From: Fragilaria crotonensis
Lineage: Eukaryota > Bacillariophyta > Fragilariophyceae > Fragilariales > Fragilariaceae
Assembly (NCBI GenBank): GCA_022925895.1
Contig: JAKSYS010000372.1
Location: 1 to 60,048 of the forward strand
DNA length: 60,048 nt
Direction: 5' to 3'
Of the stretch, positions 1 through 60,048 are shown piece after piece (position 1 is the first letter of the stretch; each line of letters starts with the position of its first letter). Under the pieces are notes generated by a model, which worked only from the letters and a program-made list of their open reading frames with translations, had not been told where the DNA came from and ran no database searches. The position numbers and the translations under genes were made by a program.

Positions 1-590
1 AATCGATCTTCAAATAGTCGTCACAATACAGTATCACCAGTACAGTACAATGGCGACTATTTGGTGACCGAAATTCGATCTTCAAATAGTCGTCACAGTA
101 CAGTATCACCAGTACAGTACAATGGCGACTATTTGGTGATCGAAATTCGATCTTCAAATAGTCGTCACAATACTGTATCACCAGTACAGTACAATGGCGA
201 CTATTTGGTGACGAAATTCGATCTTCAAATAGTCGTCACAGTCTGATATCACCAGTACAGTACAATGGCGACTGGTGATCGAAATTCGATCTTCAAATAG
301 TCGTCACAGCATGCAGTATCACCAGTACAGTACAATGGCGACTATTTGGTGACCGAAATTCAATCTTCAAATAGTCGTCACAGTACGAGTATCACCAGTA
401 CAGTACAATGGCGACTATTTGGTGATCGAAATTCGATCTTCAAATAGTCGTCACAGTACGAGTATCACCAGTACAGTACAATGGCGACTATTTGGTGACC
501 GAAATTCGATCTTCAAATAGTCGTCACAGTACGAGTATCACCAGTACAGTACAATGGCGACTATTTGGTGACCGAAATTCGATCTTCGAA
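1..590 (-). repeat. Tandem array A1, 72-bp units with palindromic core
   Basis: About eight head-to-tail units of 72 bp, cut off by the left window edge. Each unit contains GACTATTT and AAATAGTC as inverted arms around a GATCGAAATTCGATC centre, so every unit could form a hairpin or cruciform. The reverse complement of the unit core matches the 73-bp units at 2231-3330 and 7085-8060, so this array is inverted relative to those two. The inter-core spacer is also conserved between units, which argues against a CRISPR. Short open frames inside the array are translations of the repeat and are not genes. Confidence 0.93.
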
Positions 591-747
591 TTTCGATCTT
601 CGACGAGTGTTCTGAGTGATGTCGCCCCTGAGCACTGACGTACTTCTGACACGTGCGACGTGACAGAAGTATAAACTCGTATCACAATTTTCATCGTTCG
701 ATTGCCTTGCTCAACGCTGTTGCGAATGGTTATCAAACGGAAGAAAC

Positions 748-1124
748 AACTTGGAAACCATCATGAGTACGTCAAAACAGGTCACTGTTATCTGTGACTC
801 GGGGCACAGTAACAGCAGTTCCAACCTTGACGTTCGAAAAACCATGATGAGGAGTACGGTTGTGGAATGCAGATGTAACAACAGGAAACCATCATGAGTG
901 CGTCAAAACAGGTCACTGTTATCTGTGACTGGGGCACAGTAACAGCAGTTCCAACCTTGACGTTCGAAAAACCATGATGAGGAGTACGGTTGTGGAATGC
1001 AGATGTAACAACTTGGAAACCATCATGAGTACGTCAAAACAGGTCACTGTTATCTGTGACTCGGGGCACAGTAACAGCAGTTCCAACCTTGACGTTCGAA
1101 AAACCATGATGAGGAGTACGGTTG
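748..1124 (+). repeat. 131-bp direct repeat, three copies, at the start of the dioxygenase-like gene
   Basis: Three consecutive copies with the landmark GAAACCATCATGAGT at 754, 885 and 1016, giving a period of 131 bp. 131 is not a multiple of three, so the copies are read in different frames. Only the third copy is in frame with the downstream gene. Each copy carries candidate ATG codons, so the true translation start of the following gene is uncertain. This could be a duplicated 5' leader or promoter. Confidence 0.85.
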
Positions 1125-2230
1125 TACAGAATGATACCACAAGTGATGACATTGGCAAGACTGGAAAACGAGGTTTTCAACATGTATATAAATCAGGGAA
1201 AAAGTCTAGCATCACGACGCAGGAAGCATACAAGATGGCGATACAAAATGGCAAGCCAAAGAGTGTTTATGCAAAGAAGCGCAATTATTTGAAGAAGAAA
1301 AGGCTAGATAGTTTGATGCAAGTTTCATCGTCGCATGAGCATACACTGGGCAAAGCACTGTTGCAGAACAGTTGTAAACCTTTATTCTATAGTGGAGCCG
1401 ATATGGAAAACTCAACGAGACTTCGCAAACGCATAGGTGATGCGCACATGCTGTTTGCAATCAATGATCTTAAAGTCATTGACAATATGTCTGGTGCCCG
1501 TTTGATGTTACCGAATGGAGATAACGTCTTCACTTTGATCCCACGTCCGTATGTTGTCGAAAAACTTACAAGGGTTAACCAAACCATCGAGGCACTTTAT
1601 GCACTTGAGGATGCAGAATCCAAAGCAGAAGTGCGTGGAATTAAACGACTACCTGTTGCTGAAGATAATGGCAAATACACCACTGTTGGGTTAAAGCCAA
1701 ACCGTGGATCACCTGGCATAACCGAGTCTTGGCCAAAAACATTAAGTGAATGGAGCAAGACACAAATCCGTGACTTAATGAGGAGGTGTCATGAAGTGGC
1801 AAAGGGGTTCATTCCAGGGAATGATCTTCGAGGACTGCGAAGTGCCCAATGGTTTGCCGAATGGCCAAGTATGGTAGGTATGCAATCCGAACCAATCTGG
1901 GGTAGTCTTGCCTGTGGCAAGAACTATTGTTTGAATTCTCATACCGATGACGATTTTTTCTATTCCTTGACAACGATCGTTTCGCAACATGGATTGCAAC
2001 CAGGACGGTATGATAAATACCGATTGGATGCTGAAGTGACAAATTACTTTGCATTTGCTGAGCAAGGGATTGCTGCGGCACTGAGGCCGGGAGATATGTT
2101 ACTTTTCAATCCATTGTATCACCACTGTTTGACATCCCGCACATTGCATTGTCAAGAGAAAGATGTGTTTTGTGTGTCATTGTACCTTAAGACAGCAATT
2201 GTTGGAGGAAACAATAATAATGCGCTGTAA
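1025..2230 (+). CDS. 2OG-Fe(II) dioxygenase-like protein of the array-bounded element
   Basis: Predicted 401 aa. The C-terminal third shows a double-stranded beta-helix signature. His306-Thr-Asp308 (NSHTDDDFF) fits the HxD iron ligands. About 60 residues later, LRPGDMLLFNPLYHH followed by an SR pair supplies the distal His (366 or 367) and the Arg372 expected to bind 2-oxoglutarate. The N-terminal 150 residues are Lys/Ser-rich and resemble no domain I know. The family oxidises protein, small-molecule or nucleic-acid substrates; TET/JBP members act on DNA bases and are known from some fungal transposons. The substrate here is inference. Start: ATG at 1025 lies in the third 131-bp repeat copy; ATG at 1106 or an upstream start at 974 is also possible. 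The gene lies between inverted repeat arrays A1 and A2 and ends directly at A2. Confidence 0.55.
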   Translation: MSTSKQVTVICDSGHSNSSSNLDVRKTMMRSTVVQNDTTSDDIGKTGKRGFQHVYKSGKKSSITTQEAYKMAIQNGKPKSVYAKKRNYLKKKRLDSLMQVSSSHEHTLGKALLQNSCKPLFYSGADMENSTRLRKRIGDAHMLFAINDLKVIDNMSGARLMLPNGDNVFTLIPRPYVVEKLTRVNQTIEALYALEDAESKAEVRGIKRLPVAEDNGKYTTVGLKPNRGSPGITESWPKTLSEWSKTQIRDLMRRCHEVAKGFIPGNDLRGLRSAQWFAEWPSMVGMQSEPIWGSLACGKNYCLNSHTDDDFFYSLTTIVSQHGLQPGRYDKYRLDAEVTNYFAFAEQGIAAALRPGDMLLFNPLYHHCLTSRTLHCQEKDVFCVSLYLKTAIVGGNNNNAL

Positions 2231-3330
2231 AAATAGTCGTCTTCGTAATGTCATACTGTTACTTGTCCAATTGTGACTATTTGAAGATCGAAATTCGAAC
2301 ACCAAATAGTCGTCTTCGAACTGTCATACTGTTACTTGTCCAATTGTGACTATTTGAAGATCGAAATTCGAACACCAAATAGTCGTCTTCGTACTGTCAT
2401 ACTGTTACTTGTCCAATTGTGACTATTTGAAGATCGAAATTCGTACACCAAATAGTCGTCATCGTACTGTCATAGTGTTACTTGTCCAATTGTGACTATT
2501 TGAAGATCGAAATTCGTACACCAAATAGTCGTCATCGTACTGTCATAGTGTTACTTGTCCGTTTGTGACTATTTGAAGATCGAAATTCGTACACCAAATA
2601 GTCGTCTTCGTACTGTCATACTGTTACTTGTCCAATTGTGACTATTTGAAGATCGAAATTCGTACACCAAATAGTCGTCTTCGTACTGTCATACTGTTAC
2701 TTGTCCAATTGTGACTATTTGAAGATCAAATGCACCAAATAGTCGTCATCGTACTGTCATAGTGTTACTTGTCCGTTTGTGACTATTTGAAGATCGAAAT
2801 TCGTACACCAAATAGTCGTCATCGTACTGTCATAGTGTTACTTGTCCGTTTGTGACTATTTGAAGATCGAAATTCGTACACCAAATAGTCGTCATCGTAC
2901 TGTCATACTGTTACTTGTCCCATCGTGACTATTTGAAGATCGAAATTCGTACACCAAATAGTCGTCATCGTACTGTCATAGTGTTACTTGTCCGTTTGTG
3001 ACTATTTGAAGATCGAAATTCGTACACCAAATAGTCGTCATCGTACTGACATACTGTTACTTGTTCATTCGGGACTATTTGAAGATCGAAATTCGTACAC
3101 CAAATAGTCGTCATCGTACTGTCATAGTGTTACTTGTCCGTTTGTGACTATTTGAAGATCGAAATTCGTACACCAAATAGTCGTCATCGTACTGACATAC
3201 TGTTACTTGTTCATTCGGGACTATTTGAAGATCGAAATTCGTACACCAAATAGTGGTGACTATTTGAAGATCGAAGTTACGGGTTACTTCTTGTACGAAG
3301 GCTATTTGAAGATCAGAATCTGTACACAAT
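2231..3330 (+). repeat. Tandem array A2, 73-bp units
   Basis: About 15 units with a 73-bp period (AAATAGTCGTC landmarks at 2231, 2304, 2377 and so on). Each unit has GACTATTTGAAGATCGAAA and CACCAAATAGTC as imperfect inverted arms. Spacers are near-identical with only a few variant types, so the array probably grew by unequal exchange. It begins immediately after the stop of the dioxygenase-like gene and ends about 80 bp before the start of the long downstream gene, so it must hold the promoter or 5' leader of the latter. Confidence 0.93.
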
Positions 3331-3413
3331 TAGTGCGATCGACAGTGTGAACAGCTGCACCTAATTCTAACTGTTGAAGGTTGTCAACTCTTAAACAACT
3401 CAAGTCACTCAGT

Positions 3414-6400
3414 ATGCCCCCGAAGAAAAATAGGTTGCCGAAGGCAACCATGGATCATGACGATGATCCATTTGACGGATCTGAACCCCCAGTGATGAAG
3501 ACGATGGTTGAGATGATGAAATGGCACCACCGCATTCCACCTGATCAATTACCAACGTTCCTTCAGGAATATCGTATTCTTCACTTTGTTGGAAAAGAAG
3601 ATGAATACAGTGCAAGTGATACTGTTTATGAATTGTATCATATAATATTCGACGACCCTTCAGATCGGAAGTCACTGTCGTCTTGCCTTGGAAAGGGTGA
3701 GACACTTAGTATATGGGAAAAGGAGAAACCCACTGCTATTTGCGCTATCACGTTTGTGCAACGAGAGAACGCTGTTTTGGTTCTTTTTTTGGCAACTAAG
3801 GTTGATTATCAGGCCAACGGAATGGCAACTTTTTTGCTTTCAATTATGCATCAAGTTGTAAAGTGTAGGGTGGGTGTTGATCAGGTAAATGTTTATTTGA
3901 AAGCAAATCCGACCGCCAACAAAGTGGCATGGGATTATTATTTAAGACGCAACTTTGCCGAAATGGCTGAAGGTAATGAAGCATTTCCTAAAGTTTTGAG
4001 AGACTGTTTTGCCAATGAGGTTGGCGATAGTCCTCTCAAGGACTATCTCGGATTCAGCAACGATTTGAAGTGGTTGACGATTTCCCTTACACGTAAATAT
4101 TTTGCCTTGCCACCAAAATCCAGAAGACACAAAGTATTGAAAAGGTTGTTCAACAATCCCAACGACAACACCATTGATTGTCCATCCGTGTATGCTTTTT
4201 TCCCGGGAAACTTAACATACGAAGAGGCAGAATTTTGTACACCAAGTTATGATTGTTACTCGGGTGAATTTTGGGATGACAAGGCCTTCCATCCGAGTGC
4301 ACCGATGATGGAAAAATACCTATTCCAAGGTCCAAGTGCTCGTCTGACTTGGATAGATCGTTGCCTTACGCGCAAAGGTGACAGTCTTTCTCCAGACTTT
4401 GTGGACATTGCCCTAGGATGGTTGCAGCGGTATTGTAAAGCTGAAATTTGGTCGACCCTGACCTTTATTCCTTGTAAGATCATGACGGAGGTGTCAACAA
4501 TGGAGAGCCTTTTTACATCGTTTATTAAAGGACGGATCGTTCTATCTAAGGATCCCAATCTAGAAACCAAAACCAATCAAGAGAGAAGAGAGTTTGTAAA
4601 CCATATCTTTCATTACGAGATTGACCAAAAGAGGTTTATGGAGGCCTCAATTCTGGTGGTGGAGTTCATTTTACAACACAAGGAACTCCTCACGAAGCCA
4701 TTTATTGTCATTCCTGCACAAGATGATGAAGATTGTTCATGGACTGCTTTCGTGGCGGTGAATTTTGGAAAAACTGGGAACAATGAGAAGGATACAAAGT
4801 GTGGATATTTTTGGTTTGATCCAACTGGAAAACGTCGCCCTTCTAACCCACCGCCAATTTGCCGGTTCTTCCTCAAATTGGTGAACTTCATACTCGGTCC
4901 TGAGAATGATCCAAATGCGAGAGCACGAAAACCAAAAAAAGAAAAGGAAAGGGAAAGCTCACCGTGGAAAGACAAGGTTGTTGCACCATGGTTTTTCAAC
5001 ATGCATGCGTTTTACGTCGGTTTCACACGACAAGGCAAAAATTTTGGTTGTGTCGTCACTGACAAAAAGAATGAGACAAGTGACATAGAGGCGGGGCGCT
5101 TCCCGCCGTTGAGTTTACCGCCAGATTACATTCTCCTTAAGGAAAGGTCACGGGATATCGCGCAAAGTGGTTTAAGATCATTGATTTTCATCCGCGATTT
5201 TTGTGTCATGGTGCACGACGTCACATTTGACACAAATGGTAATGTGAAAGGTGACATCACTTTCGACCGCAATGACAATGTCGAGGGCATGGGCAGGCAG
5301 ATTCCCACATCAAATCGACCGTTTGCTCACTATTTACATGACGTGTACGTGAGCTTGTTTCAACTAATTGACAGAATAGCAAGCAGCAACTTTGGGTCGG
5401 TTCGAGAAGGAACTGATGAGTACCAAAAGTATCTTCGTCCCAGCAAGGGGTTGGAACGGTCGCTTTTGTTGGGTGCAAAACTAATGATGCCCGAAAAAGA
5501 AGATGCGTTTCCTGATTTAGCCAAGATTTCGGGGTGGAAACCATTCTCAAAACATGCAGTGTTGGTTGGCAGGGAAAGAGATTCGTGCGAGACGAATGAT
5601 GCTGATGTAGCGAAGCGGTTGCGAAAGACTTCGCGAAAGCCTCGACAAACAAAGAACAAAGGGAAGAAGGCTGGTGGTGAAGAGCAGTCGGGTGGTCTAG
5701 GCCAGCGAACGCAGGATAATCCATCGTTGACAAAGTCACCAGCAAGAAAGTCACCAGCAAGAAAGTCACCAGCAAGAAAGTCACCAGCAAGAAAGTCACC
5801 AGCAAGAAAGTCACCAGCAAGAAAGGCTGAAGCGACACCAGAAAGGATTCAAGACAACGAAAAGGTGCCTGATGGAGCACATACGACCACGGCGCGGTCG
5901 CAGGGAAGTGAATTCCTGCCATGGTCTATAGAGCATATTGCTCCATTTATTTCAATTTTCAAAAACGACTTCCAAAATGCTGCATCAGAAGATGAGAAGA
6001 AGAATCTGTGTTGGCAAATCATTGCTCTTTCGCACGGAAGTCTCCATTGCCATTTGTCGAAAATGCCTTGAAGTTTATACGCGATAATTTGAAAAGGAAA
6101 ATGAAAGTTTTCGATAATCGCGAAACATGGAAAAAGGATGTACTGTGTGGGAAGGGGCAACGCAAATGCATTCCGTACCTTGATCGCACATCGGACTTCA
6201 AGAAAATGCACTTGTCAGCAACTAGTCAGGCAGAAAAATATGAGGTGGTGCGTACCATTTACACTACTCTAAAAAGGAGGGATTTCGATTCCTCGAGATG
6301 ACAGAAAAAAAAATGTGGAAGGAAAAAACATACGATGATGGAATGGCCTATATTAGATCGCGAATGAAACGTGTGTGTAACGAAAAAGAAGGGGAGGGCA

Positions 6401-7056
6401 TAACGCCGTCAATAAATGATTTGGAGGCCGGACCAGGTCCATTTGAAAGTACATCACTACCGCCAAATGGAATTGTACTACGTAAACGCGATGAACCAAA
6501 GGGACATCCACCAAACATGGATTTCCGTCGGGTAATCCGAAGAGCTGCAGATGACACGTTTGAAAGTAAAACAGAAAGCGCTAAGGACAATATTGCAGGT
6601 GAAGTGCTAGAGGAAATGCGGAAAAAAGGTTATATCTTTGTCAATAAGGTGGAAGACGTTTGGAAAGGTATCAACACGAAAGAAGTAAGGACAAAGGTTC
6701 GGGATCGTCTAAGGAAATCAGTGTACTTTGGGAAACAAAGTACGGTGAGAGCAAAGAGGAAAGCTGGTGACGACAATGATGCTGGCATCATTGAATGCAA
6801 TAAGCCTTCAAAACAGCGGATGACAGGAAGTTTGAAAGCTGGTGACGAGGATGATGCTTGTATTGAATGCAATAAGCCTTCAAAGCACTCGTGTCGGAAA
6901 TGTAAGAAGCATGTATGTTCCATGTGTTGCTATGGAAAGAGAAAGCTCGAAAACACTTGGTGGTGCAACGTGTGTTTCAATAGACAAAGTGTTTGGAAGC
7001 AAACATTAATTCGGGACGGCAATTACAGTACTTCGGATGAAGAATGCAAGAAATGA
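3414..7056 (+). CDS. Multidomain mobile-element protein: GNAT, C48-like region, KSPAR repeats, DUF6824-like, zinc finger (two frameshifts)
   Basis: First ATG is at 3414. The first open frame runs to 6071, a second covers 6008-6301 and a third 6298-7056. Sequence flow suggests one protein interrupted by single-base deletions near 6059-6062 and in the A-run at 6271-6275. Order of parts: (1) about residues 100-200, a GNAT-like acetyltransferase with VDYQANGMA (motif A) and VNVYLKANPTANK plus YYLRRNF (motif B); (2) about residues 350-560, a region resembling Ulp1/C48 peptidases with FWFDP and RQGKNFGC, but with Ser before the Trp where His is expected, so probably inactive; (3) six KSPAR repeats, which suggest nucleic-acid or chromatin contact; (4) two DUF6824-like segments, DVLCGKG...FRFLE...YIRSR and HPPNMDFRR...KVRDRLRK; (5) a C-terminal Cys/His cluster ending in LIRDGNY. 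No DDE transposase triad was found. Function unknown. Confidence 0.55.
5733..5822 (+). repeat. 15-bp coding minisatellite, (KSPAR)6
   Basis: Six perfect in-frame copies of AAGTCACCAGCAAGA inside the long mobile-element gene. They encode a basic SPAR/SPAK-like tail reminiscent of histone H1 and other DNA-tethering tails. Copy number probably varies between element copies. Confidence 0.95.
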
Positions 7057-7084
7057 GTTCATCGCAGTCGTACTGGCTGTATGT

Positions 7085-8060
7085 AGTAGCATATTTGAAG
7101 GTCAAAATTCGTACACCAAATAGTCGTCTTCTTACTGTCATAGTGTTACTTGTCCATTCGTGACTATTTGAAGATCGAAATTCGTACACCAAATAGTCGT
7201 CTTCTTACTGACACACTGTTACTTGTCCATTCGAGACTATTTGAAGATCGAAATTCGTACACCAAATAGTCGTCTTCTTACTGTCATACTGTTACTTGTT
7301 CATTCGTGACTATTTGAAGATCGAAATTCGTACACCAAATAGTCGTCATCGTACTGACATACTGTTACTTGTCGATTCGGGACTATTTGAAGATCGAAAT
7401 TCGTACACCAAATAGTCGTCTTCTTACTGTCATACTGTTACTTGTTCATTCGTGACTATTTGAAGATCGAAATTCGTACACCAAATAGTCGTCTTCTTAC
7501 TGTCATACTGTTACTTGTTCATTCGTGACTATTTGAAGATCGAAATTCGTACACCAAATAGTCGTCATCGTACTGACATACTGTTACTTGTTCATTCGTG
7601 ACTATTTGAAGATCGAAATTCGTACACCAAATAGTCGTCATCTTACTGACATACTGTTACTTGTTCATTCGTGACTATTTGAAGATCGAAATTCGTACAC
7701 CAAATAGTCGTCTTCTTACTGACATACTGTTACTTGTTCATTCGTGACTATTTGAAGATCGAAATTCGTACACCAAATAGTCGTCTTCTTACTGACATAC
7801 TGTTACTTGTCCATTCGTGACTATTTGAAGATCGAATTTTGATCAGCAAATAGTCGTCAACGTACTGACATACTGTTACTTGTTCATTCGTGACTATTTG
7901 AAGATCGAAATTCTTACACCAAATAGTCGTCATCGTACTGACACACTGTTACTTGTCCATCGAGACTATTTGAAGATCGAAATTCGTACACCAAATAGTC
8001 GTCATCGTACTGACACACTGTTACTTGTCCATCGAGACTATTTGAAATCGAAATTCGTAC
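7085..8060 (+). repeat. Tandem array A3, 73-bp units
   Basis: About 13 units of the same family and orientation as A2 and inverted relative to A1. The array starts about 30 bp after the stop of the multidomain gene and degrades near 8050-8090. With A1 at the other side it gives the 1-8 kb segment inverted repeat-array ends, as expected for a mobile element with long, internally repetitive termini. Confidence 0.93.
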
Positions 8061-8827
8061 AGAAAAATAGTTCTGTTGGTGACGATTAAGAAGAAAAGTG
8101 TACCTTCAAGGAGATTTGCAACCCTGTTGTTATTGAGTACAAAGTACTGTCGTTGATGTACTCGAGTACAAAGTAGTGTAAGTTCGAGTGATTCAAAACA
8201 AGGGAAACACATGAATCACTGATAGAAGGAGATAAGTAGCAGTTATCTTCCTGGCATGACAAAGGGTTGACATGCGCGTTAGGAAAAGCGCCAACAGAAG
8301 TCAACAACAAAGATTCCGTGTTTTGTCAGCCATTCAAATTTCCGATGTCTTCAAAAATCTTCTACAGGAGGACTGACTGTCGTTTATTACTGTGACGTGG
8401 GTGCTGACGTCAAATTGGTGAAACCTAATCGGATCTATTCGCCCCCCGTCTACAAGCAGTATCATCTATCATCTCCTGATCTACACTGTACAGTACCGTG
8501 TACCGTGCGGGAGTGTGTATAGAATATATTTGAAATTGGTCTACTTGTACTGGACTGTACCATGCCCAAAAGTCTCGGAATGATCACAAATATCAAATAT
8601 CACATCTCAACGGAACAGGTCAGACACAGAGGAAGGCTTTTCTAGATTAGCAATGCTTCGGTTGACCTTGGAAGCATTGCGTCTGCCAGGCTAGAGGCTA
8701 CAGTAGTCAGAAAGGATCTGGACGTGCTATTCCGACAGCGTCACTCGTTCTATGAACACTTAAGCTTTTTTACGTTCGAGCTAACCAGCCCCATTCAGAA
8801 ACATGAATGGTTGTAAGCCGCCCAATC
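8061..8827. other. Non-coding spacer between repeat array and SBP gene
   Basis: No open frame with recognisable similarity. It holds the decayed last repeat unit and several GTAC words near 8480-8560. No terminal repeat of the neighbouring element could be recognised here, so the right end of the 1-8 kb element is placed only approximately, at about 8060-8090. Confidence 0.5.
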
Positions 8828-10888
8828 TTAGAATACCCCGGGATACTGCTGAGGTCCAGTTGGATTTCGGTTAAGGGAATTCATTCCTCCTTCCCTTGCC
8901 ATCAACGATTCAGTATTGCGCGCATAGATTTCCCCGTAGTTACCCAGCATTGATGGCATCGACGAACATGTTGCGCAGAACCGTCCCAAATAAATCGCAT
9001 TTCGGCATTGCATCCGCCGTGACTCGGGTAATATATTTTTCTTCGGCATAGATTGTTGCATGGACAACCCAACGAACAAAGTTGGTCCACTGAGGGTCGT
9101 CTTCTCTCGTCACCAGCGCAAGAGGTTCCTTCGAGTAGCGGTTGGCACCAAGTTCGTATCGAGAACTGTTGCCAGCGAGTGCAGCAACATCAGTGGAATC
9201 ACTGCCGATTGCGTTGCACTCTGTTCCCAGGGCGGCAAAAGCTTCAGAACTTGAGATCTTTGGAACAACAATGGACTCTGGAAACAGCTCACGAACTCGT
9301 GTTATTGAGGTGGTTCCATCTTGCATGCAAATCTTCAATCCTTTACAAGTTGACGAAGTCGAGTCCAACTTATCCGCGCACGCACCGTAAGGCGGAATGC
9401 CGGCGAAGGACAAGCCATCATAAAAACTGACTGGCGCAAAGGAGAATCCTTCGCCAGTTGTTGGTTCGGCACGATCGCGTTGTTGCGTAGCAGTGGTGGT
9501 ACGTGACAAACAGTCTACCAGACCTGAGGCGAGCGCTGTGAATCGAGCTGTTGCTGGAAGGACGGTATAGACTACGTGCGTGTCAACGCCATTAAAAATA
9601 GCAGCCGCTAGCGCACGACAATAGTCGACATCAAAGCCGCTCCAGGAGCGAGTCGACTTGTCGAAATCTCCAAAACTGCCAGTAATTGCGATTCCGCATT
9701 TCAAGTGACCCCGCTGTCGAATGGCTTCAAGCGTGCCACCCGGCACTGGACCTTTACCAACTGTCAGGACAGACCCGAATGGAAACGAGTACATAAGCCC
9801 AGAAGTGCCATTATTGATAGTATTCAAGGTCGATCGAGGCACAATCTTTTGCAAATGACGCTCGTACATTTCACCGTAGTTTCCAACCTGGGCTATTGCA
9901 TGTTGGTACATTCTGTATAGGCATCGCCAAAGTTTGAAGTTTCAGGAAACTCATTTGCGTTAGCCTGTTCAATGTCACGTTCCTCTGCACTGAAAAGAGA
10001 CTCCACAACCCAATACACAAAGTCGCTCCAGAACGCGTCGCCCTCGCGAGTCACGACAGCCAACGGTTCTTTCGAAAACTGCGTAGTTCCGACAACATAG
10101 TCATTTTCAGTGTATCCCTTTAGTTCTAGAACAGTTGCGGATATCCCTGTTTGTTCTTCGGTGATGACATTGCAGCTTCCTTCTATAAAGTTTGTGTACA
10201 GTGCATTTGCTGATTCCACCGGTAACACATTTGCACTCGGGGCCCAGTCACCAACGATTTCAACATGAGTTGTCCCCTGACTAACACATATGAGCACGGT
10301 AGAACACTCTCCTGTAAAATTACGTTGTTCAACGCAGTCCAAGTAGGGTTGACGGCCCCCAAAGCCGACACCGTTGTACAGGTATGGCATTGTGAATTCG
10401 AATCCTGCACCGACCGATGGTTCATGAACATCGCGCTCCATGGTAATTGTCGAGACGCGTGCCATGACGTCGATTGATTTGTTTTGCAAAAACGTCCAAC
10501 GATCACCCGAGGATAAGAGTGGGGTGAATTCGACTTTTCCATCAGATGTTCCAAACATGGCAGCTGCGACCGCGCGGCATAGGTCTGCATCGAAACCAAT
10601 CTGCGTACCGTCGTCGGCTTTGACAGCAAATCCATTTTGTCCATCAGGAATACCGCATCTGAGGAAACCTCGAGCGACAATTTCGTCCAGAGTTTCCGAC
10701 GAGGCGGTGGAATTAGGCGCCGTGTTGATCGGGACGGGAGTGGGTGCCGACTGCGCACCGACCTTGCTTTGACTGTCAGCCATGTCTCGGACTTCACTCA
10801 GGGAAACCGACCCGAGGATTACACCTGATAGGGCAAGAGCGATCCCAATCAGGGTCAACGCGGTGAGCACACCACCTCCTTCACACAT
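8828..10888 (-). pseudogene. Two-domain bacterial-type amino-acid-binding protein (SBP family 3), two frameshifts
   Basis: Start ATG at 10888. An N-terminal hydrophobic segment (LTALTLIGIALALSGVILG) would anchor or export the protein. Two consecutive family-3 solute-binding domains follow, each starting like bacterial general amino-acid binding proteins (FLRCGI.. and HLKCGI..), with GFDADLCRAVAAAMF and GFDVDYCRALAAAIF, and each ending with (V/L)GNYGE(M/I)Y(E/A)R. In bacteria such proteins feed ABC amino-acid importers; in a eukaryote the role is unknown. The frame breaks immediately before GNYGE in both domains (about 9893-9911 and 8940-8950), in opposite directions. The second shift leads to the remaining 40 codons and a stop at 8828. 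Probably acquired from bacteria and then duplicated. Calling it a pseudogene is tentative because consensus errors are frequent in this window. Confidence 0.72.
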
Positions 10889-11423
10889 CGGTCAGAACTT
10901 GTGCGGTTTGACAGACTGTGTGACTGTGTGTGTGTGGGCCAAGTTGGTGTGTTTTGCTGTTCCAAGTTTTATGATCAGCGTTACGATGCCATCTCTCACT
11001 TAAAAACATGGAGTTTCCGATTAGTACATTTAAACACGTTCTCAGTCATGTAAGCGTAATTATGCTGTTTCTTGGATGTGGATATGCATATGGGTTGCAT
11101 CTTGCTTGTATTCATATGATATATGATGTATCGCAATCGGTCACAGTAACGAGCAGACGGTATTTGTAATGGCGATCCGTGAACCGAAAAATGAAATTGC
11201 AGTTTCGGGTTAAAACATACATATTCATATCAGAAATCAGACGATCTGAAATCTTCAATCGGATTGCACTTTATGCGTATGAGGCCGATGCTTACAGAAA
11301 GCAAAAACTCGACACACGGACAAAACTCGACGTCATTTTATAAAAACTCGAAGTATACGTTCTCAAAAGTAGACGCAACTATGTCGGGTTTGTGAAACCG
11401 GAATCCTTTTGCCATAAAAATAA
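10889..11423. other. Spacer upstream of the SBP gene, up to the MULE insertion
   Basis: AT-rich with no convincing gene. It must contain the promoter of the leftward SBP gene. The words AAAACTCGACGT and AAAAACTCGAAG occur twice near 11330-11355, just left of the Mutator-like element. Confidence 0.4.
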
Positions 11424-11910
11424 GGGAAATTACAATATCACGCATTGTTTGCCACTTTGCAATATAGTACAATGACTTACTATCCACAAATTCGTATTTT
11501 ACTATATACTACATTTGCAATTGTAATTTACAATATCACGCATTTTGAAAAGATACATTTACAATATCACGCATTATTTTGCCCTCTTTACAATATCACG
11601 CTTTTGTCGCCTGCCATGCTCCGCATCCACGGACAACATGGTACACCGTCTCGTAACAATCCTCCAAGATTGTCGACACTCATCGCTCCACCATGTCATA
11701 CATACGCAACGAACATCATCATCACTCACTTCACATGTGTCGTTTGTTAATCAATTATCATACCATAAGTGCGGTCATAATTCTTCTTGTCGCTGTTTTG
11801 TTTCAAAGAGCAACTCCATCTTCATCGATATGGTTGACAAAACTCCACCAAATCTGAGTTCAACAGTACTCCCATACACAATCTGCGTGACAGTACTTTA
11901 CCACAAACAA
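11424..11910 (+). repeat. Left terminal inverted repeat of the MULE
   Basis: Matches 18433-18923 in reverse complement, down to the shared inner words near CCACAAACAA. It carries several copies of the motif TACAATATCACGC within its outer 180 bp, a plausible transposase-binding array. An open frame across the TIR (11545-12246) has no support as a gene. Confidence 0.9.
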
Positions 11911-11987
11911 CCGATTGACGTAAATTTCCAATCATCTGTGAACAATGATCTCATCATGGCGAATGTCGGCAACACTTCTCGTTTCTT

Positions 11988-14900
11988 CTACTTATTGTCA
12001 TTGTTACCAACTACATTAGGACAAGTTCTTCGGTTGTGCCCTCTCTTTCCACAAACAGAACATTTGACAGGAGAATCCTCAGCTACAATGAACTTACTGC
12101 GTTTGCGAATTCGTTTTGTTTTTGGTCGTCCAGATTGCCGTTTTGGCATGTCGGGTTCCTTAGTTTCACCATCATATACAGTTGTTTCCAAGCACACAGG
12201 GAAAACGTTCTTCTTGAAAGTGTTGTGCACGAACTCAAATGTGTAGAACGGATGGACTAAACTTCGCAGAACATAATTGAATTCTTTTTCCTCCCATTTC
12301 CTGAACACTGCACATGCATGCCGACATGGGTAAAGGAAGTCCTGCCATACTCCACAGCTGCACCACTCCAAATGGCTTGACCACAAGGACACGGTCTGGA
12401 TCACCGTAGGATCGTGCCATCCGTTGCACATTGTCATCGCCATTTTCATCCACAATTGATATTGGTTCCACCACCTTGAAGTCACCACACCCCACCTCAA
12501 TCTCATCGACAGTCATAGACGCAGCGGCATCCCACCTACGCTTCAGAATCTGGGCAACTCTAGGCACCACCTCCGATCCATCTCGCGAAGCATACTTCCT
12601 TCGGCAAGTACACACTCTCGTCGTCATTATGTCAAGAATTTTGTTCACAGCCTCCAGCCATCCAAGATTCCTTGCTTCTGATAACATACTGTTTGCCGAC
12701 TCGGAGGTGTTCGAAGTTACAATTCCATACCGTGGAGGCAACTGAGCAGGTGACGGTGACGGTGAATCTGAATACCACTGAGTACTCCGCCACAGAACAC
12801 CCGACGCGGTTATGCTTTCCAAATATGTGGCGGCCTCTGGCTTCACCTTTCGAATCTCATCTAGCAACAGGCTCGCATTTCGTGTCGAGAATGACTTAGC
12901 TATGGAACAGACAAACTTTGCACACTGCTTTCCATACTTCTGCGTCACATTTGCCTGGATGTGTCTAGCACAGCTCATCTCGTACTTATTTGGGAACACC
13001 GCTTTCAATGCCTCCTTCAGACCTTTGTCTCTGTCTGAAATGAAAAGAAACGGTGGCCTAACAACACCATCCGTGTCACTGTCGCCGTATCCCTGATCAT
13101 CAATTATTGGACATGCCTTCTTCAACAATTCAAGCATCTTCTTCCACGTCGCTCCATCCTCGTTCCCGGCGCATATCATAAACCCAATGGGGAAGATGTC
13201 ATTGCACCCACTGAGAACCGATGCCATGTACAGAGTTCCCTTGTGTTCGCTCCTCAGATGTGTAGCATCCAAGGACACCACCGGCCGAACAAACTTGAGC
13301 ACCCCGTTCATGATACCGGGAAATACGTGAAGATCGACAAGTCTCTTTTCCTCATCCCTAGTATACCCAATCACAGAACCTGGATTACTTTTGTTCAAGC
13401 CCTCCAAAAAATGGAATGATCATTTGGAAGTTTTTCACGACAGCATTTCTAACGCTACTAGTTTGAAAGCGCAGCGCCCTGTACGCTGTCATGTATGAAA
13501 TGACAACTCCCGACTTCGTTGCAGCTGTCTTCACGACATCTGCCGGTGTTGGAGCTCCCTTCTTTGTGCGAACAATCTGATCGATAACATCATCAAGCTC
13601 TGCGTTTCGCCTCTTCTTCCACTTCCTCCCATCAGCTGCCTGTTTAGGTCGGCACACCTCACTGTGCACACCTGTAATCTTTCGGACGCAGAACATCAGG
13701 TCGGATCGCCGCCTGGATATCAATACACGAAACGGACAGTCGACGTGCTCCATACATTGATATTGTTTGAAACGGTCGCTAATGGAACGTTGCACTCTTA
13801 AACGATTTCCCGATCTGACCTCATACTTTTCGATGAACGGTTCTACCTCCTCCAAGGTTGAGAAGCAGTCAATGTTCGCATCACCAAGGATATCATACAA
13901 TACATAATCCTGTGACTTTGTAGCTACCGAACTTCCCTGCTTTCCTTCGACTTGTTCCTCTGCTGTGAGCGTGGAAGTGCCGACGCTGTGGTCGTGCTTC
14001 TCCTTGCCATCGGACTGCACACTGGACTCGTCACTGCTGTCGCAGGTGACATACTCGTCATCATCATCGTCTACTAACTCAACCTTGTCGTCGTCGTCGT
14101 CGTCATCGTCGTCGTTGTTGTGATTCTCAGTCCTCTTCTCTATCCTCGCCTGCGCTCTGTCTGTTGTTTTTGCCAACAAGAGCTTGCCCACCCTGGCAGG
14201 ACGATCTGCCTCAGCCTGCAGCGTCGTCAACACCAAGACAGCAGCGCTCACATCACTGTCGGAACTGTGCCTTCGTTCCTTCTTCGGTTCTTTATGAACT
14301 ACCTCCAGCCCGAAACTCTCTAAGATGCTACTTCCGCGCAACCGCGGAAAGCAATCGCGCACAACCTGACTTGTTGTTCCCAAGTCAGCACCATCCCCCC
14401 CAAATACTGTCACCAGCCTACTTCGCAGTTTGGTGACGTCTTGTTGCCGAAACGTTTCTCTCGTGACATCAATGCCCTCGATGAGGTGTAATACAACACC
14501 CACTGCAAACAAGCCGCAGTCAAACCCATTTTTCTGGATGGGACAATCGCAATAATGCACCCTGCCAATCAGCGCCGCGTCACTTTCCCTTAGGTGTGCA
14601 TGTTTCTTCTCGTGTAGAATGAAATTGTGAATGAATAAATTCACAACCTTTACAATGCGTAGGACATCGGGGTGAACCTGACGTGTGCGGCGTACCAGGG
14701 AATCATAAAACGTCATGTCATTTACGAACTCCGGCGTCGAGATCGAACAGTCCAGGCATAGCACAAAAAAATGATTTCCCAACACAATCGGGATAAGCAG
14801 CCTGTTGAGAGTACGCGCCGATCCAAAACAAGCTTTCATTTGTTGCCGAATACGAGCGACGTTCCGACTACGAGCAAGTTTACGTCCTTTCGTCGTCTCG

Positions 14901-15147
14901 TCTTCCACGAGTTCTGGATTATCATTGATCAAGTCATTACATGAATTGAAGTACTCATAGGTGCCAAGGCTTCCAATGTGAGATGCATTCGTGGAAATTA
15001 CCTCCTGGGGGGGACAGATCGCTGCAATATACAGTCCAACAGCAACGTGCTTAACCAAGCATTTGTTGACAGCGCAGAAGTGTCCTCACTACTGGGTGAG
15101 ATCCATCCAGAAAAGCGAGGATCTCCCGGAAAGTGTGCCTCCTTCAT
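11988..15147 (-). CDS. MULE protein: Ulp1/C48 protease fused to MuDR-type transposase (frameshifted)
   Basis: Read leftwards from ATG at 15147. Order: N-terminal segment with TNAWLSTLL; a C48 peptidase domain with His in GNHFFVLCLD, Asp in FYDSL, and Gln/Cys in QKNGFDCGLF; an acidic poly-Asp linker; a WRKY/MuDR-like zinc finger (CMEHVDCPF...GVHSEVC); the MULE transposase core with VSLDATHLR (first Asp) and FISDRDKGLKEAL (second Asp) and HIQAN; a SWIM finger (CSCGVWQDFLYPCRH); and a terminal CCHC knuckle (CSVCGKRGHNRRTC). The frame breaks in a C7 run (15007-15013), in a T6 run near 13404, and near 12380. All read as single-base indels. Fusion of Ulp1 with a transposase is known from KAONASHI-type plant MULEs, where it is not strictly needed for transposition. 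Stop at 11988. Confidence 0.85.
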
Positions 15148-15681
15148 GGTTTATTTGTGGTGATCGCAACACAACTCCCAAGACAACGTCAAGAAACGAA
15201 GACGACCAACGACGGCTCCAGAATTCGATCTACGGTAGTAAAGTGGTACTCCTACTCATCCGTATTATGTGTAAGTTAAACGCTTAAGTGTTTGGCATTT
15301 TCTTTCATTGCAAAACGTGCCTGCGTTTTGCTATCCAAAGAGAACAAAAATTACTGCAGTTGTTGGAGGGATTGGTGTGTCATATATTATCATTCCAGTA
15401 CACACTAATTTTCATGACTAGAGAGAAACATCAAAATTTTGTTATCCTTCGCGCTGGTACTCTAAGTAGTAGTTTATGATTCAAATCCAAGCGAAATTCA
15501 ACGTAGAAGATGTACTGGGCGAAGAATTTTGCGCGGACTTTCACAGCCAACACATTTCACTGCGGCGTCACTTCCCACTTTAGATTACTTCTTCCTGTCT
15601 TCTTGTTGTAAACTCATTCCGGACAATCTTCGATTCAGCACATCTCAAGGTAACGTCCCGTCACGTCGTCACTACTAAGAG

Positions 15682-15724
15682 CGCATCATCATTTCCCTGC
15701 CATCTAGCCGGGAATGGTTGTTGC
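15682..15724 (+). promoter_or_regulatory. Stem-loop 1 with conserved loop TGCCATCTAGCC
   Basis: Loop at 15698-15709. Counting outward from the loop, about 11 of 15 flanking positions can pair (closing TTCCC/GGGAA). It shares the 12-nt loop exactly with the stem-loops near 15789 and 15844, although the stems differ in sequence. Confidence 0.5.
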
Positions 15725-15774
15725 GTTGAGTAGAACGAGGTGTTCTTGACGTAGGGTTACAGCCGTTGTCACCG

Positions 15775-15814
15775 AAACAAATTCCGTCTGCCATCTAGCC
15801 GACAGAGTTTGTTT
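15775..15814 (+). promoter_or_regulatory. Stem-loop 2 with conserved loop TGCCATCTAGCC
   Basis: Loop at 15789-15800. Arms AAACAAATTCCGTC and GACAGAGTTTGTTT pair at 13 of 14 positions, counting one G-T. It is the best-formed of the three hairpins. Confidence 0.6.
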
Positions 15815-15828
15815 CACTGTCAACAACT

Positions 15829-15870
15829 ATACAGTACTCTCCCTGCCATCTAGCCGGAAGTGTACAGTAT
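15829..15870 (+). promoter_or_regulatory. Stem-loop 3 with conserved loop TGCCATCTAGCC
   Basis: Loop at 15844-15855. Arms ATACAGTACTCTCCC and GGAAGTGTACAGTAT pair at 12 of 15 positions. It lies within 60 bp of the ATG at 15887, so it may be in the 5' untranslated leader. Confidence 0.5.
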
Positions 15871-15886
15871 TGGCAAACCACCAGCC

Positions 15887-18056
15887 ATGTCGGACTTGAT
15901 ACCGAATGAAGACAACGATACGTTGAAGGCGCGATGTCGGACGTCCATTTGTCGGTCAACTGTGCTCAACTTTGGAAAGGAAAATCCACGTGTAGTAGTG
16001 GTGGATCCTTCGAGAAAACGGTTAAGTAACAAGATGCCGAAGAAACGCAAGCAGAGGAATTACTTTCCTTCCAGTCCAAAGGTGTTGGCGCTTCTACTAA
16101 AGTGCTTCCCCATGAACGGCGGTAATTTCAGTGAAGGTGGGGATTTCGCGACTGCGTTTCGCGATGCGGTGAAGACAGGGACAATGAAGGGAGAGGTCGA
16201 GGTATGCGGGACACCCTTGCGATGGATTGCGTATGCGCTTGCTTGCTCGTTCGGTCTCAACAATGATTCCGATCGTAGTACTGCCATCACGCAATTGCGG
16301 TCTGTTGATGACATTTTCATGAAGCACGGATCATCATCGGAATTCCTCTCGGAATTCATCCTCATGGATGTCATCTGCAATCGGAAGATTACTCCGACAG
16401 CTGCCGCGGCGTTGGGTATAAGTGGCTCTGGTACCTTGGGTGACGACGACGTCGTTCTGGCACCTGCGTCTGAAGAAGAAGACCTGGATGACATCAATGA
16501 CTTCAAGTACAGGACTCTCCTTGCATTCCTCCCAGGGCGGGTGTATTTTACGCCGTAAGGGACTGGCGCAGAAAGTCAGAAGGTGTTGATGGCTCCAGGA
16601 TAGCCATGGACATAAGTTGGTTTCGTCTAAAGACGGGCATGGAGCACTCTCCACAGTTGGACTTGCAATTTGGGGAGGATGGGTACGTTAAAAGATTTGC
16701 CAGCGTTACAAGTGCGGGGTCGCCACCATCTACTTTTGTGTCTGCGTGGAGAGTTTCGTACCATCCCGCCGCAATAAATTTTCCGCGTGAAGTGTTCACG
16801 TCAACACAGTGCGCGGATCACGAAGGCCCAAGGATGCCACCGGATCTTATCTCTGGCCATGATGTGGGTGTGTGGCCAGTTCCTGACCGAGCTCAAGAAT
16901 ACAACCGCCGCCTTGTCAACTCTAATTCCACGAGGGTGGGTGGTCGTCATTACGCTCCTGGATGCTTGCATCTTAACATCCCGGATACTTGCTGGATTGT
17001 TGATCCTGAGGAACGCCCATTCGTTGACATCATAGTTGACATTGAGCCGCCAGTGTCAAGCATGATTGGGAGGAAGTCCGTCATCATGGTCGAAGCATTC
17101 TTGATGCGTCACTCAAGTCGCGGTATTGTCATCTAAAGCAACAATATGACGTTGTCGGTTGCCTAGATGCAATTGTGGAACACAACTCGCTTCTGCGTCG
17201 GCATGTACCTGTTGGAACGGCGAGACAGAACAAAGGAGATGTTGGGACAATGCATGCCATCGGGACACGAGTGCTCCTTGACGGATCGGGTACTGTTGGG
17301 TACGCCGCTAACTATAAGGTGCCGCAAACAGTACTGAAAAGGTTTATAGCGGCGTTCGCAACCGTCGGTATGTGCTGTTTTCCCGATGTGCTATCTGTTG
17401 TTCAACACATGGAAGCCGATTCATCTCTTCCACCCATTGCTCCGATGGGTGAGAATGACTGCAATGGAATCCGGGTGGGTTACACGATTGATATGAGCGT
17501 TGACCTAGGAAACGCGTCGCATTTCGACGTAAACGACGCGTCGCAGGGATTTAGTGTGTGGACAGAGGAAATGCCCGGTTGTGCATCAAACTGGTACTTG
17601 ATCTTCCCCAATTTGCACGGAAGGAGGCCATGCGGAACGGAGTACAATGGCATTGCCGTCAAGCTTTATCATGGGACAGCCATAAGTTGGGACGGACGTG
17701 CTGTGAGACATTGCACGTCGGTGTCTCGACCGGATGGGCCAGGTACAGCACCAGTACGCTCGGGTTGTTGGAATGGCAACAATCACTTATATGGCACCTT
17801 CACGGCAGCCAAGGAAAAAATTGTGGCAGCAGGTCGATGTCGTGCTTCTGGAAATAGTGCGGCAGCAGATGTTGTCACGAATGTGGCACATTCAAATGCA
17901 AGGCGCCCGAAGAGACTATTCCACGAGGTGAATGAGAAGGACGACGAAATAAAGAAGATCACCACTGGATCCCATGACCGTAATGACAGCGATGACGAGG
18001 CGAAACATACATTCGTCGTTGTATTCGGCATGGTTGTCGTTACAACGATGACGTAG
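15887..18056 (+). CDS. MULE-borne 2OG-Fe(II) dioxygenase-like protein (frameshifted)
   Basis: Start ATG at 15887. The reading frame runs to 16558, continues in a second frame to 17136 and in a third to 18056. A missing T in the run at 16547-16550 joins the first two smoothly, and another indel near 17110-17136 joins the rest, giving a protein of about 720 aa. The C-terminal part has ASHFDVND (HxD), then about 60 residues on GTAISWDGRAVRHCTSVSR, which fits the distal His and Arg of the double-stranded beta-helix. Beta-rich sequence around GFSVW and NWYLIFPNLHG agrees. The N-terminal 450 residues are not recognised. The last 60 codons are acidic and may continue through another shift into 18082-18279. 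It is only distantly similar to the dioxygenase-like gene at 1025-2230. Expressed divergently from the transposase; substrate unknown. Confidence 0.5.
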
Positions 18057-18432
18057 ACGTTATGATGGGTACTGCGAGAGGATGCAGGAGGAGGAAGGGA
18101 CGGCACGTCAATTCCAGTCTGACCTGGAAATGACGAGTGACGAAGACTGTCCTAGAGTGCAGGCACGGAGGAGGCAGGCAATGCGTAATCGTTTGTTGGG
18201 TCTGGATTTGTACAGACCTGACGGCGATGAAGAATGCTGTTCAAAAGATACTGATGACGAGGATGAAGAAGACGATTGATGTTGATGTTAATGATAACTA
18301 ACTTGCAGGGCAACTGCTAAGTATAACGGTAGCAACGTGAGTATAAAGGAAAAGTAGTGGACACATTTGTAAGGCAATGTCATGTTGCCTTTCATGGACT
18401 TTGCTACCTCAGTAGGTTGGTCGTCGTACGAG

Positions 18433-18923
18433 TTGTTTGTGGTACTGTACTGTGAGGCAGATCTTGTATGGGTATACTGTTGATGTCAGATTTGGTGGAG
18501 CTTCGTCGACCATATAGATGAAGATGAAGTTGCTCTTTTGAAAGAAAAGAGCACAACAAAGAATTATGACCGCACTTAAACCATGATATTTGATAAACGA
18601 ACGACACATGTGAAGTGCGTGATGAAGATGTTCGTTGTGTATGTATGACATGGTGGAGCGATGAGTGTGGTCCATCTTGGATGAATGTTACGAGACGGTG
18701 TACCATGATGTCCGTGGAGGTCGAGCATGGCAGGCGACAAAAGCGTGATATAGTAAAAAAGGGCAAAACAATGCGTGATATTGTAAATGTATCTTTTCAA
18801 AATGCGTGATATTGTAAAATACAATTGCAAATGTAGTATATAGTAAAATATGAATTTGTGGATAGTAAGTCATTGTACTATATTGCAAAGTGGCAAAAAA
18901 ATGCGTGATATTGTAATTTCCCC
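18433..18923 (-). repeat. Right terminal inverted repeat of the MULE
   Basis: Reverse complement of 11424-11910 with scattered mismatches and small indels. It contains the same series of GCGTGATATTGTA motifs. The MULE stops here and the Harbinger-type gene begins within 200 bp. Confidence 0.9.
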
Positions 18924-19105
18924 TAAAAACAAAGCTCGACGTAGTTTTCTAAGGGGACCCGGCTTCCAACAAAGGTCGACACTGGAGTACTATCTACCAA
19001 CCCTGATTGGCGGCAGTTCTAGTCCAATTGGCATCTTTTGCACATTGTTCTTTGATTCGTTTTCTCCTACCTTCTACCCCTTTTGAAGCCATTCCTCAAG
19101 CAACT

Positions 19106-20910
19106 ATGGGTGTGACAGCGTCGAGGCTCGTTGCTATCAACATGCTGAACGGCCTGTATGGTCGTGGTATTGATGTTCCGCTCACAGAGCACCATTACTT
19201 TGATGAAAATGACGAGATAGACGACGAAAAATTAGAGGAATATCTGATGCAAGAAGGTGACGAAGACGAACAGAAGGGAAAGGTGCTCCTTGCTTTGGTC
19301 AACATGGTTGTACAAGCAAGGAAACGGAAGAGACAAGTGTCACTGGAGTCCAAGCAACGAGAAAATCGTCCAAGGAAGAAAACCAGGATTGCGCGTCCGA
19401 GGTGGTATACTGACCCCATCACACGAGTGCGGCGCAAGAAGACGCCAAAAATGAGCGCATGGTGGGAGGATTACGTTGATGCTCCGCAGCCAAACAATGC
19501 ACATTGGTCCAAGGAATTCAGGCAAAACTTCCGCTTGCCCTATGCGTCATATTTGATGATTCTAGATATGATATCGTCCGAGAAGAGTGAAGGATTGTTT
19601 GACAGGTGGAAGGCACACGACAACAGCTGCTACGACCGACAAGAGAACAAAAAGAACAAAAAGTTTCACCAATCGAACTCCTTCTTTTAGGTTCCCTTCG
19701 TTATCTTGGAAGAGGTTGGACCTTCGACGATATGCGTGATGTAACTTACATCAGTCGTGATGTGCATCGAAAGTTTTTCCACCAATTCGTGAAGTTTGGT
19801 GCAACAGTACTGTATCCAATGTATGTATCGGTGCCCCGCACACAAGAGGACTTGAGAGATTGTGAGAGAGAATACAGAGTTGCAGGTTTTCCAGGCTGCA
19901 TTGGAAGCACCGACGCGACCCATATTCCTCTTGAGAAAGTTTGCTTTTCATTGCGCCAAGCTCATCTTGGGTTCAAATCAAAAAACACGATGCGAACGTA
20001 TAATCTCACATGCAATCATCGGCGCCAAATCCTGCATACGACATCAGGCCACCCAGGTAGATGGAATGACAAGACATTGATTCGTTTTGACTCATTTATG
20101 TCTGACCTTCGCGATGGAGCCTTTGACAACAAAATGGATTTTGAGTTGACGACGCGACAAGGCATTTCAAGTGATGATGTGGGCGAGGATCGGATACTCA
20201 AACTTAGAGGGGCATATGTCATCGTAGATAACGGCTACCTTGAGTGGCCTACAACAGTGCCACCCATGAAACATACGTGCAACCGATCGGAGTTGAGGTT
20301 TTCACAGTGGCTTGAGTCCCTTCGAAAGGATGTCGAGTGCACCTTCGGTATCTTGAAGGGACGTTGGCGGATTCTTAAGACAGGAATTCGATTGCACAAC
20401 ACGGAAGCCAGTGACAATATTTGGCTGACGTGTTGTGCTCTCCACAATATGTTATTGGATGTCGATGGCCTCAACAAAGCCTGGAAAAATGGTGTTCGTT
20501 CCCATTGGGAGATGGAAAGTGGCGAGTTCCGAGATGAAGAGATTCCTTTCGCAGTTCGAAGGTTGATTGATCCGAATGGCACCGACGAATTCCGTCTGCG
20601 ACATTACGATGCTTCGCGATTCGGATTTCAACGCTCGCCAAGACCTGATAGTGATAATGAGGAAGACAATGAAACCGATGACAATTGTGTCGGCAATCGC
20701 AATCGCAATCGCAATCGCAATTGGAACGAAAATCAAATCAGATCGTTACGAATCCAATCAGGTACACCAGTGAACAAACTGAACTTCTTTCAGTTTCGTG
20801 CGCTGCTTGTCGAAAACTTCAACGTGCAATTCCATAAGAAAAGTCTTCAGTGGCCAAAAAGACTTGCTCGTGCCTCACCACGACACGTTCCTGTCATGAT
20901 TGCAGCATGA
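19106..20910 (+). CDS. PIF/Harbinger-type DDE transposase (one frameshift)
   Basis: Start ATG at 19106 opens an N-terminal frame to 19690 (acidic, then basic, RPRKKTRIARPRW) that overlaps the main frame from 19606. The two join by a single-base shift within the A-rich stretch 19640-19680. The main frame shows the typical LLLGSLRYLGRGWTFDD segment, first catalytic Asp in GSTDATHI, second in VDNGYLEWPT, and Glu in VECTFGILKGRWRIL. The enzyme cuts and pastes its own element at 3-bp TWA targets. The C-terminus contains an RN-rich stretch made by an AATCGC microsatellite at 20694-20723. The companion gene of the element lies convergently at 21197-22862. Confidence 0.88.
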
Positions 20911-21196
20911 CTAACAACATCAATGTCACAACAACAACAACAGGAACATCTCAAGCTTGTACTAACGAATATAGCAACGGCCTCGTCAAGTACTATCGAG
21001 ATCAACAACCTGACTTTGAAAGTAGTCCTCCGACAGACGACAAATTGATGTCAACTAGTATGCTACTCAGCACTTCGCAACAAGGTACTCAAGTGTAGTC
21101 GAGTAGCCGTCTAGCTGAAGTAGTAGCTATATGTAGGATTCCAGTCTATACTAGCACACACGTTCATCACTCGCTCGTCGATTGCCAAAAAAGTCG

Positions 21197-22862
21197 CTAC
21201 TTGGTGAAGTCATAGTCTCCGTTGCGAATGATTTGTTGAATATCAGGCGTTTCATCATCGAAGCATGTCTTGCACCAAGTAATATTGTGCAATCCTCGAT
21301 TCGTATCGCAACAACAGGCACACACACGAACTTCCCTGCATTTCAAACAGATATGCTTCGTCGGAATCACATTGCACTCCATGCAAAGAGTCATGTCGTC
21401 GTTTCTGCTATCGCTGTCAATTTGTCTTGGAGTACTAGTACTATCCGTCCCGCCACCACTGTCGTTTCCACTGCTCTCGAAACTTTCGCCAACTCCGATT
21501 GGATTCATTCCAATCATTGTCGGGACACGTGCTGGCATTGAACGTCGCTTTGCCATCATCTCGCTATGACGTTTGCATTCGAGCTCCTGCAACGTTGCAA
21601 GCTCGTCTTCGAGCTTCTCGATTTCTTCTTCATTTGCATTCATCTTGTCAAACAACGTTGAATCGGGTTTTTCTTGAACTTGATGAAAGAGTGAGCTGTT
21701 GGAGAAGTACTTCACTTCTCCTACGACGTGCGGCAAGTTTATCTCGGACAAGACGAACACGCAGATGATGGTGCTGCTTTTCCTCCTTTTCCATGGCCTC
21801 GGCAGCAAGATGCTCGAGAGTCTTGGTCAAGAGAGCCAAGTCCTCGACATTGTCCGCCAAGGGTGGCACAAAAGAATTAGTATCCATGTCAACAGTGTCG
21901 GCATTGCGTTTCTTTCCACGTCGGTTGTCAGCAGGGGCAGCGCTAGCTGCAATCAAGGCCTTTCTCATCACGCTCCGAGTTGACGTGCCACGTCCGAATG
22001 ACGTATTTGCTTTTACTTCGTTGAAAAGACGCGATATCATCTGCTCCCCATCATGAAGGGGGATGTGCCCCCAGAGAGCCCATGCAAGAAAACCCACACC
22101 GGGTTTGAAAAAAGAACCAGGTGGGAGAGGTTGCTGCTCCACCAATCTGTCTCGCCCAATATTGTCAACTTGCGAAATTGTCACAGCAGATTCAGTCATC
22201 GTCACTGTCCCTGCAGACGAGTCAGTCATCATCGTGGTCGTAGCAGATTCGTCACGAGTTGTCGCCACCACATTCAAGAGTTTTGCCTTCGCTTCTCGGT
22301 CGCAATCGCTCTGCATGGCAACGAGACACCATTTGATATAGTCGTCCCAGTTGGTACCCGATGGAAAAGTTCCATCGCGATACGGACTCCCCGAAGCAGT
22401 AACGAGTCCCATCATCTTCTTGCAAGTCGTCACCACTTCCTTTGCCTTTCGAAGCAACGTTCGACCTGCAATCTTCTCATTCTTGTTCGCAAAATTCTTC
22501 TTCGACAATAGCTCCTTACTGATTGACGTTGGTCCGACAAAAATATTGAGGCCGCCATGCCTATGCAACTTTTGTGGCATAGTTAGAACAAGTATACCAA
22601 ATTCATCAGGTTCGGAACTCGTGTACAATCCTGCAAACCTGTGAAGTCCATTGATGAACTGGTCAAGGTAGCTGATGATTTCTGGATCATCGCCGCCAAA
22701 GTACAGTGCAGTCATAGTCTCTGCCATCGTAGTTTCAGTCATTGAATCACCCCCCTGGGCAATAGTAGGAGAATCGTAGCATGCAAAGGCAATTAGGGCC
22801 TGCATCTCAGACAGGAGCTTCTTTGTGACATTCGTTCCGACTTGCTTGCTTGCTCTCGACAT
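21197..22862 (-). CDS. Harbinger companion protein with C-terminal zinc finger (one frameshift)
   Basis: Start ATG at 22862 (MSRASKQVGTNVTKKL). The upstream frame runs to 21648 and a second frame (ending at 21197) takes over around 21700-21770. The first 400 residues are not recognised; position and size suggest the DNA-binding partner that Harbinger elements carry, but no clear MADF/Myb helix pattern was seen. A coiled-coil-like stretch (EEEIEKLEDELATLQELE) precedes the C-terminal zinc finger: CMECN..P.KHICLKC....VCACCC, then TWCKTCF, then IIRNGDYDF. This module matches, in spacing and in its terminal IRxGxY motif, the end of the multidomain protein at 3414-7056. Confidence 0.6.
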
Positions 22863-22970
22863 GATGGCGCGCCGAAGTTTGATTGTTTGATGGATATTGT
22901 GATCTTTCCAAGAAGCTGGCGCGGCTTTGGATACTCGAATGAAAAGCGTACTGGTATTGTTTCTACACAA

Positions 22971-25900
22971 CGTCGTTCAACGGCTTGTTGGCAGCACAAC
23001 TATACCTTGCTATAGAACTAATATATGCTTTTAGATTGTGTATAGGGCCTTTCAAATTTAAGGTCTGTAAGCAAGTGATTTTGTCAGACAGAACCATACT
23101 GTCGTCGAGTCTGGTTTGGTAAAAGTTTTTGTTTTCTGTAAGCATCGGCCTGACGAGACATCATTTATATCGAGCAAAGGCGGCTAAATTGGTACGTGTA
23201 CCAGGGTATGCTCCCGGACTGTGCATGAAACGAACCCTGCGTACAAATAGCTGTATCATACAGTATATGGTATATGTCATAGCATTGCACTCATCCTTTC
23301 CGCCCGAATGCAGTTCGAATTTTGAATCGAGAAAAATCTGCAGAAGGTGGGGAATTTTACTGTAGTCGATTCAAGTCATTTTAGGTAAATCCTATAATTA
23401 CCTAAAATTCAGGAACTTCCAGATCATTTCTTTTCAACTTATCGCGATGGAAGATGAAAGCAAGTGATTTTTAGACCTGAAGATCTACCTAAAAATGACC
23501 CCGTACATTTCACGTAGACCCTCGTATACATCCCATTATGGTGGCACTCAAATTTTTGTTTTCATTACTGTCATACTGCACTCTTTGTGACATCCACGTA
23601 GAAATGGAAATACTACTAGGAGCAGACTTAGGTATCCTTTGCCCGGCCACCTCACAGCATAGTCGTAGAATAGTGGAGACATAGCTTTCCGCCTTTGGCG
23701 ACAAAATCACAAACTGAAAGAACACAATTGAGGCCTTGCATATCATGCAAGGAAACAGTGGAGAGATGTAGACACGGTGTTGGTTACATCATCATCATAG
23801 ATTATTGGCCTCAAAGTCTCATAAACAAAATGGCCACCATGGCATAATTGAGGTTCAAACAAAGTTGCCTCCTCCATATGACACAGAGCCGCCGGGTTCG
23901 TTGGCTTTGACTGGCAAGTCTTGCTAGCTAGTAGGCATGTGCAAACACTTGGGAACGGTGGACACCACTTCTATTCTTAATAGTAGCTATTCATTCGTGT
24001 TATTTGCTTGGCTGGCTGCTGGCTGGAATGTGGACAAATTTGCTGGCGAACAATCATCAACAGTTTATGGTTGTTACTCATCCATTCAAGCATACTAGTA
24101 CCTAGACATAATCTGAAAGCCAATGAACCAGTGTAAGTTGTTGTTGTTTTTGATGTTAAGTTTTCTACGCTTTAGCTAGAGTATTTGCTTGGCATATTCA
24201 TGAGCTCCGAATGCTGGCGATCAACCAAAAATTCAAATAACCGTGTTATCAAAATCTGAGGCAAGAAGAAGGTTTCAAGACAATGAAGCAATTAAGAATC
24301 AAGTTCAACCATTACAATCGGACCGAAAGCCATTGAGATATTTGCAAAATAGTGTTTGGCAGACCTTCGATGATGTATAGTACTAGTACAGGTAAAACTT
24401 GAGTATTCAAATACCCAGGTTATCACAAATATCAGGTGACAGAAAGTTTTGAGACAAAGGCAATTTAGAATCATGTTTGATCATTGCAATCAGACCAAAA
24501 GCCATAGATTTATTGGCAACATCGCTAGTGAGGCCAATAGTAGATGATACTGCAGATACTGCGGCATACTACGTGTTAAGTATATTGTTTTGTACTGTGT
24601 CGTGCGCGTACTGTGATGATAGTTGTCGAAAAATGTGTTCCGGATTTCTCCGCTCTGCGCATAAAGGGTGTGTCGCGTTCTCGCGTTACACAGTAATTCA
24701 TTGTTATGGTGTCTGACGATCTACCTAAAAATGCCGTTTGATTTTTGAATCGAGAAAATTCTGTTCAAGTCCAACCCATCCAGTGGGGAGCAAAAGCTGA
24801 CAACATACTGGCCTCTCAGAGGTAGGGTGCTGTCCCCTTGTGTGTAATTGAAGGTGGCCTGCTGGCAAAATCTTTACTTAAAGACCCATTTCGGCCCAGA
24901 CCTCAACTTCTTCATTTTACCTTGTACTTCAAAATCATGCCAAATGCGTTTGCCAATGAGTCACACCTCATGGGCAAAATGGAGGCTTCTGAGCCAGGGA
25001 CAGTTCCTGATCTATGATTTTGAATGCAAATCTGGAGCCATTTTTTCAAGAGATTTTAGGTGGAAAAACAAAATGAATGGTTTCCCAGACGATGTATAGC
25101 ATACAAACTACGCAGACCACGCAAAGTCATGTTATCCCAGGCCTCAATAAATGCATTGACCTCATCCTCCACTTTGATTGAGACAACACACCACTGAAGT
25201 GCTCATCAGGGAAGGCAAATTCTTGGTTTCCAAATAAATATCTTCAATCATTTGTAAATACATCTATGGAAAAAATGATGAACTTATCTGGCTTTATTTG
25301 GAAATCTCTACAGATTTCTTTTTAACAGAGAATGTTTGTATTTAGAAAGTTTGTCAATAACACTTTAAACATGCTTTGCACCAGCTATAATTTTTCAATG
25401 TTCAGGTGCCAAGTTTTCTGGGTATCCCACAATTTCACTGTCATTACTGCTGTGCACTGGCATTGGTACTGCACCATTCCACAATGCAACCATTTTAGCA
25501 TCTTCATCTGCTGCTGCCCTCCAGCATCTGCATGTGCCACCAATGATTCAAGATTGAAGTAATTGTATACAATGGTCTGTCATTGACTTGTTGCAATGGC
25601 ATTATATGCAAGCTCATTGTTGTTCTGTTGCTCTGTCTTCACTTCTGTATACCTCTGATTCCTTTCCTCCAAGAACATCTCATCAAACAGCCTTCCATTG
25701 TCCCTCCTGTCTTGAAATACATTGATCATCACCAAAGTATTGAAACACTCCATTCTTTCTTACCAACTCCTCTTGCTTGTCCCGTGACTTGCTGCAGTGT
25801 ACAGCGATTCAAATCTTGCTGGGTCAAGTATCATCATAGCGCAAAGATGACCAATACTCCAGTACACTGCACTAGCTGCATTTCTGTGTAGTAGGCAAAA

Positions 25901-27445
25901 TGTAACATCCCACGTAATGCGGACTTTGCATTCAGTCTCGACTTCCGCGCAGCTGGTTCAGGTATAATTCCGTGATGCCACAAGACATGCATGGTTGACT
26001 TAGGTCAAGTGTCGCTGGTGAACAATCTTTGGCTCCCCTTTGAGAAACAAACTGCTAATCTGAATGATCGGATTCCATCAATTCGTAGGCTGTTGTAAAG
26101 TGAGCGAGTTTAGGAGGGTTTAAGGTGGACCAGCTACTTCCTCAATAATGAAAGCCTAGTTGGAAATTCTAAACGTTTCTACATCGAGCACCAAGAAGCA
26201 GATCGAATTCCAGCATATGGTATGCTTTGCCCCCGACGAAGTGTGAAATTATGTTACCGAAGAAACATTAACCAGTGTCGACATGGGAGACCAGGGGACA
26301 TCGGTATCAAGTAGCAAACAACATTTCCATTATGCCATAAGCAAGACTTCTGTTCGATTCCTCATTCCCTGCGAGGTATAGGCACAGATATGACTCTGAA
26401 CAAAGGTTGTCGTCTCCAACTTGTGTGGCCTGTCACACACTACTGGATGTCATCAAAAGTGGTGCATGAGCGAGAATACCGGATTCCATCTTAAACTTCC
26501 TTTTGCAGCTCAGAGAAGTATTGACACCTCCAACATAACAGGAAGTGATTTGAGATCGGGACCATCTGTTTGCTCTGATAATCAATTGTATTGGCCTTGA
26601 AACAACAACAATCACTGGGCCATACGAGTTGAACGCAAGCCATCTTCTTTCTTTACCGTCTTGATGTCTCTCCTACCATACGAGCAACGAGAGATTGGAT
26701 TGCTCTGACTCTAGAATTAGTCCATAGAGTGTTTTAAGGAACAGAATCTTCCATATTAATGACACCGACAAGGATCGTCTCGCAGAGATGCTTGTACTGC
26801 CCTCGTTGATTGGCGCCGATGTCTTCTGAAAATGATGTTACAATCGCGACAGGTCTTGTCTCGCAAAATACATCTATCGGCTACGCTCACGGCACAGTCT
26901 GCTCGTTGCAACTAGTGCATTGTACTGTACCTGTCTTGGGCATTGATCAGTGATGGGATAGTCCATCTTCTGCGAGTCCGCACCAAGTCATTTATAACGA
27001 ATGCGTGCAGAAAGAAACGCTCAGATACACGAGCTGAGTCAAAGTAAAAAGTGGTCAAAGCGAAGCACGTGCTTTAGATTAAAGTTCCTTGTGACTTTTT
27101 TTTCTGTCAAGCAGCATTCCATTGGAAAGGGAACATGACCTATTCTTGTACTTGTTCCCTCGTTAAATGTACAGGCACATGCCAGACGAGCAGGAACCAT
27201 CCAAGTCCAAACTATCAGGTACGATCACGGACCTCCACCACTCACGAGTTTTTCTTCGACAATCCACGAGTGAGTCGAGCCGAGGCCATCACACGATCCT
27301 GGGGCCTCGCATCGCGGGGACACCCATCAAGTAAAATTTGTCTGTCGCAGGTGGAGTGTGAATTTTATCCATAACCTACAAAAAATCGAGATTTGCATTT
27401 CCCATCACGTTCTGTTTGCAGCAGCCCCAATAACACATAATCATC
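22971..27445. other. Gene-poor 4.4-kb stretch
   Basis: No open frame here has recognisable similarity or a convincing splice structure. It contains a diverged direct repeat near 24.2-24.6 kb and copies of ATCTACCTAAAAATG (23483 and 24718) and TTTTGAATCGAGAAAA (about 23318 and 24745). These suggest old, decayed repetitive DNA. The last 400 bp hold the promoter of the PDXS gene. Confidence 0.5.
24225..24560 (+). repeat. Diverged direct repeat, about 190-bp period
   Basis: Two copies, about 24230-24375 and 24410-24560, sharing ATTCAAATA..., GGTTATCA, AATTTAGAATCA-like blocks and CGGACCGAAAGCCAT versus CAGACCAAAAGCCAT. Similarity is interrupted by indels, so the duplication is old. No coding potential. 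Confidence 0.55.
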
Positions 27446-28900
27446 ATGTCCAACGGAAACGGAAATGGAGAAATCCGCATCGGTACTGATACCGTCAAGA
27501 TGGGCCTTGCGCAAATGCTCAAGGGTGGTGTCATCGTAAGTTACTGTCGAGTTGACCGAGGTGAAACTTCGATAGCGACCACATTCATCAGTGTACACTG
27601 GTGGATGGATGCGAGGAATGTTCAAATTTGTGACGTCACACTATGAATTTGTATGGCAATTTCTTAGAAGTGACGTCAGTTTACTTTGTCCGATTCTGCG
27701 TCACTGAATGAATGCGACGAATGTGTCGAAAAGTGGATAAGGGACCATGATTGTGAAGGCATTCCTGCCATTGGGACCTCTTCCAGCAACACTACTTTGA
27801 CTGTCATATCATTCGATTGCCTTGGAACACCCTGTGGATGGCTTGGAATTACATCATGGCTTTCAAAGCATGTCGTCTCGGAGAAGGCAATGGAGGCACG
27901 ATTTGATTATTTTGCGAACGCTTGCTCGTGCATCGTGTGAGCAATCATTCATTCAATTCTCATCATTTTCCTCCGCACCTCGTCATATTTGTAGATGGAT
28001 GTCATGAACGTGGAACAAGCCAAGATTGCCGAAGCTGCTGGTGCAGTCGCCGTCATGGCCCTCGAACGGATCCCTGCCGACATTCGTCGGGACGGCGGTG
28101 TCGCCCGCATGACAGACCCATCCCTCATCAAGGAAATCAAGAATGCCGTCACCATCCCAGTCATGGCCAAGGCCCGCATCGGACATTTCGTGGAGGCGCA
28201 GATTTTGGAAGCCTGTGAAGTGGACTACATTGATGAATCCGAAGTTTTGACCATGGCGGATGATGTTCATCACATTGACAAGACAGACTTCAAGGTCCCA
28301 TTCGTTTGTGGATGTCGCAACCTAGGAGAGGCCCTTCGTCGTATTGCAGAAGGTGCTTGCATGCTCCGTACCAAGGGTGAGGCCGGAACTGGCAACATTG
28401 TTGAGGCGGTCCGTCACGCCCGCACCGTACAAGGAGAGATCAAGAGATTGACGGCCATGTCCAAGGATGAACTGTTCGTTGCTGCCAAGGAGATGCGTGC
28501 TCCATACGAACTGGTGAAGTACGTTGCAAATAACGGAAAATTGCCCGTAGTCAACTTTGCCGCTGGAGGCGTCGCCACACCAGCGGATGCGGCACTTATG
28601 ATGCAGTTGGGGATGGATGGAGTCTTTGTGGGATCTGGGATTTTCAAGAGTTCCAACCCGGAGGCTCGCGCCCGTGCTATTGTGCAAGCGACTACTCACT
28701 ACAAAGATGCCAAGGTTCTTATGGATGTGTCGACTGGACTAGGACCTGCTATGGTGGGTATTTCGGATATTGACGCAGATCCAGTGAACTTCCGTGACCG
28801 AGAGGGTGGAGAATTCACACACCAAGGACGTGTCCCACCCAAGAAAGAGTTGCACGGACACACAGAGACTCAAATTTACGGATCGTCTTGGGCTAACTAA
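27446..28900 (+). CDS. Pyridoxal 5'-phosphate synthase, PdxS/PDX1 subunit
   Basis: Two exons, 27446-27535 and 27995-28900, with a 459-bp GT-AG intron (GTAAGT...TTTGTAG). The splice joins LKGGVI to [10 protein letters not shown] exactly as in bacterial PdxS. 331 aa. The enzyme makes pyridoxal phosphate from ribose 5-phosphate, glyceraldehyde 3-phosphate and ammonia supplied by a PdxT/PDX2 glutaminase, as a (beta/alpha)8 barrel in the cytosol. Asp32, Lys89 (VMAKARIGH) and Lys157 ([12 protein letters not shown]) correspond to the catalytic Asp24, Lys81 and Lys149 of the Bacillus enzyme. The C-terminal tail of about 40 residues after the barrel is longer than in bacteria. Frame intact and clearly functional. 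No PdxT is visible in the window. Confidence 0.97.
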
Positions 28901-29787
28901 GGTCAGAGCTCAGAACGGAGTAGTAATAGTTTTAACCTTTGATGATTGCACAGGATTTTCGAACTGCTCCGGGTTAATACATATAGAGATCTATGACAAT
29001 GAAACTTCTTGAGCTATTTGGTGTCATGTTCAATACGTGGAATTCTTCAAGTTCTCGTGGCGGGTCATACCGTAGCGACGATATTTGTGGACGACGAAAA
29101 AAAACGTTGTTCCTCGGTGAAGGACAAATAGCATGAAGCAGGCTTTGAAAAATTGCATTTGTGGGGCCTATCGGCGTGCTGGGCGGCAAGTGTTGAGACA
29201 AGAGCAATTTACGGGAGAGATAACGAATGCTCTGCAAAGCTACAAATACAGCACGCAAACAATGGAATTGAAGAGGAATTCGCGACGGCCAGGATAGTGC
29301 AGCTTGAATCGCTCCTGATCGAGGCGCTGTGGAAGGTCAGTAAAGGTCAATCTTGACCGCGCCATTAGCCATGCTAGTCATCATATTTTGGATGGAAAAT
29401 ACTTCTGTCCATGCCATGCCTCCTCAAATGGATTGGGTTGGTCAAAAGGAGGAGATAACTGGGTATCTTCCGGAGGGCGGGCACTTCTTCAGCTGGCCGC
29501 CTTAGAACTGCATTAGCACTTGTTTTAATTGGGGAAACACTTGTAAAGTGTGCAAAAGACACATCATGTGTGTGAGCAACTGATCACTCCTTTGTGCTGT
29601 CGAACATACTGTTACCTACAGTTGCATTTGTGAGAGGAGTACGGACACCAAATTCGTTGTACGGAACCTAGCTACCATCAAACAGGGTTGCGAAGATGCT
29701 TACCTTCAAGGTTTCCTCATGTTAGTACGGAGTACAAGCTAGCTATGTAGATCCAAGACCTGTGAAGGTGCAACTAAATATTTTGTA
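28901..29787. other. Intergenic spacer after the PDXS gene
   Basis: No supported gene. Short open frames on both strands have no recognisable content. The stretch includes the PDXS 3' region and, at its right end, the AT-rich lead-in to the fascin-like gene. Confidence 0.45.
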
Positions 29788-30129
29788 ATGGCGGCACTGC
29801 AAGGTCGCTGTCGCTCCTGCCACCACTTTTTCCGCTCGATTCGCTTCAAGTTACAGGCAAAACGTCAAGGCTGGGAGGAGTGGACGACTGTTCCCGTGGG
29901 AAACGGGAAAGTGTTCCTCCGTTCTTTTCATGGCAACAACTTGTCAGCTTGGCCAGATGCCCACGTCGAGCTCATTGCTAAGGCTCAGGCATGGGAAATG
30001 TGGACAGTCGTCCAGGGCACCGACAGCAGTGTTTCTCTTCTCTCCTTTCATTGGACTTATCTCTCTGCATGGCCGGACGGTCGCGTTCAATTGATGCCAC
30101 AAAACAAGGCGTGGGAGCATTGGTATTAG
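29788..30129 (+). CDS. Small fascin-like (beta-trefoil type) repeat protein
   Basis: 113 aa with ATG at 29788. Two and a half copies of a roughly 42-residue motif: a Lys/Gln-rich lead, WE.WT(V)V, a V.L.SFH segment, then LSAWPD and V.L. The motif resembles fascin/actin-crosslinking beta-trefoil repeats, which typically read K..HG.YLSA. A full trefoil needs more repeats, so this is a fragment, a small paralogue, or one exon of a larger gene. The short basic Cys-containing N-terminus (CRSCHHFFRS) is not informative. Function unknown; actin or carbohydrate binding would be a guess. Confidence 0.5.
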   Translation: MAALQGRCRSCHHFFRSIRFKLQAKRQGWEEWTTVPVGNGKVFLRSFHGNNLSAWPDAHVELIAKAQAWEMWTVVQGTDSSVSLLSFHWTYLSAWPDGRVQLMPQNKAWEHWY

Positions 30130-30497
30130 GTGTTTGGAACTGCAGACTTGTCGATTGTGCCACGACTAAATTAATGTTCCAGTAAGCGCATGCTTAGGTA
30201 TCATCGGGCTTCCTCAGGCCCACGTTCATGTCGTACCGCAAGGCCGCAAGGAGATAGGTAACGATTTGGGTTCTGGCATCTTGAACTCCTTGTTCAGATA
30301 CTACTGGATTAACATTGTGCTCCGAGTTCCAGAGTGACCGGAAGGCTGAATTCATTCGTCCGCGGCAATAGATAGATGCAAACGGGATTTTAGATGTCTA
30401 AGAGATGCTTGAATGGCTCAATATATATTCTATTATAGAGATATACATGGTACTTGTACTGTACTTCCGGTAGTTTTATGTTTTATGAGGTACTACT

Positions 30498-31004
30498 ACC
30501 AGTCTGGGGGGCGGCCATTGGCCGCTTTTGTTGCACGACGGTAGAGGAGGTAAGATCTATACAGAGTACTGAGTACGGAGTACGATTGCAAAATTTGTAC
30601 TCCGAGTACCACGTTATAAGCATTGGAATCTGGAATTCAAAATACATTTTCCAGTACTCTGGACATTGGACATGTAGTTTCTACTGCAAAATTCGTACCA
30701 CGGAATCTGGAATTCAAAATACATTTTCCAGTATTTCTAGACAGATCGAACAAACTGGATATGGCATTAACGGAGTACTTGTACATAAAATTGTTGTCCG
30801 TTCTACACAACGATTCGTACCACGTTATACAATATACATTTCTGGACACAGTGTAAAAAAGTTTTCATGTAGATTTCTACTGAAAAATTTGTACCATGTA
30901 CTTTTCTACCGCAAATGCTACGTCAGTACGTGGATTAAAAAATAAATATACACGATTCCTTTTGAAAATACAGTACGACAATATCTGAGTTATTTTAGGT
31001 ATAT
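30498..31004 (+). repeat. Tandem duplication, copy A (507 bp, uninterrupted)
   Basis: Starts ACCAGTCTGGGGGGCGGCC and ends at TTTTAGGTATAT, where copy B begins with the same words at 31005. Copy A is continuous and therefore shows the empty target sites of both insertions present in copy B: GATCTATACAGAGTACTG at about 30553-30570 and CACGTTATAAGC at about 30610-30621. Open frames in it are not supported as genes. Confidence 0.9.
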
Positions 31005-31083
31005 ACCAGTCTGGGGGGCGGCCATTGGCCGCGGTTGTTGCACGACGGTACAGTAGAGGAGGTCTGGTAAGATCTATACAGAG

Positions 31084-32380
31084 CAGGGATTGGAAAAATT
31101 ATACTGCAGCATTCTGAAATCGGTTTTCAGGTGTATCGGTCAGTTATCAGTATTCCAGAACAATACTGGTTAGTTACTTTAATGCCCCCTGAATCATTGG
31201 TCAGTATTCTATAATACCGTTGTTATCTTGAGACATTCAGTAGTATACTGTTGTTCAAATTTTAGTTCGGTATATACCAGTATTCGTGATGAGCTCATTG
31301 ATTCAGCAGTATGATGTTGATGCGCCACACTTTGACCACACCGAGGAGCTTCCCAAAGTCATGGACAAAGAAGCACTTTGTGACCGTGGCCACCAAAGAA
31401 AGATATGCAAGCAGACGACCAAGGAAGACCACCACAGGCTTACTACAGCACCAAGATCTGCTAAATCCAAAGCCAGTCCAAAGTTCTTGTTGTTGTTAGA
31501 ATGCTGGTCAAGAACACCATAATTGGAGGTGACAAATCTTCTGAAAGCCAGAGGCTACAAAGAGGACACAAAATCACACAGAAGGAGCAAGTCTTCAGGT
31601 CATCTCTCTATCCATCAAATTCCACAATGAACTTCTTGCTTCTTGTGTGCTCAGCCAGAATCATCATGGACTCCTTTGATAGGAGTGCAATTATATGCTT
31701 TCATAATGCCTTGAAAACAGAATTACATTTAAGAAGAAATCCTTCTGGTGAGTTCTTCATTACTATACTATGATATTATGTTTCAATTCATAACTACTGA
31801 GGCCACCATTGTTGTTATTGTTACTATACTCCTTCTGAGGGACATCCTCAGCACAATGACAAAGTCCTCACCATTGCATTTTCAAAGGTGGTTGAGAAAA
31901 TTCATCCCTCCTGCCATTTTTGTACAGGTAATTGGGTACTATACCTCCTCTGGTGTGCTGGAGAAGAAAAACTTGCAGAGCAGCAGGATCTTCCGGCACA
32001 GTTGATGATGATTGTGCCTTTTGAAGGGGGACCACCCTGATGCCTTTCTCAATCCTTCAATTGCAAGAAAGTGCACCTTCTTTCAGTTGCATCCTCATGT
32101 TACAATCACTAATTGCCTGCAATCACATGGTTAATGTTCAATGTACACTACAGTATTCCAACAATACCAATTTCAAAATAACTACTGCCACTGTCCAGTG
32201 GTTGTTAACCATACCTTACAGTATACGGTTAGTATACCAGGATGTTGCAGTTGGTGGTTATTGATACTCAGACGCAAAAAGTTACAGTTAACCTGATATC
32301 CAAAATTCTGGTTACTGGTCATGCAAAATAACCGCAGTTTTTGGTTACCGGTTTCAGTAGTAGTTATTTCCCTATCCCTG
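31084..32380. mobile_element. Non-autonomous hAT-type element, 1297 bp, 8-bp TSD
   Basis: Ends CAGGGATTGG and, on the opposite strand, CAGGGATAGG, typical of hAT termini. Perfect 8-bp target duplication ATACAGAG at 31076-31083 and 32381-32388. The unoccupied site is preserved in copy A of the surrounding tandem duplication. Open frames inside (for example 31286-31522 and 31748-32005) show no hAT transposase motif, so it is taken as a deletion derivative or unrelated internal sequence. Confidence 0.9.
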
Positions 32381-32422
32381 ATACAGAGTACGGAGTACGA
32401 TTGCAAAATTTGTACCACGTTA

Positions 32423-33193
32423 GAGCATGCGCACCGGTAGCGCTATTTTGTAGCGTCTTTAGAAACTTAAGGTGTCTTTAGAAACCTATTTTGGATATTT
32501 CGGAAATGTCCTGTGTGGATCCTATCCCGCACCCGTAACGCTATTTTTTCGTCAGATTCAAAAACTTGCGAGGACCCGTGCCCAAAATTACGAAGGTCGG
32601 ACCCGCGCCCCCGCGCCTAATTACGAAGTATGGAGTATGATCCATACTTCACTCCGTTCTTATAGTGGGCACTGTCGTCTCTCGACGCATCTTGTCTCGA
32701 ACTTTTATCATGAGTCGTACAACCAGGTACATGTACCACTACAGGAGCAGAAGACAATGGGGTATTACCTGGTTTGCGTGTAAAATGTATGCCAAACTTC
32801 ATGGCTGAAGACATTGTCGTCGAATATCCAGGAGGAAAAGAAACATCCATGTTGATTGGTGTCGGTTTTCGTTTTTTGTATCCTTCCCAAGACATGACAT
32901 ACGGCGCACGATCGCACGATCGATGGAAGCAAGTCAATCGAAGTGATCAAATAGAGGAAATGCTGCAATCGAGCTAATCGAATAGGACATATTTCGACAC
33001 GCTACAATCTGACGTTTGGTGACCAAACGCTATTCCAACGTCTACATGTAGACGTTGGAATAGCGTTTGGTCAGAAAATTGCGTCGCAAAAGTTACAATG
33101 TAGCGTATCAGGCCCAACCGGTGGTTATAATTTTACGATTTTTCGGTCAGATCTGACCGAAATCAGAAAATAGCGCTACCGGTGTTCATGCTC
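32423..33193. mobile_element. PIF/Harbinger-type MITE, 771 bp, TTA target duplication
   Basis: Terminal inverted repeats of about 28 bp starting GAGCATG.., with shared core CACCGGTAGCGCTATTTT. Flanked by TTA at 32420-32422 and 33194-33196. Copy A carries the unoccupied site CACGTTATAAGC with a single TTA. The 3-bp TWA-type duplication is the mark of PIF/Harbinger elements. No transposase inside, so it must be mobilised in trans. It contains a 52-bp perfect palindrome. Confidence 0.9.
33021..33072. repeat. Perfect 52-bp palindrome inside the MITE
   Basis: Two 26-nt arms with no spacer, centred on ACA|TGT at 33046/33047. The left edge overlaps a second, 17-nt palindrome CGTTTGGTGACCAAACG (33013-33029). 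It could extrude as a cruciform or mark a fold-back insertion. Confidence 0.97.
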
Positions 33194-33614
33194 TTATAAG
33201 CATTGGAATCTGGAATTCAAAATATATTTTCCATGGAATCTGGAATTCAAAATATGTTTTCCAGTACTCTGGACATTGGACATGTAGTTTCTACTGCAAA
33301 ATTTGTACCACGGAATCTGGAATTCAAAATACATTTTCCAGTATTTCTAGACAGATCGAACAAACTGGATATGGCATTAACGGAGTACTTGTACATAAAA
33401 TTGTTGTCCGTTCTACACAACGATTCGTACCACGTTATACAATATACATTTCTGGACACAGTGTAAAAAAGTGTTCATGTAGATTTCTACTGCAAAATTT
33501 GTACCATGTACTTTTCTACCGCAAATGCTACGTCAGTACGTGGATTAAAAAATAACTATAAACGAGTACTTTTGAAAATACAGTACGACAATATCTGAGT
33601 TATCTTAGGTATAT

Positions 33615-34153
33615 ATAATAATAATAATGAATGCCGTAGTATTGCGTACGGCATACGGACGTACATTACGGGTACTCTAGTAGGTACAGTAGTAGAAATG
33701 ATGTATGACGATGCGATACTAGATCATAGACAGTACCTGGTACCAGTAGATTGTACTCATACTCTCCTGCATAACATATATCCATATACAAATATTATAT
33801 ATCTTCATATCTTTTAAAGATCAACAGTACTTGTACTCCAGTAGGATTCATAGCTCACTCCAGAGTGCAGTACAGTACATAGACTAAGATAGAATCCTCT
33901 CTATTCAGTCGAGAACGCGCAACGGAAACCTATTACGCGTATGGGATGAGATCGAGGTAATGACCAGCTCCGTCTTCCAACATACCCTACAAGTACCGGT
34001 GTATTATGTGACACACGGATTCTCCCGTGAACGACTTACACTGCATAGAAGTAGTGTTATCAAGGATCAATAGTCAATACGTCAACAACCGAGACTGTGC
34101 CTACGACCTCCTATAATACCAATCTGATTCGTAATACATCCGAAAAATTGAGA
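33615..34153. other. Spacer and 5' region of the PRA1-like gene
   Basis: No gene seen. Begins with an (ATA)n-like run and contains many GTAC words between 33650 and 33880. Confidence 0.5.
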
Positions 34154-35067
34154 ATGGCAACAACACAGATCGAAGCTGGAACAGACGATGTGGAGGAACA
34201 TCCTGAATCTGCTGATGTCAAAAAGCTGAAAAAGAAGAAGAAAAAGAACAGAAGAGCCTCATCAACTGTGACTTCGGAAACACTGCGACTTTACGTTGCG
34301 TCGGTGTAAGTGTCAATCAAACATGAACTGGATTCTGAGGATGAATATCGTTCATGACGAGGCGAAACCTAAAGGGAGCCCTTTGCGCGATGATATACTA
34401 CCTGGTTATGGACATGCGTGACGTGTCTACTTTGTAATTTACATTACTAACACTCATTTTTCCGCGAGTTAGATTCCTGCGACTATCGGATCGCATCACA
34501 CTGGACACACTGCGACCCTTGCCATTATTCTTGGGCATCCAAGAGAGTGGCCATTCCTTTTGCCTTTCCGCCGGTGCCTTTACAACCATTCCGCCGGCCG
34601 ACGACCAAAAGTCGGTATGGGATCAACTGCACACCCGTTTGGCACTTAATGTTGCCTTGTTTTTGACCAACTATGCTCTAGTTGCCGGAGGTGTGGCCAT
34701 TGTCATTGCCCTGTTGCATCCTGGTATGCTCTTGGTCCTGGCTGCCGTATCGGCACTCTGGTGGTGTCATGACTACCTAATCCATCAAACTGTCACGGTG
34801 GGATCGCACAATATCGGCACACTTCTTAGTATCAACCAGCGATCGATGGCCTTGACAATCCTCACCGTCGTTGCAATTGTATGGAAATGCTTGATTCCAG
34901 TTGTGAGCTTCCTCGTCGTAAGCGGGATTTTGATTGGACTGCATGCAATCTCTCGAGATCCCCAACACATTGAACAGTATTCACAACAATTGGCGAATGG
35001 CAACAATGGCACGTCCACACTGACACATGGAGGCCAAGCCATCGTCGATCGAGGGGATATCATTTGA
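34154..35067 (+). CDS. PRA1 family protein (prenylated Rab acceptor)
   Basis: Two exons, 34154-34305 and 34473-35067, with a 167-bp intron (GT|GTAAGT...GAGTTAG|A); the product is 248 aa. PRA1/YIP3 proteins are small tetra-spanning membrane proteins of the ER/Golgi that help place prenylated Rab GTPases on membranes. Visible marks: a Lys-rich hydrophilic N-terminus, the family hallmark TRLALNVALFLTNYALV, then paired hydrophobic hairpins (VAIVIALLHPGMLLVLAAVS and MALTILTVVAIV... LVVSGILIGLHAI) and a hydrophilic tail. ATG at 34154 is the first in frame after an upstream non-ATG stretch. It converges with the DGAT2 gene, 145 bp between stops. Confidence 0.88.
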
Positions 35068-35211
35068 AGTTGCAAACTCCTGTACAGTATGATTCGTGAG
35101 GTGTGCCAAAAGTCGACAACGTGTTTCCATCAATAGTAAGACATCATTTGGGGATAATAACGTGTTTAAGAATTAAATAGTCTCCAACACCCTACTGTGT
35201 ACCTTGCAGCA

Positions 35212-36378
35212 TTACTTGATTTCCAATGGCACATGGCCGTACCCAGCCTTGGCTGCATGTCGTTCGTACAATAGAGTCAATTCCTCCACATATCGACTGT
35301 GATTCTCCTTGACACTCTTGGTTGGATCCATGACAAGAGGTGTCCCAACAACCACATTCAGTTTGACGGGCCGCGGTATCGGATTGGTGATTATTGGAGG
35401 AGAAACACCCGTTGCTTTCAAAAATGCCTGTTGCATCGAATAGATTAGTCCTCTCCAACCCGTGTCTGATTTACAAGTTACCAACGTATCAAAAATATCA
35501 TTCTCTCCAAATCCCAAACATGGAACCAACGGTGTGTTCGTTTCCATGGCCAACCGGACAAATCCATGACGATGTTTCAAGTACAACGTCATTGTTCCGG
35601 GCTTGGTGTACAGCGCTTCGGCAGCACCGCCGGGAACTAAAACGATGGATTGTTGCTTGTTCTGAAGAACATGTTGCAAAGTGGATTTGTTGGCCGAAAT
35701 GAAACCATTGGCAATGATCCACTCACGAAAAATTGGTGTTAAAAATGTGGCATTGAGTGTGACGGACTTTCGCGGTAACTACAGTTCATAGAAATGAAAA
35801 TGAACAGCGAGTGTACGTTGAAACAGAAGAAAGGCATTTGGTGAGAACACTTGGATGAATGAGTACGAATGAAGCTTGTGCATAATGTCTAACAAATGGC
35901 AAATGACACAACTACTAAAACGTACCCCAGGAAAGCGTTGATCAAAGCCGGCACCATCTGTGGCCAAGGCTGTGCATATCCCAACGCCAATAATCCCATG
36001 AGGGTGATAGACAAAAATGAATGGTTGTTTCGGATCCAACTCCTTCTCGTGAATCAATTCCGTGTCAAAGTATTCGGCCATCAGTCGAAAGCAAACACAT
36101 CCATTGCACCATCGTTGCCACCAACTTGACGATAAGATAACAGTGGACGACCAACCTCCCCGAGTGGGAGATGGGTCAAGAAGGATGTATAGAGTGTAAG
36201 CCACAATCGCCGCCAATAGATAGGTGTTCTGACTGTGAAGAGCATAATAGATGGAGGACCAATACAAAATTTTGTAATAGAGAATGGAGAAGACCGGGAC
36301 GGTGATCATTGCATTCCAAAACAACAGTGTCCCTCGAAACCAGCCTTTGGGTGATGCCATGGGTCGCGCAACAGTCAT
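35212..36378 (-). CDS. Diacylglycerol O-acyltransferase 2 (DGAT2 family)
   Basis: Two exons, 36378-35926 and 35778-35212, with a 147-bp GT-AG intron (GTACGT...CTGTAG); 339 aa, usual for the family. The enzyme transfers acyl-CoA to diacylglycerol, the last step of triacylglycerol synthesis, at the ER and lipid droplets. Evidence: N-terminal hydrophobic hairpin (residues about 20-70), the family HPHG motif in FVYHPHGIIGVG near residue 125, the splice restoring RFPG|LPRKSVTLNATF, then VLVPGGAAEAL and RHGFVRLAM. Diatoms carry several DGAT2 paralogues; which one this is cannot be told here. Frame intact. Confidence 0.93.
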
Positions 36379-36818
36379 GGTCGTTATCGTCTTGTGTCCT
36401 AGTCCTAGAGTCTCTAGAGCAGTAAGCAGCAGTGCCCGGTCCTTGTTCTCAGACTGTGCGATGGTGATGGGGATGGTTCTGTTGGAAAGGGTTCTGAAGT
36501 TCGATGTTTGAGACGTGAGGTTGACACGAGTACCGGTTGAGCGTTGGCTTCGACTCCAGTACTAGTACCGTACAGCTGGTTTTTCGTTGAAGCGTCCGAA
36601 CGTAGGTTGTGTACAATTCGTACCATGCACGCATATTATTTCCATATCCTTTATCAAGTTTTAGTAGCAGCTGTCTCCTGCGACCATAAAAATCCATCTC
36701 TGTCGACATGATGATCACACCTCGTCCTCCTCGTTTCTTGTCTTTGCTTCTTTGAGTGCACTGTTGACGAAGCCACGATCGAAGTCCAATGCACACCTGT
36801 GAGACTTGAACAATTTCA
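36379..36818. other. Spacer upstream of DGAT2
   Basis: No gene supported. Contains the DGAT2 promoter and, at its right end, the start of the decayed transposase region. Confidence 0.4.
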
Positions 36819-39704
36819 TCAGGCGTTGGATTTCGAGTACAGAAGTCCTTGATCTTCTGTTATACTTGTGGCGATGAAGTTGTGGGTACGACCTTGCTGC
36901 CTCATTCTCTGCTGACTCTCAAAAGATGATGGTAAGTACAAATATATGCGCGTGCTCGAAGCAAACTTTCCCATCCTTTCTTTGGTCAACTCCTTGATTG
37001 AACACGTTGAATCTCTCACAAGTTGTTTGAAATTCTCTCGTCCCTCTTTTGAGATACAGGAACCCGTCGGTAGAAAGCCTTTGCGTGACCCCAGCAAAAT
37101 TCAATGCCTTCCCTGCTAATTCGGCATGGAACTTTGGTGTTAGAAGTACCGTGATGCCCAGCTGAGATCCAAGGTACTGAAGTGCCGTTTCCTCATCCTT
37201 GAAATCAGCACACTCTGCGATGAGATGGCGTAGGGAATACCGTAAGTCAATCTTCCCTGAAATTGTGTCTTTCTTTCCGTCGACAGTGTATTTATCTAAC
37301 TCACTTGGATCAATCAGTCCTCTTTCCCACAGAACTTGTAGCATGCCTTTAGATTTTCCTTCCCATCCAGATAGGATTTTGTCGACTTCTTTGTGAGTTT
37401 CGATTGAATTGTTTCTTGCCAATTCCTGAAGTTCGGCTTTAGTGTACCCGCGTTTTTGTTGGAGCGTCACACCCTTTTCGTTGAGCTCTTCAAGAAGGGT
37501 CTTCTTTGTTTTTCAATTGGCTTGCTTCTTTTCCCATTATTCGATCATGACGTTGTAAGTCACGTTGCTCTGGTGTCAAATACCATGGGCCACAGTCGTC
37601 AGTATTGAATACCATTGACTGTGTGTCTCCGATGCCCAGGGTTGGTGAGTGTGTGCCCAGATAACCCTCTTGTGACATTATGACTGTGTCTCTCATCTGC
37701 TGTTTTGATCCTCCAAAGTTCTTTTGCATGTTGATCGCACTGAGTGCACCATCACGTTTGCGAGCGTGTCCCTGAGAATGATCGAACAAAAATACAAAAT
37801 CGAAGCTTGGATATAGGATTCGTAGGCAATCAACCACATCCTCAAGCTGAAGACTCATGTGGTATGAATTCCAATAACCCTGATTATTGATTCCGATGAA
37901 CAAGTATTTTACGAAGGGGGATTCCAACAAAATCGGCTTCCTCGTTGTTCCCAAGATTTCCATCGCAGCTGTTGTATCGAGGTAATTTCCACCGCCGAGA
38001 GCTGCTGTTTGCCTTGCCATATTCACTCTTTGTAACTCATCCTCTGTCATCTGCCTGCCAAAGCCGAATTCGCGTGACACGAACGCAGAAAGCATATACC
38101 CATCGCCCTCCGACTTGGGCAGAAGTGGCACTTGTCCTTTGGCCCAACCCATTGTTTGGAGGACAGTAGATACTGCGCGAAGACAGACTCATCTTGACCA
38201 ATAATCATCAAGGGCCTGACTGATGATGACACTCGTATGCTTGTTTTGCTTCAACATCTCGCGCTGCCTCTTCTCCCTTTTGATTCTTGATATGCAATTC
38301 TTCCAATAGTCAACGTGAAACTCAACCCGAGTCTCATCAGATATAATATCATAGTAATGATGTCCGAAATCTGTGTCTAAGGTCTTGATCGTAGCAGCTT
38401 CACTGAGTGGAAGCTGAATCCAACGCCGACAACGTGGCTCAAGCACGGTAAGGTAGTTCTTGCAGAATGCATTTCGATGTGCGACAACATCTTCACGTTC
38501 ATGGCCATCGACGTAGAAGCTCTTCCTTCTCGTATCATACTTGAATCCGAGTAATCGCATCCAGCGCCATGCTGTTGTGAAGCTCATGTTTTTAAGTCTA
38601 TGTGCGCGAAGGAATAGCGCAATATCATCCTCATCTTGATCGACATCGACAGGATTGCTAGTAGGATTAATGGCTGTAGTACTTGTACTCAATGTTGACG
38701 TTTCTGCAGTATCTTCGTCTACTACCGATTCACGTTTCCACAACGCAGCCAGCCTTGGGATTACAGACGAATGAACGAATTGATAGACTGCTTCAATTGA
38801 AAGATGTGACAAGTTCTCGACGCCAAATGCAACAATCTGCTCCTTTGCGCATGGAAACACTTCGAGAACTCGAGGAAGAGGTCGTTTCCACACTGAACAG
38901 ACAAGTTTGGGTTTGGGAAGCATTCAAAATTACGGAACACAATGTTCCAATTTGCGATGGTTTTATAGAAGGTTGCTTGCGTCATACCAACAGTGTTCAA
39001 TACCTTACAAGATTCAGTGCAACAGTCTTGCCACGTCCATTCATTCATTTTGCAAGAGCCAATCGGTACGCATAACAAAGAAACGTCGCCCTTTGCCTGA
39101 CAGCGCATATCTCAGCTTTGGTACACACGTTGTCGATATCTCTACCTTGCACAACATTCCTCCAATTATTTTCTTCCTCATGAACGCTTTGAAGCAGTAC
39201 AATCCTTCTCTGAAGTGCTTCCATTGGAGTTTCAGAATCGAAATCAGTATCATTCCCATCCTCGCAATTCGTTGTCCCATGTTTCTTTGGTGGTTTGAAC
39301 ACTCGGTATGCCTCTGGGCTACATGGCCAGTAACTTGAGCTAGAAGCATCAGCAGCAATCATTACAGCGGCCGCACCAGTATCTCCTATCCTTGCTCGTT
39401 TGCTCGGTGATTGCTCAACAATGTCTCCGATCCTTCCTCCCGTAGCCTCCGTGTTGACAGGTGTAGTTATCATTGTGTCGAGAGCGGGTCTTGATCTTGT
39501 GCTTGGAATGACTAGCACATTTGCGGCTGCTTCCATTACTTTTTCGTTCCATGCACTGTTAAGTGGACATGGGTACCGTATCTGCCTTGATTTCTCTGTG
39601 AAGTAGTAATAGAATGTGTTCTTGTATGTGACTCTGAACACTCCTGTTGTGTTTGATCCATCAAATCGGTGCATCAATTCTCCGAAAGAAGCCGACTTGG
39701 ACAT
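36819..39704 (-). pseudogene. Decayed Tc1/mariner-superfamily DDE transposase
   Basis: Leftward reading in at least four frames. An N-terminal domain (39704-39045; RFDGSNTTGVFRV...) of unknown kind comes first. A helix-turn-helix region follows (38923-38189) with TTAWRWMRLLGFKYDTRRKS and YVDGHEREDVVAHRN, typical of the large IS630/Tc1-like transposases common in fungi and stramenopiles. Then comes the DDE part: first Asp in IIGQDESVF (a third frame, 38232-38047), then VPLLPKSEGDGYMLSAFVS (38152 onwards), second Asp in FVFLFDHSQGHARKRDGAL, and the C-terminal LLTPKFHAEL (37470-36919). Frame breaks lie near 38930, 38200, 38140 and 37500. Given their number this copy is probably dead, although consensus errors may add to the count. 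Terminal repeats were not found. Confidence 0.8.
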
Positions 39705-40410
39705 CCCTGTATTGAACCTTCTTACATCAATGACGCCAAGGGACGCATTGACATCAAATCTCCTAAAGCTTCAGCCCAAGTTGATGCAGGAAGCCAGCAA
39801 TTTGACAATCTCGGACCATACGTGATGTCTGTTCGAAGTAGCATGACGGCATCAGTCAAAATAGCATATTTACCTTTGTCAACCATTGTATCTATAGATT
39901 TATCACCAACAGTAGGTTCACTGAGTTACATAGGAAGGTGACTGCAGGAGGTAAATCTATAGATTAGAATGGAAATGTTGCAAACGACGGCTTGAAAATC
40001 TCATTGTGGAAGCCTTGCTTCCAACACGACAAAGTCCCGCCCTCGTGACGTCATATTGGCAGTGAAATCGGTCTAGCGTAGAATTAATACTGGGACGTGC
40101 GCCCGGATTTTAGAACAGAAAACCAGCTGTACCTGGTACACAATCTCTACCTACTACCGGTAGAGAGTCTACTAACGGTAGAGTGTCAAAAACATTGATA
40201 GGGTGCATGTGTCAGAAGTCAGAACGAGATCATATAACGGACGACGACAGGCATAGTAGAGGAATCTTGAGACTGCAGACTGGGTACTCGAGTACTGGGC
40301 AGAACAATATTGTTGAGTTAGTACATACATATCTGGATATAAACATTGGAGTCGCATGATCCATGATTCGACCACATCAATCGCCAGTCGTCTTGACACA
40401 AAAACCAACG
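39705..40410. other. Intergenic spacer
   Basis: No gene recognised. Contains two copies of AATCTATAGATT-type palindromes (about 39890 and 39955) and several TACCGGTAGAG/CTACTACC words near 40150. It includes the promoter of the next gene. Confidence 0.4.
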
Positions 40411-41373
40411 ATGGCCATCGCTTCACGCATCATCCCTCTTTACCTTCCTCTCCTCGTCCTCTTTCACCCCGTTCTAGGACGCAATCCGTCATATCTTGCA
40501 TCTCCGTTAGGTCGCGCGTCATCATCTTTATTTGCTCACAGCCGTCACTGTAGGACTCACCAACAGCTCGCATGCCACGGGTTTCGTCGCCTACCGTTGG
40601 TCCATACCAATTCCCTCCTCCGCCGGGCCGTTCGCTCTTCATCGTCACAGGCGTACCGCCTCCCCTCGGGCGCTGTCACGTCATCCACTCGACGATACTT
40701 GTTGGACTTTTTCAATCCTCTCGAACCTCTCGAATTGGCATGGGAATTGTATTGCAATCGCTATGATATTTTGGACGAACTGGTCGTTAAAGTCGTGGCA
40801 GTCACAAAACGCCATTCCATCAAGGCGCTCGCTGTAGTAGGTGGTTTACTTGCGGTTGGGGAAGTCCTGGCACGGGTGGGCATTTTGGGAAAACAGGGGT
40901 TGAAGGCCTATTTGTGGCAATCGGAACGATTCAAGGATGGCACGGAAGAACGATTCTTTCAAAAGACGTCTGCGTGGATGGTCGATAACGGTCTCAACGC
41001 ACTGCAACACTTTCATGGGCTCGGATCCAAGAGTAAATTTGCCATTTCAATCAGTGCCGGTGCCTTGTTTGGACGAGCCATGATTGCATCCACTGTCATT
41101 TGTGTCAAGACTATATTGGTGTCTTTCTTTGTTCTAGAAACGTTGTCGTTTTTGGGTGTCATTGGTGATGCCGGAGAAAGTATACTGGATTGGGTCGAAG
41201 ATGAATATGAGCGACACGCGTCGTGGACCATGTATTTGGCTAGTTGGCACAAGAAGGCGCGAAGGAAGATGTCGTTGGCATGGTTAGAAGAACTGTACGA
41301 AGCTGCAGTGGACGAAGAAAAGATCGCCAGCTTTGGGTTTAGTGTGGGAACTGTCTTCACTCTTTTGACGTAA
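40411..41373 (+). CDS. Predicted secreted or organelle-targeted membrane protein, unknown function
   Basis: 320 aa from ATG at 40411. A strong N-terminal signal sequence (MAIASRIIPLYLPLLVLFHP) is followed by a Ser/Arg-rich stretch, which could be a bipartite plastid presequence, but no ASAF-type motif is obvious. The mature part has two hydrophobic segments (about residues 130-160, KALAVVGGLLAVGEVLARVG, and 215-260) separated by amphipathic helices, and ends FGFSVGTVFTLLT. No family recognised. The same frame stays open for another 107 codons after the TAA at 41371 (to 41694), so an alternative spliced or extended C-terminus is possible. Convergent with the glycosyltransferase gene. Confidence 0.6.
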   Translation: MAIASRIIPLYLPLLVLFHPVLGRNPSYLASPLGRASSSLFAHSRHCRTHQQLACHGFRRLPLVHTNSLLRRAVRSSSSQAYRLPSGAVTSSTRRYLLDFFNPLEPLELAWELYCNRYDILDELVVKVVAVTKRHSIKALAVVGGLLAVGEVLARVGILGKQGLKAYLWQSERFKDGTEERFFQKTSAWMVDNGLNALQHFHGLGSKSKFAISISAGALFGRAMIASTVICVKTILVSFFVLETLSFLGVIGDAGESILDWVEDEYERHASWTMYLASWHKKARRKMSLAWLEELYEAAVDEEKIASFGFSVGTVFTLLT

Positions 41374-41984
41374 CAGCTGATGATTGGTATAGCACAGGCC
41401 GTCAAAGCCGATGACATTCGAATGTTTCCTCCCGCGGGAAACAGTCCCACCCTGCTGGAAATCCGAACTATCGTCCTGCAGTTTCCCCTTCCACAGTTCC
41501 ACCTGCTGAAGGATTTGGAATGTACGTTGATGAGGATTGTTTCTCTGTGTGCACGCATACCCGCATTAGCTCGGAGCTTTCTAATGTGCTGTTTACCACA
41601 CTGCGGGGATCATATCGTGACTATTGATCCAACGCAGATTCTCCGTCGCTACCGTTTGTCCCAATTGTCATCAAGGGACACTTACTCGACGTGAGGAACA
41701 TGTTACAGTCTTTACATTGGCTACTATTGTTGGATGTACATGGTGGCGTGGCCATTGTGTTGGTTGCCACTCGTCTTGCCCGATCTCAAATCGACCGAAC
41801 ACTATTGTCGCCATTGCAATTACAGAATCGCCAATAAAAAATATCCATGGAGCAAACGGCGGGCATGACCATCAATCACATCCAACAGCTCGAGTCGTAG
41901 GATGACGAACCAAAGAACGTTGGTTTCTTTTCTCAAAACAGCCGAGTATGTACTGTAACGATTTCGATGCCCAAAGCTTAACTT

Positions 41985-43529
41985 TTACTTGGTTTTTTCG
42001 TACAAGTAGGCCTTATCTTTGGCGTAGTCTGGTGGTACACCGAGTTCGCACCACCACACTTTGGAGAGCTCCTTGCGAGCAGGATCGAGTCCAACCAGTT
42101 TCATGTAGTCAACTACCGATCGTTCCTTTCCCATTGTGTAGTGCTCCACACCATAGAAGACGTCTTTCGGCCAAACGACATCTGGCGCTGACTCTGGGTA
42201 GCCGAGTTGATGTTTCAGGCGATGAATGACTAGACCTTCGATCAATCCATCCATGCCCTCTCCAAGAAATCGTCCCACCGACTCCCAATACTTTGGTTTA
42301 TGTCGTCGGACGTAAATGTGTCCCACTACAGAATGGGTCGGAGCAAAAATATCGTATCCAAAGGTCCAGAGTCGAGCAGACATGATTATTTCTTCTCCCA
42401 TAAACACCCATGGTAGGAATGGATCGAACGGAACATCCTTCAGAAAATCCGAATGCGCCACAAAGTATCCTGCTGCCACAAATGGGACGAATCTAGGGAT
42501 ATCGATCCGGTTCCCAACGCAAGCACCACATCCTTCCAACCGAATAATTTCGTGTTCCACCTGCGAATCCGAAAAGACGGCATCACAAATCCGTGGCGCA
42601 CCGCGCTTCTCCCCATGTTCGAAATCTTCGTCGGCACCGGGTGGGTAATGCGAAATAACTGGTTTGTCTGACGGCGCTTTTCGGAGCATATCCACGGACT
42701 GAGCATCCCACCCTTTGGCAAAGGTCATGTGCGAGTCAATCTGCATGAACCATGTCTCGCCGCTCCACAATTTGGAGGCAAAGTATCGTGCCGTGTATGG
42801 TCCTAGCGATTCCGATTCGTCCACCCGCAGCAAGCGGACGTGAGAACAATACTTCTGTCCAACGTCCGACTTGCAAAAGAGCTCATAGCAATCGTCATCC
42901 GGTGCGATCGGTTCCACCTTCCCCCCTACCAGGACACCCGACATGCAATTGGCAACACAATTCTGTTGCACGAGTCCAACAAAAATCCGGTCCGGCGACG
43001 TGGCCTGTTGGAATGCTTCCGTAAGGGTGAACACACAATTTTCATCACGATACGATGCCACGGATAAGAAGATGGAATCATCGGATCGTCGCTCGGGCAT
43101 GTGATTCGCATAATGACGATCAAATGCGTAGAGCTTCTTCACTGCCAAATCGTGATAAATTCGATGGTAGATGCGAAAATCCCGTTCCCCCTGCGATGCC
43201 TTGAGCAATCCCGAGTGTAATTCTGTTAGAAATTCTTCAAAGACGGCAATCGTTTCGTTCACTGTCACAGCAGGCTGTCTCTCGTCTCGTTTTTGTTCTG
43301 GAAATTGAGGATTTGCAGCCGATTTCCGCAACGAGCGGAACACTGGAGATGACAAGCGCGCATCCAAGACAGCTTTCTCGACGGATATCAATGCTCCACC
43401 AACGCGGTTCGTCTTATCGGATACTGCAAAACAGAGCAGAAAAATCAACGTTGCAGCCAGGAACATGGCACTGAGGAGGAATCCGATTATTGCATAATCG
43501 CTGAGGGCCTGCTTTTTCGGTGTCTTCAT
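41985..43529 (-). CDS. GlcNAc-transferase, GT60/Skp1-type family
   Basis: 514 aa, single exon, ATG at 43529. Type II membrane topology: a short basic N-terminus, then a transmembrane anchor at about residues 13-36 (AIIGFLLSAMFLAATLIFLL), a stem, then the catalytic domain. Signature segments are IFLSVASYRDENCVFTL, RIFVGLVQQNC, LGPYTARYFASKLWSGETWF, MQIDSHMTF (DSH metal-binding equivalent of DxD) and FMGEEIIMSARLWTFGYD. The family adds N-acetylglucosamine to hydroxyproline or Ser/Thr of target proteins; the Dictyostelium/Toxoplasma Skp1 enzyme is cytosolic, whereas this one has a Golgi-type anchor, so its target probably differs. Frame intact. Confidence 0.88.
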   Translation of the reverse strand: MKTPKKQALSDYAIIGFLLSAMFLAATLIFLLCFAVSDKTNRVGGALISVEKAVLDARLSSPVFRSLRKSAANPQFPEQKRDERQPAVTVNETIAVFEEFLTELHSGLLKASQGERDFRIYHRIYHDLAVKKLYAFDRHYANHMPERRSDDSIFLSVASYRDENCVFTLTEAFQQATSPDRIFVGLVQQNCVANCMSGVLVGGKVEPIAPDDDCYELFCKSDVGQKYCSHVRLLRVDESESLGPYTARYFASKLWSGETWFMQIDSHMTFAKGWDAQSVDMLRKAPSDKPVISHYPPGADEDFEHGEKRGAPRICDAVFSDSQVEHEIIRLEGCGACVGNRIDIPRFVPFVAAGYFVAHSDFLKDVPFDPFLPWVFMGEEIIMSARLWTFGYDIFAPTHSVVGHIYVRRHKPKYWESVGRFLGEGMDGLIEGLVIHRLKHQLGYPESAPDVVWPKDVFYGVEHYTMGKERSVVDYMKLVGLDPARKELSKVWWCELGVPPDYAKDKAYLYEKTK

Positions 43530-44265
43530 GTTAATGATTAGGCTTGGGTCCTTGATGTTGGTAATGCAATGGGCACTTGTTAATGACTGTGAACTGTTCT
43601 ATCGAATGATCTGATGACCGCTGCGCTTATTGAGCTTTCCAATAAACTTCGTTCGCTTCAGTGCATAGAGGTCTGTGTCTCAGTTCCTGCTCTTCACCTC
43701 TACGGATACAAGTGCTTCTACCTCGAAGTCAACAACAAATTGTAGAATGTTTCGAGACTCGAGGGGCATCTACAATCTACAGTACAGGCGATAAGCGACC
43801 AGGCTTCAGCCATACGTACAAGCGTAGCCTACGCGTTTGTACCAAAACACCAGGTGCGTATTTCTTCAAAATGCAGTTACTAATACTGAGTACGACAGTA
43901 CAGTACTTGTATTCTCGGAGGAGGAATGAAGTAACTTGGCATTTCTCCGACCTGGTTACGGCAAACGTCCACTGTTGAGTGGGGAGAACCGATGTGGAGT
44001 GGGTAATGTAGCATCACACAGGTTTTCCAACATGTTAAAATAAGAAAGCTCTATACCTTGACACCATTTTCCCAGCGATGTATGTGAACCTAGTAGGGAA
44101 ACTGGACTAAAATCCCTAACCCCGAGGAGGTTGGGATCTCCTGCATAATGGACAAGATGAAGTGTACAGCCACACGCATTCCACTTTGCTTTGCGATCGG
44201 AAGCGTTGACTGCAGGCTGTATGCGGGGATCCTGTCAACTTTCCTAGAGATACTCTTACACACTC
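43530..44265. other. Intergenic spacer
   Basis: Between the leftward GlcNAc-transferase start and the stop of the chromate-transporter gene. No gene supported; GTAC words cluster near 43890-43910. Confidence 0.4.
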
Positions 44266-46338
44266 CTACTGATATACCATGGGATCCAAGTTCATCACGG
44301 AAAAGACTGCACCAATAATAGCTCCAAGGACAATAACAACTGGGGCTGTAATGTTTGCGCTCGTAAGGAGACACCCAGTGCCGACAAACAGCATGACATC
44401 TGTACCCTTCTGGATGCAACGCCCATAGGTTGATAGACATGCTGAGCACAACAATCCCACAGCGGCAGCTGTAACTCCCCGGGATGTGGATTGGAACCAT
44501 GCCTGTTCTCGTCGCAGTCGAGACCAGTGCGGGAGCAGAGCCATCACCATGAGGAAACCTGGCATCGTCATGCCGATTTGTGCGACCGCAGCGCCTAGCC
44601 ATCCGTGTTGGATGGCGCCAAGGTAGGCAGCCATGTTGAATACAGAACCAGGAAGTGATTGGGCTATTAACGTGCCGTGGAAGAACTCCTGTTCTGATAC
44701 AAGGTTTGTGGGAATGAGTTTGGCTGCCAGCTGTGGCAATAGGATGGGTCCACCACCGAAAACAAATGATCCAGTGCGAAAATTCATGGCAAAGATTTTA
44801 TACAGGTCGATGTCCAATTTGATGAATGTTGTCACAAACATCACCAGCAACCAAGCAATTACAGCATAGGCACTCGGAATAGGGGGCGCGTCATTTGGTC
44901 GAATCCTCAATGCAATACTGCCACCACGCGGCTGTTGCTGAAACAACGTATTGGTACGATTGCCTGGGTGGCTGGTAGCGACTTCATTCGATGAATTAGG
45001 ATCCGAGAAACGTAGGTCTTGCGTACCCGAGACGCTGCTCGCTCCAAGATCGCTCTCCTGTAGGAAGCTTGATGCCAAGTTCGGCGTCCCAAAGGTCAGA
45101 CTACCTTGATCAAAAAAGTCTGATAATTCTGTGGTCGGTGGGGAATTAGCAGCAAAGTATTCGGTGTACTCTTCAACGTCCTGCAGATCGTCAACAAAGT
45201 ACTCATCCAAATACTGGTCAAATTTTGCCTGGACTTCCTCGAGCTCGTCGGCGACCTGTTCCAAATCGTGAACAAAGTCAAAGGGTTCCGGGGTCTCAGA
45301 GTTAAGCACTGGAATTCCACCAAAGCCCTTTTGTACTCGCACCGCTTCAACCTCCACGACGGATAAGGGGGGATTATCAACACGGCTGGATACTAGCAGA
45401 CCGGAAACTTCCTGTCCTTGCACTTTGGGGTTGTCCGAGGTTGTTGGCGGTGCAACGTTGGGTATCGGCACTTCTGATTTGAAGTCCTCAAGGAATGTCA
45501 CTAATCCACCCATGGCCAAAATGGTAGGGACCGCAAAGTTCTGCATTCTACTGGTCCCTTTGCTGAGGCTCATGGACGCCCAACCGCAAGAACACAAGGC
45601 AATGATGCGTTGCAAACCATCCAGCTGTGTCATGACAGGAACGATCGATTTTTGCAGCGTACATGCCAGTGCCACAGGTGTTACTCCCGACTGCATCAGA
45701 AGCTTTAACGGCAGCTCAAAGAATAAATGTCCGATGCAAGTCCGTGCCGATCCTTGGCGACAGATCACACCGGCACACGTCAAGAGCATGAATCCAGGTG
45801 CAGTGTGCAGAAGGAGAGCAATGATCCCTCCGAGTATCCCAGCTTGAGATGCAGCCGTGGCAACGACAAGTTGAGACGATGTGGATCCTGGTAGGGCATG
45901 AAGAGCGGCCACCAATTCCCAAAATGAATCTTTGTTTTGTTGTCTTTGTTGCGTCGAAATGGAATTGCGCTCCCGAAGGAGTGCAACTAGGGTTGGTGTT
46001 CCGCCAAATTCAAGGATACCTAGATACCAATATGACTTGACCACATCGAACAATTGGGATATTTTAGTGTTTGCTGTAGAATTCAGTGCGGTTGACCCTC
46101 CTCGTGTCAGTATTGCTGTCTTATATGACAATGGGTCTTTGGTCGCAAGAGATCGGTATTGTCGTCGCCGTCGCTGTCGTTGTTGTCGTTGTCGTCGTGT
46201 TTGCAGCGACAATTCGCACGATGGAGATCGAATTTTCACTGCTTCAGGCCAATGAATAGCGGCATGTGAGTGGACTTGAGTCGCAAGAATTAATGAGAGA
46301 GCGAAGCAGTGTCGAATGTGAGATGCCAGTGGTGTCAT
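44266..46338 (-). CDS. Chromate ion transporter (CHR) family, two-domain
   Basis: 690 aa, single exon, ATG at 46338. A signal-like N-terminus (HIRHCFALSLILATQVHSHA) comes first. The first CHR domain (residues about 90-270) has YLGILEFGGTPTLVALLRE, ALHALPGSTSSQLVVATA and LLLHTAPGFMLLTCAGVI. A long acidic, Gln/Ser-rich linker (about 270-490) follows, then the second CHR domain with FRTGSFVFGGGPILLPQLA, FFHGTLIAQSLPGSVFN and GMTMPGFLMVMAL. CHR proteins export chromate with sulfate-like anions in bacteria and occur in fungi and algae; here the physiological anion is unknown. FGG..P motifs are conserved in both halves, the first as FGGTP. The 220-residue linker is unusual. Divergent from the rhomboid gene. 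Confidence 0.9.
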   Translation of the reverse strand: MTPLASHIRHCFALSLILATQVHSHAAIHWPEAVKIRSPSCELSLQTRRQRQQRQRRRRQYRSLATKDPLSYKTAILTRGGSTALNSTANTKISQLFDVVKSYWYLGILEFGGTPTLVALLRERNSISTQQRQQNKDSFWELVAALHALPGSTSSQLVVATAASQAGILGGIIALLLHTAPGFMLLTCAGVICRQGSARTCIGHLFFELPLKLLMQSGVTPVALACTLQKSIVPVMTQLDGLQRIIALCSCGWASMSLSKGTSRMQNFAVPTILAMGGLVTFLEDFKSEVPIPNVAPPTTSDNPKVQGQEVSGLLVSSRVDNPPLSVVEVEAVRVQKGFGGIPVLNSETPEPFDFVHDLEQVADELEEVQAKFDQYLDEYFVDDLQDVEEYTEYFAANSPPTTELSDFFDQGSLTFGTPNLASSFLQESDLGASSVSGTQDLRFSDPNSSNEVATSHPGNRTNTLFQQQPRGGSIALRIRPNDAPPIPSAYAVIAWLLVMFVTTFIKLDIDLYKIFAMNFRTGSFVFGGGPILLPQLAAKLIPTNLVSEQEFFHGTLIAQSLPGSVFNMAAYLGAIQHGWLGAAVAQIGMTMPGFLMVMALLPHWSRLRREQAWFQSTSRGVTAAAVGLLCSACLSTYGRCIQKGTDVMLFVGTGCLLTSANITAPVVIVLGAIIGAVFSVMNLDPMVYQ

Positions 46339-46393
46339 GGTGTTGTGAAGTTTTATTTCTAAGTTTTATCATGGCATTGTGTTGAGTTTGGTG

Positions 46394-46520
46394 GTACTGG
46401 AGTACTGTACTATTCGCTATCATACCAGCTACGGTGCTACCGTACCTGGTACTTGTAGTGTCGTCACCTGTAGTACCGAGTACTGAAGTACTGCAGTACC
46501 GTTTGTACGACCTGAAGTAC
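46394..46520. repeat. GTAC-dense promoter spacer
   Basis: The tetranucleotide GTAC occurs 11 times in these 127 bp, where about 0.5 would be expected by chance. They come mostly as overlapping words such as GAGTACTGAAGTACTGCAGT. The cluster lies between the divergent starts of the CHR (46338) and rhomboid (46730) genes. Confidence 0.8.
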
Positions 46521-46729
46521 GATGACGTCCGTCCGTTGTCAGTTGGATCATGATGGAATTCCGCTTGTTCTTTTTCTTTCCTCGGCATCACTTGGCACTT
46601 CGTCGTCTCCCCGACATCTTTCCAAATCCCATATTTTCATTGCGTCGTTCCATAAATTGACTGCTCCTTCACCTTGAAATTTGCTTCTCTTCATCGCCGA
46701 CCGATCGGAAAAAGTACAAGTTACAAACC

Positions 46730-47911
46730 ATGACGAACATCTCGACCCAGAAAGGATGCCTGAACATGAACGTGCTGACGGCAGTTTACTTTACAATTTG
46801 TTTGTGCATAAGTTTTGTTTCCGTCCCCGTTGCTGCGCGGCATGTTCCACTTATTGCCCCAGCATCACAGTCGTCCATATCCTCACAGTTGAAGGCATTG
46901 TCTAATGAGTTTGTCAGCAACAGAAGACGGATATCAAATTACTTCCGCCATGCCGGTGTTGATTCTCAACGACAACAAGGCGACCATGACATCCAGGACG
47001 TCATCTCGATTGACACACATCGACGACGACGTCGTCGTTCCAAAATGAGCACTGCTCGATTTTATAGCGTTCCCCGGCAGTCAAGCATGCGGCCCAACGA
47101 ACGCGGTGGCACCTGGTCGAGTCGACTCCTTCTCATCAACGTCGTCGTTTTTGCCCTCCAATCATTCTATCCTTCTGTCACCAAATGGGGCGTCAAATTG
47201 TCAGACAAGATTCGCAATGGCGACGAGTTGTATCGGCTTGTCTCACCCATGTTTCTCCACGGAGGATTAGCTCATCTCATGACCAATTCATATTCTCTTT
47301 CATCCGTCGGTCCTGACGTTGAACGATACTTTGGTTCAGGACGATTCTTGGCCACGTATTTGCTTTCCGGGATCGCCGGCAATTACTTGTCAGCCATGCG
47401 ATCACCCAATCCCTCTCTCGGCGCATCGGGTGCCGTGTTTGGCATCGTCGGAGCCTATTTCACATTCTTGATACGGAATGAAGATATGTTCGGCGCGCAG
47501 GCTGATTATTTACAACGCGGTCTGGCACAAACGATTGTCGTCAATCTCATCATGGGGGCAGTATCTCCCATGATTGATCAGTGGGGTCACGTTGGAGGAT
47601 TCCTGGGGGGCATTGTCATGGCCGCCGCGTTCGGGCCACGACTCAAAATGGTCGGATTGCCGAACGGGACAAGTGCCCTCATTGATCAACCGCTCTTGCG
47701 ATTGCCCCGATATCTGGAGTCGATTCCGGAACAAATTGAAAACAAATGGGAGCAAATGACGCGACGCATGCAAATCAATCACTTCATGTCGGATCTGCCG
47801 GCCAAACCGTGGAGAGTACGACGTCCGCAACAATATCGACGACAGGTGGCACCGAATCGATCCATACGACCACTCCCCTATGAATTAGAGATAGACTTTG
47901 TCAGTTTGTGA
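46730..47911 (+). CDS. Rhomboid intramembrane serine protease
   Basis: 393 aa, ATG at 46730. N-terminal signal/transit region (LTAVYFTICLCISFVSVPVA), then a long basic linker, then a six-helix rhomboid core from about residue 125. Catalytic Ser233 in SLGASGAVFG and His287 in QWGHVGGFLGG; the upstream HGGLAHLMTN also fits. Rhomboids cut membrane-spanning substrates inside the bilayer. The signal-plus-linker presequence suggests a plastid or endomembrane location. An approximately 85-residue basic C-terminal tail follows the last helix. The stop lies only 36 bp from the stop of the convergent DNA methyltransferase gene. Frame intact. Confidence 0.95.
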   Translation: MTNISTQKGCLNMNVLTAVYFTICLCISFVSVPVAARHVPLIAPASQSSISSQLKALSNEFVSNRRRISNYFRHAGVDSQRQQGDHDIQDVISIDTHRRRRRRSKMSTARFYSVPRQSSMRPNERGGTWSSRLLLINVVVFALQSFYPSVTKWGVKLSDKIRNGDELYRLVSPMFLHGGLAHLMTNSYSLSSVGPDVERYFGSGRFLATYLLSGIAGNYLSAMRSPNPSLGASGAVFGIVGAYFTFLIRNEDMFGAQADYLQRGLAQTIVVNLIMGAVSPMIDQWGHVGGFLGGIVMAAAFGPRLKMVGLPNGTSALIDQPLLRLPRYLESIPEQIENKWEQMTRRMQINHFMSDLPAKPWRVRRPQQYRRQVAPNRSIRPLPYELEIDFVSL

Positions 47912-47947
47912 GGGGTAGCGACAGTGAATTTGTGAGAGACTATAGAG

Positions 47948-50219
47948 TTATTCATTGATTGTTGCACTTAAATCATCCGTTGGCGGCGATTCCCAAGCGT
48001 AGGAATAGCTGAACCTATCGTATGACTTTGACTTGTAAAGCTTTTTCAGTGGTTCTAGCAGGACCTCCGCTACTGGAAGAGAGTATGCCTATCCCCATAG
48101 TCAAAAGTAAGAGACATGGCAATCATGAGCGTCATATGGTTTCGACATTAGAAGACAGAGAAGGAATCTTGCTTGACTTACCAATCCAATCAAGTGTTTC
48201 GCATATCCCTCAGCGTTGAAGAACGTGGGCGCTTGCGATGGTGGTGCCAACCTAAGAAAGACATGAGGCTCGACCTTCGATTTAAATTCGAATCGGTGTG
48301 GATTGTTGCACGGCAAGGCATGGTAGTTCCCGGCAAAAGGTGTGATATTGCTCATGCAAATCCACCTGCCAGGCTTCATCACTTTGCAAGGCACGACTAT
48401 GTCCATCAACTGCAAGTAGGGTGAAAAGTTCTTCGACTGACAGCATGCGATGTATATAGGTGAGTGGTCTGCCTTGCATCTCCAAGTAAAACATCTCACA
48501 TCATCAACGACAACAACGCTTACCTGGCTTCTGAATGTAACCGACAGGGTACCCCATCAGTTTTTCTCGCTCAATGATTTGCATTGGTCTACCGTAATAC
48601 TTCCTCTTCTTCTTTCTACTATACTTGTCCTTCTTGAACACAAACATTCGCAGGGTTTGAAACTCGTCGATACGGGACTTGGAGGCCATGAGGCATTGGG
48701 CCTGTAGATGAACTGTTTGAGAACCCATGACCTCACATCTCCCGGTTTATTGCAACATTCAAATGATGTCATTTTCCAGGCCGCACAACTTACCTTGGCC
48801 GTGACTTTACTGTCGACAATATGCACTGGTAGGACAAAGTCATCCTCCAAACATGATGTGGGACCTTGCATGGAGATCTCCTTCGTAAAGTCAACATCAG
48901 TCAGTGGGATGTTGATGAAAAAGTGACGATTGCGACGAGTCGGAGAGAGATACTGAGCGTCCAAAGCAATTGGATCCCAGTCCAATCCGAAGGCATCTCT
49001 GACCTCAGCGAGGTCGGCACCTGTAAGGAAAACATTTTCGGCAAGAAAAAAAACTGGATGAGGTTTCTGGTAGCGCTCAATCTCGCGAATACGCCGTCCA
49101 AAGCTGAGCAAGTACTGCCCTTGCTCGCCTTCAGCGCCTTTCCGAGCGGCGTTCACCTTGCTGTAGTCAGCACACGGTGGTCCTCCAAGGATAATGTCAA
49201 AAGCTTAAAACGAAAAAAAGCATGAGGGGATGCATTCTGGGGAACGAGCAATCCACGGCATGGTCGTCTCACTTACGCCCGTGCTCGTCCCAAAGCGATA
49301 TCCAATTATCTTCAAATTGTTCCCATTTTTCCACAAAGACATGCTGAATGTCATCTTCAGGTAACTCTAAATTGTACGTCGGGTCATGATTCCATCTATA
49401 GACGTGAGTCGCAACCTTATCATGTTCCACATGGATGACCTTGGCAATATCAATCCCAAGACGTTTCAAGGCAACAATACCAGTTCCAACACCTGCAAAT
49501 GCATCAAGGACAACAACTCGACGAAGATCCGATTCCTTTATTGCCTGTACCTCCGCACAAAGATCTTCGTATGGCTTCACAATGCCCCTCATGTAGTCTG
49601 GATGCGTCATCAAGCGATCCAACGGATGGGCATCTCCATCGGCATTGTAGAACGCAGATTCTTGACGTCTGAATGTTCGGTAGGAATCATAAATCTCCAT
49701 TTTGGTGACCCATCGAAAGTCGGGATGCTGTTGATAGTCATTATCGTCCTCGTCGTCAGAATAGTCGGGTTCCCCAATCCTTTCGCAGGCTGCTTCGTAG
49801 AGCGACGCCCATTCATCATTCTTTGGCAATTCCACAACACCATGACAACAGGTGCGGTGGTAGACTGAATAGGGGCTGGATTGAACGTAACGACAGACGT
49901 TTTCATCATCCCCTGCGGGCATATCGAATTCTTTGTCGTCCGGACAACGACATGTGTAGCAACAGAACCCCAAGAGATCTCTCTCAATTTCCTCCACCGG
50001 TGGGTGTGGGATCTCTTCATCATCGGAGTCCTCATGAACACGCCTATGTTTTGCAACTTTTTGTTGAAGGGGGGCCTCGCGAGGCGCTGGACGGTCCGCA
50101 GGAGTCGATGCCGGTGCTGGTTCCACGAGAGGCCTTTTCTTCGTCTGTGATTTCTCTTTCCGGACGATTTCATTGTCTCCTCGCGCCATATTTTGCCAAT
50201 GATCCGACTCGAGATGCAA
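47948..50219 (-). CDS. DNMT3-like cytosine-5 DNA methyltransferase
   Basis: Five exons: 50219-49277, 49203-48794, 48701-48524, 48436-48182 and 48088-47948, all with GT-AG introns of 73-93 bp. One extra T (run 48335-48338) must be skipped to keep frame, giving about 641 aa. The Cys-rich N-terminal part (CCYTCRC...YHRTCCH) may be a small zinc domain. Methyltransferase motifs: I VLDAFAGVGTGIVALKRLGI; IV FDIILGGPPCADYSKVNAAR with the catalytic Cys, assembled across intron 1; VI FFLAENV; VIII YLSPTRRNRHFF; IX-type EREKLMGYPVGY; X GLAYSLPVAEVLLEPLKKL, assembled across intron 4. Motif I with GTG..ALK and motif IV with VN.ARKG are DNMT3-like. It would methylate CpG or other cytosines, including in transposons. 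The frameshift is probably a consensus error because everything downstream is conserved. Confidence 0.88.
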
Positions 50220-50745
50220 ACGTAACGAAGTAAGGGAGTTTCTTTCCTTTCGAGTGATGCGATGTTCCTGACTCGTTCAATTGTATAATATGTTTATCTG
50301 TTGCACGGTGCACTACGTTGTAGTATTGTTGTATGGTTCGAAGGGAGACCGTAAAAGATTAATCTTCGATCTTTCAACTTTCAACAGCGAATACTTGTCA
50401 CTTGCCTACTATCAAACCGCGGGCATTCATCCTGATATACATATATGTATACATATGACATACCTCATCATAATCACGCTCTATTCATATATGAAATATG
50501 ACATACGCTCTACGCTCCACCCTCTACCATTTGTGCGTCCTGTGGTTTGTCTTTCTGTCTCCTCTTGTCAGATCTCGGCGTATCTTCCGGCGAATTCAAT
50601 GAAATTGGGACGCACCGCAAACACAAAACTTCTTCTTCCGCTTCGAATTCTGCAATTGACCAGCACGCAGTGTGCAGCGTAAATCCGTTGCGATGTCTCT
50701 GCCGACGAATCCGAAACGCCACGTATTGACAACCAAGATTCCCAA

Positions 50746-53307
50746 ATGCTCGAGGACCGAAAGAGCAACTTAGTAGATGCATGCGAGATGGCACAGGAGT
50801 TGGAACAATCAGAAAGAACTGCCCTTCTTAGTCCGAATGAAAAGCGTGATAAACATTCGCCGCCTCGGACAAAGAGGCTTCTACGATCGTCGTCTCAGTT
50901 GCATTCCTTTTCCTCCCTAGTGGAACGAGAAGAGGCGCGCCATCGATCTTTGGAACGCCGTGGAGTGGGACAAGCTGCTTTCTTGATTCGAGATGCTGTG
51001 ATGGGAACAACGGAATCGTCATTGCTTGGGGCCTACGACCCTTACCGTCACCCAAACAATTATTGGCTCAACACGTGTTCCATCGTGTGCCGACGTTTTA
51101 GCTCATCTAGACCCGTTCGACACTTCAAGAGCGTGGTACTCTGCGTTCTGGTACTTCTAAGTCTAATTGAGCCACCCAATTGGTGCCGCACTCTAATCCG
51201 CGCAGGCGAAGTCGTCGACACATCCGAATACGTTGAGACATCACACTGTGTTGAACTAATGTCGGCTCGCGGTCCGCCTGCAGGCGATGGAGAAAATGAT
51301 GAAGATTATTACCCGAATACATCAACCATGTTATTGACCATCCAGCAGTCTAATATCGTTGAATTGGTGTGCCTCGCCTTTTTGTGGGTCTTCATCATCT
51401 CGCGTTTCGGTAGAGATGGTTTATCTCTGCCACGATTTTTCCGACCAGGACCCATGCGGACGGTGCGCTGCATAGAAATATCTGCCTTGGCAATCTTGAC
51501 CACAGAATTGATCCTCGAGATGACAAACACGATGGAATTGCACCGTATCTGCACCCCATACATTCGAATTCTTCTCTTCATTCTTGCTGATCGGGGCTGC
51601 ATGCGCGAATTCAAGACACTCTTCAACATGATGCCGGAGGTGGCAAGCATTCTCTTCTTGTTGTTCCTATTCATCGCCTTCTATGCCTGGATAGGCGTTG
51701 TCATCTTTTTTGGATCCGACGAGGGCACTCAAATGTTCCGGAACATTTTCGATGCAATGTTCAACCTGTGGATCGCGACAACCACTGCCAATTACCCAGA
51801 TGTCATGATGCCCATCTACAACGAGAACCGTCTCTCGACACTCTATTTTGTCGTCTTTATGATTGTCACATTCTTTTTCCTGATGAATGTGATTCTAGCC
51901 TCAGTGGTGAATTCGTACGACAATGAGCTCAATCGTAGGAGAGAAGAAGGCTCTAAACTTGCTGAAGAAAAGTTTGGGGCAGCCTTTGAACTTTTGGATT
52001 ACGATAACCGGGGTTTTATTGATAGAGACACAGTCATGGCACTGTTTGCCATTCTCAATGAAGACTTTTATGAGTTTCGAAAAATACCACCGGATGAGGC
52101 TATGCTATTGTTTGCTATTCTCGACAAAGATGGGAAGAACTCGGTCTCTAGATCCCAGTTTATGGAATTTGGCAACGTCTTGCTGCTAGAATTTGAAAAA
52201 GTTGAGAACCGACAGACCTTTTTTCAAGCTCACTTTCCTAAGCTGTTCGAATCGGCAGGTTTCAAGGCCTGTTGCAAGTTCATTGATTCCAACTCCTTCG
52301 AAGCCTGTATTGATGGAATCTTAGTCCTCAATGCGATGGTAGTTTTGATTCAGTCCTTTCCAATGCTCATGGGAGATACGGTAAATCTTGACCCGAATGC
52401 AACTGACGGAGAGATTGACACAGTATGGGAAAGATTGGAAACTCTCTTTACCTGCATATATGTGGTGGAAATCTCGGTTAAGGTCCTGTTTAAGGGATGG
52501 CAAGAGTTTTCTAGGTCAAGCCGAAATATTTTTGACATGGTCATAACCTTGCTCGCTGTCTTGGCGACGGTGTACGTTTACCTTCCCAACGAGCTCAACG
52601 ACAGCCGCTTGATTCGCTTTATTGTCATGGCACGAGTGTTGAGACTTACTCGCCTATTGGCGGTCCTCGCGCCGTTTCAAATTACCGCACACATCGCCAT
52701 GGATGTCGTTTCACGAGCCAAAGTTATTCTGGTACTCCTATTTTGTGTCTGCTACGTCTTTGCCGCCTTTGGCGTCCAAGTGTTTGGAGGTATGATTACT
52801 CGCGACCCAGCTGACCCTCGATCCTACCTTTTGCTGGGAAGTGACTTTGCCGCCAACGCCTACTGGGCCAACAACTTCAATGACATGTGTGGTGCCCTCA
52901 ACGTGCTCTTTAACTTGTTGGTGGTTAACAACTGGACGGAATGTCAGTCTGGGTTCGAAGCAGTTACCCAGAATCGGTACAATCGCCTGTTTTTTATCGC
53001 TTTCCACATTTGCGGGGTAGTGCTTGTGAACAACCTGGTCCTTGCTTTCATCATTAATGCATTCATCAAACAATGGGACTTTCGACACGAACAGTTGAAA
53101 ACACACGTTATCGAAGGCGAAGCCGTCATCACTGGACGCCAAGCCCTCTTTGATGCCACGAAGGTTACAGGGACCACAACGGATCTGACTGGGCAGTACA
53201 CAGCGAAGATTGGTCAACGTCGAGCCCATTTTGATGAAGCACACCAACAACGAATCTTGAAAGCCATGTTTACATCAACTTCGTCTTCAATTACAGGGGA
53301 GTCTTAG
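50746..53307 (+). CDS. TPC1-like two-pore voltage-gated cation channel with EF hands
   Basis: 853 aa, single exon, ATG at 50746. Two six-helix ion-channel repeats are joined by a linker with two EF-hand-like loops, at about residues 416-428 (DYDNRGFIDRDTV) and 459-471 (DKDGKNSVSRSQF). Both are degenerate at coordinating positions. Repeat I pore: WIATTTANYPDVM, near residue 340. Repeat II: voltage sensor S4 RLIRFIVMARVLRLTRLLAV near 621 and pore NLLVVNNWTECQ near 725. This layout is that of plant vacuolar TPC1 rather than animal Cav channels. Expected role: Ca2+-regulated cation flux across a vacuolar or endosomal membrane. The N-terminus carries an ERTALLS stretch resembling an acidic dileucine sorting signal. 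Frame intact. Confidence 0.92.
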   Translation: MLEDRKSNLVDACEMAQELEQSERTALLSPNEKRDKHSPPRTKRLLRSSSQLHSFSSLVEREEARHRSLERRGVGQAAFLIRDAVMGTTESSLLGAYDPYRHPNNYWLNTCSIVCRRFSSSRPVRHFKSVVLCVLVLLSLIEPPNWCRTLIRAGEVVDTSEYVETSHCVELMSARGPPAGDGENDEDYYPNTSTMLLTIQQSNIVELVCLAFLWVFIISRFGRDGLSLPRFFRPGPMRTVRCIEISALAILTTELILEMTNTMELHRICTPYIRILLFILADRGCMREFKTLFNMMPEVASILFLLFLFIAFYAWIGVVIFFGSDEGTQMFRNIFDAMFNLWIATTTANYPDVMMPIYNENRLSTLYFVVFMIVTFFFLMNVILASVVNSYDNELNRRREEGSKLAEEKFGAAFELLDYDNRGFIDRDTVMALFAILNEDFYEFRKIPPDEAMLLFAILDKDGKNSVSRSQFMEFGNVLLLEFEKVENRQTFFQAHFPKLFESAGFKACCKFIDSNSFEACIDGILVLNAMVVLIQSFPMLMGDTVNLDPNATDGEIDTVWERLETLFTCIYVVEISVKVLFKGWQEFSRSSRNIFDMVITLLAVLATVYVYLPNELNDSRLIRFIVMARVLRLTRLLAVLAPFQITAHIAMDVVSRAKVILVLLFCVCYVFAAFGVQVFGGMITRDPADPRSYLLLGSDFAANAYWANNFNDMCGALNVLFNLLVVNNWTECQSGFEAVTQNRYNRLFFIAFHICGVVLVNNLVLAFIINAFIKQWDFRHEQLKTHVIEGEAVITGRQALFDATKVTGTTTDLTGQYTAKIGQRRAHFDEAHQQRILKAMFTSTSSSITGES

Positions 53308-54100
53308 GATTGATCGCAATAACAGGAGTTGTTACTTCAAAATGAACGCCTTCAAGTCACGAGTCTATCATGTGATTTAATGAAGTATATTACGTGGGAC
53401 CCCTTACTTCTTCCTCGACACAATCAAATGGCAGATGCACTGCACAAGTGTTCAACGCATCGATAAATACTCCAGCAGGTCCAACCTGAGCTTGGAGTAC
53501 TCCTGCGCTCCGTGCATAAATGATACTAGTCGACGCCAGTACCAGGCACCATTATCAGTCCCTCCTTTGTTTTTAGTGCCGTTACAACTCAGTTCCGTGA
53601 TGGTCTTTTGAGTCATGATCCTTGATCTGTGTTTGATTGCAACTTGCAACTTAGAACACGTCGAGCGATTTGAATAGGAGCACGACATCACGATATAACC
53701 ACTTATATTTTTTAGTTTTTAAACTTTTGGTTCGTCTACCATTCTATGACATAGTAGGGCTACTGTACTCTGCCATGTAGTGTTGTACACTGGAGTACTA
53801 CGCTCACGCTCGTACTGTGCGAATCTCCCAGTGATCCAGTAACGCCAAGTCTCCAAGTACAGTGAGCAATAACTGACTTGCCGTCTAGTAGTAGTAGCAG
53901 TACAGTACGATTGTTAGATGGTTCACACTGCCCCACTGTCTGCTGTCTGCTCGTCTGCTCCCTCTCTCTGCAGGATTCGATTGACTTCCCTTACATTCCT
54001 GTTCCTTCTTTTGCTCGATTGGATTCGTCGCGTCTTGACCCTTTAACGCATTGCGCATTGCATCCATTTTACGACGCCGACAAGTCGCACTGTTATCACC
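53308..54100. other. Intergenic spacer
   Basis: No gene recognised. GTAC words are enriched at 53760-53920, immediately upstream of the PA28 transcription unit. Confidence 0.4.
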
Positions 54101-54955
54101 ATGACTTTCAAAGTAAGGCTAGCATAAAGAAGACTGCTGCGTATCTCCTGCTTTTCGTATCAATCTATTTGCCATACTGCATTCTCCACCAAAGCGATTG
54201 TCTCTTTTGTCAAACACATTTCTACAAACACTAACCACACCTCAATCAATTGGCTGACATCACAGGACCACCAATCAATCTCTCGCGACGAAGCCGAAAA
54301 GATCAAGTCAAATGCGATTGCCTTTCTTCAATCTCTTGAACTGGCCTACAAGCTACATTTTCCTCTCAGCAAGTTATCGGAGGTCCACCAGTCGTTCCAG
54401 ATTCAAAACCTGATTCAGCAGAACCCAAGTGTTGTAGCGGCGCTGGGTGCGTCTCAGGATGCCGTCTCCCAGGCCCTGGATGACATGTCGACCATGTGCG
54501 ATTACATTGTACTTCATTTTCCACAGATGGAGGATGGCAACAACTTTGGTGTGACTGTACAAATGACGGCCATCAAGCAACTTCAGGATACGACCGAAGC
54601 CTTGGTCAAGTCATTGGACGAACTCTCCAAGTACTATTCGGCTCGTGCAGATGCGATGGACAAGCTTCTTCTTAGTTCGCAGACAGCGACGGAGACACAG
54701 AAGGAAGAAAACGATGGCAAGGAGACCAAGACTACCGTCACTAAGGAAACCAAGAAATCATCGGGGCAACAAGAATTTCATCGTCTGCAAGCTGTCTATG
54801 CCATTGATACGCAGTACTATGCACTCGCTAAAAAGGCCTTCAGGACCGTAAAGAGCGCCTATGTGGCCAATGTTGATTTCTTGTTGAAGAATCAGGAAAA
54901 GATTGAAGCTCCAAAGGGAAGTGAAGGTGGATCCAACTTCAGCAGTATGTACTAG
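54101..54955 (+). CDS. 11S proteasome activator subunit (PA28/REG family)
   Basis: Two exons: a four-codon exon 54101-54112 (MTFK|GTAAGG) and 54266-54955, joined over a 153-bp intron ending CATCACAG; 233 aa. PA28 forms a heptameric ring on the ends of the 20S proteasome and opens its gate without ATP. Evidence: the family hallmark FPQMEDGNNFGVTVQ, helix LDELSKYYSARADAMDKLL, a charged loop (KEENDGKETKTTVTKETKK) in place of the variable homologue-specific insert, and C-terminal helix ANVDFLLKNQEKIEAPK. The end GGSNFSSMY extends beyond the usual C-terminus, and a C-terminal Tyr could dock into the proteasome. A single gene suggests a REG-gamma-like homoheptamer. Frame intact. Confidence 0.9.
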
Positions 54956-55179
54956 TCGGAGAAATGCCTTACAAGCCTAGAAGAAGTTACATGTACTTTA
55001 TAGTGGATGAGTAGCCCGCTTTAAAAGCATAGGAGTAGATTCCAGATGGTAAGACTGCACGTAGCTGTCGGCGGCATGGGAAGAGATAGCAGCCATGGTA
55101 TGCTATGTGAAAATGACAAGAGGAGTCAAGCTCTTGACGTAGTAGTAATGCCTGATGTCGTGAAAGAAGTCAGAGATTA

Positions 55180-56083
55180 TTATGGCAAGTGAATGGCCGG
55201 AAAGTGAAACACCGGAAGGTATTTGTTGTCTGGGTATTTCTGCGCATCAATGGAACCCGACCGCTGACTCTCCACTGGACCACCGCCGCTTCCGTCCTTC
55301 ATCAGGGCACGCGAGAAACCGAGGACAACCATTGCCCCAACCAACAAGAAGAGACCAGTCTTGCGTCGCTGAGCTTGTTGGTACTGATCAGAGAATTTGG
55401 CGGCGCGAATGATCCTCTCAAGACCACTCTCGGTTTTTTCGAAAGCCTCGATCGCGAACCACGACATTCGTTTGATGTCACTGTCTTGTCCGTTGACGAT
55501 CTCTGCAAGGTCTGCAAAGCACGATGATAAAGGCTTGTTAGCGATTGTAACGTCGGAATGAAATTCAAACTTTGACTTGAATGGCTTCGCAGCGAGCAAG
55601 TGGGCGAAGGAGTTCGATTCCGACGTCGTCGTGCATCAACAAAAAGCATCCGCGAGAACAAGTTCCGAGAATGAAAACACAACCCAAAGTTTGAAATTAC
55701 GCAGCGAAAGTCAAAACGGATAAATCTTCCACCTCGTTCCAAACGAACCGGCACTGACCTTCACGGATGGTGTGAATCGACTTCATGCTATGGCTTATGT
55801 TGATGATATCGTTGTGGCGTTCACCGATGAGCGCCTGTTCAAAGACGATAGTTTCTACATCAACCATGGACGATTCAATCTGATGGCCTCGTTGTTGGTC
55901 CAACAGATGTCCGAATTCCAAGTCGACATCCTCCATATCGGCATCGCCTCTGAACAATGAGCTAATAGAATCTGCATTCGAACTCTTGTTGGACGACAAT
56001 ACATTGATAGACCACTTCTTCCTCTGCGGTCGTTCCTCAATGAAAGGATGGTAGAGAGCTTCGTCGAAGGCCGATGGTTGCAT
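55180..56083 (-). CDS. Syntaxin-like Qa-SNARE
   Basis: Two recognised exons, 56083-55759 and 55511-55180, joined over a 247-bp GT-AG intron (GAAG|GTCAGT...TTTGCAG|AC), giving 218 aa. The splice restores the SNARE helix: ERHNDIINISHSMKSIHTI then DLAEIVNGQDSDI, with the central Gln layer in NGQ. A transmembrane anchor (TGLFLLVGAMVVLGFSRALM) is followed by an unusual hydrophilic tail of about 40 residues. Syntaxins drive membrane fusion. The N-terminal half is shorter than a full Habc bundle and has no clear start; an upstream exon around 56100-56290 (open frame MTDALIRRHLSHSRGG) is possible. An in-frame stop lies just upstream of 56083. Confidence 0.72.
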
Positions 56084-56290
56084 ATTCTTGCGTAGTTTCG
56101 GTTACAAACGATCAAGCTTGCACTCGAGTTTTTCGTAAGAAAATGAAACAAACCTGAACACCTCCACTGGACATCCCACTGACTTGCGTTTGTGCATCGT
56201 GGATTGTACTTTTCCTTAGTAGTACTAACGCATGCGAGGCCACCTCGACTGTGACTCAAATGTCGACGAATGAGCGCGTCGGTCAAGAGA

Positions 56291-57125
56291 GTACGAGAAA
56301 TCCCGTTAATCGGACATAAACTTTCTATTTAGGCGAAACAGGATTCATATATAGGGAGACAATAATAATCATACTTAATCATCCTGGACCTCAGCCCTTG
56401 CTACTTAAGTGAGTCCTGTCCATTCCCAGTTGCTTATGACTGAGGATGCCCACAATGCTGAAAAAAACCTCGAACGAAACCTTTATGGCTTCGACGTCGT
56501 TGATCGTGAATCCCTCTCGGTGGGCGACCGAGCCTCTATTTCTAGTTTCTAGTATTCTCTCCTAGTAGGTATCGTGTCCATCCGGGTGCCTGCATCGTTC
56601 CATGGACCGCCCTTCCCCTGTCCTGATAACTACCGTAGTACCACGAAAATCCACGTTAGAACTGCAACCATCTGGATCATACGTACTACCGATAGTAGTA
56701 AATCTCTGACGTAGACTCATTCACAGTTCAGGTGGTCGTTATGTTGACACACCACGTGTGTTCGACGGTCATAGGGCAGCTGCTCTGAGATGCCCGAAGA
56801 TGCCCACAGGTCGAGTCCCCGGCCTACATCAAAGGTCCACATCGTTGCCCGAACACAATCTTACTCATTCTCACTCCACACTCTCCCCACACCTCCATAC
56901 CTACTATCACTTGGCGGCCAGCATAATACAAGTTCAAACGGATTCGAAGATTCGAGCAGACTGACATGCGTTATTGACTCCAGCGTGAAGAGCCTCAAGG
57001 ATTCCACGCAGGATTCCACCCCTTACCAGTACTTTGTACTACCCTTCGACCGCAGGCAGGTTTCCTTAACATGTTTACGTTTCACTATCCACTTTATTAT
57101 GAGGCTACTCTTAAAGCAAACATTT
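56291..57125. other. Intergenic spacer
   Basis: No gene supported. Runs like ACTACCGTAGTACC and TACTACCGATAGTAG near 56630-56700 are short inverted words; no terminator or RNA gene was recognised. Confidence 0.4.
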
Positions 57126-57958
57126 TTACTTGGCATCGATTCCCATAAGCAATCCTCCTCCACTTCCTGACTGATTTGGCAAGTATACAACATTGCGAGA
57201 GTTGGCCAACTTGGCCGCAATCTCCTTAGCTGCATCAATACGTCTTACCTCCACAATAGCATTACCCGTCTTTTCCATAGCCTTGGTAATGATAAGAGCA
57301 GCTTCAGCTTCGCCTTCGCTCGCATGACAACCGCTTGACGTTCCTGTTCAGCCCGTAAGACAACGAAATGCTGACGTTCCGATTCCTGGTAGGCAACCTG
57401 CTTCTGTTCAATGGCCTTGGTAAATTCCTTTCCAAACGTCAAATGCGTGATTGCCACATCATCGAGAGTGAGATGAAAGGTGCGGGCTCGCTTGATCATT
57501 TCCTCCTTGATGCGCGCGCTTACTTCTCCACGCTTGGAGAGCAATTCCTCTGCGTTGTACTGGGCAACGACCGCCTTGAGGACTTCGTTACCGATGGAGG
57601 GCAAGACGCGTTCATCGTAATCTGTTCCGAGTTCTCGGTACAAGGTTGGCAATTCCTCCACAACAGGGCGCCACAAGACGCGCATTTTGATGTTAACCAT
57701 TTGAAGATCCTTGGTACCAGTGACAGAAGGAATCTCTCGGGGCTTCGTCCTGACATCCATTACGATTGGACGTTGGATGACGGGAATCATGAAATGTGTG
57801 CCTTCATTGACGACTTGGGGCAAAACTCCACCCCGAAGCGTGTCGAACATGACCGCGCGTTCGCCACCATCAACGTTGTACAAGCAAGTGTTAACAGTGA
57901 AGGCCCCGACAGCGAGGACTCCAGAGATATTACCGACGGAACGGAGGGCTTTATCCAT
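57126..57958 (-). CDS. Prohibitin 1-type protein (one frameshift near the 3' end)
   Basis: ATG at 57958. The SPFH/PHB domain reads through GGERAVMFDTLRGGV, EGTHFMIPVIQRPIVMDVRT, REIPSVTGTKDLQMVNI and LPSIGNEVLKAVVAQYNAEE. The C-terminal coiled coil starts FGKEFTKAIEQKQVAYQESE. Prohibitins form ring complexes with prohibitin 2 in the mitochondrial inner membrane, supporting cristae and protease control. The frame breaks at about 57316-57322, just after VVMRA. One inserted base restores EGEAEAALIITKAME, EIAAKLANSRNVVYLP and a stop at 57126, giving 277 aa, the normal length. The conserved tail argues for a consensus error, not a pseudogene. Confidence 0.93.
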
Positions 57959-58766
57959 GATTGCAAGATGTCGCTGTTGTAGATAGAATGTCAGAGAATA
58001 ATCTCGTTATTTGTTTTAATGCTTGTTGTGCGAAGGAAAGTTCAGACGACCGATGTCTATCAGTAGCGCAAGTACTCTCTACTGTGTTGGTTCTGGTGCA
58101 CAATTAACGACCTGCGTTGTGAAGGGAAACCACAGCATCGAGCGGTTTCTTTGGCGGACAGGGAAAAAGATCCTCTCGGAAGGTGGTCCTGTGCGGCGTC
58201 GGGCGTCGGAAGGATTCGAGAGAACGGCGTACGATCGGCATTTTCTTTCACTACCAGAGATATAGTACCAGGTATGTACGCTGTACTACCGTCCTTTTGT
58301 ACACATTCAATACCGTAACCAGTATGATAGAACTTCGGTACCAGTACTTGAAGTACTTATACCGTAACAGGTACGATAGCAACGTTCACTTGGATCGAGG
58401 GAATTCCCTGTCATTCTGACTTCAGGGAGTACAGTACAACGTGCCACTTGGTATTTCAGTACCAGGTGTACAGTCGATCAGAACGCTACCGTTACGACAT
58501 GGTACAGTACTGTCCGTGTTGATGCGGGACACTGGGAAGCACAGGGAAGCCACGAAAGCTTGCTTCGAGATTCGAGCGCATACAAATTACTTGTAGTGGT
58601 ATAATGGTGTATACTGTATACTGTGTTTGCCGAGTGCGCGATTAAATAATAAATGCAACCTATTCGGCGGCAGACTGTTCGCAGATCTCGCATTTCGCGT
58701 TTCCGTCATACTACGAGTAAGAGCTGATCGGTGACTTGCGCATTCGATTGTGATTGCATTGATATC
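57959..58766. other. GTAC-rich intergenic spacer between divergent genes
   Basis: Between the prohibitin and gamma-glutamyl cyclotransferase starts. About 13 GTAC words occur in 58265-58510, many inside longer near-palindromes such as GGTACCAGTACTTGAAGTAC. No gene supported. Confidence 0.6.
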
Positions 58767-59135
58767 ATGCTGCACAAAATCTTTGTCTATGGCACCCTCA
58801 AACGAGGTGGCAGGTTGCATCACAACTTGGCTCCCAACAAGCACAAGAATTCTCGATTCGTTTGCGAAGATACCGTCTCAAACTGCGATCTTTACATGAT
58901 TCAATGGTATCCGGGAGTGGATGACGGCGACGGGATCGTCGGTGGCGAAGTGTATGAAATTGATGAGCCGATGCTCGCACGAATGGACGAGTTGGAAGAT
59001 GAAGGGATATTGTACCGTAGAACCTTGAAAACGACGCAATCCGGGCATGATGTCTGGATCTACATGTACTTGGGAGACGTGGATCCTGCGAGTAAGGTCG
59101 TGTCTGGGATCTTTGACGTAGCGTCGAGTGCCTGA
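58767..59135 (+). CDS. AIG2-like gamma-glutamyl cyclotransferase family protein
   Basis: 122 aa. ATG at 58767 chosen because it directly precedes the conserved start HKIFVYGTLKRGG; the frame extends 12 codons upstream without similarity. The fold closes around the substrate loop YGTLK and a catalytic Glu within MLARMDELED. Other family landmarks are VGGEVYEIDE and the C-terminal WIYMYLG. Members release 5-oxoproline from gamma-glutamyl amines or peptides, in glutathione turnover or removal of isopeptide crosslinks. Exact substrate unknown. Frame intact. Confidence 0.88.
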   Translation: MLHKIFVYGTLKRGGRLHHNLAPNKHKNSRFVCEDTVSNCDLYMIQWYPGVDDGDGIVGGEVYEIDEPMLARMDELEDEGILYRRTLKTTQSGHDVWIYMYLGDVDPASKVVSGIFDVASSA

Positions 59136-59284
59136 TGTTATGTGTTGGAAACAGAGAAAATGTAGAGTGACACTGTTACCACTAGTTGTTGTTTGTAGTA
59201 GTATTTATACTGATGGCTGTTGTAAAGTACCGTTACTGCAATAGGAGTTAGTATACTAGTAGTAATCTTTAGAGCAACTAACAA

Positions 59285-60009
59285 TTAGAGCACATTCATG
59301 GAAATAATCTCGACAGACTGAACCTCATCCTCCATCGCCTCAATCGCCTCCTGAACTTCGTCTGACGAGTTATCCACTCCCATGACAAAGGTGGTTTGAA
59401 TCTTTTTAATGCCAAAAGCAACATCGATCAATTGGCAATTCTCTCCCCACTTGAGTCCAGGCTGCACCACGGTAGTGGTAATTTTCTTCCACAATTCCAT
59501 AAGGTCTTGTTCAATGGAAAATGGCTTGATTTCGATTCCCACCAAGGTGCGCTGTTTGGCTTCCTTCTGCTTCGTACGTTCCTCTGCTTCTTGAGACGGG
59601 CGAGCATGTCGGGCGAGATTCCTGTGGTTCTTCATCTTCCGCCTCCTCATCATCGTCACCAAAACATCAAAGTCATCATCATCGTCTGCTGGCTTCTTCT
59701 TCGCCGGTGGAGCAGGAGCCGCCTTGTGCGGCGGCAGCTACAGGTGCTGGAGGACAGGAGTCGGAACGACACCTCCCGAAAGTGCCGCAATGTGAATGTA
59801 CCAACGGTGCATGAGGATACTGGTAGCATCGGGACAAACGCCGGCAAACTTGGCAAAGACCTCCGAATCAGCAGGGAGAAAGAGTATCCTTCAATGTAGG
59901 ACTTGAGGCCCATGAAACCGCTAAAGGCGGCAAGGCCCTTTTCGGTGGAAACGTCAAACCAGCAAGAGGAAAATGGTGTGAGAGGGTGGGGAGGGCGTCA
60001 CAGTGACAT
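59285..60009 (-). CDS. Elongation factor 1B, beta/delta-type GEF subunit (several frameshifts)
   Basis: Probable ATG at 60009 (MSL, then a short apparent intron to about 59953). An N-terminal GST-C-like segment follows: GFMGLKSYIEGYS, ADSEVFAKFAG, MHRWYIHIAAL. An Ala/Pro/Lys and acidic linker (KKKPADDDDDFDV) comes next. The C-terminal EF1-GNE domain (59595-59285) reads TLVGIEIKPFS, LMELWKKI, LKWGENCQLIDVAFGIKK and ends DEVQSVEIISMNVL. The protein recharges eEF1A with GTP during translation. The frame breaks near 59872, near 59740, in a T-run near 59665 and near 59612. Each break is a single-base indel with conserved sequence continuing in the next frame. For an essential gene this points to poor consensus quality near the window end. 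Confidence 0.88.
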
Positions 60010-60048
60010 CTTGAGTGCATTAATCCTAGGGATCGCATTGGAGGAACC

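Follow-up and report, generated by a model that had tools for sequence, protein, structure and literature searches.

A MULE-superfamily transposon of Fragilaria crotonensis with three internal repeat arrays, a second gene module and loss of target bases at most sites that have an empty counterpart

We analysed a 60,048-nucleotide stretch of Fragilaria crotonensis DNA (hereafter the window), the left part of which holds three tandem arrays of a 73-bp unit and several open frames. Array A1 (3..591, minus strand; 8.2 copies) is cut by the contig start and lies opposite in orientation to arrays A2 (2231..3254, plus strand; 14.1 copies) and A3 (7092..8061, plus strand; 13.3 copies). As the initial annotation had stated, this inversion is directly visible in the window. 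A2 carries 14 AAATAGTC and 14 GACTATTT half-sites, and in A3 the half-sites are 43-44 bp apart. The A1 unit and the A2/A3-type arrays, measured in other copies of the element, are ~73-80% identical on opposite strands, and the array unit as a single strand showed no unusual folding (z = -0.37). A gene for a putative Fe(II)/2OG-dioxygenase-like protein (974..2230, plus strand; 418 aa) precedes A2, with a 131-bp tandem repeat (745..1125, plus strand; 2.9 copies) on its 5' side. Between A2 and A3 lies a large gene (3414..6071, plus strand, in a frame open from 3381; 885 aa from its ATG) with weak N-terminal GNAT similarity and a basic low-complexity repeat near the C-terminus. The span 3414-7056 had been read as a single product; in the window copy, however, the frame stops at 6071 and is followed by two others. 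One (6044..6298, plus strand; no Pfam match above cut-off) possibly continues the large gene across a decayed or spliced join, and the other (6298..7056, plus strand; 252 aa) holds DUF6824 and FYVE-like zinc-finger similarity and is either the C-terminal part of the large gene or a separate gene.

Domain searches bore unevenly on the names first given to these proteins. The DUF6824 label held, with PF20710 scoring 32.6 bits in 6298-7056 (cut-off 27); DUF6824 is mainly a diatom domain. For the zinc finger, FYVE-type similarity is present in the same frame at a score below the cut-off (22 versus 27.2 bits), and for GNAT the large protein retains weak similarity to NAA60 (PDB; E = 0.043) and to RimI (E = 0.015), the latter well under its threshold (15.4 versus 86.4 bits). 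The C48-like assignment was not confirmed: C48 does not appear among the Pfam results for the large protein. The 2OG dioxygenase-like reading keeps its HxD...H pattern, which is invariant in three aligned sequences, but the window protein matches no Pfam family at E ≤ 1, a PDB profile search with the family returned no oxygenase, and none of the profile libraries searched confirmed the call. The Tet_JBP domain likewise gave no match for the relatives in C388 and C592 at E ≤ 5. Single-sequence structure models (pLDDT 30 and 37) were too poor for a structure search, and viral contigs gave no match to peptide patterns of either the large or the 2OG-like protein. Purifying selection acts on the 2OG-like gene (dN/dS 0.18-0.20); the corresponding values for the large gene are 0.38-0.67. 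In the window, as in C93, C130, C63 and C418, the 2OG-like gene is flipped relative to the usual copies. We rejected an on/off inversion of this gene; the copies with flipped order look like a derived subfamily, because their readable joints differ in sequence from the usual copies.

We conclude with high confidence that window positions 1-8436 are the right two-thirds of a ~12-kb copy of a cut-and-paste DNA transposon of the MULE (Mutator-like) superfamily. The contig (G000:C305) starts at window base 1, within A1, and the copy is incomplete because it is cut by this edge; its left end lies outside the window. The right terminal inverted repeat (TIR; 8402..8436, plus strand) matches the left end of other copies perfectly over 32 bp and closes with a terminal TCT, giving a TIR of 35 bp when the terminal triplets are counted; possession of TIRs is a feature of MULEs. 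The extent of 1-8090 first proposed is thus replaced by a right end at 8436 and a left end beyond the contig start. The proposal that the arrays form the ends was rejected as well, since the sharp inverted-repeat ends lie outside the arrays, which are internal. A TIR search found 168 matches with two or fewer mismatches, compared with none for a reversed-pattern control. In 15 of 15 copies and in 10 of 10 shorter copies, GGGTCCGATTAGG stood at one end and [AG]GATCCGATTAGG at the other, the terminal 3 bp being unequal between the two ends (GGG versus GGA/AGA). Twelve copies are 11.9-13.0 kb long, and complete copies have the layout TIR, MULE transposase, A1, 2OG-like gene (reversed), A2, GNAT-like/DUF6824 gene(s), A3, TIR. 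Short copies with identical ends range from 168 bp to 3.0 kb, and stops or frameshifts occur in many copies. Mobility, previously an inference, is now borne out: many copies with identical sharp ends occupy different sites, and some of these sites have empty counterparts.

The initial annotation had found no recognisable DDE transposase. One is encoded left of A1 in complete copies, outside the window contig, and its apparent absence from the window is due to the contig edge. This protein carries the MULE (DDE, RNase H-like) domain that is the hallmark of the superfamily (PF21056, 6.6e-14; PF10551, 4.8e-10; both above cut-off), its gene has a dN/dS of 0.135, and the transposase of a diverged family of the element gives similar matches (PF21056, 8.8e-13; PF10551, 2.4e-11). 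The frame L034:1109-2335 contains a CxC...CxH pattern that may be a SWIM zinc finger, a trait of the MULE-Diatoms group; the frame has no Pfam match. With a MULE transposase in the same element, the suggestion that the large protein is itself an unrecognised transposase, and the A1-A3 unit itself the element, was rejected as extremely improbable. The large gene does lie between A2 and A3 in annotated copies, and in the diverged copy C860 the basic C-terminal part of the large protein shows an OrfB_IS605 match, below cut-off (E = 0.0014; 19.3 versus 30.5 bits). However, the window protein has no such Pfam match, and the sharp, mutually inverted ends lie beyond the arrays. Moreover, the large gene and its DUF6824 part together span 3.6 kb in the window, more than any of the short copies can accommodate; these copies must therefore depend on a trans-acting protein for their movement.

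The check for complete copies with defined ends found them, but it found no target-site duplications (TSDs). Usual MULEs make TSDs of 8-11 bp, although the available part of a MULE survey also lists a group without TSD, so that the usual TSD is not universal (PMC6446971). Here, none of 24 copies had an exact flanking match of at least 4 bp, and mean identity was close to that of mismatched pairings; the usual 8-11 bp duplication is absent. We compared 22 insertion sites, 13 of which gave no empty counterpart. At seven of the nine sites with a counterpart, ~6 bp had been lost, and at four of these seven the loss was exactly 6 bp with perfect flanks. Within one search set, 35 of 41 counterpart matches exceeded the joined flanks in length by exactly 6 bp. 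The window itself contains an empty counterpart (58409..58594, minus strand) of the insertion site of copy G000:C150, which still has the 6 bp that the filled site lacks. C304 shows a second 2-bp gap four bases from the joint, and the joint of C437b itself reads as 7 bp. A 6-bp loss fails to explain the remaining two of the nine sites. At C418/C602 the length is unchanged overall, with two substitutions at the joint; at C335 every one of the nine counterparts falls short of the joined flanks by 7-11 bp. For a diverged-family copy split by the C451 insertion, the empty-site search gave 18 matches, none of which crossed the joint.

The absence of duplication together with a ~6-bp target loss is unusual for a MULE-type element, and we considered whether misplaced ends could have produced the loss as an artefact, or whether the "empty" sites could be unrelated paralogues or footprints left by excision. 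The unequal terminal triplets leave up to 3 bp per end arguable, C418 and C335 are misfits for a constant loss, and most counterparts of the repeat-embedded sites C268 (28 matches) and C416 (10 matches) are other copies of a repeat rather than alleles. Yet the end triplets are constant while the lost hexamers vary from site to site, and the hexamer was present in three of three repeat copies read at each of C268 and C416; it is therefore ancestral and not a footprint. We regard an artefact as improbable. Our preferred reading is that the MULE transposase, an RNase H-fold DDE enzyme, would act on the 35-bp TIRs and insert the element with a loss of mostly ~6 bp at the joint. The most likely chemistry would be strand transfer at positions staggered opposite to the usual sense, the intervening bases becoming flaps that are removed. 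If true, a constant 6-bp deletion would need a different target-joining geometry for a DDE transposon. Annotation based on TSDs identifies DDE transposons by the duplication left at insertion, and it would miss an element that deletes a constant 6 bp. Our literature search found no earlier report of constant target loss, which, given its limited coverage, is weak evidence.

The two genes between the arrays had been described as accessory cargo. Extra genes are indeed present, but the label does too little justice to genes whose position is conserved between diverged families. In the diverged family the large protein is only 35-38% identical, and the gene order and the three array positions are kept; the arrays at these positions consist of a wholly different dyad-bearing unit of 52 bp. 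Diverged families also carry 135- and 138-bp repeats in place of the 131-bp repeat, at the same position. A 2OG-like locus lies within 7 kb of 32 of 59 MULE loci (on the opposite strand in 28 of the 32) and within 4 kb of 19 of 25 large-gene loci (divergent in 17 of the 19). Judged from this sequence conservation, the 2OG-like and large genes, together with the three arrays of dyad units in the intergenic stretches, make up a conserved second module and are not casual cargo. Passenger status, in which host genes have been picked up in Pack-MULE style and play no role for the element, would agree with the ability of MULEs to acquire genes (PMC6446971, from the part available), with the absence of a 2OG-like locus within 7 kb at 27 of 59 MULE loci, and with its absence within 4 kb at six of 25 large-gene loci, some of which belong to deleted copies or sit at the end of a contig. 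Purifying selection on the 2OG-like gene and the retention of gene order and arrays in so distant a family speak against passenger status, and we consider it improbable.

Minisatellites within MULE-like elements are known from Rehavkus and from foldback elements. An ordinary satellite, which would occur as arrays without the genes, was rejected: an element gene or gene fragment also occurs on each of the 21 contigs represented in the matches that the array search listed. The array at C17:74679 lies more than 9 kb from the nearest known element gene piece. Alternatively, it might be the transposase itself, instead of a separate anti-silencing protein, that binds the arrays as sub-terminal and internal sites; the mutual inversion of A1 and A3 on the two sides of the element speaks for this reading. 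Long TIRs or sub-terminal repeats in other transposons offer a comparison for such sites. A2, however, is placed deep inside the element, copies of 168 and 171 bp have moved with no array, and the transposase is 69% identical across two families that have entirely different array units, which makes transposase sites unlikely.

We favour instead an anti-silencing role by analogy with VANDAL and VANC of Arabidopsis, which we hold to be possible at somewhat less than an even chance. One or more module proteins would bind the array dyads and shield the element promoters from silencing, and the putative 2OG-like enzyme would act on a methyl mark. More tentatively still, the whole may represent a MULE lineage that combines reverse-stagger joining, removing a fixed 6 bp, with a 2OG-like/GNAT-like/DUF6824 anti-silencing module addressed by three dyad arrays, the array sequence being replaced wholesale between families as position and dyad design are kept.

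Among described elements, the MULE-Diatoms, which form group 37 in the 2019 MULE survey, are listed with no TSD, one ORF and TIRs of 123-124 bp; compared through the available survey entry, they resemble the present element in their MULE transposase, reported lack of TSD and likely the same kind of host, whereas the present element carries several genes and internal arrays, has TIRs of 35 bp and shows a measured ~6-bp loss (PMC6446971). Rehavkus, which is MULE-related, likewise holds a minisatellite inside a MULE-like element, but the same source gives it a 9-bp TSD, a PHD finger in the transposase and one ORF (PMC6446971). In fungal TET/JBP-dioxygenase DNA transposons a dioxygenase-type gene also travels with the transposase (Kojima 2025, PMC12730594); MULE/MuDR is not among the lineages named in the available part of that report, and our element gave no Tet_JBP Pfam match. 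Unlike VANDAL21/Hiun, as described in the part of the source available, the Fragilaria element has TIRs, and its module is known from sequence alone, whereas VANDAL has a VANC-type protein that binds arrays and removes methylation (PMC5735166). The likeness, set by descriptions rather than by sequence, lies in a MULE with extra genes and in motif-bearing tandem arrays in non-coding DNA that turn over between families (PMC5735166), a VANDAL-type feature present here. If the proposed role is correct, an oxygenase/acetyltransferase-like module with fast-changing arrays would be a second, enzymatic answer to the problem that VANDAL solves with VANC.

The window begins inside a repeated structure whose anatomy, three arrays with gene frames between them, proved real, including the three arrays that the initial annotation had named. 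Tandem Repeats Finder detected arrays of period 73 at 3-591 (A1, inverted relative to the others), 2231-3254 (A2), and 7092-8061 (A3), with open frames at 974-2230, 3414-6071, and 6298-7056. The 73-bp unit carries a dyad, AAATAGTC ... GACTATTT, spaced by 43-44 bp in A3; exact half-sites numbered 8/7 in A1, 14/14 in A2, and 13/13 in A3, and 1/0 across the remaining 51.5 kb of the window. Since the window is G000:C305:1-60048, a contig of the source genome, its first base is the contig start. The element's right end lies at 8436, and we took its left part, absent from the window, from further copies elsewhere in this 62.1-Mb genome.

Searching that genome for the array core and both genes recovered many copies: at least 69 matching pieces for the large gene (3414-6071), at least 113 for the putative 2OG-like gene (974-2230), and at least 222 for a 251-bp stretch of A3, with an element gene piece also present in 21 of 21 contigs among the matches listed for that stretch. 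We annotated 24 loci, 20 of which have 73-bp arrays. Both genes occur in 12 of these 20, always in the order A1, 2OG-like gene, A2, large gene, DUF6824 frame, A3; the 2OG-like gene points toward A1 in 11 and is flipped in C93, as in the window. The remaining eight are short, deleted, or truncated at contig ends.

Similarity between copies ends sharply ~358-386 bp to the right of A3 and, on the left, extends well past A1. There, the copy on C183 (L050) carries a MULE transposase frame (PF21056, 6.6e-14; PF10551, 4.8e-10), and its left end is a 32-bp inverted repeat of the right end with no mismatches; with transposase and both inverted ends, this copy is therefore complete at 39037-51292 (12,256 bp). 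A pattern search found 168 terminal repeats with ≤2 mismatches and none for a reversed control, and pairing by position a part of the first hundred or so ends listed yielded 12 elements of 11.9-13.0 kb, 5 of 3.9-9.6 kb, 8 of 2.5-3.0 kb, and small forms 168 and 171 bp long. Each of 15 longer and 10 shorter two-ended copies has one GGGTCCGATTAGG end, the other being GGA- or AGATCCGATTAGG. The two terminal triplets are constantly different, GGG against GGA or AGA, a hint that the ends play unequal roles. The initial annotation was right that array orientation matters, but the arrays it took for the ends of an element without a recognisable transposase lie inside sharp inverted-repeat ends, and the transposase lies left of A1. 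The copies make up a real family of MULEs in a new variant form.

The initial annotation had suggested looking for complete copies with defined ends and target duplications; the ends were found and the duplications were not. Flank comparison covered 24 of the 25 two-ended copies, omitting C48 (whose contig provides 107 bases ahead of the element), and gave no exact duplication at any length of 4-12 bases (0/24). Exact matches at 2 and at 3 bases occurred in two copies each, no more than chance, and mean flank identity was 0.21-0.30 vs 0.24-0.27 for mismatched pairings. Shifting the ends by ≤3 gave a chance-like 5-mer in 2 of 15 copies (C150, C418).

We also searched for empty sites with the left and right flanks joined, using 10 short copies and 12 of the 15 longer ones (all but C451, C93, and C48). 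A match spanned the joint at 9 of 22 sites and was absent at 13 among the best-scored candidates (best 40 of 160 and best 40 of 357). Four sites gave a clean reading, a loss of exactly 6 bp between perfectly matching 15-base flanks: C150 (CATGTC; empty counterpart at window 58409-58594), C416 (ATAGGG), C268 (ACTATG), and C143 (CATACT). At C304 (counterpart C46), TACATG is missing from the joint and a second gap, of 2 bp, lies four bases off. For C437b the loss reads as 7 at the joint itself and as 6 net across the whole match; for C40 it reads as 6 net, beside a T-run. Two sites did not fit: C418 (counterpart C602) showed two substitutions and no net change, and all nine counterparts of C335 fell short of the joined flanks by 7-11 bp, its joint having extra bases resembling the element end. 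In the short-copy search, 35 of 41 matches exceeded the joined flanks by exactly 6 bp; the other six differed by 3, 4, 5, 7, 7, and 9. For C268 (28 matches) and C416 (10 matches) the target is a multi-copy repeat, and the hexamer was found in all three repeat copies read for each and is therefore ancestral. With no duplication at 4-12 bases, and ~6 bp missing from the filled site at 7 of 9 sites with an empty counterpart, we describe insertion as mostly removing target bases rather than duplicating them. The probable mechanism is strand transfer with a reversed stagger, followed by flap removal. A blunt cut with trimming is a possible source as well, but is less natural for a near-constant number than the reversed stagger.

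Filled and empty counterparts were near-identical over 220-310 bp at C304/C46, C150/C305, and C418/C602; we infer that the assembly is diploid and that each pair most likely represents its two haplotypes. Right flanks of the window copy and C93 agree at 98.5% over at least 1.6 kb, and both copies have the flipped 2OG order, so they are probably one insertion seen twice; C93 has the transposase and the left end. The family was probably recently active, in keeping with the mobility originally proposed. The copy on C451 (L018/L068) sits within a small element bearing the terminal repeats of a diverged family.

The extra genes belong to the lineage. Two members of the diverged family, C388 and C860, keep the order MULE - array - 2OG-like (reversed) - array - large gene - DUF6824 - array, with a 52-bp array unit and a different dyad, GGCGGCATT ... 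AATGCCGCC. Exact half-sites of this unit number 11/9, 3/5, and 2/5 in the three C388 arrays and 0 in the 8.6 kb outside them; 73-bp half-sites number 0 in C388. Identity to the window counterpart is only 38% for the C388 large protein, 35% for that of C860, and 58% for the C388 2OG-like protein; the C860 transposase is 69% identical to that of C183. After clustering all 93 rows of MULE matches into 59 loci, a 2OG-like locus lay ≤7 kb from 32 of them (opposite strand 28; same strand 4: C130, C418, C63, C93), and ≤4 kb from 19 of 25 large-gene loci (17 divergent). dN/dS was 0.20 for the 2OG-like gene (window vs C105) and 0.18-0.19 between families, a rough value with dS >1.7; it was 0.135 for the MULE and 0.38-0.67 for the large gene, whose faster evolution is expected either under relaxed constraint or if the protein tracks DNA sites that change.

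A 131-138 bp repeat 5' of the 2OG-like gene occurs in the 73-bp family, the 52-bp family, C592, and C783; periods of 131, 135, and 138 bp were seen at window 745-1125, L033:5879-6283, and L035:7935-8278, the 131-bp period not being divisible by three. L035 (C592) holds a diverged 2OG/large-gene pair, and opens (1-2659) with a telomere-like (TAACCCC)n run and a 53-bp satellite of 42 copies. At L026 and L027 (C361, C114), next to a left end whose terminal repeat is of the diverged type, inverted pairs of 73-bp arrays adjoin two copies of the 52-bp unit type; the families seem to exchange arrays.

The domain names first assigned fared unevenly. DUF6824 in frame 6298-7056 scored above the Pfam cut-off, while the FYVE-type finger there fell below it. 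As DUF6824 is mainly a diatom domain, its presence suggests a diatom host. Frame 974-2230 had no domain in the Pfam search; its protein keeps H323, D325, H384, and K396 in 3 of 3 aligned sequences, a pattern that fits the Fe(II)/2OG motif and the 2OG dioxygenase-like label, but no library searched, Pfam and a PDB profile search among them, confirmed the call. The profile's best PDB match, a DNA polymerase delta subunit aligned to the N-terminal part of the 2OG-like protein (E 0.008), was taken as chance. For frame 3414-6071, Pfam matches were below cut-off and confined to a low-complexity stretch; the GNAT label keeps weak matches to one N-terminal stretch from two libraries, and the C48-like label found no support in Pfam searches. 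A below-cut-off OrfB_IS605 match (E 0.0014) appeared in the basic tail of the C860 large protein only. Single-sequence structure predictions (mean pLDDT 30.0 and 37.1) were not used.

Elsewhere in the window, a Ulp1-type Peptidase_C48 domain (9e-10) lies in frame 13385-15058 (-), together with a weak, below-cut-off match to the MuDR DNA-binding domain (7.2e-4); this frame and the accompanying 12235-13407 (-) are perhaps what is left of another MULE type, one that had a SUMO-protease domain. At 19606-20910 (+) there is a transposase frame of DDE_Tnp_4 (PIF/Harbinger) type (6.8e-20). Two frames lie side by side at 8940-10888 (-); one of them, 9893-10888, has a match to bacterial solute-binding family 3 (1.5e-8), unusual for a eukaryotic-looking contig.

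A diatom MULE without TSD has already been published: the entry for 'MULE-Diatoms' in a 2019 survey gives 'No TSD and not indicated', one ORF, a SWIM finger, and TIRs of 123-124 bp (PMC6446971). Our element likewise lacks a TSD; the entry makes no mention of extra genes, arrays, or a 6-bp loss. VANC proteins of Arabidopsis VANDAL MULEs are described as binding short motifs, often tandem-repeated in non-coding parts of the element, where methylation is then lost (PMC5735166), and TET/JBP dioxygenases are reported to accompany several fungal DNA transposon lineages, probably helping them to evade silencing (PMC12730594). Here the arrays are intergenic and lie beside a putative oxygenase-like gene; between families their sequence is replaced, yet their position and dyad form are retained. 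Because of these features and both precedents, we tentatively favour viewing the 2OG-like gene, large gene, and arrays as a candidate anti-silencing module, one that may act by analogy with the VANC and TET/JBP systems.
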